The notes under the pieces were generated by a model. It was given only the letters and a program-made list of their open reading frames with translations. It did not search any database and was not told where the DNA came from. From ANME-2 cluster archaeon (GTDB taxonomy: Archaea > Halobacteriota > Methanosarcinia > Methanosarcinales > Methanocomedenaceae): DNA of 52,130 nucleotides. The stretch is from assembly GCA_014237145.1 (NCBI GenBank), contig JAAXOC010000008.1:1-52130 (forward strand), read 5' to 3'. The number at the start of each line of letters is the position of its first letter. Within the stretch, counting starts at the first letter, position 1. Both the position numbers and the translations under genes were made by a program. Shown here piece by piece: positions 1-52,130 of the stretch.

Positions 1-277
1 CATTGGGACATAGTCATCACTGGTATGTGAATTGCAAGTGTAGTATAAAACATGTGTCCCTTTTGTAAAATGTGCGGAGTTACACATTAATTAAATTCGA
101 GTTAATGACGGTTGAAACAATTGATGTAATGCAAAATCGGAAAAAGCTGATTGTATTGAGTGTTTTTTTCTCTTAAAGAGGATTGGTATGACATTAAAAA
201 TGAAAGTTCAGAAAGATTAAATATTAATCTGAAAATATCAAGTTAAATAACTCATCATTTAAAAGTAAAGTCCAGTT

Positions 278-1738
278 ATGTCCTTAACAAAAAAAACAAT
301 AATAAATCTAAGTGCAGTTGGTTTATTGCAAATCCTTGCCAAGATACTCAACTCGGTCACTCTAATAATTTTAGCCCGATTACTCCTGCCCTCTGATTTT
401 GGCATTGTTGCAATGGCTGGAATTTTGATCACTATAGTGGATCGGTTCAAAGATTTTGGCATTTCTAATGCAATTATTCAAAAACAGGACAAGTTTGAAG
501 AATCATTACAGACTGGTTTCATAATGAGATCGGCTACAGGTATTTTTCTTTTTTTTATAATCTTTATTATTGCTCCCTATTGGGCAATTTTTTTCAACGA
601 TCAGGCAATTACCTCTGTTTTGAGAATTCTTGCTATTATTCTTATCCTTGAAAATTTCCGATTTTTACCAGAAATAAAATTAACAAAAACACTCAGGTTT
701 AAAACGATAGTTGAATCCAATCTTTTAGGCTATATTTCATATTCAGCAGTAGCAATTGCTCTGGCATACTCTGGCTATTCTTTTTGGAGTATCATATATG
801 GCAGGATAGCACAGAGCTTAATATCTACTATCTATTATTGGATCAAAAGTCCAGTGAAACTTCAGTTATATTTCGATAAAAAAATTGCAAAAGAACTTTA
901 TGGCTATGGGAAATATGTATTTGCAACAGGATTGATGGTTTTATTAATTGACAATGTAAATTATATAGTCTTGGGAAAGATACTCGGACCGACCGTTTTG
1001 GGCTACTACTTTATCGCTTATAGTTGGGCCACCTTTTCATCGAGAGAAGTTATGGCGATAGTTGACAGGGTCTTGTTTCCGACATATTCTACCATCAAAT
1101 CTGATATTGGAAGGGTAGGAAATGCGTATCTAAAGACATTAAAATATACCTCCATTATATCAATACCAATGAATTTTGGAATTTTTGCACTCGCTCCGGA
1201 ATTCGTAAATATAGTTCTTGGAGAAAAATGGGGTCCTTCCATTCTACCTTTACAGATATTATGTATTTTAGGGCTACTTCTTTCGCTCAATTCAACAACA
1301 TCTGGTATATATTACTCCATCGGTGTGCCTAAAATCGCAACTATCTTGACTGGAGTACAATTATTTTTGATGATCATACTTGTTCTCCCGGCTGCGAAGC
1401 TTTTTGGAATAAACGGAGCTGCAGCTCTTGTTTCTCTATTAATGATCATTATTACTCCTATTAATTTTGTTTTTGTAGGAAGATTCCTGAAAATTAAGAC
1501 AAGTAGGTTTATTAAAATTTTAATTCCTCCAACTTTTTCTGCGTGTGTAATGACAATAATTATTTTTATGATTAAACAATATACACATATGGTCAATATT
1601 TTTTTATACCATCCTCTAATATATCTATTATTTTTATTATTTTCAGGAATTATTATATATTCACTCATCCTAATTGTTTTAACAAAAGGAAGAATAATAG
1701 AAGACATTCGAATTTTATGCTCAAATCTTAAATCATGA
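278..1738 (+). CDS. Polysaccharide flippase (Wzx/PST-type, MOP superfamily)
   Basis: This 486-residue, very hydrophobic protein has about 12-14 predicted membrane helices spread over its full length. The N-terminus has the pattern of Polysacc_synt/PST exporters: a Lys-rich start, a first helix, then LARLLLPSDFGIVAMAGI near residue 30, followed by the polar stretch DRFKDFGISNAIIQK. Such proteins flip lipid-linked oligosaccharides across the cytoplasmic membrane for surface glycan or S-layer glycosylation. The next genes encode sugar C-methyltransferases and a glycosyltransferase, which fits a surface-polysaccharide cluster. The length is usual for the family. The substrate cannot be read from the sequence. 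ATG start; no strong SD is visible, and the upstream 277 bases are AT-rich without a recognised gene. Confidence 0.85.
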   Translation: MSLTKKTIINLSAVGLLQILAKILNSVTLIILARLLLPSDFGIVAMAGILITIVDRFKDFGISNAIIQKQDKFEESLQTGFIMRSATGIFLFFIIFIIAPYWAIFFNDQAITSVLRILAIILILENFRFLPEIKLTKTLRFKTIVESNLLGYISYSAVAIALAYSGYSFWSIIYGRIAQSLISTIYYWIKSPVKLQLYFDKKIAKELYGYGKYVFATGLMVLLIDNVNYIVLGKILGPTVLGYYFIAYSWATFSSREVMAIVDRVLFPTYSTIKSDIGRVGNAYLKTLKYTSIISIPMNFGIFALAPEFVNIVLGEKWGPSILPLQILCILGLLLSLNSTTSGIYYSIGVPKIATILTGVQLFLMIILVLPAAKLFGINGAAALVSLLMIIITPINFVFVGRFLKIKTSRFIKILIPPTFSACVMTIIIFMIKQYTHMVNIFLYHPLIYLLFLLFSGIIIYSLILIVLTKGRIIEDIRILCSNLKS

Positions 1739-1869
1739 TGAAATGTATAATGTAAAATAGCTTATATTTCGATGAATAAATTTTTTTATTTTAAACAAAA
1801 GTCCAAATAGAAAAAAAATATAAAAGAGAATAACCAATTAATAAAATTATGTGAAATTGATATAAGGAA

Positions 1870-2380
1870 GTGAAAATATTGGAAAAAAGTTCTTGCCAAA
1901 GTTGTGGTTCAGTGGAAATATCATTTATTTATGAAATTGATAATATACCCATACATAGTGTGTTATTATTTCAAACTAAAGAAGAAGCTATAAAATATCC
2001 TAAAAGAGATATAAAATTGGGATTTTGTAATAAATGTGGTTTTATTTCAAATTTTTCATTTGACTCCAGCCTCCATGAATATTCAGATGGATATGAATCA
2101 ACACAAATTTACTCAACAACATTCAATGTATTTGCCAGGAGATTAGCCCAAAGTTTAATTGATATGTATGATCTGCATGGAAAAGACATCATTGAAATAG
2201 GATGTGGACAGGGAGAGTTTTTAAAAATGCTTTGTGAAATCGGGAAGAATCGTGGTATGGGTTTTGATCCGGCTTATATCCCGGAACGGAATGAAAATTT
2301 GGAAAAATATCAAGTATCTATCAAAAAAGACTTTTTTTCAGAAAACGCACATGAAATTCTTCGAATGACATGCTCAAAAA
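1870..2380 (+). pseudogene. 5' part of a sugar C-methyltransferase, split by an IS110-family insertion
   Basis: The N-terminal part matches the putative zinc-binding domain of TylC3/NovU-type C-methyltransferases (CQSCGS near residue 9, then CNKCGF) and continues into a class I SAM-binding motif, IIEIGCGQGEFLKML. It aligns with the intact paralogue at 4841-6037 up to KKDFFSEN, then runs into insertion-sequence DNA and stops at 2415 with an unrelated tail. The 3' half resumes at 4073. Before the insertion the gene would have encoded about 410 residues, close to the intact paralogue. The start is uncertain: GTG at 1870, or TTG at 1879, which sits better behind the GGAAGTGA SD-like sequence. Confidence 0.85.
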
Positions 2381-2398
2381 ATGAAAGTACCCCTTGCA

Positions 2399-2540
2399 GG
2401 CTGTCCCAAAACTAAAAGCGTGTGTACAAATCAAATGAAATCTATCTATCTGGGATAATAACATTGAATTATAATCAATAATTGCCCAATTATGATAAAA
2501 TATAGCCGAATTGTATAATGTGAATTAGTTTTGGGACAGC
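2399..2540. repeat. MITE-like palindromic element inside the IS110 left end
   Basis: GCTGTCCCAAAACTAA at 2400-2415 is repeated in perfect inverted orientation at 2525-2540, bounding about 141 bp of AT-rich non-coding DNA. Outside the repeats, TTGC occurs on both flanks (2395-2398 and 2541-2545), which could be a short target duplication. The end resembles GGCTGTCCAAAA at 7089-7100, next to a transposase relic, so a related full-length IS may have moved it. It supplies the last residues and the stop codon of the truncated methyltransferase frame. Confidence 0.55.
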
Positions 2541-2544
2541 TTGC

Positions 2545-2733
2545 TTGCATAACCTTTTTTTGTTATTACTCCAACTATTCTTTGGGCAGGATAGGTTGTC
2601 ATTATTTTGGTTCTTCGAAGCCGTCAGAAAACTAACCAGTGAATTGCCATCGAAAGCTCAAATGTGACTTTGATCACGGATGCTAAATTGCCTTCGAGGC
2701 AATCACACTGCCCATTAAAAAATGAGGTAATAT
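2545..2733 (+). ncRNA. Candidate bridge/seek RNA region of the IS110-family element
   Basis: IS110-family recombinases use a structured RNA made from the element's non-coding end to choose donor and target. Here the non-coding DNA between the MITE-like insert and the transposase start contains a perfect 7-bp hairpin (ATTGCCT-TCG-AGGCAAT, 2687-2703) and a weaker TCAAA/TTTGA stem just upstream (about 2658-2673). The position and structure fit, but I cannot identify guide loops. In the IS1111 group the RNA may instead lie downstream, where only about 90 bp are available (3982-4072). Confidence 0.3.
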
Positions 2734-3981
2734 ATGTTGTCAGTACTAATAAACAAAGCTTGTGGTTTAGATCTCCACAAACGTTTTTTAATAGCCACAA
2801 TACTCAGCCGATCAGGTGAAATGGCACAAAAGCGTTTCGAAAGGAATGACCAAGGAATTTTAGATCTCAAATCTTGGATAATCGGAAATCAGTGTGAAGT
2901 TGTTGCATGTGAATCAACAAGTGACTTTTGGGTTCCAATCTATGACACACTAATTAGTCACGTAACAGTAATTGTTGGAAATGCACGTGATATGAAGGCC
3001 TATTCTCATAAAAAGACGGATAAGATCGATTCTGAATTTATTGCACAACTTGCTTTAAATAACATGGTCAAGCCTTCAAGAGTTTTTCCCAAACACCACA
3101 GAGAATTCAGATCATATGTGCGTCTTCGTCACAATCTTGTGCGAAAAAGAACTGATATAAAAAATCAAGCACACGCCATTCTTTCTTCGGAAATGTTTCA
3201 TCTCAGTGATGTACTCACTGATATTTTTGGTAAGAATGGCAAAATGGTTCTATCAGGAATCTGTTCTGGTAAGAAGTTTGACGAAATAGTAGACAAACTC
3301 AGTCCAAATGTTCGTAAAAAGAGTGAGCAGATCAAAGAGATTCTTGAACGTGAAATGTCTCAAAGTGCTGCAGTAAGGCTTCGAACATGCCTAAACTTGA
3401 TCCAAGATATTGATGAGCAAATAAGCATTATGGAAACACAAATGTTCAATTACGTTTACAAACATCATAAACATGATATGGATATTTTGATGTCTTGCCC
3501 AGGTATCGGTGAGTTAAGTGCTGCAACACTGATTGCTGAAATCGGTGATTTCAATGACTTTTCATCGGGAGACAAGCTTGCTTCATGGCTTGGAATAGTA
3601 CCAAATGTGTATCAATCTGCAGATAAATATTATAATGGAAGAATCACCAAAAGAGGTTCAAAGGTAGCAAGATGGATACTAACCCAGATTGCTCAAGCAG
3701 CTTCCAGAAAGAAAGCCAGTAAGCTGAAAGAATTTTTCAACCGGAAGAAGAAAACAATTGGATATCAAAAGGCAATAATTGCTCTGGCGAGAAAAATTGT
3801 AACGATTATATGGCATCTCATCACAAACAATGAAATGTATGAAGATGAAACCGGTTATCAAAAAGGAGAAATTCAAAAGAGGAAGATTGTTGAGACTGCT
3901 GAAATATCCATTGATGAGAGAATATCAATATTAAGTGAAATATTTGCAATTGTAAACAAAAAGAACACAGATGTAACATGA
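2734..3981 (+). CDS. IS110-family DEDD transposase/recombinase
   Basis: The 415-residue protein has the two-domain layout of IS110 recombinases. The N-terminal RuvC-like DEDD domain shows GLDLHK (D13), VVACES (E60) and KKTDKIDSEF (D96, D99). A middle helical region follows, then the C-terminal Transposase_20 domain, starting at LMSCPGIGELSAATLIAEIG and containing ITKRGSKVARW, whose serine (about residue 309) is the expected second nucleophile. All key residues are present and the length is typical, so the protein is probably active. An AATGAGGTAA SD-like sequence precedes the ATG. The element sits in a methyltransferase gene and lies in the same direction as its host gene. Confidence 0.93.
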   Translation: MLSVLINKACGLDLHKRFLIATILSRSGEMAQKRFERNDQGILDLKSWIIGNQCEVVACESTSDFWVPIYDTLISHVTVIVGNARDMKAYSHKKTDKIDSEFIAQLALNNMVKPSRVFPKHHREFRSYVRLRHNLVRKRTDIKNQAHAILSSEMFHLSDVLTDIFGKNGKMVLSGICSGKKFDEIVDKLSPNVRKKSEQIKEILEREMSQSAAVRLRTCLNLIQDIDEQISIMETQMFNYVYKHHKHDMDILMSCPGIGELSAATLIAEIGDFNDFSSGDKLASWLGIVPNVYQSADKYYNGRITKRGSKVARWILTQIAQAASRKKASKLKEFFNRKKKTIGYQKAIIALARKIVTIIWHLITNNEMYEDETGYQKGEIQKRKIVETAEISIDERISILSEIFAIVNKKNTDVT

Positions 3982-4072
3982 CAGATAAATATCTTTGATC
4001 TTAACATCCCAGAAAATTGTTGTTTTCTTTACAACGATAGTCACGGGATGTTAAGACTGAGGGTACTTTCAT

Positions 4073-4799
4073 GCTAAAATACTCAGATATTCAATGCGAC
4101 TTCCTTTGCTGCAGAATGACACTTGAACATATATATGAAACAGCCGATTTTATTAGAACTATAAAAAAAACCATTAACAACAAAACTGATACCATCGTAT
4201 TTTTCCAGATTCCCGATGTTATCCGAATCCTGAATGATCAGGCATTTTGGGATATATATTATGAACACTGCTCGTATTTCAGTCCTGGATCTCTGGCTCA
4301 ATTATTTAGAAATAATGGCTTTGAAGTTATAGATATGTGGATAGATTATGACGATCAGTATATAATGTTAGGAGCACGATTGGGACATAGAGGGATATTC
4401 AATTCATTACCTGTTGAAGAGGATATAGTACAGCTAAAAAGTCAGGTTGATTTTTTCTTTAAAAACTGTAAAAATCATTTAAATACCTGGAAAAGCTATT
4501 TGGAAAAGGCAAGGAAAAACGATCAGAAAGTTGTCCCATGGGGAGGAGGGTCAAAAGGAGTTGCGTTTCTCACCACTCTCAACATTCTTAAAGAGATAGA
4601 ATATGTAGTTGATATTAATCCAAATAAACATGGAACATATATGGCTGGGACTGGGCAGAAGATCGTTGCCCCAGAGTTTTTAATACAGTACAAACCTGAT
4701 ACAGTCATAGTTATGAATCCAATTTATTGTAATGAAATTCAAGAGACTATTGATAAAATGGGTATTATTACAGAGCTTAAATCAGTTTTAATATTTTGA
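4073..4799 (+). pseudogene. 3' part of the interrupted sugar C-methyltransferase
   Basis: This is the continuation of the gene begun at 1870. It carries DFLCCRMTLEHIYE (the post-SAM-motif strand seen in the intact paralogue as DFICCRHVLEHIQY) and the C-terminal C-methyltransferase domain, with VPWGGGSKGVAFL, YVVDINPNKHGTYMAG and PEFLIQYKPDTVIVMNPIY. An ATG created at the inserted element's edge (4071) opens a 242-residue frame, but the protein would lack the zinc-binding domain and the main SAM loop, so it should not work as a methyltransferase. It ends just before the intact paralogue. Confidence 0.85.
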
Positions 4800-4840
4800 A
4801 AAAAGAGGTAAATGAATATAATTTGAAGGAGCATATATTA

Positions 4841-6037
4841 GTGAACAAAAATAATACACAGAAAGAAAGTATATGTCCTGTCTGTAGATCATCAAATACC
4901 AATGTGTTTCTTGAGATTCCAAAGGTCCCTGTTCATTGCAACCTTCTCTGGGAAACAAGTGACGATGCTTTGAGTGCCCCAACATCCGATATTATTTTAG
5001 TATTTTGTGAAGATTGTGAACATATATTCAATTGTGCTTTTAATCTCGACCTCATGGAGTATACACAACAATATGAAAATTCATTACACTTCTCTCCGTT
5101 TTTCCAGGGCTATGCTAAGGAATTAGCAGATCGATTGATTGAAACCTACAATTTACACGGAAAAAGTATCATCGAGATCGGATGTGGAAAAGGGGAGTTT
5201 TTAAAATTGCTATGTGAAACAGGTGGAAATCAAGGAGTTGGATTTGATCCTAGTTATGAAAATGTTGGGAATAGAATTTGCCCGGATTCATCAACAATTA
5301 CTTTCATTAAGGATTTTTATTCAGAGGACTATTTGAATTATAAATCTGATTTCATCTGTTGTCGCCATGTTCTGGAACATATCCAATACCCATCTGATTT
5401 TTTGACAAATCTTCGTAAAATTATAGGGAATAATGATACCATAGTTTTTTTTGAGGTACCCAATGTTGGTTATACTCTCAGGGACCTTGGAATATGGGAT
5501 TTAATTTATGAACATAGATCGTTCTTCAATAGGAATTCACTTGCTTGCTTATTTAATTCATGTGGATTCTCGATATGCAATTTAACTGAAACTTACAAAG
5601 GCCAATTTCTATGTATTGAAGCAGTACCTGATAAGTCACCCCATGATCCAAATACCCAATGTGCAGCCAGTAAGAAAATGAAATCCGATGTTAGAAAGTT
5701 TACTAAAATATTTTGGGCTACAATTGAAGAATGGCAGGAAAAAGTAAAGATGATTGAACAATCGGGTCAGAGAGCGGTATTATGGGGGGCAGGTTCCAAA
5801 GGTGTAACATTTTTAAATATGATCGTGGGTGGAAATAATATCGAATATGTTATTGATATCAATCCACGCAAACAGGGAAAATATATTCCAGGAACCGGAC
5901 TGAAAATCTTATCGCCGGAGTTCCTGCGTGAATATAAGCCGGATGTTGCAATAGTAACTAACCCGATATATAAAAACGAAATTCAACAGACATTAAATCA
6001 TTTAGGATTATCGACAAGATTAATACTTGTTTTATGA
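4841..6037 (+). CDS. SAM-dependent sugar C-methyltransferase (TylC3/NovU type)
   Basis: This enzyme probably adds a methyl group to carbon 3 or 5 of a nucleotide-activated keto-deoxysugar for a surface glycan. The domain order is complete: zinc-binding domain (CPVCRSS and CEDCEH), SAM-binding motif IIEIGCGKGEFLKLL, then the C-terminal domain with VLWGAGSKGVTFL and IDINPRKQGKY, about 398 residues in all. I chose GTG 4841 because GAAGGAG lies 9 bases upstream and it places the first cysteines as in the paralogue. A longer frame from TTG 4796 is possible. It is a close tandem paralogue of the split gene just upstream and may replace it functionally. Confidence 0.85.
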   Translation: MNKNNTQKESICPVCRSSNTNVFLEIPKVPVHCNLLWETSDDALSAPTSDIILVFCEDCEHIFNCAFNLDLMEYTQQYENSLHFSPFFQGYAKELADRLIETYNLHGKSIIEIGCGKGEFLKLLCETGGNQGVGFDPSYENVGNRICPDSSTITFIKDFYSEDYLNYKSDFICCRHVLEHIQYPSDFLTNLRKIIGNNDTIVFFEVPNVGYTLRDLGIWDLIYEHRSFFNRNSLACLFNSCGFSICNLTETYKGQFLCIEAVPDKSPHDPNTQCAASKKMKSDVRKFTKIFWATIEEWQEKVKMIEQSGQRAVLWGAGSKGVTFLNMIVGGNNIEYVIDINPRKQGKYIPGTGLKILSPEFLREYKPDVAIVTNPIYKNEIQQTLNHLGLSTRLILVL

Positions 6038-6088
6038 AGGATATACAGATGAAATCAATCAAAAGCTTTCTATGAGGCGATTCAAACT

Positions 6089-7078
6089 ATGGCTTCTCAA
6101 AACAATGCAAATAGAATAGAAGTAAGTATCATAATTCCAACTTTCAATAGGCAAGGGTCATTAGTAAGGACACTGGATTCACTATTTAATCAGACCTTTT
6201 CACAGGAAAATTTTGAAATAATTGTTGTCGATGGCTCAACTGACAATACGGAAAAGATAATAAAAGACATTATAAAAAGTCATCTAAATCTTCGTTATAT
6301 TAAACAGTTAGATAAAGGTGCTTCATCCGCAAGAAATTTGGGAATTATCAATTCTAATGGAGAAATCGTGGGTTTTACGGATGATGACTGTGTTGTCGAT
6401 CCAGTTTGGATTGAACAAGCATTAGAATCATTAAAAAATGCAGATTTTTGTGGAGTTCAAGGAATAACTCTTCCTGAAATAAAAATTCAAAAGAAAAATA
6501 AAATACTAGAATATGCAGATGTAGCGACATATACAGGAAAAGAAAAATATAGAACATATCCAACGTGTAATATTTTTTATAGGAAAAAATCTCTTATTGA
6601 AATATCATGTTTGGATGAAAAATTGACATATGGTGAAGATGATGATTTAGCATTTCGTCTAATTAAAAGAGGGAATGAAATTTATTTAAACAAAAATATG
6701 ATAGTTTATCATGAGGTTCGATATCTTAATATTCTTAAATATATTTTTAAAAGATTGAAAAGGAGAGAATCACTTCCTCTATTTGTTAAAAAGCATCCTG
6801 AATATAGAAATCGGCTTTTTTTAAAAGTATTCGTACCATCACATGTGTACATTATTTTTGCAATCGGAACCTTTATTATTTACTTATTAAATTTAGATGT
6901 ATCAATTCCATTATTTTTTACCTTATTTGCTTTCTTGGTTACCAGAGTTTTTATTGATAGAAATTATATAATGATATTTGTAAGAATATTGTTTTTTTGG
7001 AGATATTTCATCATAGACTTTGCAAATGTTTATTATCTTGTGAAAGGCAGTATAAAGCACAGGAGTTTATTGATTTGA
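6089..7078 (+). CDS. Family 2 glycosyltransferase with C-terminal membrane helices
   Basis: The N-terminal GT-A domain has the family 2 signature: VSIIIPTFNRQGSLVRTLDS (near residue 12), EIIVVDGSTDNT, GASSARNLGI and the metal-binding FTDDDCVVDP (near residue 95). TYGEDDDLAFRLIKRG (around 190) supplies the acceptor-side ED motif. The last 90 residues hold two or three hydrophobic segments (VYIIFAIGTFIIYLL and following), so the enzyme is probably membrane-bound, working on lipid-linked sugars. It follows the methyltransferase by 51 bases and probably shares its transcript. The sugar donor cannot be deduced. Confidence 0.88.
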   Translation: MASQNNANRIEVSIIIPTFNRQGSLVRTLDSLFNQTFSQENFEIIVVDGSTDNTEKIIKDIIKSHLNLRYIKQLDKGASSARNLGIINSNGEIVGFTDDDCVVDPVWIEQALESLKNADFCGVQGITLPEIKIQKKNKILEYADVATYTGKEKYRTYPTCNIFYRKKSLIEISCLDEKLTYGEDDDLAFRLIKRGNEIYLNKNMIVYHEVRYLNILKYIFKRLKRRESLPLFVKKHPEYRNRLFLKVFVPSHVYIIFAIGTFIIYLLNLDVSIPLFFTLFAFLVTRVFIDRNYIMIFVRILFFWRYFIIDFANVYYLVKGSIKHRSLLI

Positions 7079-7173
7079 TTATTTTAGTGGCTGTCCAAAA
7101 ATTATGTTTAACCTCAAATTATCTCTTCTTTTGAATTTAAACATATATTTGCACTTTTTGTTATCCTTTTTTG
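7079..7173 (-). pseudogene. Probable 3' end of a relic insertion sequence
   Basis: GGCTGTCCAAAA at 7089-7100 looks like an IS terminus and resembles the ends of the small palindromic element at 2399-2540. On the minus strand a short frame ends with TGA about 25 bases before this terminus, a usual arrangement for a transposase gene. The IS1-family element beginning at 7174 cuts it off. It may be the far end of the transposase relic at 8251-8380, but the middle of that gene is missing. Confidence 0.35.
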
Positions 7174-8250
7174 GGTAGTGTCCTAATTTAGACCGCATAA
7201 TTTAAACAATAAAAAAATTGATCCCAATTCCATTGATGGTTCGCCAAACCTTCCAACATTGCAGGGGTATCAGTTTTTGTCAACTTATCCATAAAGTTCC
7301 AATAAAAATGAAATATTTCGAAAGAATTTATGAGTTTTGGCTTCTTTTTCGAAAAGCATTTAGTATCTCTAACTAATCTGCCCTGCCTTTCACGACAAAT
7401 ACCATTCATATTTTCGATATCTGTAGTCTCGATTTCATTTATGTTGGGAGTTCCATAAATAACTTTTTTGATTTTATCAACAATTTTCCCCCCTTTCCTT
7501 ATTTTTATAACTTGCCCATAATCAACACATGTCTCTGTATAATATTCAGGAATAGTATTTGTATAGTCATCATGTCTATCAGAAAATATCTCAATTTTCA
7601 TATCTGGAAAAGGTAATTGTACTCGATCAAAAACGTTTTCAATTAATTTTTTGCATGTTTTTTTTGTCCGTTTCCCAATCTCATAAGCAACAATGAGATA
7701 CGACCCTCTCGTTATGAAAGTGAATATCCAGGTATCACCTTAGATATCTGAATTAGGGCTTCCGGGCTCAACTTTTTTTTGTTTTTTTTTACGAATGTCC
7801 ACATTTCATCAACCTCAAATTGTCTAAGTTTTACATCATGAAGAAGTATAGAATTTACTAACTCAGCATGCAAGGCAAGATCTTCGATTAAATTTCCTAT
7901 TGTATCCCTGTGGTGGCCTGTTATTCTTTCAATTGATCTGATACCATTTTTCTCTACAAGGTGTTTGCAGATGTTGATTATCTCAGATTTCGAAAGATGT
8001 TTATGATACAGCGGTGTATTCGCTGTTTCAACAAACCAACGACGGCAGTGATTACAATAATATTGTTGATGCCCTGCTCGATTTTTTCCGCGCTTTATTA
8101 TATCTTTCCCGGACTCTACAAAAAAATATTTGCATTCTGGATTCTGACATGTAATATCGATTTTACTTCGAGGTCTAGCCATGTAACATCACAAAAATAA
8201 TAATGGATATTATAGGAAATAAGTTATGCGGTCTATTCTAGGACACTACC
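7174..8250 (-). mobile_element. IS1-family insertion sequence, transposase frameshifted
   Basis: The 1077-bp element has imperfect terminal inverted repeats of about 30 bp: GGTAGTGTCCTAATTTAGAC at 7174 and, inverted at the right end (8250), GGTAGTGTCCTAGAATAGAC. The single transposase gene lies on the minus strand and fills nearly the whole element. No target duplication is visible beside the ends, so the flanks may have rearranged since insertion. It sits inside a relic of a different transposase. Confidence 0.8.
7188..8182 (-). pseudogene. IS1-family transposase, broken by a 1-base frameshift
   Basis: The N-terminal frame (8182 to 7712) carries an InsA-like zinc finger (CQNPECKYFF, then YYCNHCRRWF) and a helix-turn-helix, followed by VDEMWTFVKKNKKKLS. 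The second frame, readable from about 7737 to 7188, gives DTWIFTFITRGSYLIVAYEI and FSDRHDDYTNTIPEYY, the IS1 DDE domain. The frames join cleanly if one G is restored in AAGGTGATACC (about 7735-7741), giving ISK-GDTWIF. A programmed frameshift is less likely because the second frame has a TAA just upstream of the junction. Restored length is about 331 residues. Confidence 0.75.
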
Positions 8251-8380
8251 ATAAATTGTGATTTCGAATTTTTGGTATGGTAGTATCTATTGAGTCTACA
8301 ATACCAAGTTCGTCAAACGTTCCGCTAACTAATCCTAAATGAGATAGTGATGTTGTTGTTATATTCATGCAGTTTTTCAT
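8251..8380 (-). pseudogene. N-terminal relic of an IS1634-like (DUF4277) transposase
   Basis: Reading from ATG at 8380 on the minus strand gives about 43 residues, including LSHLGLVSGTFDELGIVDSI and TTIPKIRNHN. This is the pattern at the start of DUF4277/IS1634-type transposases (HLG-V-G--DELGIV--ID--IP). The frame is cut by the right end of the IS1-family element at 8250. The rest of the gene is absent apart from a possible terminus at 7079-7173. Confidence 0.55.
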
Positions 8381-8721
8381 CCCCTCAGATGAGTTTACTG
8401 ATGAAATGGAGGAAGTAATTTAAAAAGATTCACTTTTGGGATTTACCTGCGTAAAGTGAGAGTGCGACATGCGGACGACCTGATAGCACTTTGCATTATC
8501 AATCAAATTATTTATAGTTATAATAGGCTCCACTGGGCTTGAATTGTAGGAATTACATATATATATATAATTGCATTAAAACCGACTGATGATTAAAACA
8601 ATCCAGCGATTTTGTGCTTTTAGCTACTTATTCAATTCAAAATCACCAACTTGGAATCCAGGAAGAGCCAAATGCATTTCAATATATCAAGATTTGAGAA
8701 GAAATTTATACTTTATATACC
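8381..8721. other. Non-coding stretch without a recognised gene
   Basis: This AT-rich DNA lies between the transposase relic and the terminator of the giant surface-protein gene. I see no open frame with a plausible start, no tRNA and no clear inverted repeat. A run of alternating AT (about 8559-8570) is the only low-complexity feature. Confidence 0.5.
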
Positions 8722-8747
8722 AAAAAAAAAGGGGCTAGTACAGCCCC
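8722..8747 (-). terminator. Intrinsic-type terminator of the PGF-CTERM protein gene
   Basis: The perfect 6-bp stem GGGGCT/AGCCCC (8731-8736 and 8742-8747) with a 5-base loop lies directly after the stop codon at 8750. On the minus strand it is followed by nine Ts (8722-8730). A hairpin plus T-run suits archaeal termination, which depends mainly on the T-run. Confidence 0.7.
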
Positions 8748-8749
8748 AT

Positions 8750-11700
8750 TTATTTCTTTTTGCGCAATAACTGCACTGCTAGCAACAAGACCGACAAGCC
8801 TGCAAATAGACCAAATCCAGGTATCCCTTTCTTATCAGTTGGTGTCGGGACAGGGGTTTTATCTACTGTTACTGTAGGCTCTGCAATAATACCTGTTCCG
8901 TCTGGTTCTCCTTCTTCCTCTTTACCTGTTACAGCAAATGGTGAAAATCCTGGTGTTTCAGCTTCAAATTGCAAGCTATTGGCATCCTCGGCAATCTTTC
9001 TGGTCACCAGCTTATGCCATGTATCATCGCTGTAACGATAAAGAGCTATTGAAGGCCCATCGATATTGTTTTCAGTGATCCATGATTTATCTACAGTGAA
9101 AACAACAGTGGTATCGGCTATATTCCTATTTGTTGCCCATCCAGCGTTTCCAACCCACACGTTCAGGTTTTTATATACTTTATTTGGTGGCGGTGTGCTC
9201 ACAAGCGTAGAGGTATTATTCAATATTTCAACTTTGGCGGCCACCGTACCAGCGCTTTTCAGGGCTGTGAAATTGATATGCCTGACTATGTTATCCTCCA
9301 GATCGAAAATAAATGAGACGTCTGAGTTCTTGAATATGCTCTGCCTGTCGGTTTCTGATAGGAGAATGTTATAATAGTTTTCTCCAGAGGTGCCGCCGCC
9401 TCCGCCACTGCTACCGCCGCCGCCGTCATTATCTTTATATTCAGTGGGTTCAGGTACTGGAAGTGCTGCTAAAGCAAACATACTGAGATGATTTACCTTT
9501 GCCCATACATAACCAGGAACATCTCCTGTAATTTTCACTTGACCGTTGTTAATAACCATATCAGAATTGTCTTCTTTTGTTAACTTTGTCCAGTTAGTAC
9601 CATTATACCAGTAAATGTACAAGTTATTCTCATCCAATTCTCCAGTTTCTATAGTGCCGTCGCCATCAAGGTCCAGGTCGCCTATTGTATAATATAGGTT
9701 TATCGTAACACTTTGAACTTCAGATTTATTAGTAACGTCAAGACCGGTCACGTTTATTTCAACGATTCTTCCTACTGCCATCTCATCAGATACAATAAAA
9801 ACTGAATTGTTAAGTTCATTTATCTCGGTCTCATTTGTTATGGCTGTTACTGTAAAAGTCAGATTGGATTTAGTAACATTTGAAACGAATTCTATTAAGG
9901 TATCTGTTTCATTTTTAGCGTCAATTATTACTGGTTTACTTTGGTTAACATCCGTCTCATTAAATAGTGTATTGTTCCAGACAAATACTGTTACATTTGT
10001 ACTGTTCGAGTTTCCTGTCTTGTCAACTGCAACAAGTTCTAATGTGTTATTCTGATAAGGCGCAAATTCTACACGCTTACTAAACTCACCACCTCTGATG
10101 TTTAGATCATAAGAGCTTACATTTTCACCTGCTTCATTTATTACAGTCAATTGGGCAGAATATAGGTTATCATCATTGACTTCTCCTCGAACTATGTTCT
10201 CAAAGAATTTTAAGTCTGATTCATTTCCAGGCTCGGTAATGTTAACTTCAGGTTGAATGCTATCGATTGTAAGATTAACTGTGGTTGTATTAGAGTTGGA
10301 TGCGTTATCTATAACAGTTAGTCTAATCATGTAGTCACCGTCTTCCAGATCGGTTGTATTCCATGTAGCAAGTATTCCACCAGATACAGATTCGGTCGAG
10401 TTTCGTATCTCTGTCCAATCAACTGTAGTATTCTTCCATTCTACTGAATAACTCTTGAAATTCGTATCATTTGCCGTTCCAATGATATTTATGATTCCTT
10501 TAATGCATGCTCCATCATCTGGTTCTGTTATCGTAGCTATAGGTGGTGTGTTATCGGAAACTTCCGATGTGAAATTCCAGGTATGCTCGGTTTCCATATT
10601 ATTCTCTGCCAGGTCCTTGGCATCTGTACCAATAGTAACTGTATATTTTGTGTTAGATGCAAGGTAAGAATCCGGAGTATAGGTCATCGTATCGCCAGAC
10701 CAGCTTAACGTTCCTGCAACCGAAGGATTAATGGAGAACGCATCTTCTACCGATGTCGTATTCATCGACTCGTTGAACGTAACTGTTATCACGGTCGTTA
10801 CTGGAACGGCTGTTCCGGTTGGAGTGTTATCGGTTACGGTTGGTGCTGTGATGTCTGATTCTGCTGCTGTTGTAAAGTCCCAGATGTAAGCTGTTGCCAG
10901 AGGATTGCCAGACAGATCTTCTGCTCCTGTTCCGATGGTAACCTCATGCATTGTATAGTATGCAAGGTCGGCGGTTGAGGTGAAGGTCATCGTATCGCCA
11001 GACCAGCTTAACGTTCCTGCAACCGAAGGATCAATGGAGAACGCATCTTCTACGGATGTCGTATTCATCGACTCGTTGAACGTAACTGTTATCACGGTCG
11101 TTACTGGCACGGCTGTTCCGGTTGGAGTATTATCAGTTACGGTTGGTGCTGTGATATCTGATTCTGCTGCTGTTGTAAAGTCCCAGATGTAAGCTGTTGC
11201 AAGAGGATTGCCAGACAGATCTTCTGCTCCTGTTCCGATGGTAACCCCGTATGTTGTGTCAGATGTTAGATCAGAATCCGGAGTATAGGTCATGTTGTTA
11301 TCATTCCAGGCAAAGCTCCCCGTAGTTTCAGGAGATGTATTGAATGCTGACTCGGCAGATGTTTGATTCATTGCCTCGCTGAAAGTCACATTTATTTGCG
11401 TGGTTACGGGAACATTAGTTCCTGTGGGTTCATTATCGGTAACTGTTGGAGGTTCGTTATCCCCTCCATCCTCAGGAATAATAGGGGAAGTAGAATTGAA
11501 GAAATAATCAATTAAACCAGTGAAGGCCGGTGAATAGCTGCTATCTGGGTAACCCTGGTTCCCCACGAAAGGCCCTACCGAAGTTACTGTTAATGCATGG
11601 TTGAAGTTTGTAACTTCTATCCAGCTTGTACCATCGAATGAATAGGATTGTGTCCACTGATCTCCCTGTCGTTTTACTCTAAGATATAATGGATTATCGG

Positions 11701-14068
11701 CAGGGGAAATTATAACATCACTCTCTTGAGTGGGAGTTCCACCTGTAAAACTTCCAGCAAATACCTTTGTATTTGTCGCATCCCTGTAAAAATCAAAACG
11801 CAAGTAGTTGGAATCATCCTGTTGAACAATAACTCCCTGCATTTGGTATTGAGAGGTCAGTTGAGATTCAAACTTGACTTCAATGTCAAAATCTGTATTC
11901 TTTGCAGCCTGCATAATGCGGGGTGCATAGTTACCACTTGCCCATACATCATGGGATATTCCTGCAGGAACCGTAATGTTTAACCATGCATCAGAGGTAC
12001 CGGTACCTACCATTTCAAATATCGCGTCATTTTTTGGATCAAATTCTGTCCATAATGTTGTATTCAAAGTTGAAGCATTGAAATCATCTGAGATTATAGG
12101 TGAGTCATCTAAAGTAGTAAAGTTCAGGTCCGATGTACTTACGGAATTACCTACTTCGTCTTCAGAGGTAATCTGATAATGATAATTGGTCCCAAGTGTC
12201 AGATCCGGCAGAGTAATTTCATGAGAAGTTACCAGTGTTGTGTCATTTATACTTCCATTCTCATATCCTGTACTCAGACCGTATGAAACGTTGCTCGTCG
12301 CTAGCTCATTAGTGTCCCATCTGATAGTGGCAGAAGATGCATCTACTATAGTCTCAACATTGAAAATTGCTAAAGGATCGTCAAACGGATCAGGTCTAAT
12401 TGTGACATTTCCAAAGCTTGCATCAACATAATAGGAAGCAAGCATGATAGACCCATGTTTTAATTCTCCCGGAACACCATAACCGCTGATTGTCCATTCT
12501 GAGGGCTCATCTTCAACCTGTTCCCACACTTTGAGGGAATAGAGCGTGTTAGTATCAATCGTTTCTGCCCTCATCTTGAACATATAGGGAACACCCACTT
12601 CCAGGTGCTTTGCACTCTCATCATTTGCAATTAGCTGCATGTTATTCCCTATAATTTGCAGCCTGTAGTCGTTCAGTTGGGGAACCCATATGTATACTCC
12701 GAGCGCCCCGAGCGGCCACCATTCGCTACTTGGCTGTTCGCCACCCTCGTTATAGTACCCCTGCCACCTCATAATAATACCAACATTTGGACCATGTATC
12801 ACAGAAGAATCCATGGGGGTATTGATGGTGATCGGCACAGTCACTTCATAATCGTCCCATGTATTATCCCCCATTGCAACTGCACGATCATACCCAATTA
12901 TGGAGGGACGGATACTGTTTGTCTCTTTGATCCACATGCCATCAACGACCTGGACAGGATCCTGTATGTTAGTCACACTGTTCCAGTTGATGGAGTAGGT
13001 TTCCGGCCAGATATTGTTGCAGGAGTAATGAACAATCACTTCTTCATTAGTGGTGTTTCCGGCGTAATTTGTCGCTCTGATCACAACCGAATTATTACTG
13101 TCACATGTCAGGTCAGTGACGTTGATCTCGACGTTGAAATCGCCATTGGACTGAAGTCGGAGACCATCAGGTCCTATGGAGAGGGGCTGATCGCTACCTC
13201 CATTCAAGGAATAGTTCAAAGAGGCAATACCTGAAGAGTCATGTACATTGCCCAGGATATTTGCATACCGCTGGGGGACACCAATGTCTCCGAACCTTTG
13301 GTAATTTCCGTACCAGAGGTCAATCTGGGGAGGAGATGTGTCTTCATCTTCAGGGACTATAGGAAAGGAAGTATTAAAGTAATCAATTAAACCCGTGAAG
13401 GCGGGTGAACTGTTCTCTGGGACGCCATGGTTCCCCACAAAAGGCCCTAACGAAGTTACTGTTATTGCATGGTTGAAGGTAGCAGCTTCAATCCAGCTTG
13501 TGCCATCGTAGGAATAAGATTGCGTCCACTGATCTCCCTGTCGATTTACTTTAAGATATAAGGGATTGCCTGGGGAAATGATAACATTACTCCTCCCAGT
13601 GGGAGTTCCACTAATAAAACTTGCAGCAAATGCCTTTGTATTTGTCGCATCCCTTAAAAAATCAAAACGTATGTAGTTGGAATCATCCTGTTGAACAATA
13701 ACTCCCTGCATTTGGTATTCTGAGGTCGGTTGAGACTCAAACTTGACTTCAATCTCAAAGTCCGTATCGCTGACATATTGCATGATGCGGGGTGCATTGT
13801 TACCACTTGCCCATACATCATGAGATGTACCTGCAGGGACAGTAATTGATGCCTGAGTACCTGTCATGATAAGTGTTGCATCTTCAAGAGGATCAATGAA
13901 GGTCCAGATAGATCCGTTAAGTGTAGATGAATTAAAATCATCAGATATAACAGCCTGACCTGTTAGTTCGTCTGAAGCACTAACTATAGCGCTAAAGCCA
14001 ACAAACATAATATAAACACATAATATTACAAATAAAATATGAGTATTAATAGCTTGGTTTTTTTTCAT
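8750..14068 (-). CDS. Giant PGF-CTERM surface protein with repeated LamG-like and Big_5 domains
   Basis: A secreted protein of 1772 residues. It has an N-terminal signal (KK plus hydrophobic segment to about residue 30) and two LamG/DUF1349-like jelly-roll modules (about 40-240 and 655-865), each containing MQGVIVQQDDSNY and DQWTQSYS. Between them lie an Ig-like region and a fibronectin-like region (NVSYGLSTGYENGS). Three Big_5/SbsA-type Ig repeats follow (about 870-1175, PTVTDNTPTGTAVPVTT), then two more Ig-like domains, a Gly/Ser linker, a PGF-pre-PGF domain (about 1560-1720), a Thr/Pro stretch and a PGF-CTERM tail (IPGFGLFAGLSVLLL then RKKK). The tail is an archaeosortase signal that lipid-anchors proteins at the cell surface. 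ATG 14068 follows AAAAGGTG by 6 bases; the GTG at 14077 is part of that SD. Probable role: adhesion or carbohydrate binding at the cell surface. Confidence 0.88.
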   Translation of the reverse strand: MKKNQAINTHILFVILCVYIMFVGFSAIVSASDELTGQAVISDDFNSSTLNGSIWTFIDPLEDATLIMTGTQASITVPAGTSHDVWASGNNAPRIMQYVSDTDFEIEVKFESQPTSEYQMQGVIVQQDDSNYIRFDFLRDATNTKAFAASFISGTPTGRSNVIISPGNPLYLKVNRQGDQWTQSYSYDGTSWIEAATFNHAITVTSLGPFVGNHGVPENSSPAFTGLIDYFNTSFPIVPEDEDTSPPQIDLWYGNYQRFGDIGVPQRYANILGNVHDSSGIASLNYSLNGGSDQPLSIGPDGLRLQSNGDFNVEINVTDLTCDSNNSVVIRATNYAGNTTNEEVIVHYSCNNIWPETYSINWNSVTNIQDPVQVVDGMWIKETNSIRPSIIGYDRAVAMGDNTWDDYEVTVPITINTPMDSSVIHGPNVGIIMRWQGYYNEGGEQPSSEWWPLGALGVYIWVPQLNDYRLQIIGNNMQLIANDESAKHLEVGVPYMFKMRAETIDTNTLYSLKVWEQVEDEPSEWTISGYGVPGELKHGSIMLASYYVDASFGNVTIRPDPFDDPLAIFNVETIVDASSATIRWDTNELATSNVSYGLSTGYENGSINDTTLVTSHEITLPDLTLGTNYHYQITSEDEVGNSVSTSDLNFTTLDDSPIISDDFNASTLNTTLWTEFDPKNDAIFEMVGTGTSDAWLNITVPAGISHDVWASGNYAPRIMQAAKNTDFDIEVKFESQLTSQYQMQGVIVQQDDSNYLRFDFYRDATNTKVFAGSFTGGTPTQESDVIISPADNPLYLRVKRQGDQWTQSYSFDGTSWIEVTNFNHALTVTSVGPFVGNQGYPDSSYSPAFTGLIDYFFNSTSPIIPEDGGDNEPPTVTDNEPTGTNVPVTTQINVTFSEAMNQTSAESAFNTSPETTGSFAWNDNNMTYTPDSDLTSDTTYGVTIGTGAEDLSGNPLATAYIWDFTTAAESDITAPTVTDNTPTGTAVPVTTVITVTFNESMNTTSVEDAFSIDPSVAGTLSWSGDTMTFTSTADLAYYTMHEVTIGTGAEDLSGNPLATAYIWDFTTAAESDITAPTVTDNTPTGTAVPVTTVITVTFNESMNTTSVEDAFSINPSVAGTLSWSGDTMTYTPDSYLASNTKYTVTIGTDAKDLAENNMETEHTWNFTSEVSDNTPPIATITEPDDGACIKGIINIIGTANDTNFKSYSVEWKNTTVDWTEIRNSTESVSGGILATWNTTDLEDGDYMIRLTVIDNASNSNTTTVNLTIDSIQPEVNITEPGNESDLKFFENIVRGEVNDDNLYSAQLTVINEAGENVSSYDLNIRGGEFSKRVEFAPYQNNTLELVAVDKTGNSNSTNVTVFVWNNTLFNETDVNQSKPVIIDAKNETDTLIEFVSNVTKSNLTFTVTAITNETEINELNNSVFIVSDEMAVGRIVEINVTGLDVTNKSEVQSVTINLYYTIGDLDLDGDGTIETGELDENNLYIYWYNGTNWTKLTKEDNSDMVINNGQVKITGDVPGYVWAKVNHLSMFALAALPVPEPTEYKDNDGGGGSSGGGGGTSGENYYNILLSETDRQSIFKNSDVSFIFDLEDNIVRHINFTALKSAGTVAAKVEILNNTSTLVSTPPPNKVYKNLNVWVGNAGWATNRNIADTTVVFTVDKSWITENNIDGPSIALYRYSDDTWHKLVTRKIAEDANSLQFEAETPGFSPFAVTGKEEEGEPDGTGIIAEPTVTVDKTPVPTPTDKKGIPGFGLFAGLSVLLLAVQLLRKKK
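10681..11246 (-). repeat. Two near-identical 262-bp tandem copies encoding Big_5 domains
   Basis: Bases 10681-10943 and 10984-11246 are almost identical, differing at only about ten positions, with a period of 303 bp (101 codons). They encode the second and third Big_5 modules of the surface protein. Identity at DNA level points to recent duplication or gene conversion. The first Big_5 module (about 11250-11460) is clearly more diverged. Confidence 0.8.
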
Positions 14069-14233
14069 AAATAACACCTTTTCAAAATAGAATCATATTT
14101 ATATCTTCAAATTTCTCAGATCTAACTTGCCGATATAATCCATATATCCGAAAGTCATGCATCGCTTTAAATTTCATCATAATTTTTCAAACCCTTTTGT
14201 AACAGACCATCTCACATTCTGATATTTTTCACT

Positions 14234-14338
14234 TTAATCCATACAACCCAGCGTACAGAACATCGGTTCTGTAACATGTTCCTCAAGAATGAGTATTTCC
14301 TTGTGACAATAATCACATTCAACTCTTTTAAATATCAT
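14234..14338 (-). CDS. Tiny four-cysteine (zinc-ribbon or TRASH-like) protein
   Basis: An ORF of 34 codons begins MIFKRVECDYCHKEIL and ends MFCTLGCMD. The CX2C and FCX3C pairs, separated by about 21 residues, are what a small treble-clef or TRASH-like metal-binding domain needs. An AAGGATGG sequence lies 5-12 bases before the ATG. It lies upstream of the giant surface-protein gene on the same strand, with about 165 bases between. The ORF is short and I cannot name a family, so it is a candidate only; a metal-sensing or chaperone role would be guesswork. Confidence 0.4.
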   Translation of the reverse strand: MIFKRVECDYCHKEILILEEHVTEPMFCTLGCMD

Positions 14339-14492
14339 CTCTTTTCCATCCTTATTTAATTAGTTATAAGTACTTAAATATTTCCATAAATATTGAAAAA
14401 TAGTATTATAGTAATGCTTATCATAATAATATCATACTAAATCGCATCTATTTTTTGTAACTTTTACCTGCTATGACTGCATTATATCGTAT

Positions 14493-15133
14493 ATGAGAAA
14501 AGGTGAATTATTTCAACGAGTTGACATTTCAGACACATAGTATGAACAACTTAAAGTTGCTGAGCCTAAAACCAAGTCTGTTAAAGTGCTGAAGCGCATT
14601 CAAGCATTTAAACTCATGTATCTTGGTTGGAAATATTCAGATATTGCTGAATTCTTGTCGGTTACGAATAATACCATCACCAATTGGATCAATTACTACA
14701 AGGAAGGTGGAATCGACTCTTTACTCGTGCTCAATTATATTGGCGGGCAAGCAAAATTAAGTGAAGAGCAATTATCTGAGCTTAAAATCAAAGCCGATAA
14801 AGGTGTATTTGCTATTGCAAAAGACGTACAGCACTACATTAAGCAGAACTTTGGTATTGAGTACAATTTGAGTCATGTGCAGCTCTTGTGTAAAAAAAAC
14901 TTCAATTATCCTTTAAGAAAACAGGATTGTTTCCGGGCAAGGCTCTAACCGAAACTATACAAAAAGATTTTATCCAACAGATAGAATACTATCCCCAACA
15001 AAAAGGAACGGTTCTGCTCTTTTTTGATCCTTGTCACCTTCTCCACAATGTAGTAAATGCAAGAATGTGGCAGCCACGAGGTAAAAAAAGTACGATCACA
15101 ATAAAATCAAATACAGGTGTGGGATTGCGATGA
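14493..15133 (+). pseudogene. IS630-family transposase, broken three ways
   Basis: The frame from ATG 14493 has an in-frame TAG at about 14538, then continues as a helix-turn-helix region (YLGWKYSDIAEFLSVTNNTI and NWINYYKEGG) typical of IS630 transposases. Near 14925-14940 it shifts frame; the next frame reads PGKALTETIQKDFIQQIEYY and VLLFFDPCHLLHNVVNA, the start of the DDE domain, where FFDPCH carries the second catalytic Asp. The gene then stops at 15133, about two thirds through. A stop, a frameshift and a 3' truncation make it a dead remnant. No terminal repeats were found. Confidence 0.8.
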
Positions 15134-15311
15134 TGTGAATTTCCTTATGAAACTCTGTGGTAACTTTCCTATCTTAGTTTGAAATGAGTGTTCCATGAAG
15201 GTATTACAAGAACTGGAATAAAAATAACCAGAATGTCCCAGAATACTTTCACCTCGCTCTATCCTCACATTATTACCCCCATACGACCTAACATCCACAT
15301 AACTCAACAAA

Positions 15312-15956
15312 ATGCGAGGCTACCGTATGAACAATCCATCCTCTCAAGCCTGTGGCCTTGACCTTGAAAGCTTCAAACCCTCCACCATAACCCTTGTAGA
15401 AGGCCCCTCGAAGTTCGTACCCGACCTGCTCCTGTACCTGTGCGCCCATACTGCGGACCGACACCAGCAGGACGCAGTCATCGTGGACGGAGGCAACAGC
15501 TTCAACCCCTACACCTTGCGGAGCATATCAAAGGTGCTGCAGGCAGACATAAAGACCGTAATGACAAAGACCCACGTAGCCCGCGCTTTCACCGAATACC
15601 AGATGAACGACCTGCTCACACAGCAGCTGCCGCCCGTTATCCAAAAATGGCAGCCAGGGCTTCTGGCAGTGGCATACCTGCCCCACCTCTTCGGCAGCCC
15701 CCATTCCCGCAGACTGCTGGAGCAGGCAGTAAAGCAACTGAAGGACTACACCCGTACCCACAGCCTGACCACCATCATAACCAGCTATGGAGGGACCTGG
15801 TGGGGTGCCAGGCTGGTGGAAGAGTGTGCCGGCAGGGTCATCAGGGTAGTACAGCGCCGCAAACTGCTCAGGATAATGGACGAAAATAACGTACTGGAAT
15901 TTATGCCCATACCGCCGGGCCAGATGCAACTCAGCGCATACACGGCGGTGGTGTAA
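15312..15956 (+). CDS. RecA/RadA-fold protein lacking Walker A (PolB2-associated)
   Basis: The sequence follows the RadA/RadB/KaiC core: ITLVEGPSKFVPDLLLYLC (about 26-44) lies where the P-loop should be, but the GKT/S is missing. Then come DAVIVDGGNSFNPYTLRSIS, like the strand after Walker A in RadA proteins, and LLAVAYLPHLF in the Walker B place, with no clear acidic pair. So it keeps the fold but probably cannot hydrolyse ATP. It is followed immediately by a small helical protein and a PolB2-like polymerase (stop TAA touches the next ATG), so it is likely an accessory or recruitment subunit. Start ATG 15312 or 15327, the latter with GAGG 7 bases upstream. GC content is far above that of the flanking transposon DNA. 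Confidence 0.65.
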   Translation: MRGYRMNNPSSQACGLDLESFKPSTITLVEGPSKFVPDLLLYLCAHTADRHQQDAVIVDGGNSFNPYTLRSISKVLQADIKTVMTKTHVARAFTEYQMNDLLTQQLPPVIQKWQPGLLAVAYLPHLFGSPHSRRLLEQAVKQLKDYTRTHSLTTIITSYGGTWWGARLVEECAGRVIRVVQRRKLLRIMDENNVLEFMPIPPGQMQLSAYTAVV

Positions 15957-16211
15957 ATGGGCAGGACCGTGCCCAGTTTCAGGATGCTGCTTGACAGTAT
16001 CACCATGGAGCTTGGCGATTTCAGGAGGGCACTGCGCCGGCGCGACCAGCAGGTCTTTGATCGTATCATGGACATGGCACGGGAACATGCCTCAGCATCC
16101 ACAGTGGCGGCATCCATTGACCCCATGGATACTATAGTACTGTCCATCCTCATCGAACAGCAAAAACAAATAGACGACCTGGAGGAGGAAAAACATGCCC
16201 CATCTCCTTGA
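15957..16211 (+). CDS. Small helical PolB2-operon protein (DUF8156-like)
   Basis: The 84-residue protein is almost all helix: VPSFRMLLDSITMELGDFRR, then ALRRRDQQVFDRIMDMAREH, and a C-terminal amphipathic segment ending in acidic coiled coil (QQKQIDDLEEEK). The MGRTVPSFR start and RRALRR-D---FD-M-DMAR pattern match a small archaeal family I recall as DUF8156; its function is not known to me. It begins directly at the stop of the RecA-like gene, with GGTGGTG just upstream, and overlaps the polymerase gene by 17 bases. This suggests coupled translation and a role in the polymerase complex. Confidence 0.65.
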   Translation: MGRTVPSFRMLLDSITMELGDFRRALRRRDQQVFDRIMDMAREHASASTVAASIDPMDTIVLSILIEQQKQIDDLEEEKHAPSP

Positions 16212-18345
16212 TATCGAGTACAGGGACGGTCACATAATCCTCTGGGTCAAACAAGGCAACAAATGCACACCCCACAGGGTGAGATACCTACCCCGCATAT
16301 ACCTGGAATGTCCCGTCCACAACAGGCATCTTATATCCACCCTGCCCCAGGTGCGGCATGTCAGGGTCGAACAGAAAATAACATCCCTGGGTCAGGAGCC
16401 ACAAGATGTGCTTGCCATATCCCTGGATGACTGGAGCGGGGTATTCAACCTTGCAGATATGCTGGAGAAACGGGGCTGGAGGGCATACAACGTGGACCTG
16501 CCCCCAACCAGGCAGTACCTACTTGAGAAGGGGCTGTTCCCCATGGCTCGGCTGGATTCACAAATGCACCTCAATGACGACCAGCAGACTACCGACTACT
16601 CTATTCCCGAACTAACCACATTAGAACTGGACATCACACCGCAATCAGGCCGCAACCCCTGCTTTAGCGATTCCCTGCGTGATATCCGGCTGGGTGACCA
16701 CACCCTCGAAGGTATGCCAGAAGCCGATATGATCGAAAGCCTGTCCTCCCTGGTCAAAGAAATGAACCCTGAGGTGATACTGACACATGGCGGCGACAGT
16801 TTCCAGCTTCCATACCTGTACCACAGGGCAGCAAAAACAGGGGCATCACTTCAACTGGGCCGGGAGCGGGACGAGCCGCCCGCACAGAACAAGGGCCGGT
16901 CGTATTTCAGCTACGGCCGCATCATCTACAAACCAGGCGGTTACCCACTAAAAGGCAGGCTGCACATCGATGAGCAGACATTCATCTTCCGTGAAGGCGG
17001 GATGCGGGGCCTCATCGACCTGGGCAGGATAACGGGCATACCCCCGCAACAGTTATCCAGGCTCAGTCCTGGCAGTGCGGTCACGGCCCTGCAGGTGAAC
17101 CAGGCACTAAAGGACGGTGTACTGGTTCCATGGCGGCGTAACCTATCCGAGAATTTCAAGACCGCAGAAGAACTGCTGCGCTCGGACCGGGGTGCTTTGA
17201 TACTGGAACCCAGGGTAGGTATATATGAAAATGCAGCCGAAGTGGACTTCACCAGCCTGTTCCCCCACATTATGGTCACAAAGAACATCTCCCCAGAAAC
17301 CGTGTTGTGCAAGTGCTGCCCGGATTCGCCCGAGAGGGTGCCCTTTATCGGATATAACATCTGCCAGAAGCGGGTGGGGCTCATACCAAGGGTCATCGGG
17401 CCACTGATCAAGCGGCGTCTGGCCTATAAGAAAATGGCAGATGGCGGCAGCGAGGAGCACAGGATGATGCAGAATGTGCTTAAATGGCTGCTTGTCACCA
17501 GCTTTGGCTACATGGGGTTCAACAAGGCAAGGTTCGGGCGGATAGAGTGCCACGAATCCATCACTGCCTACGCCAGGGAGATACTGCTCCAAACCATGGA
17601 GATTGCCCAGGGTATGGGATTTGATATACTACATGGTATTGTGGACAGCCTGTGGGTCAGGGGCAGCGGTGACCCAGGGGAACTATGCGACCTTGTGAGT
17701 GAGACCGTGGGAATCCCACTGGAACTCAAAGGGCACTACCACTGGATAGTGTTTCCATCTAACCGCCACAACCGGGCCGGGGCCATGAACCGGTACTTCG
17801 GCCTGATGACAGATGGAAAAATGAAGGTGAGGGGAATCGAATTGCGGCGCAGGGATACACCCAGATACATCAAGCAGCTGCAGCATGATATGTTAGATCA
17901 GATGAAATGTGCCCGCACCGTGGACGAATTATACAGTAACCTCCCCTGCGTGCTGGATGTGGTGCGCCGCTATGCCGGTGAGGTATTAAACGGCAGGGCC
18001 GACTGCGAAGATCTGGTATTCACCACCCACACCAGGCACAAGCTTGGAAATTACAGGCAGAAAGGGAGCCAGGCTGCAGCTTTGTACCAGTTAAGGGAAG
18101 AAGGTGTGGAGGTGCAGCCCGGGCAGGCTGTGCAGTACATACACACCAACCACAGGTCAAGGTATTTCCACAACAGGGTGAAGGTGGCCGAACTGATAGA
18201 GCCTGACACGGTGTATGACAAAAAGAAGTATTATGACATCACGCTACGGGCAGCTGAGAGCCTGCTGCGGCCTTTTGGATATGACAGGGATGTGCTGGAT
18301 GATGTGGTGATGGGAAGTGAGCAGATGAGGATTGAAGGGTTTTGA
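16195..18345 (+). CDS. polB2: B-family DNA polymerase, PolB2-like, exonuclease probably inactive
   Basis: The 716-residue protein has the PolB core. Motif A is EVDFTSLFPHI (about 348-358). Motif B is NVLKWLLVTSFGYMGF (about 425-440). Motif C is HGIVDSLWV (about 480-488), where the catalytic Asp of DTDS is kept but the first Asp is replaced. The KxRG motif appears as MKVRGIELRRRD. In the N-terminal exonuclease fold, Exo I reads LELDIT rather than DIE, and Exo II reads GGDSFQLPYL, with Gln where the catalytic Asp should be. Proofreading is therefore probably lost. Related crenarchaeal PolB2/Dpo2 enzymes are implicated in error-prone damage tolerance, which would fit the adjacent uvr genes. GGAGGAGG lies 6 bases before ATG. 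It is the last gene of the operon and converges with uvrB. Confidence 0.85.
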   Translation: MPHLLDIEYRDGHIILWVKQGNKCTPHRVRYLPRIYLECPVHNRHLISTLPQVRHVRVEQKITSLGQEPQDVLAISLDDWSGVFNLADMLEKRGWRAYNVDLPPTRQYLLEKGLFPMARLDSQMHLNDDQQTTDYSIPELTTLELDITPQSGRNPCFSDSLRDIRLGDHTLEGMPEADMIESLSSLVKEMNPEVILTHGGDSFQLPYLYHRAAKTGASLQLGRERDEPPAQNKGRSYFSYGRIIYKPGGYPLKGRLHIDEQTFIFREGGMRGLIDLGRITGIPPQQLSRLSPGSAVTALQVNQALKDGVLVPWRRNLSENFKTAEELLRSDRGALILEPRVGIYENAAEVDFTSLFPHIMVTKNISPETVLCKCCPDSPERVPFIGYNICQKRVGLIPRVIGPLIKRRLAYKKMADGGSEEHRMMQNVLKWLLVTSFGYMGFNKARFGRIECHESITAYAREILLQTMEIAQGMGFDILHGIVDSLWVRGSGDPGELCDLVSETVGIPLELKGHYHWIVFPSNRHNRAGAMNRYFGLMTDGKMKVRGIELRRRDTPRYIKQLQHDMLDQMKCARTVDELYSNLPCVLDVVRRYAGEVLNGRADCEDLVFTTHTRHKLGNYRQKGSQAAALYQLREEGVEVQPGQAVQYIHTNHRSRYFHNRVKVAELIEPDTVYDKKKYYDITLRAAESLLRPFGYDRDVLDDVVMGSEQMRIEGF

Positions 18346-18411
18346 GGATAGGGCAATTACAGTGTCAACGGCAGTCAGGAATTCCCCATTTATCCTTTTT
18401 ATTCATTTAGC

Positions 18412-20343
18412 CTACCTGGATATTGTTTGTTTAAGTGCTTTTATTTTATCTCTAATAAATATAGCTTTTTCAAAATCAAGATCATCAGCTGCTTTCCTCA
18501 TCCCAAGTTCTAGCTCGATTATCATATTTGGAATGTCTGTTTTAGGAATGTGTTTTGTATCTTTAACGTCAACTACTTTTTCTTTTATGGGCTTTACAAT
18601 TGTAGTGGGAGTTATATTGTGCTTCTCATTAAACTCAAGCTGAATGTTTCTTCTTCGGTTTGTTTCTTCAAGTGCCTTTTTAATCGAATCTGTGAGATTA
18701 TCTGCATATAAAACGACTTCTGAATTCAGATTCCTTGCCGCCCTTCCAATGATTTGAATGAGGCTTCGTGCATCACGTAAAAATCCTTCTTTATCTGCAT
18801 CAAGAATACCAATAAAACCTACCTCTGGAATATCAAGTCCCTCTCTTAACAAATTGATACCAACTAGTACATCAAATTTTCCAAGTCTAAATTGTCGAAT
18901 AATCTCTGTTCTCTCCAGAGTATCAATTTCAGAGTGGAGATATCTTGTTTTAATTTCTTTTTCTGCCAGATATTCACTAAGTTCTTCAGCAAGTCTTTTC
19001 GTAAGCGTAGTAACAATTACCCGATCTCCTCGTTTTACCGTTTTATTGATCTCATTTATTAGATCAGGCACTTGACCTTTGATTTTCCTCATTTCAACTT
19101 TTGGATCAACAAGTCCGGTTGGCCTGATTATTTGTTCTGCGATCCGGCCGGATATTTCAAGTTCATAATCACCAGGCGTTGCAGAAACAAAGATTGTATT
19201 TCGCATATATTCTTCAAATTCATTAAATGTAAGAGGTCTATTGTCATATGCACTGGGTAGTCTGAACCCATAATCAATAAGTGTTTTTTTTCTTGAATAA
19301 TCACCACGATGCATCCCATGGATCTGGGGGATAGTACGATGACTTTCATCAATGAACATCAGAAAATCCTCAGGGAAATAATCAAGCAAACAAAAGGGTT
19401 TTTCACCACTTTTTCTCCGATCAAAATGCCGTGAATAATTTTCAATTCCCTTGCAAAAACCAGTTTCTTCAATCATTTCAATGTCATAAAGAGTTCTTTG
19501 TTTTAACCGGTGAGCTTCCAGCAGGTCAAGCTGTGGCAGCCGTTCTTCAAGCTCTTGTTTAATTGCCCTTATTGCCCGTTCTTTCTTTTCCTTTGCAATG
19601 ACGAAATGTTTTGCAGGATATATAAAAAAATAATCTATAACCTCTGTTGTTTCACCTGTTACCTTATCGATTTCCTTTATCTTTTCAATTTCGTCACCAA
19701 ACATCTCAATGCGAATGATATTGTCATAATATCCCGGTATGAGGTCAATCGTATCTCCCTTTACCCTGAACCTTCCTGATTTTAAATCAAAATCATTTCT
19801 CTCGTACTGCATGTCAACTAGTCTTCCAAGAATGTCATTTCTTGCTACTTGCTGATCCCTTCTTATTTCATAACCAAGCTTGGAATAATCATCCGGGTCT
19901 CCAACGCTGTAAATACATGAAACTGAAGCAACAACGATCACGTCCTCTCTGGAAAGCAACGACGCAGTTGCCGCAAGTCTCATCTGTTCAATCTTTGGAT
20001 TTACGTCTGCATCCTTTGCAATATACTGATCTTTCCGGGGAATATATGATTCAGGCTGATAATAATCATAATAAGAAACAAAATACTCAACACGGTTTTC
20101 CGGAAAAAAATCTTTAAACTCACTATAAAGCTGCGCAGCAAGTGTTTTATTGTGGGTGAACACGAGTGTTGGCTTTTGCACCTTTTCTATAACACAGGCC
20201 ATGGAAAATGTTTTACCACTCCCAGTAACCCCAAGCAGTGTTTGACATTGCTCACCACTTTTGAGTCCTTCCACAAGTTTGTCTATTGCTTCGGGTTGTG
20301 ACCCTCCTGGCTTTAGATCGGTTATGAGTTTAAATTTGTTCAC
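18412..20343 (-). CDS. uvrB: UvrB, excinuclease ABC subunit B
   Basis: The DNA helicase-like subunit of nucleotide excision repair, 643 residues (family about 660-670). It shows Walker A GVTGSGKT (about 39-46), the damage-clamping beta-hairpin region YYDYYQPESYIPRKDQY, the DEAD-like FIDESH, the motif VI region IQIIGRAARN, and the C-terminal UVR domain (AADDLDFEKAIFIRDKI) that contacts UvrC. The start is GTG 20343, overlapping the uvrC stop by 4 bases (GTGA), so translation is coupled. It is the last gene of uvrA-uvrC-uvrB. These genes are bacterial-type and were transferred to methanogens in the past. Confidence 0.97.
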   Translation of the reverse strand: MNKFKLITDLKPGGSQPEAIDKLVEGLKSGEQCQTLLGVTGSGKTFSMACVIEKVQKPTLVFTHNKTLAAQLYSEFKDFFPENRVEYFVSYYDYYQPESYIPRKDQYIAKDADVNPKIEQMRLAATASLLSREDVIVVASVSCIYSVGDPDDYSKLGYEIRRDQQVARNDILGRLVDMQYERNDFDLKSGRFRVKGDTIDLIPGYYDNIIRIEMFGDEIEKIKEIDKVTGETTEVIDYFFIYPAKHFVIAKEKKERAIRAIKQELEERLPQLDLLEAHRLKQRTLYDIEMIEETGFCKGIENYSRHFDRRKSGEKPFCLLDYFPEDFLMFIDESHRTIPQIHGMHRGDYSRKKTLIDYGFRLPSAYDNRPLTFNEFEEYMRNTIFVSATPGDYELEISGRIAEQIIRPTGLVDPKVEMRKIKGQVPDLINEINKTVKRGDRVIVTTLTKRLAEELSEYLAEKEIKTRYLHSEIDTLERTEIIRQFRLGKFDVLVGINLLREGLDIPEVGFIGILDADKEGFLRDARSLIQIIGRAARNLNSEVVLYADNLTDSIKKALEETNRRRNIQLEFNEKHNITPTTIVKPIKEKVVDVKDTKHIPKTDIPNMIIELELGMRKAADDLDFEKAIFIRDKIKALKQTISR

Positions 20344-21890
20344 GATATCAGCTCTTTTTTACGAAGTAATCTATTATATTTAATTGCAAAGCGGTGTGCT
20401 TCGTCTCGTATTTCCTGAATTAAATGTAGAGCTTTTTCTGTTTGTGCAAGTTTCAGCGGATGAATCATTCCAGGAACATAAACCTCCTCAAACCGTTTGG
20501 CAATAGAGATTATTGGAATTTTTAAGTTAAGTTTTTCAAGTTCTTGCAGGGCAAAGTTTAGTTGCCCTCTTCCACCATCGATAATAATAAGATCTGGTAA
20601 CTCTCCATCCTCATTTTTCAGTCGAGTGTATCTTCTTCCCACAACTTCAGCAATAGATGCAAAATCATCAATTCCTTCAACGGTTCGTATCCTGAATCTC
20701 CTGTAATTACTTTTATCTGGTTTTCCGTTTCTAAATTGGACCATAGAACCAACCGTTGATGTTCCGGATAAATGAGAGATATCAAAGCATTCAATAACTA
20801 CGGGTGCCTCATGGAGTTTTAGTTTCAGTTTAAGTGCATCAACTTTATCCGTGTCAGCAAAGAACGTGATTTCGATATTTTTTTCAACTAGATCAAGAAG
20901 TTGTTTTTTTGCACCCCTCTGAGGGTTTGTAATTTTTACCTTTTTACCATTTTTTGTTTGCAGAAACAGATCAATTGATCCACTCATCTTCCCAGGAGTA
21001 ATAATTTCCTTTGGAACCGGATTTTCTGAGTAATACTGAATGATAAATTCTTCTAAGAAATCATCATTGTAATCAAAAATGAATTCGTTTTTATTTGAAA
21101 GCAATCCTTTGTAGATGTTAAAAAGCATCAGATATACCTTTCCATCCCTTATTTTGTAGTTGATGATGTCTTCATCATACTGTTTTTGCCTTTGCATGTT
21201 TTGATGTTCGCTAAGTTTTTCTATTGCTGCTATTTCGTCTCTAATCTTAAGTGCTTGCTCAAACTGTGATTTTCCTGAATGAATTTTCATTTCTTTTTGC
21301 ATTTGTTTTATTAGTTTATTTGCATTTCCAGATAGTACTAATTTTACCTTCTCTATTTTTTTATTATAATCTTCTTTGTTAATGAGACCAATGCATGGAG
21401 CGTCACAAAGATCTATATGATGCCTCAAACACGGTTTCTTGAGCATTTTCTTGCACGTTCTAAGAGCAAATGTTTTTCTTAAAAAATGAAGAATATAATC
21501 TCTTTCCTGGGCAGAAACAAAAGGCCCATAGAACTTTCCTTTTCCGGTTTTATTTCTCGCAAGAAGGACTCTTGGAAATTCCTCGTCAATTAGTTGAATG
21601 AATGCATAGCTTTTCGCATCTTTCAGGTCGATATTATATTTGGGTTGATGTTCTTTAACGAGAATATTTTCTAAAATAAACGCTTCAACTTCATTATCTG
21701 TTGCAATGTACTCAAGTGATTCAACACGTTCTATAAGACATTGGGTTTTTACATCCAGGTCATTTTTTTGAACATAGCTTTTAACTCGTTTTTTTAGGTT
21801 TTTTGCCTTGCCAACATAGATTATTTTATCATTTTTATCTTTAAAAAGATAGCACCCTGGTTCAGTCGGAAGGCCCTTTACATCAAACAT
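20340..21890 (-). CDS. uvrC: UvrC, excinuclease ABC subunit C (short form)
   Basis: UvrC makes the 3' and 5' incisions around a lesion bound by UvrB. The N-terminal GIY-YIG nuclease is intact (GCYLFKDKNDKIIYVGKAKN, Arg at KKRVKSY), followed by the Cys-rich stretch CKKMLKKPCLRHHIDLC, a UVR motif near residue 200, and the RNase H-like domain with VVIECFDISHLSGT and LIIIDGGRGQL (catalytic Asp). At 516 residues it is shorter than the 600-plus E. coli protein because the C-terminal tandem helix-hairpin-helix region is absent; the gene ends soon after the RNase H-like domain. It overlaps uvrA by 8 bases. Confidence 0.96.
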   Translation of the reverse strand: MFDVKGLPTEPGCYLFKDKNDKIIYVGKAKNLKKRVKSYVQKNDLDVKTQCLIERVESLEYIATDNEVEAFILENILVKEHQPKYNIDLKDAKSYAFIQLIDEEFPRVLLARNKTGKGKFYGPFVSAQERDYILHFLRKTFALRTCKKMLKKPCLRHHIDLCDAPCIGLINKEDYNKKIEKVKLVLSGNANKLIKQMQKEMKIHSGKSQFEQALKIRDEIAAIEKLSEHQNMQRQKQYDEDIINYKIRDGKVYLMLFNIYKGLLSNKNEFIFDYNDDFLEEFIIQYYSENPVPKEIITPGKMSGSIDLFLQTKNGKKVKITNPQRGAKKQLLDLVEKNIEITFFADTDKVDALKLKLKLHEAPVVIECFDISHLSGTSTVGSMVQFRNGKPDKSNYRRFRIRTVEGIDDFASIAEVVGRRYTRLKNEDGELPDLIIIDGGRGQLNFALQELEKLNLKIPIISIAKRFEEVYVPGMIHPLKLAQTEKALHLIQEIRDEAHRFAIKYNRLLRKKELIS

Positions 21891-24705
21891 TCTTCCTTCC
21901 CTTTAAAAAAAAGATAGGTCTTAGAATTTCACCAGTATAGCTTCGTTTGTTTTGTGATACTTCTTCAGGTGTTCCACAGGCAACAACCTCCCCGCCTAAA
22001 TCTCCACCCTCCGGACCCAAATCAATTAGATAGTCGGCTGATTTTATGACTTCCGGATTATGTTCTATTACAACGACTGTGTTTCTTTTATCTACCAAAT
22101 CATTGAGGACATCAATTAGTTTTTTTACATCATGAAAATGAAGTCCTGTTGTTGGTTCATCAAGTAGATAAATCGTTCTTCCAGTGCTTTTCTTTGAAAG
22201 TTCACGGGTTAGTTTAATTCGTTGGGCCTCTCCCCCGGAAAGAGTTGTGGAACCTTGACCAAGTTTGATGTAATCAAGTCCGACCTGTGAAAGTGTTTCA
22301 AGTTTTTTTCTGATAAATGGAATGTTTTGAAAATGGTCCAGTGCTTCTTCAACACTCATATCAAGAACGTCTGCAACTGTCTTCCCCCTATAGGTAACCT
22401 CAAGTGTTTCTCTGTTGTACCGTTTTCCTTTGCATTCTTCACACTCAATGTAGATGTCAGGCAAAAAATGCATTTCAATTTTTATTACCCCATCTCCACG
22501 ACATGCCTCACACCTTCCACCTTTTACGTTAAATGAGAACCTCCCTGGCTTGTAACCTCTTCGTTTTGCTTCAGGTGTTTGTGCAAATATTTTTCTGATT
22601 TCATCAAACACTTTTGTATAGGTTGCCGGGTTGCTTCGGGGAGTCCTTCCTATCGGACTTTGATCGATCACAACCACCTTATCTATTTTATCATCAAACT
22701 CGATTGAATGGTGTTTTCCGGGAATTATCCTTGATTGATGGAGTTTTTTCATTAAGGCCTTGTATAATATCTCATAAATAAGAGTGGATTTTCCACTACC
22801 GGAAACACCAGTAATAAGTGTCAGGACACCGATTGGAATTTTTACATCCACATCTTTTAGATTGTGTTCACAGCACCCGTTAATATGAATGTAGCTGTCA
22901 GATCTTCTTCTTACCTCTGGCAGTTCGATTTGTAATTTTTTTGAAAGGTATTTTCCGGTAAGTGATGCGGGATGGTTTTCGATTTCTTCTGGTGTTCCTT
23001 CTGCTACTATCTCTCCCCCATGAAGTCCTGCCCCGGGGCCCATGTCAATAACATAATCTGCGTGCCGTATAGTCTCTTCATCATGCTCGACAACAATTAG
23101 CGTATTTCCAAGGTCTCTCAATCTATACAGAGTGTCAATTAATTTTTTATTATCACGTTGATGAAGTCCAATGGATGGTTCGTCAAGGATATATACAACA
23201 CCCATGAGATTAGATCCGATTTGCGTTGCAAGTCTGATCCTTTGTGCTTCCCCACCAGAAAGAGTGCCTGTGCTTCTTGAAAGGGTTAAATAGTTAAGAC
23301 CCACCCGATCAAGAAAATCCAACCTTGCTTTGATTTCTTTTAAAATTTGACGTGCAATTTCTTCCTGTTTTTTGTAAAGTATCAGGGTTTTGAAAAAAAC
23401 AATGCATTGTTTTATTGACATGTCGGTAACGTCAATGATCGATCTATCTGCAATTTTCACAGAAAGAACCTTTGATTTTAGTCTCTTTCCACTGCAAGCA
23501 GGACAGGGAGAAATGATCATGAATTTTTCCAGTTCTTTTCTTCTGTAATCTGACTCCGTTTGTTTGTAGAGTCTTTCAGATTGAGGAATAAGTCCCTCCC
23601 ACGCTCCTTTCCCAGACCATTGAGTGTCTCCGTTTTTTGCAGTCATGTTAAAACTGACTTTTTCCAAAGAGCCGTACATCAGCACATCGTATTGTTTCCT
23701 TGTCAAATCCTTAATGGGAGTTAATATGTCAAACCCAAAATGTTTTGCTACTCCCCCCAGATAATGTACGCGCCAGCCGTCCCTCATATTTTTATAAAGT
23801 GCAATAGCGCCATCTACAATACATTTTCCTTCATCCGGTATGATGAGATGTTCGCCAAATTCCATTTTAATTCCAAGACCATGGCATACTTCACAAGCGC
23901 CAAATGGGCTATTAAATGAAAACATTCTTGGCTGTAATTCTTCAAAATAAATTCCACACTTCGGGCAGGTCATCTTAGAAGAATATGTGTGTTCAACATC
24001 ATTATCATCAAGAACGAGGATCAAACCATCAGACCTATTAATCGCATTCTCACATGCCTCGGCAAGTCTTGATCTGTCCCTTACATCTAATCGATCGACT
24101 ACAATTTCTATGTCATGTTTTTTGTATCGCTCAAGTTGAATTTCTTCATCTGTCCTGTAGATAGTTTTGTTTACTCTTACTCTTGAGTACCCCTCTTCGT
24201 TTAAATCCTTGAAAATTTGCTCATAGGTTCCTTTTTTCTGGCGAACAATTGGCGAAAGGATGATTATCATCCCAGTAAGTTCTTTTGAGATATTTTTCGC
24301 AATTTTTTCAGGAGACTGTGATTCTATTATTATGCCATGTTCAGGGCAATATGGAACGCCGATTCTTGCAAACAGCAGTCTTAAATAATCATAGATTTCA
24401 GTAATCGTTCCAACGGTACTTCTTGGGTTTTTGCTTGTTGTTTTTTGTTCAATAGATATAGCTGGAGACAATCCTTCGATACTATCCACATCAGGTTTGC
24501 TCATTAGTCCCAGAAATTGCCGTGCATAAGAAGATAGTGATTCGACATATCGTCGATGTCCTTCTGCATAAATTGTGTCAAATGCAAGTGTTGACTTTCC
24601 TGAGCCGGAGATGCCAGTTATCACTGTCAGCTTATCGCGTGGGAGTTCAACGTTTATGTTTTTCAGATTGTGTTCCCGTGCTCCTTTAATTTTGATGTTT
24701 TTCAA
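21883..24705 (-). CDS. uvrA: UvrA, excinuclease ABC subunit A
   Basis: The damage-recognition ATPase of nucleotide excision repair, 940 residues, full length. Two ABC modules are complete: Walker [10 protein letters not shown] (about 31-39) and GVSGSGKST (about 635-643), two LSGGEAQRI signatures, and Walker [10 protein letters not shown] and LLDEPTTGL. Zinc-binding motifs [19 protein letters not shown] and [14 protein letters not shown] with CEECKG are intact. The start is TTG 24705, with GGGGGGA upstream at about 7 bases. It is first in the uvrA-uvrC-uvrB operon. No LexA-type site is expected or seen in an archaeon. Confidence 0.97.
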
Positions 24706-24740
24706 CTACTTCCCCCCTGAAAGCACAAAATATCCACTGA

Positions 24741-25005
24741 TTTTATCTTTAATGTTTGATTTCCTTGATTGCTTTTTCTATTACATTCTGTAACTTATAT
24801 TCAAGTCTTTCTGAAGAGCAAAACTACAGCCATAACCAATACTTCCATGATAGAGACTTGGAACCCATAAACTCTTTTTGCACCATTCCTTCAACTCAGC
24901 AAATTCCTGTCGCAATATCCTGCTGGTTCTTCCTTTGAATCTCTTTGCATTAAAACTTACGGAATATTTCGTAGGTATTTTTACATGCCAGCGGCAATTT
25001 TTCAT
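24741..25005 (-). pseudogene. C-terminal remnant of an IS200/IS605 TnpA transposase
   Basis: On the minus strand, after ATG 25005, the frame reads WHVKIPTKYSVS, then KRFKGRTSRILRQEF and KSLWVPSLYHGSIGYG. This matches the C-terminal half of IS200-type Y1 transposases (KGRSSR-L--EF and LW---Y---S-G). The catalytic HUH and most of the N-terminal half are missing. After SIGYG the frame leaves the family pattern, suggesting a frameshift; a second frame down to about 24741 gives a helical tail. It lies between tRNA-Thr and uvrA. Confidence 0.6.
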
Positions 25006-25051
25006 GCAATAAAACGTGGTCTGAAAACAGGGTTATAAAAATATTTTAAAA

Positions 25052-25124
25052 GCCTCGGGGGGGATTTGAACCCCCGACCTAGTGATTACAAATCACTCGC
25101 TCTGCCGGGCTGAGCCACCAAGGC
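25052..25124 (-). tRNA. tRNA-Thr (UGU anticodon)
   Basis: The 73-base cloverleaf reads on the minus strand from 25124 to 25052. The acceptor stem GCCTTGG pairs with CCGAGGC with one G-T pair. The D arm contains GGCTCAGCCCGGCAGAGC, and the anticodon arm is AGTGA-TTTGTAA-TCACT, giving anticodon TGT. The T arm has GGGGGTTCAAATCCCCC. No CCA is encoded and no intron is seen. Confidence 0.97.
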
Positions 25125-25129
25125 ATTGT

Positions 25130-25690
25130 TTAGTCTAATAAAAGTGGACGCTTGAAGGTTATAATGGCACATAAAATCTTCGGTGTTCTGCCTCCAACAT
25201 TGTATATGATTGCAATCCATATTTATATTTAATTGCGAAGTATTGTCGTTTGGGTTATTGTCAGCTATTGGGATACATTTTGGCTGGAATGTGATGTAGT
25301 ATCATGTATTTTCCCTGCAGCCCAGGTTTATCGGTTTGCTGGATATAAAATATACATCTGAAAGTATTATCGCGGGAGGGACTCTGGGGCAGATGGAGGG
25401 ACTTTTGGGGGAAGCGGTGCTAGTGGGTGGAATTGGCTAATTTTAATGATAAGATTCCAGCATATAAATTCATTTATTTAAATAAATTAAAATAAATATT
25501 GATAATTATTTAAAATCATGGGGGTCATTATCATAGATTTTGCAAAAGGCATATATACTAAAAATAATCAATATTCTCATTGAAAGAATGTGGGTGAAAT
25601 TAACTTTCAAAATTCAGGAGTGAGCAATTTTGCTATGATACTTCTTTAAAATAGATAAATCTGTATATTGATTTAAAAATAAGGGAGAGA
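25130..25690. other. Intergenic region between tRNA-Thr and the eCIS locus
   Basis: Most of this 560-base stretch is AT-rich and without a convincing gene. Bases 25300-25440 (+) form an open frame without a start codon that reads FIGLLDIKYTSESIIAGG and GQMEGLLGEAVLVGG before TAA. Its GC content is higher than the surroundings, so it may be the decayed 3' end of an older gene. The last 60 bases look like the promoter and leader of the eCIS operon. Confidence 0.4.
25645..25654 (+). promoter_or_regulatory. Candidate TATA box of the eCIS operon
   Basis: TTTAAAATAG at 25645-25654 would place a transcription start near 25675-25680, leaving a short leader with GGGAGAG before the ATG at 25696. The surroundings are AT-rich, so other TATA-like boxes (for example 25671-25681) cannot be excluded. 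Confidence 0.3.
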
Positions 25691-25695
25691 ATTTT

Positions 25696-26007
25696 ATGAT
25701 TTTATGTGAATGTGGTGAGTTTATCGAGGGAGAAACATTTAAAGACTATATACCGACTTCAGCTAATCCATCTACGTCCACCATAGGACACAAAAAATGT
25801 GGGCTGATATTTGATTTTTTTGATAATAAAATGCCCAAGAGATATTCATCCAGAAAAGAACTGAAAAGTCTGGCTATGAAGTTTGCAGAGAAAAATAATC
25901 TTGATCAAAATACCCTTGGGAAATTCCTGTTAGAAGTTGATCGGTTGAAATCATTGGGGAAATTATCTGATGGTGATATACTATTGACTGCATATCGTAG
26001 ATTGTAG
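25696..26007 (+). CDS. Small cysteine-containing protein at the head of the eCIS locus
   Basis: The 103-residue protein is not one I recognise. Its N-terminal half holds MILCECGEFIEGETF and, about 30 residues on, HKKCGLIFDFF, so CXC plus a distant CG could bind a metal. The C-terminal half (about 50-103) is a charged helical region, KELKSLAMKFAEKNNLDQNT, which looks like a small helical domain. It has a good SD (AAGGGAGAG, 6 bases before ATG) and precedes the AAA+ ATPase by 52 bases in the same direction. It is the first gene of the apparent operon and might be a regulator or assembly factor. Confidence 0.65.
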   Translation: MILCECGEFIEGETFKDYIPTSANPSTSTIGHKKCGLIFDFFDNKMPKRYSSRKELKSLAMKFAEKNNLDQNTLGKFLLEVDRLKSLGKLSDGDILLTAYRRL

Positions 26008-26059
26008 AATTGGGCAGATATATGAACTGGTTGTGAGATTACCATAAAGAAGTAATTCT

Positions 26060-28294
26060 ATGAAAGTTATTCCTGAATCCGAAGAGAATCCCAGTGAATT
26101 CCTCTTTATCGATGATATAACAGTCTATAATACCAATATTGAATATCTTCTTTATGAACTTCATAGAATTGATCTGATGATCCGTTTTTACTTAAAGAAA
26201 TACAGGTTAGATCATCAGGGATATATGGATGATTTCCGGGGTTTATTCATATCAGAAGATGAAGTGAATGCAATTTTACAGACTCCTCTGTGTGAAATGA
26301 GATCTGATCCATATTCAGATTCAGAACTGGAGCATATTGAAACAATAACCAGGGAAATTTACCAAAAGAAAAATTATAGTATAAAGAAAGGAAAAGAACT
26401 GCGGCTTCACATTCTATCAGAACTCTTTCAACTTGATCCTTTTGAAATAGATATTATTTTAATCTGCCTGGCACCAGAGCTGGATCTACGATATGAAAAA
26501 CTATATGCTTATCTTCAAAATGATCTAACAAAAAAGCGTCCGAGTGTTGATCTGGTGTTAAAACTCCTCTATCCTTCTATAGAAAAAAAGTTCAGAGCAA
26601 GGCAAAAATTCTCATATACTGGTACATTGATCAACAACCATCTCATTTATTTTACAGATGATAATCCGATGGACGAGGTTCCATTATTATCCCGTTCCTT
26701 GAAGGTAGATGAAAGGATCATTAGCTTTTTATTAGAATCAGATGCGATCGATCCTAAAATAAAAAATATTTGCACTTTAATTGAATCTGATAAGTATTTT
26801 TCGGATATTATAATCCCAGAGGATGAAAAAAATAAATTGATCGAGCTTTTACAGTACCATTCTCATGTTGAAGTTCCTTTGATAATACAATTACATGGAC
26901 CTTATGGTACTGGAAAGAAACTAACGGCTGAAGCTGTTTGCACCGAATTAAGAATGTCCTTATTAGTAGTGGATTCAAAGGCTTTGATAAAGGATGAGTC
27001 TTTTGAAATACTGGATACCATAATCCGTGAAGCCCGATTACAACATTCATGTCTATATCTTGAAGGTTTTGATGCTCTGTTTATTGAAAAAGATACTGGA
27101 ATAAATATAAGGAATTTGATTCTTAAACTAGATGATTTTCCAAATTTGATTTTTCTATCAAGTGAAGAAATGTGGGAACCACAAGTGGCTCTTGCAAAAC
27201 ACAGATATATAAATTTTAATATACCCCTTCCTTCTTTCACACACCGCAAACAGATATGGAGCTCATTTTTAGAAAGTTATTCTACAATAATAGATGATGC
27301 TGACATCAATGCACTTGCTACTAAGTTCAACTTCAGCGGTGGTCAGATAAAAGATACTATTTACACTGCAAATAATATTGCAAGATTAAGAAACCCGGAT
27401 GTTTCCGGACTTTCTGTACATGACCTTTACGAGGGTGCAAAAGCTAGGTCTAACAAGAAGCTTGGTGAGTTAGCTAAAAAGATAATTCCTCTACATACCT
27501 GGGAGGATATTATACTGCCAGCAGATATAAAAGCGCAACTGAAAGAAATAAGGATATATATAAAGCATAAAGGAACGGTATATTCGGACTGGAAATTTGA
27601 TAAAAAAATATCACTGGGAAAAGGTCTGAATGCCCTCTTCTCAGGACCATCCGGTACAGGCAAGACCATGGCTGCACAGATTATTGCCACGCAAGCCCAA
27701 CTGGATATCTATAAGATCGACCTTTCCAGTGTAGTAAGTAAATATATTGGTGAAACAGAAAAAAACCTCAGTAAGATCTTTAAAGAAGCTGAGACCAGTA
27801 ATGCAATCCTGTTTTTTGACGAGGCAGATGCCCTTTTTGGGAAACGTTCGGAAGTAAAAGATGCCCATGATAGGTATGCTAATATAGAAACCGGATATTT
27901 ACTGCAGAAAATGGAAGAATATGAAGGTGTTGTGATACTTGCTACGAACCTTAGTAAAAATATTGATGATGCTTTTTTAAGAAGGATGCAGTTTATAGTA
28001 GAGTTTCCATTCCCTGATAAAACACTGAGAAAACAAATATGGATCAAGATATTTCCAGAGGAAGCACCGCTTAGTAATGACATAAATTTTGATTTTATCT
28101 CTGAGAAGCTGAAGCTTGCAGGAGGTAATATTAAAAATATAGCTATTGCATCGGCATTTTATGCTGCTGATAGGTCTGAAAGAATCAAAATGTCCCATAT
28201 TATGCATGCAGCAAAACGGGAATATCAGAAAATGGGAAAAACCTTCTTAAAGGCAGATTTTACACCATATTATGAACTTATTGAGGCGGAATAA
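26060..28294 (+). CDS. eCIS AAA+ ATPase (Pvc15/Afp15-like), double AAA domain
   Basis: The 744-residue protein has an N-terminal region of about 250 residues and two AAA+ modules. The first (about 270-450) is degenerate: Walker A reads GPYGTGKK (Lys in place of Thr/Ser) and the Walker B position reads LYLEGFDAL. The second is canonical: GPSGTGKT (about 529-536), ILFFDEADALFG (about 583-594), sensor ATNLSKNID, and FLRRMQFIVEFPFP with arginine-finger candidates. This ATPase family is a hallmark of eCIS loci and is needed for particle assembly or recycling in Afp/PVC systems. It is close to the next gene (6 bases). Confidence 0.9.
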   Translation: MKVIPESEENPSEFLFIDDITVYNTNIEYLLYELHRIDLMIRFYLKKYRLDHQGYMDDFRGLFISEDEVNAILQTPLCEMRSDPYSDSELEHIETITREIYQKKNYSIKKGKELRLHILSELFQLDPFEIDIILICLAPELDLRYEKLYAYLQNDLTKKRPSVDLVLKLLYPSIEKKFRARQKFSYTGTLINNHLIYFTDDNPMDEVPLLSRSLKVDERIISFLLESDAIDPKIKNICTLIESDKYFSDIIIPEDEKNKLIELLQYHSHVEVPLIIQLHGPYGTGKKLTAEAVCTELRMSLLVVDSKALIKDESFEILDTIIREARLQHSCLYLEGFDALFIEKDTGINIRNLILKLDDFPNLIFLSSEEMWEPQVALAKHRYINFNIPLPSFTHRKQIWSSFLESYSTIIDDADINALATKFNFSGGQIKDTIYTANNIARLRNPDVSGLSVHDLYEGAKARSNKKLGELAKKIIPLHTWEDIILPADIKAQLKEIRIYIKHKGTVYSDWKFDKKISLGKGLNALFSGPSGTGKTMAAQIIATQAQLDIYKIDLSSVVSKYIGETEKNLSKIFKEAETSNAILFFDEADALFGKRSEVKDAHDRYANIETGYLLQKMEEYEGVVILATNLSKNIDDAFLRRMQFIVEFPFPDKTLRKQIWIKIFPEEAPLSNDINFDFISEKLKLAGGNIKNIAIASAFYAADRSERIKMSHIMHAAKREYQKMGKTFLKADFTPYYELIEAE

Positions 28295-28300
28295 AATTAA

Positions 28301-28867
28301 ATGGCAATCTTAAGGGACGTTGGAGAATCAGTAAAGGAATTACTTCATCAAAAAATATATGAACTTTCTGATGAAAATTCCATTCTATTTGATTCACCGG
28401 CAGATATTGAAGCTACCACTACTCCAAAGCTTTCAATGTTCCTGTACCAGATCGTTGAGAATAGCCATCTGCGAAATGTTGAACCAAAACCCATTGGCAT
28501 AGATCAAATGCGTTACTCTCCTCTTGCCCTTGATCTATATTATATATTCACTCCTTTTGCCAATAATAGAGAAACAGAAGTCATAATCCTTGAGCGGATC
28601 ATGCAGATTTTTTATGATAATGCTGTAATTAAGGATGATATGCTAACAGTAAGCCTAAAAGAAAGTGGAAATGATAAGATACGGGTTATTGCCAACAATC
28701 TATCTTTTGAAGAACTGAACAAACTCTGGGAACGGTTTCCTAATCAGGATTTCAAACTTTCAGTGTCTTATATATTTACACCTATAAAAATCCCCTCAGA
28801 GAAACCGGATATCAGGATCAAGCGTGTTATAGAAAAGGATATCGAAGTGTATACAAAGAAAAAATAA
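28301..28867 (+). CDS. DUF4255 tail-terminator protein (Pvc16/Afp16-like)
   Basis: The 188-residue protein begins MAILRDVGESVKELLHQKIY and has PKLSMFLYQIVENSHLRN, followed by the LALDLYYIFTPFANN core strand, a signature of the DUF4255 family. In Afp and PVC particles this protein caps the distal end of tube and sheath and fixes their length. The size agrees with the family. It follows the ATPase by 6 bases and is followed 23 bases later by a beta-sandwich protein commonly seen with it. Confidence 0.88.
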   Translation: MAILRDVGESVKELLHQKIYELSDENSILFDSPADIEATTTPKLSMFLYQIVENSHLRNVEPKPIGIDQMRYSPLALDLYYIFTPFANNRETEVIILERIMQIFYDNAVIKDDMLTVSLKESGNDKIRVIANNLSFEELNKLWERFPNQDFKLSVSYIFTPIKIPSEKPDIRIKRVIEKDIEVYTKKK

Positions 28868-28890
28868 ACAAAAGTAGGTTTTTTAATCAA

Positions 28891-29436
28891 ATGGTTAAAA
28901 CAATATTAACTCTGGCTGTAATGCCAAAGGATGATATATCTCCTGAGAAAAAAGTCATTGGAGATGTTTTTTTAAATACATCAATGATAACAAAACCTAT
29001 CATAAAACATAGTACAGGATATTTTTTATTATTAAATTTTCCAAAAGTGAAGTTCATTCTCACAGTAGGTGGTGCATTTTACAAACAGGAAGATTTCAGT
29101 ATAGATTTTACATCGATCGATCGTGAACACCCATTCATTGATCTTTTTCTACAACCAAAAGCCAACTATCCTTTTCCGGAAGGAATGACAATTATAAAAG
29201 GTAAGATCATTGATTCTAAATATATGCCAGTTCCCAATGCTTCTATAAAAGTCAAGGGAGCTGTGTCGGATAATATTTCCCAAGAGGATGGTAGTTTTTT
29301 CATCCGGTTTAATACCAAACATAAAGCTAAAAAATCAACACTCAATATTGTTAAGGATGGGTATAAACCAAAGAAACTAACAGTTTCATTAATAATTGGT
29401 AAGACTATACAAGCACAGACAATACAATTAACTTAA
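28891..29436 (+). CDS. Carboxypeptidase-regulatory-like beta-sandwich protein of the eCIS
   Basis: In this 181-residue protein the last 80 residues form a CarboxypepD_reg-like (transthyretin-type) domain: GMTIIKGKIIDSKYMPVPNA, then QEDGSFFIRF and VKDGYKPKK. The first 100 residues form another beta-rich domain of unknown type (TLAVMPKDDISPEKKVIGDV). There is no signal peptide or membrane helix. Proteins of this design often sit beside DUF4255 genes in eCIS loci and probably contribute to the particle's cap or surface. The same fold reappears three times in each tether protein at 45993 and 48026. Confidence 0.7.
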   Translation: MVKTILTLAVMPKDDISPEKKVIGDVFLNTSMITKPIIKHSTGYFLLLNFPKVKFILTVGGAFYKQEDFSIDFTSIDREHPFIDLFLQPKANYPFPEGMTIIKGKIIDSKYMPVPNASIKVKGAVSDNISQEDGSFFIRFNTKHKAKKSTLNIVKDGYKPKKLTVSLIIGKTIQAQTIQLT

Positions 29437-29741
29437 AATTAGATATGGGAGTGTATAACGTGTAATTGCAAAACTATTGAATCATAATTGCTAATCAATT
29501 CACAAAGTATATAATAATTTTCAAAATATGTCTTTTTATGTTTTTTGGATAATCTGAAAAATTATGCCGAATGTTTTATTAATCATTCCAATAGTATCTA
29601 AGGTATAATTTGAATATCGAAAATGCTCACTTCGTTCATATTTTCTAATCTTCAGCTTCTTCAAAGCTTCAGTCAAGAAAATCTGAGTGCTAGCGAGGAT
29701 TTTGTTCTGCATTAGAATTAATTTTTAGATAGGGTGGTGTT
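29437..29741. other. 305-bp internal intergenic region, possible second promoter
   Basis: This is the only long gap inside the structural eCIS genes. It is AT-rich with no credible ORF. It separates the ATPase/cap block from the sheath/tube/baseplate block, so it may hold a separate promoter, and several TTTATA-like boxes are present. The downstream gene has a strong SD, GGGTGGTG, 2 bases from its ATG. Confidence 0.4.
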
Positions 29742-30149
29742 ATGGTTGTAATTCGAAATAAATTAGACCAGAAAATAATAATAAATTTGAATGAAAGTAA
29801 AAGTATCTTTTTATTATCAAAAGGTACAGCAGATGTATCAGATGAAGAATATTCATCAAGACATCTTCAAAAACTAATTGCAAAAGGGGCTATCATTAAA
29901 AGTCATCATGATAAGAAACCTGATGCTGGACCGATAATAACAGATGAATCGGTAATAACAGATGAATCGGTAATATCAGATGAATCGGTAATATCAGATG
30001 AATCGGTAATATCAGATGAACCGACAATAACAGATGAATCGGTAATAACAGATGAATCGGTAATATCAGATGAACCGACAATAACAGATGAATCGGTAAT
30101 AACAGATGAAACAGTCAGTGAGAAAAAATTAAATAATTTGGAGGGATAA
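29742..30149 (+). CDS. Acidic six-residue-repeat protein upstream of the sheath
   Basis: The 135-residue protein has an N-terminal globular part (about 1-60; KLDQKIIINLNESKSIFLLS, HLQKLIAKGAIIKS) and then about ten tandem hexapeptides of the type (T/S)DESVI or SDEPTI, before a short charged end. The N-terminal part resembles short proteins seen before sheath genes in some eCIS loci, but I cannot name a family. The acidic repeat is presumably extended and could be a flexible linker or an assembly tag. Its stop abuts the sheath start, indicating translational coupling. Confidence 0.65.
   Translation: MVVIRNKLDQKIIINLNESKSIFLLSKGTADVSDEEYSSRHLQKLIAKGAIIKSHHDKKPDAGPIITDESVITDESVISDESVISDESVISDEPTITDESVITDESVISDEPTITDESVITDETVSEKKLNNLEG
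29936..30109 (+). repeat. 18-bp in-frame minisatellite
   Basis: About ten tandem copies of an 18-bp unit (variants of ATAACAGATGAATCGGTA) encode TDESVI/SDESVI/SDEPTI. The variants alternate in blocks: the sequence runs TDESVI, TDESVI, SDESVI three times, SDEPTI, TDESVI twice, SDEPTI again, TDESVI. This suggests expansion of larger units by slippage or unequal exchange. The period is a multiple of three, so copy-number changes keep the frame. Confidence 0.9.
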
Positions 30150-30150
30150 T

Positions 30151-31695
30151 ATGAGTCAATATCTATCGCCAGGAGTCTATGTTGAGGAAAAGTCCTCAGG
30201 AGTAAAGCCAATTGAAGGAGTAGGTACTTCAACTGGTGCTTTTGTAGGAATCACCGAAAAGGGACCAATAGGTAAAGCAGAGCTGATAGCAAACTGGACA
30301 CAGTTTGTTAATAAATTCGGAGGTTATATTGCCAATGGAAATATGGCATATGCAGTGAATCAATTTTTCAATGAAGGAGGAACAAGATGCTATGTTGTTC
30401 GAACCTGCCATTATTCGGATATACAGGATCTGAATACAAAAGCGTCTTCACCTTCAGCCGGGACATTAACAGACAGCAGTAATGAACCCGCACTAAGGGT
30501 TTTGGCATCATCTGATGGGGAATGGGGTGATGAAATATCAATTGACGTTGAAGCCGCCACTGATCCTGAACTTGAAGAAAACGGATTCAAACTGATCGTC
30601 AAATATAATGATATTGAAATAGAAGCAATTGATGACCTTACCATAAACAATGTAGAAGATAAGATCAATAATAATGATTTATCTTATATCAGAGTTGAAA
30701 AGGATGACTGGGATGAAGGAAGTCCTCCTAATAGCGTTGCAGGTTCGGGAAATAAACCACGTATTGACCAACCAATTACTCTTCAAGAAGGTGATGATGG
30801 TATAAATGATCTGAAATCTACGGATTTTATTGGTGATGAAAGTGCACAGAACGGCCTTTATGCATTTGATGTGATCGATGATATTAACATAGTAGCTATT
30901 CCTGATATGGCAGGAGAAAGAGGGGTAATGCTGGCAGGACTAAATTACTGCCAGGTCAGAGGTGACTGCTTCTTTGTTGCTGATCCTCCTTCTGATTTAA
31001 GCCCAATGGAAATACTCGATTTCAAGAAAGGAACTGGTGATTATAGAGGAAATGCATTTAATTCCTCATATGGAGCACTGTATTATCCATGGATTAAAAT
31101 CACCGACCCGGCAACAGGAAGGATAAAAACCGTACCTCCATCCGGAGCTGTTGCAGGTACGTATGCTAAGACCGACACAGTCAGAGGAGTCCATAAAGCA
31201 CCTGCTGGTATTGTAGAAGGTTATCTTGATACTGTTACTGGTATTGAAAAGATAATCACGAAAAGTGAACATGACGGATTGAACCCTACGGGAATAAATG
31301 TGATCCGCTCCTTCCCGTCATCAGGAATCTGCATCTGGGGTGCAAGAACTCTCTCCGCCGATCCTGAATGGAAATATATCAACATCAGACGGCTATTTAT
31401 TTTCCTTGAAGAATCCATTGACAAAGCTACTCAATGGGTAGTTTTTGAGCCGAACACTCCTTCTCTGTGGGGATCTGTAAAAAGGAATATTACAGCATTC
31501 CTTTTAAGGGTCTGGAGAGATGGTGCTTTATTCGGAAATACTCCTGAAGAGGCTTTTTATGTTAAGGTTGATGAAGAGAATAATCCGACTGAAGTCAGAG
31601 ATGCAGGACAGCTTATCATAGAGATTGGAGTAGCACCTGTAAAACCGGCTGAGTTCGTAATAATCAGGATCAGCCAGAAAACGTTGACAAAGTAA
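30151..31695 (+). CDS. Contractile tail sheath protein
   Basis: The 514-residue protein starts SQYLSPGVYVEEKSSGVKP and continues STGAFVGITEKGPIGKA, the classic phage and eCIS sheath N-terminus. The C-terminal domain has WVVFEPNTPSLWGSVKRNIT, FLLRVWRDGALFG, the FYVKVDEENN stretch and a final strand VAPVKPAEFVIIRISQ, which in known sheaths interlocks neighbouring subunits. This is the Pvc2-4-like component whose contraction drives the tube. Only one sheath gene is present, while PVC/Afp have three. ATG follows GGAGG by 6 bases. Confidence 0.95.
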   Translation: MSQYLSPGVYVEEKSSGVKPIEGVGTSTGAFVGITEKGPIGKAELIANWTQFVNKFGGYIANGNMAYAVNQFFNEGGTRCYVVRTCHYSDIQDLNTKASSPSAGTLTDSSNEPALRVLASSDGEWGDEISIDVEAATDPELEENGFKLIVKYNDIEIEAIDDLTINNVEDKINNNDLSYIRVEKDDWDEGSPPNSVAGSGNKPRIDQPITLQEGDDGINDLKSTDFIGDESAQNGLYAFDVIDDINIVAIPDMAGERGVMLAGLNYCQVRGDCFFVADPPSDLSPMEILDFKKGTGDYRGNAFNSSYGALYYPWIKITDPATGRIKTVPPSGAVAGTYAKTDTVRGVHKAPAGIVEGYLDTVTGIEKIITKSEHDGLNPTGINVIRSFPSSGICIWGARTLSADPEWKYINIRRLFIFLEESIDKATQWVVFEPNTPSLWGSVKRNITAFLLRVWRDGALFGNTPEEAFYVKVDEENNPTEVRDAGQLIIEIGVAPVKPAEFVIIRISQKTLTK

Positions 31696-31726
31696 TGTGA
31701 ATTAATACCACAAAGGAGATAATAAT

Positions 31727-32167
31727 ATGACAGGAGAAAGAGACGATCCATATAGGAATTTCAGGTTCAGAGTAGAGATCGATGGCATTGATGCAGCAGG
31801 TTTTGCAGATGCCACTATCCCCGATTCAACCACAGATGTAACTGATTATAGAGAAGGTACAGATCAACCGTTCCAAAGAAAATTATCAGGACTTACCAAA
31901 TATGGAAATATAACGCTTAAAAAGGGGCTGACTGATTCAATGGAGCTTTATAACTGGAAAAAGCTTGTTGAAGATTCCGGCGCTATAACAGCAAGAAAAA
32001 GCATCTCATTGATTTTGATCGATGAGGAAGGGAATGATAAGGCACAGTGGGATATTAACGAAGCATGGCCAACCAAATATGATTCATCTGATTTCAGTGC
32101 AAAAGCGAATGAGGTGGTCATCGAAACATTTGAAATAGTACATGAAGGAGTCAAACGAGTGAAGTAA
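31727..32167 (+). CDS. Inner tube protein 1 (gp19/Pvc1-like)
   Basis: The 146-residue gp19-type tube protein carries DPYRNFRFRVEIDGIDAAGF at the start, then the loop DYREGTDQPFQRKLSGL, and TKYGNITLKKGLTDSMELYN, the family signature. The C-terminal strand NEVVIETFEIVHEG closes the beta barrel. It stacks as hexameric rings inside the sheath and forms the ejected needle. AAAGGAGAT lies just upstream of the ATG, 31 bases after the sheath. It is a paralogue of the second tube gene at 32746. Confidence 0.93.
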   Translation: MTGERDDPYRNFRFRVEIDGIDAAGFADATIPDSTTDVTDYREGTDQPFQRKLSGLTKYGNITLKKGLTDSMELYNWKKLVEDSGAITARKSISLILIDEEGNDKAQWDINEAWPTKYDSSDFSAKANEVVIETFEIVHEGVKRVK

Positions 32168-32189
32168 TGCTTAATTAAGAGGAAGTAAA

Positions 32190-32561
32190 ATGGGAATCTT
32201 ACAGACAGAATATGATTTTACCTTACCTATGGGATTTGCGGATGAAGACGGCACACTTCATAAAGAAGGGAAGATGAGACTTGCTACCGCGGCTGATGAG
32301 ATACTGCCTATGAAAGATCCAAGGGTGCAGAATAATCCGGCATATTTGACTGTAATCCTTTTTTCCAGAGTAATTACCAGTCTGGGAGATTTGAAGATGG
32401 TAAATCCAAGGATTATTGAAGGACTCTTTACAGTGGATTTTGCATACCTTCAGGATATGTACAACAGGATCAATCAAAACGGTTCGAATACTATCAAAGC
32501 GGTATGCCCTAAATGTGAGCATGAGTTTGATATAGAGGCAACCTCGTCGGGGGAATTATAG
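32190..32561 (+). CDS. Phage tail assembly (gp41/chaperone-like) protein
   Basis: The 123-residue protein resembles the short tail-assembly proteins between tube genes in eCIS and phage loci: FTLPMGFADEDGTLHKEGKM at the start and RLATAADEILPMKDPRVQNN in the middle. The C-terminal CPKCEHEFDIE has a CXXC that could bind zinc with other residues. In phages the equivalent gene pair (gpG/gpGT, Mu gp41/42) is expressed through a programmed frameshift. Here the next short frame is also in the -1 frame and lacks an ordinary start (see 32555). Confidence 0.8.
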   Translation: MGILQTEYDFTLPMGFADEDGTLHKEGKMRLATAADEILPMKDPRVQNNPAYLTVILFSRVITSLGDLKMVNPRIIEGLFTVDFAYLQDMYNRINQNGSNTIKAVCPKCEHEFDIEATSSGEL

Positions 32562-32737
32562 GCTACCCACTCGATAATGTATATGAGGAGGTAGCCTTTT
32601 TGGCATATCACCTCCACTGGGATTATGAGACCATTATAAATATGGAACATAATGAGCGTAAGCAGTGGTGTGAAGAGGTTAGTAAAATAAATAAGAAAAT
32701 GAATTCAAATAAAACAAAAAGTCTTTTGGATGTATAG
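32555..32737 (+). CDS. DUF6760 protein without canonical start, in the -1 frame
   Basis: Bases 32555-32737 encode about 60 residues beginning IIGYPLDNVYEEVAFLAYHL and containing HWDYETIINMEHNERKQW, the clear signature of DUF6760, a small eCIS-specific protein. The frame is open only from 32534 and contains no ATG, GTG or TTG before the conserved GYPLD. It overlaps the end of the preceding gene in the -1 frame. Translation must therefore start at ATT 32555 or ATA 32558, or come from a -1 ribosomal slip on GGGGG (32549-32553), which would fuse it to the upstream tail-assembly protein. A recent frameshift mutation is possible, but the rest of the domain is intact. Confidence 0.8.
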   Translation: MIGYPLDNVYEEVAFLAYHLHWDYETIINMEHNERKQWCEEVSKINKKMNSNKTKSLLDV

Positions 32738-32745
32738 GGAAAGCT

Positions 32746-33177
32746 ATGTCGCAAACAGGAAAAAGATCAGACCCTTATAGTGCCTATAGATTTAAAGTGG
32801 AAATAGAAGGTATTATTGCGGCCGGATTTACCGATGTTTCAGGTTTAACAATTGAGACTGAAGTTGAAACTATAAAAGAAGGAGGAGTCAATAACTACGA
32901 ATATAAACTCCCAAAATTTACAAAATACAGTAACATTACATTGAAGCGTGGACTTATGGATTGGGAATTATGGGGCTGGTATCAGACTGTAATATCCGGC
33001 AAATTCGAAAGAAAGAGTGGGACAATTTATCTATTTGATCACTCCGGAAATGAAATCCTGGACTACTATCATTTCTTTGAAGCGTATCCTATCAAATGGG
33101 AAGGACCTACATTCAATGCTAAAAATAGTACTGTTGCAAGTGAGACATTGATACTAGCTCATCACCTTTTATTATAG
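32746..33177 (+). CDS. Inner tube protein 2 (gp19/Pvc5-like)
   Basis: The second gp19-type tube protein has 143 residues. It carries DPYSAYRFKVEIEGIIAAGF and VSGLTIETEVETIKEGGVNN, followed by TKYSNITLKRGLMDWELWGW and the tail VASETLILAHHLLL. The longer second loop (IKEGGVNNYEY) and the W-rich helix are typical of the baseplate-proximal tube protein that adapts the tube to the hub. It follows DUF6760 by 8 bases and is clearly diverged from tube 1. Confidence 0.92.
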   Translation: MSQTGKRSDPYSAYRFKVEIEGIIAAGFTDVSGLTIETEVETIKEGGVNNYEYKLPKFTKYSNITLKRGLMDWELWGWYQTVISGKFERKSGTIYLFDHSGNEILDYYHFFEAYPIKWEGPTFNAKNSTVASETLILAHHLLL

Positions 33178-33184
33178 CAATAAA

Positions 33185-35902
33185 ATGAATAGATACAATA
33201 TATTTGTTAAGATTTTACAGGATAGAATATCAAAGCCGCCTGTTGGAATTGACGGTTTTGCTTTTTCTAAAAATATAGTTCGCAGATATGGTATTTTCAG
33301 AAATTCAGGCCGACTGCCTTCATTGATATTCCTCAGGTTATTTGGTAATAGAAGCGTTAATAAGAAAATTAATTTAAATAATCAAATATTTATTAATAAT
33401 TCTATCAAATCTTTTAATATACAGTATCCGGAAGTATTCAGGCAATATTGTTCATATTTTCCAATTGCAGATATAAATATATCTCAGGAAAAAGCAAATA
33501 TTTCAATTTCGGAGCAAGGCGGGATTGTTAATAATATTATTAAAAATACTATATCACATGAACACATAACTAATAAGTATTATGAAACTGGAGATGCCAG
33601 GTCATTTCCTATCTCAAGCACGACAATTAGAGCACCAGGAATTACTGTAAATTCAATAAATCCTATAGTTAGTAATTATTTACAGAGATTTATTAATATT
33701 AAAAATACAGGTCCTACATTTAATAAACCGATTTATCCGGAAGTACAGTATTTTGCTTATGATGACCATTTTTTAAAATTGTTGCAAATAATTAAACAAA
33801 AAAGACCTATTGCAGATAAAAATATATCTCAAGAAACAGCAAATATTTCAATTCCAAAGCAAGGCGGGATTGTTAATACTAATACTAATATTAATAATAC
33901 TATATCACATGAACATATTACTAATAGGTATTATGAGACTGGAGATGCCAGGTCATTTCCTATCTCAAGCACGACAATTAGAGCACCAGGAATTACTGTA
34001 AATTCAATCAATCCCATAGTTGGTAATTATTTACAGAGATTCATCAATATTATAAAAACAGGTTCTAAATTTAATAAACCGATTTATCCGGAAATACAGT
34101 ATTTTACTAATGAAAAACATCTTTTTAGATTATTACAAATAATTAAAAAAAACAAATCAATTGCAGATAAAAACATAACTCAAGCATCAGGAATTACTGT
34201 AAATTCAATAAATCCTATAGTTAGTAATTATTTACAGAGATTCATCAATATTACAAAAACAAGTTTTAAATTTAATAAACAGACTTATCCGGAAATACAG
34301 TATTTTACTAATGAAAACCATGTTTTTAGATTATTAAAAATAATTAAAAAAAACAGATCAATTGCAGATAAAAACACATCTCAAGCAACAGCAAATATTT
34401 CAATTCCAAAGCAAGGCAGGATTGTTAATAATAATATAAATAATACTATACCACATGAATACATAACTAACAAGTATTATGAGACTGGAGACTACATATC
34501 ATTTCCCATCTCAAGCACGACAGTTAGAGCATCAGGAATTACTGTAAATTCAATAAATCCTATAGTTAGCAATTATTTACAGAGATTCATCAATATTAGA
34601 AATACAGGTCCTGAATTTAATAAACCGATTTATCCGGAAATACAGTATTTTACTAATGAAAAACATCTTTTTGAATTATTACAAATAATTGAAAAAAACA
34701 GACCAATTATATACAAAAATATATCTCAGAAAACTGCAAATATTTCAATTCCAAAGCAAAGCGGGATTATTAATAACAATAATATTAATAGTACTATACC
34801 ACATAAATACATAACTATTAAGCATTATGAGACTGGAGATGACATATCATTTCCCATCTCAACCTCGACAGTTAAAGCATCAGGAATTACTGTAAATTCA
34901 ATTAATCTTATAGTTATTAATTATTTACAGAGATTTATCAATATTAGAAATACAGGTTCTACATTTAATAAACCGATTTATCCGGAAATGCAGTATTTTG
35001 CTAATGAAAATCATCTTTTTAGATTATTACAAATAATTAAACAAAACAGATCAATTGCAGATAAAAACACATCTCAAGAAACAGCAAATATTTCAATTCC
35101 AAAGCAAGGCAGGATTGTTAATAATACTAATAATACTAATATTAAATATACCATACCACATGAATACATAACTAATAAGTATTATGGAACTGGAGACGAC
35201 ATATCATTTCCCACCTCAAACACGACAGTTAGAGCATCAGGAATTACTGTAAATTCAATAAATCCTATAGTTAGTAATTATTTACAGAGCTTTATCAATA
35301 TTAGAAATACAGATTCTAAATTTAATAATCCGATTTATCCGGAAATACAGTATTTTACTAATGAAAAACATCTTTTTAAATTATTACAAATAATTAAAAA
35401 AAATAGATTTATTGAAGATGAGAATGTATCTAAAGAAACAGCAAATATTTCAAACTCACAGCAAAGTAGAATTGTTGACGATACTGGACTTTATTATCAT
35501 ATAATTAAAAAAAATTCTAAGATCACCAATCATTTTCAAGAAATTAATAGTGATAATAATATAAGTCCAAGAGTCATTCATCCCCTTATATATGGATTAC
35601 ATCCTTCTTTTAATGAAGAGGAACAAATTCATAAAAAGATTTTTCCAATACAAGATGTTGATCTCATATATGCCAGCGAACCTGTTCTCAATATACCCAC
35701 TTCACAAAATGCAAATAATGTTCAGGAAAAAATTGAAAAAATACCTGATAGAAGTATAAATTCAACAAGAATAAATGAAAGCCTGATAAAAGAATCCTCG
35801 CAGCACAGATCAGTTCATGAAATTCACATGATTGCCGATAAGGTATACAAGATAATCGAGAAAAAGATATCAATAGAAAAGGACAGGAGAGGTTTATTCT
35901 AA
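33185..35902 (+). CDS. 905-residue Asn/Ile-rich repeat protein between tube and baseplate genes
   Basis: I do not recognise a family. A basic N-terminus (about 1-60, NRYNIFVKILQDRISK and IVRRYGIFRNSGRLPSLIFL) precedes six tandem repeats of about 115-120 residues (about 80-760). Each repeat holds ITVNSINPIVSNYLQRFINI, FNKPIYPEIQYFTNE, LFRLLQIIKKNRSIADKN, ANISIPKQGGIVNN and YITNKYYETGD. The third copy is short, lacking about 50 residues. The C-terminal 140 residues are unique and end in a charged helix (IHMIADKVYKIIEKKISIEK). Repeats are very AT-rich, Asn/Ile/Lys-heavy, with no signal peptide or membrane helix. It overlaps the LysM gene start by one base (TAATG), so it belongs to the operon. 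Candidate roles are structural linker, tape measure or cargo. Confidence 0.7.
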   Translation: MNRYNIFVKILQDRISKPPVGIDGFAFSKNIVRRYGIFRNSGRLPSLIFLRLFGNRSVNKKINLNNQIFINNSIKSFNIQYPEVFRQYCSYFPIADINISQEKANISISEQGGIVNNIIKNTISHEHITNKYYETGDARSFPISSTTIRAPGITVNSINPIVSNYLQRFINIKNTGPTFNKPIYPEVQYFAYDDHFLKLLQIIKQKRPIADKNISQETANISIPKQGGIVNTNTNINNTISHEHITNRYYETGDARSFPISSTTIRAPGITVNSINPIVGNYLQRFINIIKTGSKFNKPIYPEIQYFTNEKHLFRLLQIIKKNKSIADKNITQASGITVNSINPIVSNYLQRFINITKTSFKFNKQTYPEIQYFTNENHVFRLLKIIKKNRSIADKNTSQATANISIPKQGRIVNNNINNTIPHEYITNKYYETGDYISFPISSTTVRASGITVNSINPIVSNYLQRFINIRNTGPEFNKPIYPEIQYFTNEKHLFELLQIIEKNRPIIYKNISQKTANISIPKQSGIINNNNINSTIPHKYITIKHYETGDDISFPISTSTVKASGITVNSINLIVINYLQRFINIRNTGSTFNKPIYPEMQYFANENHLFRLLQIIKQNRSIADKNTSQETANISIPKQGRIVNNTNNTNIKYTIPHEYITNKYYGTGDDISFPTSNTTVRASGITVNSINPIVSNYLQSFINIRNTDSKFNNPIYPEIQYFTNEKHLFKLLQIIKKNRFIEDENVSKETANISNSQQSRIVDDTGLYYHIIKKNSKITNHFQEINSDNNISPRVIHPLIYGLHPSFNEEEQIHKKIFPIQDVDLIYASEPVLNIPTSQNANNVQEKIEKIPDRSINSTRINESLIKESSQHRSVHEIHMIADKVYKIIEKKISIEKDRRGLF
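33420..35460 (+). repeat. Six tandem ~350-bp repeats
   Basis: The AGGAATTACTGTAAATTCAA core recurs at about 33636, 33987, 34187, 34531, 34879 and 35238. Spacings are therefore about 351, 200, 344, 348 and 359 bp. Copy three has lost about 150 bp. The first two copies are nearly identical over long stretches, so this is a recently expanded array. All copies keep one frame. Confidence 0.88.
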
Positions 35903-36531
35903 TGGTAGAAAAAGCTCAAATTAAAATACTTGATGATACTGGTGACGAAACAGAAATAATAGATGTTATGTTTAATCCCGAGGATTATACGGTTTCAATC
36001 ATTGGTAGAGTTAATCCTGATGAAGGACAGGAATCAAGCCCTTCCTTTAATAAGGTAGACATTGTAGATTTCATTGTCAAATCATTTTTTGATACATATG
36101 AAACACAATCTGATGTAAGAGAAAAAACCAATAAAATTGCTAAACTATTAATGCCTGCTGTTGAAGGACCGGATCGAAATAGGCCTCCTATTTGCCTTTT
36201 TGTCTGGGGAAAGTTTACGTATAAAGGAATAATCCATAAACTTGATCAGAAATTTACAATGTTCCTTGAAACAGGGATACCTGTTAGAGCAGAACTAACC
36301 TTTACCTTCAAATCTGTTGCTACTCCACAGGAGTATGCAGAGTATATGGGGATTGAAGCCTGCAGGAAAGTGTGGACAATAAAAAGCAGTGATAGGCTTG
36401 ATCTCATTGCTCATAAGGCACTAAAAAATGCAGCTTTATGGAGAAAGATAGCTGATGAAAATAATATTGATGACCCTATTGCATTTCCTCAGACGCATGA
36501 CATTGGAAAAACATTAGTAATACCTGATTAA
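35902..36531 (+). CDS. LysM-containing baseplate protein (Pvc7/gp53-like)
   Basis: The 209-residue protein has an N-terminal beta domain, FNPEDYTVSIIGRVNPDEGQ, the usual beginning of CIS tube-proximal LysM proteins, with PPICLFVWGKFTYKGIIHKL and MFLETGIPVRAELTFTF in the middle. The C-terminal LysM-type module contains WTIKSSDRLDLIAHKAL and WRKIADENNIDDPIAFP. In PVC and Afp it sits between tube and spike hub and stabilises the inner baseplate. Its ATG overlaps the preceding stop. Confidence 0.9.
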   Translation: MVEKAQIKILDDTGDETEIIDVMFNPEDYTVSIIGRVNPDEGQESSPSFNKVDIVDFIVKSFFDTYETQSDVREKTNKIAKLLMPAVEGPDRNRPPICLFVWGKFTYKGIIHKLDQKFTMFLETGIPVRAELTFTFKSVATPQEYAEYMGIEACRKVWTIKSSDRLDLIAHKALKNAALWRKIADENNIDDPIAFPQTHDIGKTLVIPD

Positions 36532-36544
36532 GGAGTCCTGCCTG

Positions 36545-37594
36545 ATGGAAGGTAATATTATAAATGTTGCCAGTTTCAAGCTGCTCTTTGATGGAAATGA
36601 GCTTTCTGATGAACTGCTGATGGCTGTTAAAGAGGTTACGTTTGAGGATGAGATCAATCTGCCGGCAATGTTTGTTATTAAGCTGAATATTGTTAATTTC
36701 ATGCAGGGAACATGGAAGGGGATTGATCTTGAAAGCTTCAAGCCGGGAGATAGTGTCAAGCTCTCTATGGGTATGGACAGTGCAGTGGAAATAATGACAG
36801 GTGAGATCACAGCACTTGATCTGACATTTTCCGATACTGCTTTTTTAGAGATAAGAGGTTATGATAAACTTCATAGATTAAGATTCGGGACAATGCGGCG
36901 TTCTTTTACAGATATGAAAGACAGCGATATCGCTTCATCCATTGCTTCGGAAGTAGGTCTGACCCCTGAAGTTGAAGATTCCCAAAAAACACACCTTTAT
37001 ATTTTCCAGAATGACCAGAGCAATTACGAATTCTTGCTTGAACGCGGAAAGCGTATTGGCTTTGAGATGCTTGTAAATAATGATACATTTATCTTTCGAA
37101 AATCACAGGAAGATAAAACACCTGAATTAACTCTTGAGTATGGTGTGGATCTTGATAGCTTTTCAGTACAGATTAAAACACTGACAGAAGGAAGCCAGAT
37201 TGAAGTAAGGGGCTGGGACATCAAGAAAAAAGAAGAGATAATATCTACTGTTTCAAGCGGAAGTGAGAATACTAAAATGGCAGGTGAGGAATCAGGTTAT
37301 TATTTTTCAGAAAGTGTTTTTGGTTCATCTTCGGTTTGCATTGTAGATGATATGATCACTGATACTGATGAAGCGCAGAATATTGCAAAAGCAAAATATA
37401 ACCTTATGCTTAAAGAGTTCATATCCGGTGAGGGGGAATGTATGGGGAATCCTTTGATTAGAGCAGGCATAACTGTCGAGATCAAAGGGTTCGGAGAACG
37501 GATCAGCGGAATATATTATGTGATCTCTACAGTACATTCAATCAAAGAAGGAGTATATACAACAACCTTTAAAGTGAGGAGAACCGGCATATGA
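36545..37594 (+). CDS. Spike hub protein (gp27/late control D-like)
   Basis: The 349-residue protein corresponds to the gp27-like half of VgrG. It carries FKLLFDGNELSDELLMAVKE, GDSVKLSMGMDS, a domain with GYDKLHRLRFGTMRRSFTDM and YEFLLERGKRIGFEMLVNN, and a final domain ending TTFKVRRTGI. Trimers of this hub connect the tube to the spike. It overlaps the spike gene by 4 bases (ATGA), so hub and spike are separate coupled genes rather than one fused VgrG. AGGAG precedes the ATG. Confidence 0.9.
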   Translation: MEGNIINVASFKLLFDGNELSDELLMAVKEVTFEDEINLPAMFVIKLNIVNFMQGTWKGIDLESFKPGDSVKLSMGMDSAVEIMTGEITALDLTFSDTAFLEIRGYDKLHRLRFGTMRRSFTDMKDSDIASSIASEVGLTPEVEDSQKTHLYIFQNDQSNYEFLLERGKRIGFEMLVNNDTFIFRKSQEDKTPELTLEYGVDLDSFSVQIKTLTEGSQIEVRGWDIKKKEEIISTVSSGSENTKMAGEESGYYFSESVFGSSSVCIVDDMITDTDEAQNIAKAKYNLMLKEFISGEGECMGNPLIRAGITVEIKGFGERISGIYYVISTVHSIKEGVYTTTFKVRRTGI

Positions 37595-38229
37595 GTATTA
37601 CTGATATCTTAGAGCAGAAAAAAAGATCAGATTCAAGAATATATGGTGTTGTAGTCGGGATTGTTACTAATAATAAAGATACTGAAAAACTTGGACGCAT
37701 AAAGGTCAAGATCCCCCGTTTAAGTGGTGAGGATGAATCGAACTGGGCAAGAGTAACATCTTTTATGGCAGGAAAAGAGAGAGGTGCATTTTTCTTACCG
37801 GAAGTTGATGATGAGGTGTTAGTGGCTTTTGAATATGGTGATATTAACATGCCGTATGTCATCGGATCATTGTGGAATGGAAAGGATGTACCTCCTGAAA
37901 ATAACAGCGATGGAAAGAATAACATAAGAGTGATCCGCTCCAGGAGCGGGCATGTGATAACACTTGATGATAGTGATGGATCAGAACAGATAAAGATCAT
38001 GGATAAAACCGAAAAAAATATGATAATCATAGATACAAAGAATAATACGATCTCTATCAAGTCTGATAAAGACATCGAATTATCAGCACCCAATGGAAAG
38101 GTAACAATAGAAGCAATGGATATTGAGACTAAATCAACTGCATCTACCAAGATCGAGGCTACTTCCAGTGTGGATGTTAAAGCATCAGGCAATCTGAACA
38201 TTAAAGGGGCAATGGTGAATATTAATTAA
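37591..38229 (+). CDS. Central spike protein (gp5/VgrG C-part, baseplate V-like)
   Basis: The 212-residue protein has an OB-fold (IYGVVVGIVTNNKDTEKLGR, VKIPRLSGEDESNWARV, GAFFLPEVDDEVLVAFEYGD, YVIGSLWNGKD) and then a beta-helix built from short repeats (ITLDDSDGSEQIKI, KNNTISIKSDKDIELSAPNG, DVKASGNLNIKGAMVNI). There is no lysozyme domain. Trimers form the membrane-piercing spike. The beta-helix is short, which gives a short spike. Next comes the PAAR tip. Confidence 0.92.
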   Translation: MSITDILEQKKRSDSRIYGVVVGIVTNNKDTEKLGRIKVKIPRLSGEDESNWARVTSFMAGKERGAFFLPEVDDEVLVAFEYGDINMPYVIGSLWNGKDVPPENNSDGKNNIRVIRSRSGHVITLDDSDGSEQIKIMDKTEKNMIIIDTKNNTISIKSDKDIELSAPNGKVTIEAMDIETKSTASTKIEATSSVDVKASGNLNIKGAMVNIN

Positions 38230-38231
38230 TC

Positions 38232-38624
38232 ATGGGACTACCGGCAGCTAAACAGGGAGATCAGATCACAGCAATAGATATTCATATTATTATGATACCA
38301 ACACCCGGGGGTCCGGTTCCAACTCCACTACCTCATCCTTTTATGGGTATTATTGATAATAATCTCAGTCCTGATGTAAAGATAATGGGTATGCCGGCTG
38401 CAACAGTTGATTCGATTGCTTCGAATCTTCCACCCCATATTCCACAAGGCGGACCGTTCCAGAAGCCTCCCTCAAACAAAGCAACTATAAAAATGGGAAG
38501 CGTCACGGTAAAGATTAATGGAAAAATGGCTGCAAGGAATGGTGACACAGCAATGACCTGCAATGATCCTGCAGATATGCCAGTGGGTACGGTAATTGCA
38601 GCAGGTACGGTATTTATAGGGTGA
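38232..38624 (+). CDS. PAAR-repeat spike-tip protein
   Basis: The 130-residue PAAR protein begins MGLPAAKQGDQITAIDIHII and has the metal-binding and turn elements PTPGGPVPTPLPHPFMG, KIMGMPAATVDSIASNLPPH and KMAARNGDTAMTC. PAAR proteins sharpen the spike and bind a metal ion through His/Cys residues. It starts 2 bases after the spike stop and overlaps the gp25 region. No C-terminal effector extension is present. Confidence 0.92.
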   Translation: MGLPAAKQGDQITAIDIHIIMIPTPGGPVPTPLPHPFMGIIDNNLSPDVKIMGMPAATVDSIASNLPPHIPQGGPFQKPPSNKATIKMGSVTVKINGKMAARNGDTAMTCNDPADMPVGTVIAAGTVFIG

Positions 38625-38629
38625 TATGT

Positions 38630-39019
38630 ATGGAAAAGGATTTTCTTGGAGTCGGTTTTGGATTTCCATTGAAAGTTGAATCCGGAAAAGTTACCTGGTC
38701 AGGGTATGAAGAATCTATTAGGGAATCTATACTGTTAATCCTGGGTACTGTAAAAGGTGAGCGTGTTATGCGGCCTGACTTTGGATGTGGGATACATGAA
38801 CTTGTTTTTTCTGCAAATAATATATCCACTGCGACACTTGTAATTTTTTATGTAGAAGAGGCTTTGAAAAAATGGGAACCAAGAATCAAACTGATAAACG
38901 TTGATGCTAATCCTGATAATAACGAAAAGGTACGGATGAATATAGATATTGAATATAAGGCTATTTCGACAAATACGCGGTATAACCTTGTATATCCTTT
39001 TTACCTTGGTGAGGGATAG
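38630..39019 (+). CDS. gp25-like baseplate wedge protein (Pvc9)
   Basis: The 129-residue gp25/GPW family protein has DFLGVGFGFPLKVESGKVTW, EESIRESILLILGTVKGERV and MRPDFGCGIHELVF, including the EPR-like core motif as GERVMRPDFG. It connects the sheath to the baseplate wedge. I chose ATG 38630 because GGTGAT at 38620-38625 is a good SD; the GTG at 38621 lies inside that SD. The gene abuts the next ATG. Confidence 0.93.
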   Translation: MEKDFLGVGFGFPLKVESGKVTWSGYEESIRESILLILGTVKGERVMRPDFGCGIHELVFSANNISTATLVIFYVEEALKKWEPRIKLINVDANPDNNEKVRMNIDIEYKAISTNTRYNLVYPFYLGEG

Positions 39020-42010
39020 ATGCAAAATAAAAAGCCTGTTCTGGATAACAGGACATCAGAAGAGATATATCAACAGACACTGGAACTTGCCAGTACGTAC
39101 TGTCCTGAATTGACCATCCATGATGAGGCGGGATATTTTGATACTGACAATCCAGGTCTGGTATTGCTCAAACTCTTTTCGAAGATGACAGAGATGCTGA
39201 TTGTACAGCTTAATAAAATTCCGGATAAACAAAGACTTGCCTTTTTTAACTTTGCAGGAATAAATCTGCTGCCGGCCAGACCATCAAAGGTTCCATTAAC
39301 ATTCTATCTCACAGAAGGTTCATCAGTTGCTACTGTTGCATCAGGTACAAGAGTAGCTTCATCAGATGACCCGGATGTGGTCTTTGAAACAGGGCAGGAT
39401 CTAAGTGTTGTTCCGGCTGCACTTACGGCTGTTTTTTCTTTTAATCCATGGGAGGATAAATATACTGATCATTCGGAATTTATATCAGGAAGTGAAGATG
39501 GTTTTTCAATCTTTGGACAAAGTTCCAATGAAAAGCCAGTTGATCATATACTCTATCTGGGTGATGATATATTACTCAATATTCAGCGACCTGTGGATCT
39601 AATGATCCATTTTAAAGGGAGGGATCTTAAGCGGGATTTCTTTTATACGTGGTATGACAGTAATGAGAATCCTGTTAAAAACCCTAAGTTTTATAATGTA
39701 GGAACAGAAGAATTAGATATTTCTTTTCATATAGAAAAGCTGGAACCAACTTATATTAATGGGGTCAAAAGTTTCTGGTTATCAGCAAGACCAAAGAAGG
39801 ATATGCAAATAGTCAAAGGAGTTAAACTACCCAGTATCTCTCACATTACTGTAGATATATCCATAAAACACATTACACCTGATATTGCCTTTGCAAATAT
39901 TACACCTGTAGATCTGGCAATGGGTTTTTATCCGTTTGGAGAGGAACCAAAGCAGAAATCTGCATTTTACATAGGATCAAATGAGGCTTTTTCAAAGGAG
40001 AATGCTACTATTTCTCTATATTTCGGGTTTGAAGATGACAGGAAATTTGAAGTAAATACTTATCCATGGGAATACTGGAACGGGAGTGAATGGGAATTAC
40101 TGGAATTAATAGATACTGAAAAAAAGTCTGGTGATCAGGTTAGATTTATCTGTCCTTCTATTCTTCCATTAGAAATCAACGGTCAGTTGAACAGATGGAT
40201 AAGGGTAAAAAACATATATGATTATGAAAGAAAATTTGAGACAAAAGGTATTGATGATATAATCCACCGATTTCCTGAAGAATATGAAAAATATAAAAAA
40301 GATTTTTCCAGGATTTTTACTGAAATGGGCATTGCTGTCGCAGTTGAATATAAAATACCAGATCAACATCCTCCTTTTATTAAATCTTTAACTATCTCAT
40401 ACAGCTATCATAAAAAAGAAATTGAAAGAATTAAATCCTTAAACTATTTCCAATTTAAGGACCTTCAACCCGGAAATAAACCCTTTGCATCTTCAAATAA
40501 AAAGCCAGCTTTATATCTTGGTTTTAATAAGAATATTGCAAATATGCCGTTAACCCTTTTTTTTGCGCTTAAGATGAAGCTTTTTAATGAAACTGACAAT
40601 ATAATTATACATCCGGATCTTAAAGATCAATTTGATCAAGAACCGGATTATTTATTGACTGTTAAGGAACCAACTGACCTTGTATATAAATATTTCAATG
40701 GTGTTTTATGGAAAGATATTACTGTTGAAGATGAAACAGATTGCTTAGAAACAGGTGGGATTGTTAGTTTTGTAGGTCCTTCTGATATTAAACGTACCCT
40801 GGAATTTGAAAGGGAAATGTACTGGATCAAAATGGAGATCAATAAGGGTAATCGGGTGTCCTGCCCTAAATTAATAGGTATTTTTCCAAATACGGTCCGG
40901 GCAATGAACATTGTAACTGTTAAGGATGAGATACTTGGTTCAGGTAACGGGCACAGTGATCTTACACTTTCTTTTTCAAAAAAACCTATACTTGAAGGAG
41001 AGATAATTGAGGTAAAAGAGATCAGAGTTTTATCAAAAGATGAAATAACCTCTATGGTCTCAAAAAAACAGAGGGATTTACTAAAAAAGCAGGAGGGATC
41101 AGGTAAAATCCAGGAAATATGGGTAAGATGGCATGAAATAAAGGATTTTGCACTTTCTGATCCTCTAGGCCGTCATTATATTCTTGATAGAGCAAACGGC
41201 AGGATAACTTTTGGTGATGGTATCAGGGGCATGATACCTCAAAACGGAAAAAATAACATTATTGCACGGAAGTATATAAGCGGAGGTGGTAAAAAGGGTG
41301 ATGTAAGAGCCGGGATGATCACATCGTTAAAAACTGCCATTCCAAATATAGAAAGTGTGGCCAACCACATCCCATCATCCGGAGGTAGTAACCAGGAGAC
41401 TCTTGACCAGGCAATCGAACGCGGACCCTATACCATTAAAAGCAGGAATAAAGCTATTACTAAAGAGGATTTTGAGTGGCTTGCATATGAATCCTCACAA
41501 TATGTTGCCAGGGCAAAATGCATACCTGATAATGACAGGATAAATGTTATCATAGTGCCGAAATTTGATAGTGCTGCTCCGCTACCTGACATTGGACTTC
41601 TGGATATGGTCGAAAGGTATCTTAAAGATAGAGTCTTTTTTTTAATTCTTAATAAAATAGAGGTAATTGGTCCTGATTATAAGGAAATTACTATCGATTT
41701 GAAATTCAAGCCGTTAATTACGACCGGAAGTACTATTGTAATGGATAGGATAAAAAAAAGGCTTGAATTATATCTGCATCCCTTACAAGGCGGTCACAAT
41801 GGAAAGGGATGGGAGTTCGGACAGGACATTTTTATCTCAAAGATAGCGGCGTTAATCGAAGGTATTGAAGGTGTGGATTATATTACTGACATTATACTTA
41901 CAAAGGACGAAAAAGAGAAAATTGATAAAAAATCAGGTGTGGAACATATCCGGATCGAACCTAATGCTTTGCCCTGCTGCGGTAATATCAATGTGACAAT
42001 TGAAGGATGA
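39020..42010 (+). CDS. Large baseplate J/gp6-like protein (Pvc11-like)
   Basis: The 996-residue baseplate assembly protein carries the family elements YFDTDNPGLVLLKLFSKMTE near the N-terminus, VWWRWHEIKDF-like strands in the middle (IWVRWHEIKDFALSDPLGRH), and DRANGRITFGDGIRGMIPQN, followed by YISGGGKKGDVRAGMITSLK and ERGPYTIKSRNKAITKEDFE. It builds the wedges that surround the hub. Its start directly follows the gp25 stop, and a gene with related function follows after 3 bases. Length is in the range for eCIS gp6-like proteins. Confidence 0.9.
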   Translation: MQNKKPVLDNRTSEEIYQQTLELASTYCPELTIHDEAGYFDTDNPGLVLLKLFSKMTEMLIVQLNKIPDKQRLAFFNFAGINLLPARPSKVPLTFYLTEGSSVATVASGTRVASSDDPDVVFETGQDLSVVPAALTAVFSFNPWEDKYTDHSEFISGSEDGFSIFGQSSNEKPVDHILYLGDDILLNIQRPVDLMIHFKGRDLKRDFFYTWYDSNENPVKNPKFYNVGTEELDISFHIEKLEPTYINGVKSFWLSARPKKDMQIVKGVKLPSISHITVDISIKHITPDIAFANITPVDLAMGFYPFGEEPKQKSAFYIGSNEAFSKENATISLYFGFEDDRKFEVNTYPWEYWNGSEWELLELIDTEKKSGDQVRFICPSILPLEINGQLNRWIRVKNIYDYERKFETKGIDDIIHRFPEEYEKYKKDFSRIFTEMGIAVAVEYKIPDQHPPFIKSLTISYSYHKKEIERIKSLNYFQFKDLQPGNKPFASSNKKPALYLGFNKNIANMPLTLFFALKMKLFNETDNIIIHPDLKDQFDQEPDYLLTVKEPTDLVYKYFNGVLWKDITVEDETDCLETGGIVSFVGPSDIKRTLEFEREMYWIKMEINKGNRVSCPKLIGIFPNTVRAMNIVTVKDEILGSGNGHSDLTLSFSKKPILEGEIIEVKEIRVLSKDEITSMVSKKQRDLLKKQEGSGKIQEIWVRWHEIKDFALSDPLGRHYILDRANGRITFGDGIRGMIPQNGKNNIIARKYISGGGKKGDVRAGMITSLKTAIPNIESVANHIPSSGGSNQETLDQAIERGPYTIKSRNKAITKEDFEWLAYESSQYVARAKCIPDNDRINVIIVPKFDSAAPLPDIGLLDMVERYLKDRVFFLILNKIEVIGPDYKEITIDLKFKPLITTGSTIVMDRIKKRLELYLHPLQGGHNGKGWEFGQDIFISKIAALIEGIEGVDYITDIILTKDEKEKIDKKSGVEHIRIEPNALPCCGNINVTIEG

Positions 42011-42013
42011 GAT

Positions 42014-43312
42014 ATGCCAATTACACTTCCTGATCTTGATACTAAAACATATCAGGATATTGTAGATGAGATGCTTGCATCTATTCCTAATTATACTGAT
42101 AAATGGACAAATTACAATGTATCTGATCCTGGTATTACTATACTTGAGATGGTTTGCTGGATCACAGAGGCAACATTATACAGGATAAACAAAATACCAG
42201 ATGCATCATATGTCAATTTCCTGCGGCTCTTAGCAGGAGTCTCAGGTATCGATGATATCGACCGTTTGTTAGCAGATCCCAATCTTTTCAGGTCTCACAG
42301 GGATATTCTTGAATTCCTACTAGAGATCGAAACAGGAAATGAGACAAATATTATAGATATGAAAGCGGCAGCTTTAACATTTTTAAATTCACGGTACAGG
42401 GCAGTAACCAGAGAGGACTTTCGTGAACTTGCTATTGAAGCTACTGACTCTGATCTGTTCCATACCAGTGATCTCAAGGATACTGTCAGATTACTTGTTA
42501 AATTGAGTGATGCCAAAGATCATGTATCCCTTTTTATCTATGGGTCTTTTTCTTCGACTATGAAGGGACTACTTGAAAGATTTGATAGATCAGCGCCTTT
42601 ATCACCATTACTTCAACAAACATTAATTGATGAATTGAACAGGTTGATCCAAAGCGGCTATATCAACAAAGAAGAATCCTTTTCAGAAGTGGAACTGAGT
42701 GACAGGACTAAAGTATTGATGCAAAAACAAGAATTGCATGGAGAAGCTCATATACTTCTAAACAGAATGCTCCTTGAAGATGCCTACCCTGATCAACTTG
42801 AAAAAATAGCTAACCGTGCTAAGGTTATCAGGGCGATCGTAGATCAATCTACGAAAGGAGAAAAGGTCAGGATAATCATTGTATCCAACAGGCGGGATAA
42901 GTATAAGGCACTTATAGAACAGGTGAAAGAATACTTAGATCCCAGACGTCTTATAGGAACAGTGATCGAAGTGAGCAGTCCTGTTTATACTGGTGTTGGG
43001 ATTCATGTGAAGATAGAACCTACTTCATATGAAAAAGTAGAGATAGTCCGGGAGAATGTAAGGACAAGGATCTTGAATTATCTTGATCCTTTAACAGGTG
43101 GTTCCAAAGGCAGCGGATGGCCATATGGAAGACCCCTTATCATTTATGAGGTAGTTCAGGTGGTGGAAGATACCAACGGCGTCAAACGAACTGTCAGTGT
43201 AGTGATCGATAACGATGATGATCTGAGAATAAAAGCAATAGACGGACTTATTGATGTTTCTGTTAAAGTAGAAGTAATGGAGGAAGTTGCAGGCGATGAA
43301 TTCCAAAAGTAA
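42014..43312 (+). CDS. Second baseplate J-like protein (Pvc12-like)
   Basis: The 432-residue protein starts ITLPDLDTKTYQDIVDEMLA and YNVSDPGITILEMVCWITEA, a strong eCIS baseplate signature. It also has NSRYRAVTREDFRELAIEAT, then the C-terminal region EYLDPRRLIGTVIEVSSPVY and YLDPLTGGSKGSGWPYGRPL. It pairs with the larger J protein to form the wedge heterodimer, as gp6/gp7 do in T4. It starts 3 bases after that gene and overlaps the next. Confidence 0.9.
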   Translation: MPITLPDLDTKTYQDIVDEMLASIPNYTDKWTNYNVSDPGITILEMVCWITEATLYRINKIPDASYVNFLRLLAGVSGIDDIDRLLADPNLFRSHRDILEFLLEIETGNETNIIDMKAAALTFLNSRYRAVTREDFRELAIEATDSDLFHTSDLKDTVRLLVKLSDAKDHVSLFIYGSFSSTMKGLLERFDRSAPLSPLLQQTLIDELNRLIQSGYINKEESFSEVELSDRTKVLMQKQELHGEAHILLNRMLLEDAYPDQLEKIANRAKVIRAIVDQSTKGEKVRIIIVSNRRDKYKALIEQVKEYLDPRRLIGTVIEVSSPVYTGVGIHVKIEPTSYEKVEIVRENVRTRILNYLDPLTGGSKGSGWPYGRPLIIYEVVQVVEDTNGVKRTVSVVIDNDDDLRIKAIDGLIDVSVKVEVMEEVAGDEFQK

Positions 43313-44009
43313 ATACATGGAGTATCTTCCATCAGTATTTTACGAGACAGTAAAGGACGGGAAGGTTCCTTTTATCACACAATATCTTAAAATATTTGAA
43401 AAAATATTAAGTGGAATTGATGATGATGCATTAAATGGAAGAAAGGGTATCGCAGAGGTGCTTGATATCATTCCTGAATTATTTCATCCCCGCTTCTCAT
43501 TCATATTTGGTGAAACGTCTTTTTTGCATCCTATAGAAAATAATAACAAAGAACTCTTCAGGAAATATTTCAATACTAATATAGATACGCAAGAGTTCAT
43601 GAATATTTATGTAGATGAATTCTTAGAATGGCTGGCAAGCTGGGTAGCCCTTGTATTGAAAGAGGACTGGGATATTGAAAGAAAAAGAAAGGTTATTGCA
43701 GGTATCATTCCAATATTTCGAATGCGCGGGACTAAAAAGGGACTGGAAGAATATCTATGGATATATACTGGAACTGATGTGAATATTATTGAAGAAGTAG
43801 AACCATTTCAGGTAGGGATAAGATCGACTGTTGGAGAGAATACTATATTAGGTGGACTACCACCCTATTTTTTTATTGTTAATGTGGACCTGCCTGCATC
43901 TGATAATATAACCATAAATAACAAACGAAAGGTAATTAAGAAAATCATTGAATCAGAAAAACCTGTACATACAAATTATTCGATAAATATCAAAATAGAA
44001 GATTCATGA
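43296..44009 (+). CDS. Tail protein I-like baseplate protein
   Basis: The 237-residue protein matches the phage tail protein domain found in eCIS and P2 gpI: YMEYLPSVFYETVKDGKVPF at the start, then FITQYLKIFEKILSGIDDDA, FLEWLASWVALVLKEDWDIE and GIIPIFRMRGTKKGLEEYLW. It connects baseplate wedges with the fibre. The start is uncertain: ATG 43296, or TTG 43287, which is nearer the GGAGGA SD. Both give a coupled overlap with the previous gene. The T-run at 44014-44020 follows. Confidence 0.88.
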   Translation: MNSKSKYMEYLPSVFYETVKDGKVPFITQYLKIFEKILSGIDDDALNGRKGIAEVLDIIPELFHPRFSFIFGETSFLHPIENNNKELFRKYFNTNIDTQEFMNIYVDEFLEWLASWVALVLKEDWDIERKRKVIAGIIPIFRMRGTKKGLEEYLWIYTGTDVNIIEEVEPFQVGIRSTVGENTILGGLPPYFFIVNVDLPASDNITINNKRKVIKKIIESEKPVHTNYSINIKIEDS

Positions 44010-44035
44010 TAATCTTTTTTTAAAGGAGATAATGT

Positions 44036-45013
44036 ATGACAATTAAAAGGTTGAACTATTTTACCGGACAGTTCTTAGAGGAGAACGATTTTAAGGACGA
44101 ACAGCAGTATCATCTAAATGCTATCAGGTCACATAGTAAGAACCTGCATATATGGGGTATTGCATACGGTCTTAATGTTACGTTTACGCGTGGTGACAAG
44201 TATGTGATGGTTTCAGGTGGTATGGCTGTTGATGGTCAGGGAAGGCAGATCATACTTGATGAGGATAAGCAGATCGATCTTTTTGCGGCTACGGCAACAA
44301 CGCTTTATTTGACCATATCATACGACCAGAGCCAGAGTGACCCTACTGAGGAGACAGGAGTAAAAGGATATTCCCGCATTACGGAACATCCTGATATAAA
44401 GTACGATCCGGAAATGCCTGATGAACCTGCAACAAAGATCTTGCTGGCTAAGTTGATACTGGATCCTAACAAAATGACTATTCACCAGATCGTTATTGAG
44501 GATCGAAAATATGCTGGTGCCGTAGGAGGTGATATGGTTGTTAGAAGCTTGAGCTTCCTGCTTCCCACTTATTCGAATAAGCTGCCTGTGATGAGAGGTA
44601 TCGATGATGGGGTAGAGTTTAATTCTGATAATACTACACATACTGGTAATCTTAATGTCGCTGGCATATTGACTGGAAACCTTGATAAGGATATGGTAGG
44701 TAAGGATCAAATTATTGATAGATCAGTCCCGATCTCAAAATTCAAGACCCATAAAAGGTCAAGTGAAGAGATATTAGGTGAAAAACCGATCGAGATCAAT
44801 GCTAATTCTGAGAAAGAAGTACATTCTGAACTTTCTAATACACACAGGTTCTTTATAACCAGTGTACTTCCAACTACTCCTGACTCAGCTATTGAATGGA
44901 GGTGGGTTGTTAATTTTCATAGAAATCAATATTTCTATAGATTGATGGTAAAGAACCTGTCTGATAAGACAATTGGTGTCAGATTTAAATATTACGATAT
45001 ATTGGAAGAATAG
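44036..45013 (+). CDS. Fibre-like/receptor-side eCIS protein
   Basis: The 325-residue protein starts MTIKRLNYFTGQFLEENDFK and continues DEQQYHLNAIRSHSKNLHIW, a signature of eCIS proteins in the slot of the fibre gene. The middle has MVSGGMAVDGQGRQIILDED, HPDIKYDPEMPDEPATKILL, then a region with NLNVAGILTGNLDKDMVG, like phage fibre shafts, and a C-terminal beta domain of about 80 residues. It probably mediates attachment to a target or to the producer's envelope. Target cannot be predicted. AAGGAGAT lies upstream of ATG. Confidence 0.7.
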   Translation: MTIKRLNYFTGQFLEENDFKDEQQYHLNAIRSHSKNLHIWGIAYGLNVTFTRGDKYVMVSGGMAVDGQGRQIILDEDKQIDLFAATATTLYLTISYDQSQSDPTEETGVKGYSRITEHPDIKYDPEMPDEPATKILLAKLILDPNKMTIHQIVIEDRKYAGAVGGDMVVRSLSFLLPTYSNKLPVMRGIDDGVEFNSDNTTHTGNLNVAGILTGNLDKDMVGKDQIIDRSVPISKFKTHKRSSEEILGEKPIEINANSEKEVHSELSNTHRFFITSVLPTTPDSAIEWRWVVNFHRNQYFYRLMVKNLSDKTIGVRFKYYDILEE

Positions 45014-45093
45014 TGTCGAGTCAATCATACAATATCGCAAGACATATGATCTGACACGGTTATGTTTTCCAGTTATTTTCAAGACGCTGATTC

Positions 45094-45201
45094 ACGCAGA
45101 TTAACGCTGATTTAAGGTTGCATCTGCGTAACCTGCACGCCATTAAGGCGTAGCAGGCATTCACTTCCTGCGGAAGTGAATGTATCAGTGTTAATCTGTG
45201 T
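45094..45201. repeat. Imperfect palindromic element with perfect inner hairpin
   Basis: ACGCAGATTAACGCTGAT at 45094-45111 is repeated, inverted, at 45184-45201 with 2 mismatches in 18. Inside lies a perfect 11-bp stem CATTCACTTCC/GGAAGTGAATG (45158-45182) with a 3-base loop. Similar CTGATTCACGCAGATTAACG sequences are dispersed in many genomes, so it is likely a REP/MITE-type element. It separates structural eCIS genes from the accessory modules and may act as a transcription attenuator. Confidence 0.7.
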
Positions 45202-45295
45202 CTAATATAATTATTGATTAATTTGATTTTAGAATTGTGCCCTATGCCCTTCATAATCCGACACTTGAAAGTTGATTTGACAATAGAGGTAGATC

Positions 45296-45970
45296 ATGCA
45301 ATCAGAATCTCAAACCAATACCCGGAACAACTCCAATGAATTCCTTAAGGAAATAACCAGAGGTATTCTATATACTCACACACGCATCAATGCCAATACC
45401 ACCAGGAACTTAGAAGCGTCCTCATTTCTTTACGCACTCATAGAACTGCTGAGTGAAAAGGATATACTCTCAATTGAAGAGCTGGATGAGCGCAAAAAGC
45501 AGGTGGCACATCGGCTGGTAAATAAATTTGTAGAGAGTAAAATAGGGCTTTTGTACCAGGATCCGGAATGTGATAAATATACTTTTGAACATGAAACTGA
45601 TGTCGATTGTGAGAGCAGGCGGCATATCTGCAAAGCTATATGCTGTAAATTTCCTTTTGCTCTATCAAGACAGGATGTAGAAGAGGGTGCTATCAGATGG
45701 GAATTTGGCAGACCTTACCTTATAGCTCATGATGCTGATGGTTATTGCATTCATCTGGATAGGGAGAGTTACAGGTGTACGGTATGGGAGCAGCGGCCTG
45801 TGCCCTGCCGGGGATTTGACTGTGAGGATAATGAGAAATGGAAGGTGTGGGAGGATTTTATAGAGATGATAATTAATGATGAGATGATCAAGCAGATAGA
45901 TGATAGTAATGAGAAAATTTATACTGATCAGAAATCAAATGTTAATAATGATGACAAAGTTGAGGAGTAG
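45296..45970 (+). CDS. YkgJ-type cysteine-cluster protein, intact copy
   Basis: The 224-residue protein has an N-terminal helical region (about 1-85) with NTTRNLEASSFLYALIELLS, and a C-terminal cysteine-cluster domain: CESRRHICKAICCKFPFALS, GYCIHLDRESYRCTVWEQRP, VPCRGFDCEDNEKWKVW. This C-X3-CC ... C ... C ... C-X4-C spacing suits metal (Fe-S or Zn) binding as in YkgJ/CxxCxxCC proteins. The exact chemistry is not known. GAGGTAGATC provides the SD. Decayed copies follow at 47744 and 50560, each beside a tether gene. Confidence 0.8.
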   Translation: MQSESQTNTRNNSNEFLKEITRGILYTHTRINANTTRNLEASSFLYALIELLSEKDILSIEELDERKKQVAHRLVNKFVESKIGLLYQDPECDKYTFEHETDVDCESRRHICKAICCKFPFALSRQDVEEGAIRWEFGRPYLIAHDADGYCIHLDRESYRCTVWEQRPVPCRGFDCEDNEKWKVWEDFIEMIINDEMIKQIDDSNEKIYTDQKSNVNNDDKVEE

Positions 45971-45992
45971 TCATTGAACAGAGGGTGATATT

Positions 45993-47441
45993 ATTAGAAT
46001 ATTTGGTACAATTCGTGATTCACAGAATAGAAATCCTGTTGCAGAGGCAAACATCAGGCTTAGTATCGAAGGTATGCAGATAGCCTCTATTTCTACTAAT
46101 GAGCAGGGTGAATATGAATATACAACAGAGGAAGATTATCCGGAGCAGACACTGGACATCATCATAGAAAAGGAAGGTTTTGAAAGAAAGAACATTTCTT
46201 GCGAGATCGATAAAGCTGAAATTAAGTCAGATATTCTATTGAATAATCTTGAAAAAGGAACAAAAGAGAAAACAAGGATCTTTGGCACTATTCGAAATTC
46301 AAAGAACCGTGACCCTGTTAAGGCTGCAAGTATCACACTTAATATCGAAGGTACGCAGATAGTTGCCATCACTTCTGATGAACTGGGTGGATATGAATAC
46401 ACAGCAGAGGAAGATTATATAGGACAGACTTTGGATTATGTCATCCAGAAAGAAGGTTTTATAAGAAAAGATATTTCACATGAGATAGATAGATTTGAGA
46501 TCAAATCAGATATCCTGATAGATGAAATTGAAATTAAGATAAAAGGAAAGGTATGCGATGAAACAGACAATCCTCTTGATAATGCCAGTATCAGTTTTTC
46601 AATAGGTAACTCAACAATAAACCTAAATTCTGATAAGGATGGATCATTCTCATTTAACATAGGCCAGCAGTTCTTGAACCAGACTATTGGATATGAAACC
46701 AGTAGAGAAGGATTCAAGATCAAGCGTGGAAAATTAACGTTGATAGAAGACCTGAAATGCATTAATTTATTTAAGGACATTCTTATTGATAATGGATCTA
46801 ATAATATAAATTGGATAAAGGTAGCTGCAATTGGAATCATATTAGTCGGTATAGCTATAATTTTATTAGGGAATACAACGGAAGATATACCACCTGAACT
46901 ATCAACAGATCCTGACCCAATAAACTTTGAATTTGTACCCGGAATAGGTGCTCAGACCTTTTCGATATGGAATGACGGAGACGGAACCCTGGAATGGGAT
47001 GTTTACAGTGACCGGGATTGGATAATAGTATCTCCTGATGTTGGAACTGATGATGGTACGGTTTCTGTTATTTTGAATAGTGCTGGCATGTATCCAGGGA
47101 GGCATACCGGAAGAATTACTGTGGAATCAAATGGGGGAACCAAGACAGGGATGATATTTTTGCATATACCGGAAGATGGCAAACCACCATCAAGGGCACC
47201 AGAAATTCACATTTTTATGGCAGATCCTGAGTATATTGATGGTCCGGAAGGTGAAACTACTTTAAGCTGGGAAGTATCTGGTGCTACAAGTGTCATTATC
47301 GATGGAGTAGGACCTGTGGAAGTATCAAAGGGCTCAATAGACAAATGGATTTCTCAAACTACAACTTTCACTATTAGAGCTATGAATGATGTAGGAGAAG
47401 TTGCTAAATCCATAACAGTGCATGTTGAAAAGCCATATTGA
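45993..47441 (+). CDS. Membrane-anchored tether protein, copy 1 (CarboxypepD_reg x3 - TM - BACON - Ig)
   Basis: About 482 residues. Three carboxypeptidase-regulatory-like repeats (about 1-260) share IFGTIRDSQNRNPV/IFGTIRNSKNRDPV and GEYEYTTEEDY. Next come one membrane helix (about 273-293; WIKVAAIGIILVGIAIIL), a BACON domain (FVPGIGAQTFSIWNDGDGTL; DWIIVSPDVGTDDGTVSV) and an Ig-like domain (GPEGETTLSWEVSGATSVII). There is no N-terminal signal, so the helix may act as signal anchor. ATT 45993 is my chosen start: the domain's first strand begins there, GAGGGTGAT lies just upstream, and no ATG/GTG/TTG precedes the first repeat. ATG 46074 would cut the first domain. It ends where decayed BACON sequence begins, so it is shortened relative to copy 2. 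Confidence 0.75.
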   Translation: MRIFGTIRDSQNRNPVAEANIRLSIEGMQIASISTNEQGEYEYTTEEDYPEQTLDIIIEKEGFERKNISCEIDKAEIKSDILLNNLEKGTKEKTRIFGTIRNSKNRDPVKAASITLNIEGTQIVAITSDELGGYEYTAEEDYIGQTLDYVIQKEGFIRKDISHEIDRFEIKSDILIDEIEIKIKGKVCDETDNPLDNASISFSIGNSTINLNSDKDGSFSFNIGQQFLNQTIGYETSREGFKIKRGKLTLIEDLKCINLFKDILIDNGSNNINWIKVAAIGIILVGIAIILLGNTTEDIPPELSTDPDPINFEFVPGIGAQTFSIWNDGDGTLEWDVYSDRDWIIVSPDVGTDDGTVSVILNSAGMYPGRHTGRITVESNGGTKTGMIFLHIPEDGKPPSRAPEIHIFMADPEYIDGPEGETTLSWEVSGATSVIIDGVGPVEVSKGSIDKWISQTTTFTIRAMNDVGEVAKSITVHVEKPY

Positions 47442-47444
47442 CTT

Positions 47445-47743
47445 TATATCCGGATCCACCTTCGTTTAAATTTGAACTTGGGACTCATTTCAATATAATT
47501 GAAGCGAATACAAGGACATTTTCAATTTCGAATTCTGAGGATGGAGATCTACATTAGTCAATTCATACCGAAGAAGGATATCTAAAGGAGAAGGACGAAG
47601 GCTACCATGAAAGAAGATTTTTCATTGATTGAAATGGTGGAACTTATGAAGGTAAAATAAACCTGGACCTTTTTTATAATCGTCCTTTTATCCCTCCGTA
47701 ATTCGTTAAAAAAGATTCACTATAAATAAATAATGAAGATGAG
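47445..47743 (+). pseudogene. Decayed BACON-domain tail of tether copy 1
   Basis: After the stop at 47441 another frame reads LYPDPPSFKFELGTHFNIIE and TFSISNSEDGDLH, then a TAG, then frame-disrupted fragments with NGGTYEGKINLDLF. This matches the BACON pattern (DP--F-F--G---TFSI-N-GDGTL; NGGT--G) of the tether proteins. So copy 1 once extended further, as copy 2 still does. From about 47690 to 47743 no homology is evident. Confidence 0.65.
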
Positions 47744-48003
47744 AGTTCGACAGGTCTTATCTGATCGCTCACGACGATGATGGTTACTGCATTCATCTGG
47801 ATAGGGAGAGTTACAAGTGTATGGTGTGGGAGCATCGGTCTGTGCTCTACCGGGGATTTGACTGTCAGGATAATGAGAAATGGAAGGTGTGGGAAGATTT
47901 TGTAAAGATGGTAATAAATGATGAGATGATTAAGCAGATAGATGATAGTAATGAGAGAATTCATACTTATCAGAAATCAAAATATAATAGAGTTGAAGAG
48001 TAG
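47744..48003 (+). pseudogene. YkgJ-type protein, 5'-truncated second copy
   Basis: The frame reads EFDRSYLIAHDDDGYCIHLD through to KWKVWEDFVKMVINDEMIKQ and matches the last 85 residues of the intact protein at 45296 very closely. The N-terminal 140 residues are gone, and a conserved Cys of the VPCRGFDC motif has become Tyr (VLYRGFDC). Only an internal ATG (47821) could start it. The following tether gene keeps the same spacing and start region as copy 1. Confidence 0.8.
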
Positions 48004-48025
48004 AAATTAAACAGAGGGTGATATT

Positions 48026-50494
48026 ATTAGAATATATGGTACAATTCGTGATTCGCAGAATAAGGACCCTGTTGCAGGGGCAAACATCAGGCTTAGTATC
48101 GAAGGTATGCAGATAGCTTCTATTACTACTGATGAGCAGGGTGAATATGAATATGCAACAGAGGAAGATTATCTGGAGCAGACATTGGACATTATCATAC
48201 AAAAGGAAGGTTTTGAAAGAAAGAACATTTCTTATGAGATCGATAAAGCTGAAATTAAGTCAGATATTCTATTGAATGAGCTTGAAAAAGGAACTAAAGA
48301 GAAAACAAGGATATTTGGCACTATTCGAAATTCAAAGAACCGTGATCCTGTTAAGGATGCAAGTATCACACTTAGTATCGAAGGTACGCAAATAGCTTCA
48401 ATTTCTTCCAATGAGCAGGGTGAATATGAATACACAGCAGACGAAGATTATATAGGACAGACATTAGATTTTGTCATCAAGAAAGAAGGTTTCATAAGAA
48501 AAGATATTTCTCATGAGATTGATAAATTTGAGATCAAATCGGATTTTCTGATGGATGAAATTGAAATTAAGATAAAAGGTAAAATCTGTGATGAAACAGA
48601 TAATCCTTTGGGTAATGCCAGTATTAGTTTTTCAATAGGTGGCTCAACAATAGATCTGGTATCTGATAAGGACGGATCATTTTCATTCACTATAGGCCAG
48701 CAGTTCCTGAACCAGACAATTGGATATGAGGCTAATAAAGAAGGCTTTAAGATTAAAAGCGGGAAATTGAAATTAATTGAAGATCTAAGATGTATCAATT
48801 TATCTAAACCTATTCCCGAGCCTATTCCTGAACCTATTCCTGATCCTAATAGATGGATAAAGATTGCTGCAATTGGAATCACATTAGCTGCTATAGCTAT
48901 AATTTTAATACTGATCATAACACCTGAATTATCAACGAATCCTGATCCAATAGACTTTGATTTTGTACCCGGGACGGGTGCTCAGACCTTTTCAATATGG
49001 AATGACGGATACAGAACCCTGGAATGGGATGTTTCCAGTGACCAGGATTGGATAATAGTTTCTCCTGATAGTGGAACTGAATCTGGTACGGTTTCTGTTA
49101 GTGTAAATAGTGGTGGCATGGATCTGGGATTGCATACCGGAATAATTACTGTGGAATCAAATGGGGGAACCAAGACAGGGAGAATATCCTTGGTTATAAC
49201 AGACGAAACAATATTAGATGCACCAGTAATCCATAACTTTAGTGCCGAACCTAAGCATATAGATGGTCCGGAAGGTGAAACCACATTAAGCTGGGAAGTA
49301 TCTGGTGCTACTAGCGTTACTATCGATGGAATTCCTGTGAAAGTACCAGCAGGCTCAATGATAAGAGTAGTTGGAGAAAATACCCTTTTCACCCTTATGG
49401 CAACTAATGATGCTGGAGTATCTGACGTAAGAGATACCAAAGTGTATGTTGGAGTATTACCTTCGGATTTACCAATAATTGATTCCTTTTATGCCAATCC
49501 TCCTGATATTTCTGAAGGAGGGAATTCCACATTATACTGGGAGGTTTCTGGTGCTACAAAAGTTACTATCGATAGAGAAAGAATGAATCCAGTTTATGGA
49601 AATACAGTTGTGTATCCCGAGATAAATACCTCTTATGAGCTTACAGCTACGAATGAAGCAGGAGAAGCTGATAGTACTGTTACAGTGACCGTTAAAGCAG
49701 GACCCGGAGAGGGAGGTATTCTAATGCCAAAATTATCTGTAGATCCGAATAAACTCGACTTTGGCACTATATATGTGGGAGATGAAAAATCCCTGACATT
49801 CGAGATATCAAATGATGGAGGGGGAACCTTAGACTGGCGTGTGAAGAATTACCCGAAATGGATAGAAATAAAACCAATTTTAGGATCTTCGGGAATGGTT
49901 ACTGTTACCAATACTGCAAGATATGAGCCTGACACTTATAAGGGAGAAATTGTGATTGATTCAAATGGTGGAAATAAAACAATAAATGTTTATTTAACCG
50001 TTGATGATATTAAATATGTCAAATATCTCGTATCTCAGGAGAAGGACTTGACCGTGCCTAATGGATTATGTAAAGATGGTACGAAAGAATGTAGACTTTT
50101 GTATAGAAATCACGGAGGTTATTACTATGCTATGGTCGGAAATTATGTTGCTTTGAACGGTAATCCCGAAAAGCTGAAAGAGATCATTTTTGAACAAAAA
50201 ATTGATGATGAGATACTTCTTCATGTTGGTAAACCGTCTAAGATTTCAGATGGTATTGAACTTACTGCAGTGGAAATCGATCTTGAGGGACAAAACGTAT
50301 GGCTTACATTAACTCAAGATGGCAAAGAATTAACATCAAGTAATGTTGGGAAAGGAGAAATATTCACCTATACGGAAAAACAAATCGAGGGTGAATCTGA
50401 TGTACCGATGTTTGTTGCTTATGTTGAAACAATGTTTGCTGGAATGAATACAAATATGGTCAAGATACGCTATGTTTGGTCGATAATCCAGTGA
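48026..50494 (+). CDS. Membrane-anchored tether protein, copy 2, with S-layer-like C-terminus
   Basis: About 822 residues. Three carboxypeptidase-regulatory repeats (about 1-260), a Pro-Glu-Ile linker (PIPEPIPEPIPDP) and a membrane helix (about 276-298) are followed by BACON 1 (about 300-392), two Ig-like domains (about 395-560; GPEGETTLSWEVSGATSVTI, EGGNSTLYWEVSGATKVTI) and a second BACON-like domain (LSVDPNKLDFGTIYVGDEKS). The last 160 residues resemble the Methanosarcinales S-layer duplication domain (DUF1608-like): NVWLTLTQDGKELTSSNVGK, GEIFTYTEKQIEG, VPMFVAYVETMFAG. ATT 48026 follows GAGGGTGATATT exactly as in copy 1. The first 260 residues are about 90% identical to copy 1. It could anchor at the membrane and sit in or under the S-layer. 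Confidence 0.78.
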   Translation: MRIYGTIRDSQNKDPVAGANIRLSIEGMQIASITTDEQGEYEYATEEDYLEQTLDIIIQKEGFERKNISYEIDKAEIKSDILLNELEKGTKEKTRIFGTIRNSKNRDPVKDASITLSIEGTQIASISSNEQGEYEYTADEDYIGQTLDFVIKKEGFIRKDISHEIDKFEIKSDFLMDEIEIKIKGKICDETDNPLGNASISFSIGGSTIDLVSDKDGSFSFTIGQQFLNQTIGYEANKEGFKIKSGKLKLIEDLRCINLSKPIPEPIPEPIPDPNRWIKIAAIGITLAAIAIILILIITPELSTNPDPIDFDFVPGTGAQTFSIWNDGYRTLEWDVSSDQDWIIVSPDSGTESGTVSVSVNSGGMDLGLHTGIITVESNGGTKTGRISLVITDETILDAPVIHNFSAEPKHIDGPEGETTLSWEVSGATSVTIDGIPVKVPAGSMIRVVGENTLFTLMATNDAGVSDVRDTKVYVGVLPSDLPIIDSFYANPPDISEGGNSTLYWEVSGATKVTIDRERMNPVYGNTVVYPEINTSYELTATNEAGEADSTVTVTVKAGPGEGGILMPKLSVDPNKLDFGTIYVGDEKSLTFEISNDGGGTLDWRVKNYPKWIEIKPILGSSGMVTVTNTARYEPDTYKGEIVIDSNGGNKTINVYLTVDDIKYVKYLVSQEKDLTVPNGLCKDGTKECRLLYRNHGGYYYAMVGNYVALNGNPEKLKEIIFEQKIDDEILLHVGKPSKISDGIELTAVEIDLEGQNVWLTLTQDGKELTSSNVGKGEIFTYTEKQIEGESDVPMFVAYVETMFAGMNTNMVKIRYVWSIIQ

Positions 50495-50559
50495 TCTAAT
50501 TATTGATTAATATTAACAGATGAACAACTCATCCGGAAAATCAAACCAATATCAAGATC

Positions 50560-51197
50560 AGCTTCAGTAAAATCCGGCAGGAAATAACCAGAGGTTTATT
50601 CTATACCCATAAACCCATTAATACCAACACTACCAGAACTTTAGAAGCAACCTCGTTTCTCATTACACTTATCGAGTTGCTCAGTAAAAATTACATACTT
50701 TCTATTAATGAGATAGATGAGCGTAAAAAGCAGGTTGCAGAGCGGCTGGTGAGGTAATTCGTAGAAAGCGGCATCGGGCTATTGTATCAAGACTCTGAGT
50801 GTGATAAGTACACATTCGAACATGAAGCCTGGGTTGATTGTTTGAGCTGACTGCCTGTCTGTAAGGCTGTCTATTGTAAATTTCCCTTTGCACTCTCCAA
50901 ACAGGATGTGGAATAAGGGCTCATCCACTAGGAATTTGGCAGCCCTATCTGATCGCCCATGGTGATGACTGTTACTGCGTTCATCTTGATCGGGAGACAT
51001 ACAAGTGTACAATATATGAACATCGCACTGTACCGTGCAGGGGATTCGGGTGCCAGGATAATGAAAAATGGCAGGTATGGCTGGATTATGAAAAGAAGGT
51101 CATTAATCCTGAACTGATGGAGCAGATTGATGAAAGCAATGTGAAGATCTACTCTTTTCCAGAAGTGAAATTAACATCGAATAGCAGTACCAAATGA
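50560..51197 (+). pseudogene. YkgJ-type protein, third copy, with several stops and a frameshift
   Basis: Readable homology covers nearly the whole protein: RQEITRGLFYTHKPINTNTT, then KKQVAERLVR followed by TAA, then ESGIGLLYQDSECDKYTFEH, a TGA after VDCLS, PVCKAVYCKFPFALSKQDVE, a TAA and a TAG. A frame change near 50945 leads to LIAHGDDCYCVHLDRETYKC and VPCRGFGCQDNEKWQVWLDY. At least four stops and one frameshift make it a pseudogene. No tether gene follows this copy; the DUF4157 gene comes next. Confidence 0.85.
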
Positions 51198-51241
51198 GGT
51201 GAATTGAAAAATATTCTAAAAGTTAAGTGGAGGTAAATAAT

Positions 51242-51964
51242 ATGGGAGAACGAATAAAGATAGATGCCAAAAAACCTTTGTCAACAAAGGAGAATTCGGC
51301 TTCAAATAAACAAAAGACCGGTTTTCGATCTCAAAACTCACCTGTTAATCGAATCCTGTATCTTCAAAGAACCATCGGCAACCAGGCTGTTCAGAGGATG
51401 GTCAGGTCAGGGGCTTTGCAGGCTAAGCTTAGTATTGGGCAGCCCGGGTATGTGTATGAACAGGAGGCGGACCGGGTCGCGGATGAAGTGATGCAGATGC
51501 CGGAGCCAGGGGTGCAGCAGCAGGTGGGGCCAGAAGAGGAAGAAGAGATTCAAACCAAGCCGTTGCCCAGCCAGACATCGGAAGTTGTCTCAGATGTGGA
51601 GACCAGCATCAACAGCATCAGAGGTGGTGGGCAGCCATTACCAGGATCTGCCCAAGCATTTTTTGAGCCGCGTTTTGGTCAAGACTTCAGCCAGGTGCGG
51701 GTGCATACTGATGCGCGGGCGGCTGATGTGGCGCGGGCGGTGAATGCACGGGTGTTTACGGTGGGGCAGGATATGGTGTTCGGGGCAGGGCAGTATACAT
51801 CAGGGACAAGGGAGGGACAGAGGTTGATGGCACATGAATTGACACACATAGTTCAGCAAAATCGATTGATCAGTAGGTCAATGAATCAAAAAAGTACCCC
51901 AATACAATTTGTTGCTCCTCCTCAAATGGGGCTTCAACAAAGATGGAAAACTTCCAGAAGTTGA
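51242..51964 (+). CDS. DUF4157 eCIS-associated protein with HELTH motif
   Basis: The 240-residue protein has an N-terminal disordered basic part (about 1-45) with VNRILYLQRTIGNQAVQRMV, GQPGYVYEQEADRVADEVMQ and an acidic linker, then the DUF4157 domain: GGGQPLPGSAQAFFEPRFGQ, DFSQVRVHTDARAADVARAV and QRLMAHELTHIVQQ. HELTH is a zincin-like motif. DUF4157 is the most typical eCIS-linked domain and is often fused to toxins. Here only about 25 residues follow it, so no toxin domain is attached. I chose ATG 51242 because GTGGAGGT (from 51227) is the SD. GC content is higher than in the neighbouring pseudogene region. Cargo, or an adaptor that loads cargo, is the likely role. Confidence 0.88.
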   Translation: MGERIKIDAKKPLSTKENSASNKQKTGFRSQNSPVNRILYLQRTIGNQAVQRMVRSGALQAKLSIGQPGYVYEQEADRVADEVMQMPEPGVQQQVGPEEEEEIQTKPLPSQTSEVVSDVETSINSIRGGGQPLPGSAQAFFEPRFGQDFSQVRVHTDARAADVARAVNARVFTVGQDMVFGAGQYTSGTREGQRLMAHELTHIVQQNRLISRSMNQKSTPIQFVAPPQMGLQQRWKTSRS

Positions 51965-52071
51965 AGTGTAGCGAAGGGTTTAGATAGTACTAAATATGCA
52001 TTTTAATGTCTTTCAGACGCTGAATCTTAATCGTATAGTAGAACTTGCAGGAATCCGTACTTTTTTAAAAA

Positions 52072-52130
52072 TCACATCATAACGGCATCTTTGAAATCTT
52101 TAAAATGAGGATCCCCTGTTACTACTTTTA
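52072..52130 (-). CDS. 3' end of a PIN-domain (VapC-like) protein, cut by window edge
   Basis: On the minus strand the window ends with KVVTGDPHFKDFKDAVMM before TGA (52072-52074). The VTGDPHF pattern near the C-terminus, followed by D-V and a hydrophobic end, is typical of PIN-domain ribonucleases; the Asp is the fourth acidic residue. Only about 18 residues are visible, so toxin function is inferred. No antitoxin is seen within the window. Confidence 0.55.
   Translation of the reverse strand, partial: KVVTGDPHFKDFKDAVMM

Follow-up and report, generated by a model that had tools for sequence, protein, structure and literature searches.

A putative membrane tether with an S-layer-like head, encoded beside the baseplate genes of an archaeal eCIS

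Does the large membrane protein encoded near the end of an eCIS cluster in an ANME-2 archaeon connect this injection machine to the cell envelope? The window, meaning the whole stretch of 52,130 nucleotides analysed here, is an entire contig (C8); the genome to which it belongs has 2.97 Mb and carries genes for methyl-coenzyme M reductase. The eCIS cluster of the window spans an AAA ATPase gene (26060) to a DUF4157 gene (51227), and the protein in question, here gene B, lies just before that end (Table 1). The original prediction held that B may tie the eCIS to the membrane and the S-layer. On balance we favour a related reading from comparative sequence analysis, in which B would be a bitopic membrane tether or firing trigger for the neighbouring CIS, its transthyretin-like (TTR) repeats inside on the baseplate and its head outside.

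Table 1 Features of the window, with the domains of gene B listed after the gene
Feature	Position	Strand	Details
181-aa eCIS protein, TTR-like domain at C-terminus	28891..29436	+	PF13715 E 6.6e-8
eCIS sheath-position protein, marks cluster	30151..31695	+	same gene position kept in relatives
Cis11 baseplate wedge	39020..42010	+	best solved relative is Streptomyces CIS baseplate 9GTP, E 2.3e-66
Second, shorter Cis11-type baseplate protein	42014..43312	+	TIGR02243, below cut-off
Tail_P2_I baseplate protein (Cis12-like)	43287..44009	+	PF09684 E 1.3e-9
CIS13-family baseplate/fibre-position protein, short form, 325 aa	44036..45013	+	NF053767 E 1e-14, below curated cut-off
CxxCxxCC protein	45296..45970	+	PF03692 E 1.7e-5
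Paralogue A, 482 aa	45993..47441	+	76% identical to B over residues 1-465
Putative tether gene B, 822 aa	48026..50494	+	TTR x3, membrane helix, BACON, Ig, Ig, BACON, S-layer-like head
TTR-like repeat 1 of B	48026..48289	+	short-tether profile E 4.4e-23; likely ATT start behind GAGGGTGAT
TTR-like repeat 2 of B	48308..48571	+	short-tether profile match E 5.7e-23
TTR-like repeat 3 of B, then Pro-Glu-rich linker (IPEPIPEPIPDP)	48572..48830	+	Pfam, AlphaFold2
Single membrane helix of B, residues 280-299	48863..48922	+	hydropathy, AlphaFold2
First BACON domain of B	48932..49189	+	PF19190, residues 303-388
Two Ig-like domains of B	49217..49696	+	resemble those of TTR-helix-Ig protein L129
Second BACON domain of B	49721..49993	+	PF19190/PF22544
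S-layer-like head of B	50006..50491	+	PF07752 profile 98-205
DUF4157 (eCIS_core) protein, cluster end	51227..51964	+	PF13699 E 1.3e-31

The open frame of gene B runs from 48011 to 50491 with its stop codon ending at 50494, and the length of 822 residues is counted from 48026. The listed ATG at 48107 would remove the first 27 residues of repeat 1. Because the start methionine of short relatives aligns with ATT at 48026 in B (and at 45993 in paralogue A), behind GAGGGTGAT, this ATT is the likely start of gene B, the ATG having been called too late. Both tether copies thus carry ATT where their relatives start with ATG or GTG, and it is possibly a non-canonical start codon in these two genes.

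The architecture first read from the letters alone was recovered by independent means. Pfam placed three CarboxypepD_reg repeats (1.7e-17) and two BACON_2 domains (2.2e-17) on B, followed at the C-terminus by the S-layer family PF07752 (E 1.9e-20, 73.5 bits against a cut-off of 30). Hydropathy revealed no hydrophobic N-terminal segment, as predicted for a protein without an N-terminal signal, and one strong helix. Consistent with this layout, an AlphaFold2 model of B resolves the TTR part into three sandwiches (mostly pLDDT 70-96) and places a helix at 277-295 and a confident final beta-domain at 730-821; an earlier fold model of tether relatives was poor over the TTR part. A whole-chain fold search with the tether returned generic beta-sandwich and Ig-array matches only, with TM-scores mostly near 0.1.

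For a tether, the orientation of these domains matters, and we assessed topology and signal by hydropathy and charge. Lysine and arginine flank the helix of B on its N side and are absent from the 15 residues after it; all nine proteins measured follow this pattern, with K/R preceding the helix and scarce or absent behind it. In six short relatives, the stretches before the helix (601 residues) hold 2 N-glycosylation sequons and those after it (1587 residues) hold 35, where ~16 are expected. The sequons of B itself (4 before, 4 after) do not discriminate. Given the charge bias and the sequons of the short relatives, TTR repeats inside and the C-terminus outside are the favoured arrangement, and the topology of B is inferred from these two features. 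None of the predicted signals places the TTR repeats outside, the outcome that would have spoken against a cytoplasmic link.

We searched 186 genomes of the order, whose named members are ANME-2, ANME-3, Methanosarcinaceae and Candidatus Methanoperedens. Besides the genome of the window, eight have the TTR-helix module of B, in every case a few kb (<10) downstream of Cis11. Seven of these eight genomes (ANME-2 E20ANME2, UBA203, ANME-3 HMMV and HMMV2, CSMAG_2493, Zod_Metabat.786 and G119) encode a protein of 375-407 aa with one TTR domain, one helix and ~260 outer residues, directly after CIS13. The eighth, G044, has a TTR-DUF4384 protein without a helix directly after CIS13 (L085:14107-15246:-) and, three genes further, a protein combining caspase, TTR, helix, BACON and FGE-sulfatase parts near the eCIS (L085:6763-9189:-). 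Paralogues A and B match a profile of the short tethers (E 7e-22 to 4e-23). B combines a TTR module with one helix behind it and lies beside CIS baseplate genes, and so falls within the TTR-helix tether family as defined here; its place in the CIS cluster, kept across genomes, is that expected of a CIS membrane tether. The eCIS linkage originally proposed for B therefore extends well beyond this contig. As relatives adjoin the same machine in seven other archaeal genomes, the TTR-helix protein probably docks the injection machine to the membrane or triggers its firing there.

Beyond the order, the short-tether profile had few other matches among 393 genomes sampled from the phylum. Two genomes of another order encode proteins with two TTR domains (with or without a helix) beside eCIS AAA and DUF4157 genes, one of them resembling B in layout (31% identity over 479 columns). 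A scan of genome contigs with the full-length tether and a scan of viral contigs with the tether alignment yielded no relative. Five clusters also carry a similar multi-helix dCache sensor protein downstream of the tether (L078:6191-8317:-, L080:184-2331:-, L083:15510-17663:+, L084:14990-17104:+ and, partial, L079:115-1314:-; Pfam was run on all but that of L083). It had no match in the genome of the window and was dropped as part of the mechanism for that reason.

Within the window, the CIS13-family gene at 44036 lies downstream of two Cis11-type proteins and the Tail_P2_I protein, a CxxCxxCC gene sits between CIS13 and the tether genes, and the tethers are present as two copies, not one, an arrangement that counts against the tether reading. 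Broken copies of the CxxCxxCC gene lie beside the tether genes (47743-48000, 50524-50754 and 50880-51194). Since intact and broken copies flank both, a unit of CxxCxxCC gene plus tether gene was probably duplicated. Paralogue A ends after the first Ig domain, lacking the S-layer-like head, and comparison of A with B gave dN/dS of 0.12-0.36 for the TTR repeats; the helix, BACON and Ig regions had higher values (0.55-0.77), a contrast that speaks for the tether.

These rates also bear on the possibility that B is a surface adhesin or sensor merely encoded beside the CIS, whose head sticks to S-layers or partners while the protein never touches the particle. The faster evolution of the outer part would suit such a protein, and surface proteins with BACON/Ig stalks or S-layer sub-domains are frequent in this genome. 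An adhesin would normally be expected to carry a signal peptide, however, whereas in B conservation lies in the inner 279 residues, and an adhesin role would leave unaccounted for both the conserved cytoplasmic TTR module and its strict position beside baseplate genes in other lineages. We consider this explanation unlikely.

Several other genes of the window deserve mention. The original prediction had compared the N-terminal repeats of B with the 181-residue eCIS protein at 28891. The 28891 protein does match the same TTR-like family (PF13715, 6.6e-8), but the resemblance goes no further than a domain that is very common, making this shared fold weak evidence for an eCIS link. Searches of CIS13 and of the 28891 protein against the PDB gave no CIS match, and the 28891 protein was accordingly dropped as a candidate cap adaptor. 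The cluster also encodes a 905-aa protein with long internal repeats between the tube and LysM genes (33185-35902) and a 135-aa protein rich in TDESVISDE repeats (29742-30149). At 8750-14077 on the minus strand lies a 1775-aa surface protein (Big_5, DUF1349), whose C-terminal IPGFGLFAGLSVLLLAVQLLRKKK tail resembles that of a 1547-aa protein on contig C46.

CIS13 measures 323-409 aa in all tether clusters; where a cluster has a single complete CIS13 and lacks a TTR tether, the protein is 504-1030 aa long. All eight clusters with a TTR-helix gene fall on the same side of one branch in the Cis11 tree (support 95, quick tree), so the correlation of short CIS13 with a tether is close to one evolutionary event by this sequence comparison; nine independent cases were ruled out by the same quick tree. 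In the short relatives, the predicted tether takes the place of the long fibre protein of fibre-bearing systems. Two long CIS13 proteins from Methanoperedens-group clusters without a TTR tether end in an S74 fibre chaperone, forming CIS13-long fibre fusions (L086:12778-15291:+ in G067 and L087:6202-8643:- in G041). A broader proposal, which we put forward as tentative and rather doubtful, is that Methanosarcinales CIS have a released and a membrane-held form and change from one to the other by exchanging the last protein of the baseplate operon (long fibre or TTR-helix tether), with one S-layer-recognition head used on both, and that the tether couples S-layer contact or damage to firing from inside.

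The position of B at the cluster end, adjoining a DUF4157 cargo-type gene, raises the alternative that B is itself loaded into the CIS, with the TTR repeats as the loading part and the helix inserting into a target membrane; the TTR-DUF4384 protein directly after CIS13 in G044 could be read in the same way. Against this, an 822-aa chain of many Ig-like domains fits the tube lumen poorly, B has no DUF4157 domain and the short relatives are encoded in the baseplate operon. We regard a cargo role as very improbable.

What, then, is the head? The C-terminus of B had been likened to the Methanosarcinales S-layer duplication domain, and the family assignment stood: in addition to PF07752 (DUF1608), the last ~115 residues match the solved S-layer protein MA0829 (PDB 3U2G, E 3e-7). 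The extent did not. The match covers profile positions 98-205, ~108 of 259, and TIGR01567 scores below its curated cut-off (E 3.9e-20; 72.2 against 121.9 bits), from which the head is, by profile, one S-layer-like sub-domain and not the whole duplication domain. S-layer proteins of the DUF1608 type have full, usually tandem PF07752 domains, an N-terminal signal peptide and a C-terminal membrane helix; B shows none of these features (signal and helix judged by hydropathy) and on this evidence is not an S-layer protein. Full-length or nearly full PF07752 matches, mostly tandem, are encoded elsewhere in the genome (C73, C81, C98 and C42), and the same sub-domain stands alone, often repeated, in other surface proteins.

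Searching the last 162 residues of B against the order, we found that the closest relative of the head is the C-terminus of a CIS13 of the same family in G016 (52% identity). The next matches included a G022 protein in which a helical N-terminus and one helix precede PKD repeats and the same head, as well as the 934-aa DUF6519 proteins of G024 and G005, which lie beside divergent baseplate genes. An S-layer-like domain also occurs on the CIS13 of G149, G171, G080 and G082 and on the Cis11 of G059. A small tree had grouped the eCIS-borne domains as one clade, but wider sampling did not retain it, and the absence of a single clade makes it more likely that CIS proteins recruited the domain repeatedly, probably several times. 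Because the closest relative of the head ends a CIS13 particle protein, S-layer recognition explains the head of B as well as S-layer anchoring does, and the head may recognise S-layers. The original link of eCIS to membrane and S-layer is thus retained in part: eCIS linkage is conserved and the predicted inside-outside arrangement agrees with it, but S-layer anchoring is not a trait of the family, as the short relatives lack an S-layer domain.

The wider set in which such a domain ends CIS13 or DUF6519 fibre-position proteins, or lies inside the Cis11 of G059, comprises L180:12498-14399:+, L142:12306-14255:+, L144:5251-6900:-, L145:2121-3635:-, L147:12689-14200:+, L202:5953-8754:+, L203:5822-8623:- and L135:9160-13575:-. 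Separately, a second family of membrane proteins shares a common helical N-terminus (KLSKEITEKY...), one helix and Ig/PKD/BACON repeats, with four of six members ending in the same S-layer-like head (family loci L181:8237-10357:+ in G022, L201:2127-3836:- in G055, L199:6983-8752:- in G010, L200:10537-12309:+ in G011, L036:6998-8704:- in G016 and L130:6988-8631:+ in G080). The gene adjoins an eCIS AAA gene in G016; the stretches read of the other five contigs contain no eCIS genes.

The kinship between the head and particle proteins, 52% identity to the end of a CIS13 of the same family with related heads ending several fibre-position proteins, would also be expected of a self-protection decoy, one that mimics or masks the S-layer site which released particles from this or related archaea recognise, and so spares the producer. 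This explanation, which leaves both the conserved cytoplasmic TTR module and the headless short relatives without a role, seems to us distinctly improbable.

Taken together, we picture the favoured tether as follows. The TTR repeats would bind the peripheral baseplate from the cytoplasm, most likely at CIS13 or its neighbours, the one helix would cross the membrane and the BACON/Ig stalk with its S-layer-like head would stand outside the cell. Such docking could keep the machine under the membrane, or recruit it there and trigger firing, a role already proposed for CisA in Streptomyces. The outer head would probably recognise an S-layer (that of the cell itself or of a neighbour), and through it firing may be coupled to contact or to the state of the envelope. 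Docking partner, S-layer binding and firing role are all attributed by inference.

A special case of this tether, overlapping with it and differing in mode of use, is a suicide trigger, in which a CisA-type protein would recruit free cytoplasmic particles to the membrane under stress and firing would kill the producer without export to a neighbour. CisA is bitopic, occupies the same gene position and, when lost, leaves particles extended and cell death reduced (PMC12237407), and the caspase-TTR-helix-BACON-FGE protein of G044 lies near a CIS. By contrast, the window contains no cell-death gene, and haloarchaeal CIS are membrane-bound and kill neighbours (PMC11566945). This mode of use appears somewhat unlikely, if less so than the other alternatives.

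A membrane-held CIS is already known as a kind; our literature search, with many subscription papers outside its coverage, found no description of the TTR-helix protein. In haloarchaea, CIS sit on the membrane with Cis12 and Cis13 as proposed contacts and a six-helix protein as putative anchor; that study could not tell which protein contacts the envelope, and pointed to methanogens and methanotrophs as groups yet to be explored (PMC11566945). Similar clusters in ANME archaea have been reported, with a possible part in the partnership with bacteria and no anchor named (PMC9012536). The conserved TTR-helix protein offers a concrete anchor candidate in ANME-2, ANME-3 and Methanosarcinaceae. That an S-layer-like head recurs on CIS proteins suggests archaeal S-layers as something that some of these machines target or read.

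Among the closest known systems is CisA (SCO4242), which the putative tether would resemble in function; it belongs to the Streptomyces coelicolor CIS, the system whose Cis11 is the best solved relative of that in the window. CisA is needed for firing in Streptomyces (PMC12237407), a precedent for the membrane-anchored or firing role suggested for B by analogy with other lineages. Its published description sets the two apart: the N-terminus of CisA is unstructured and its outer domain is substrate-binding-like (PMC12237407), whereas B is predicted to have TTR repeats inside and BACON, Ig and S-layer-like domains outside. The haloarchaeal Hbor_38620, like B, is an archaeal CIS-linked membrane protein proposed as an anchor, but it has six helices and a ~150-residue cytoplasmic domain and is encoded upstream of its cluster (PMC11566945), while B has one helix and lies downstream of the baseplate genes. 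The Methanosarcina S-layer protein MA0829 is homologous to the last ~115 residues of B; S-layer proteins of its type begin with a signal peptide, have full domains in tandem and end in a helix (PMC3361143), all three absent from B. Tail fibres of eCIS with baseplate-anchor N-termini (eBAP domains, DUF6519; PMC12923769) occupy the same gene position after Tail_P2_I, and some archaeal members end in the same S-layer-like domain as B. DUF6519 is the described baseplate-anchor domain of such fibres, in a paper whose main text does not mention S-layer domains (PMC12923769); the fibre-position proteins seen here have no membrane helix, unlike B. Finally, the thylakoid-anchored tCIS of Anabaena is likewise held at a membrane by baseplate-linked parts (cited in PMC11566945 and PMC12923769), but its anchors are extensions of baseplate or fibre components, whereas here a separate TTR-helix protein would do the holding.
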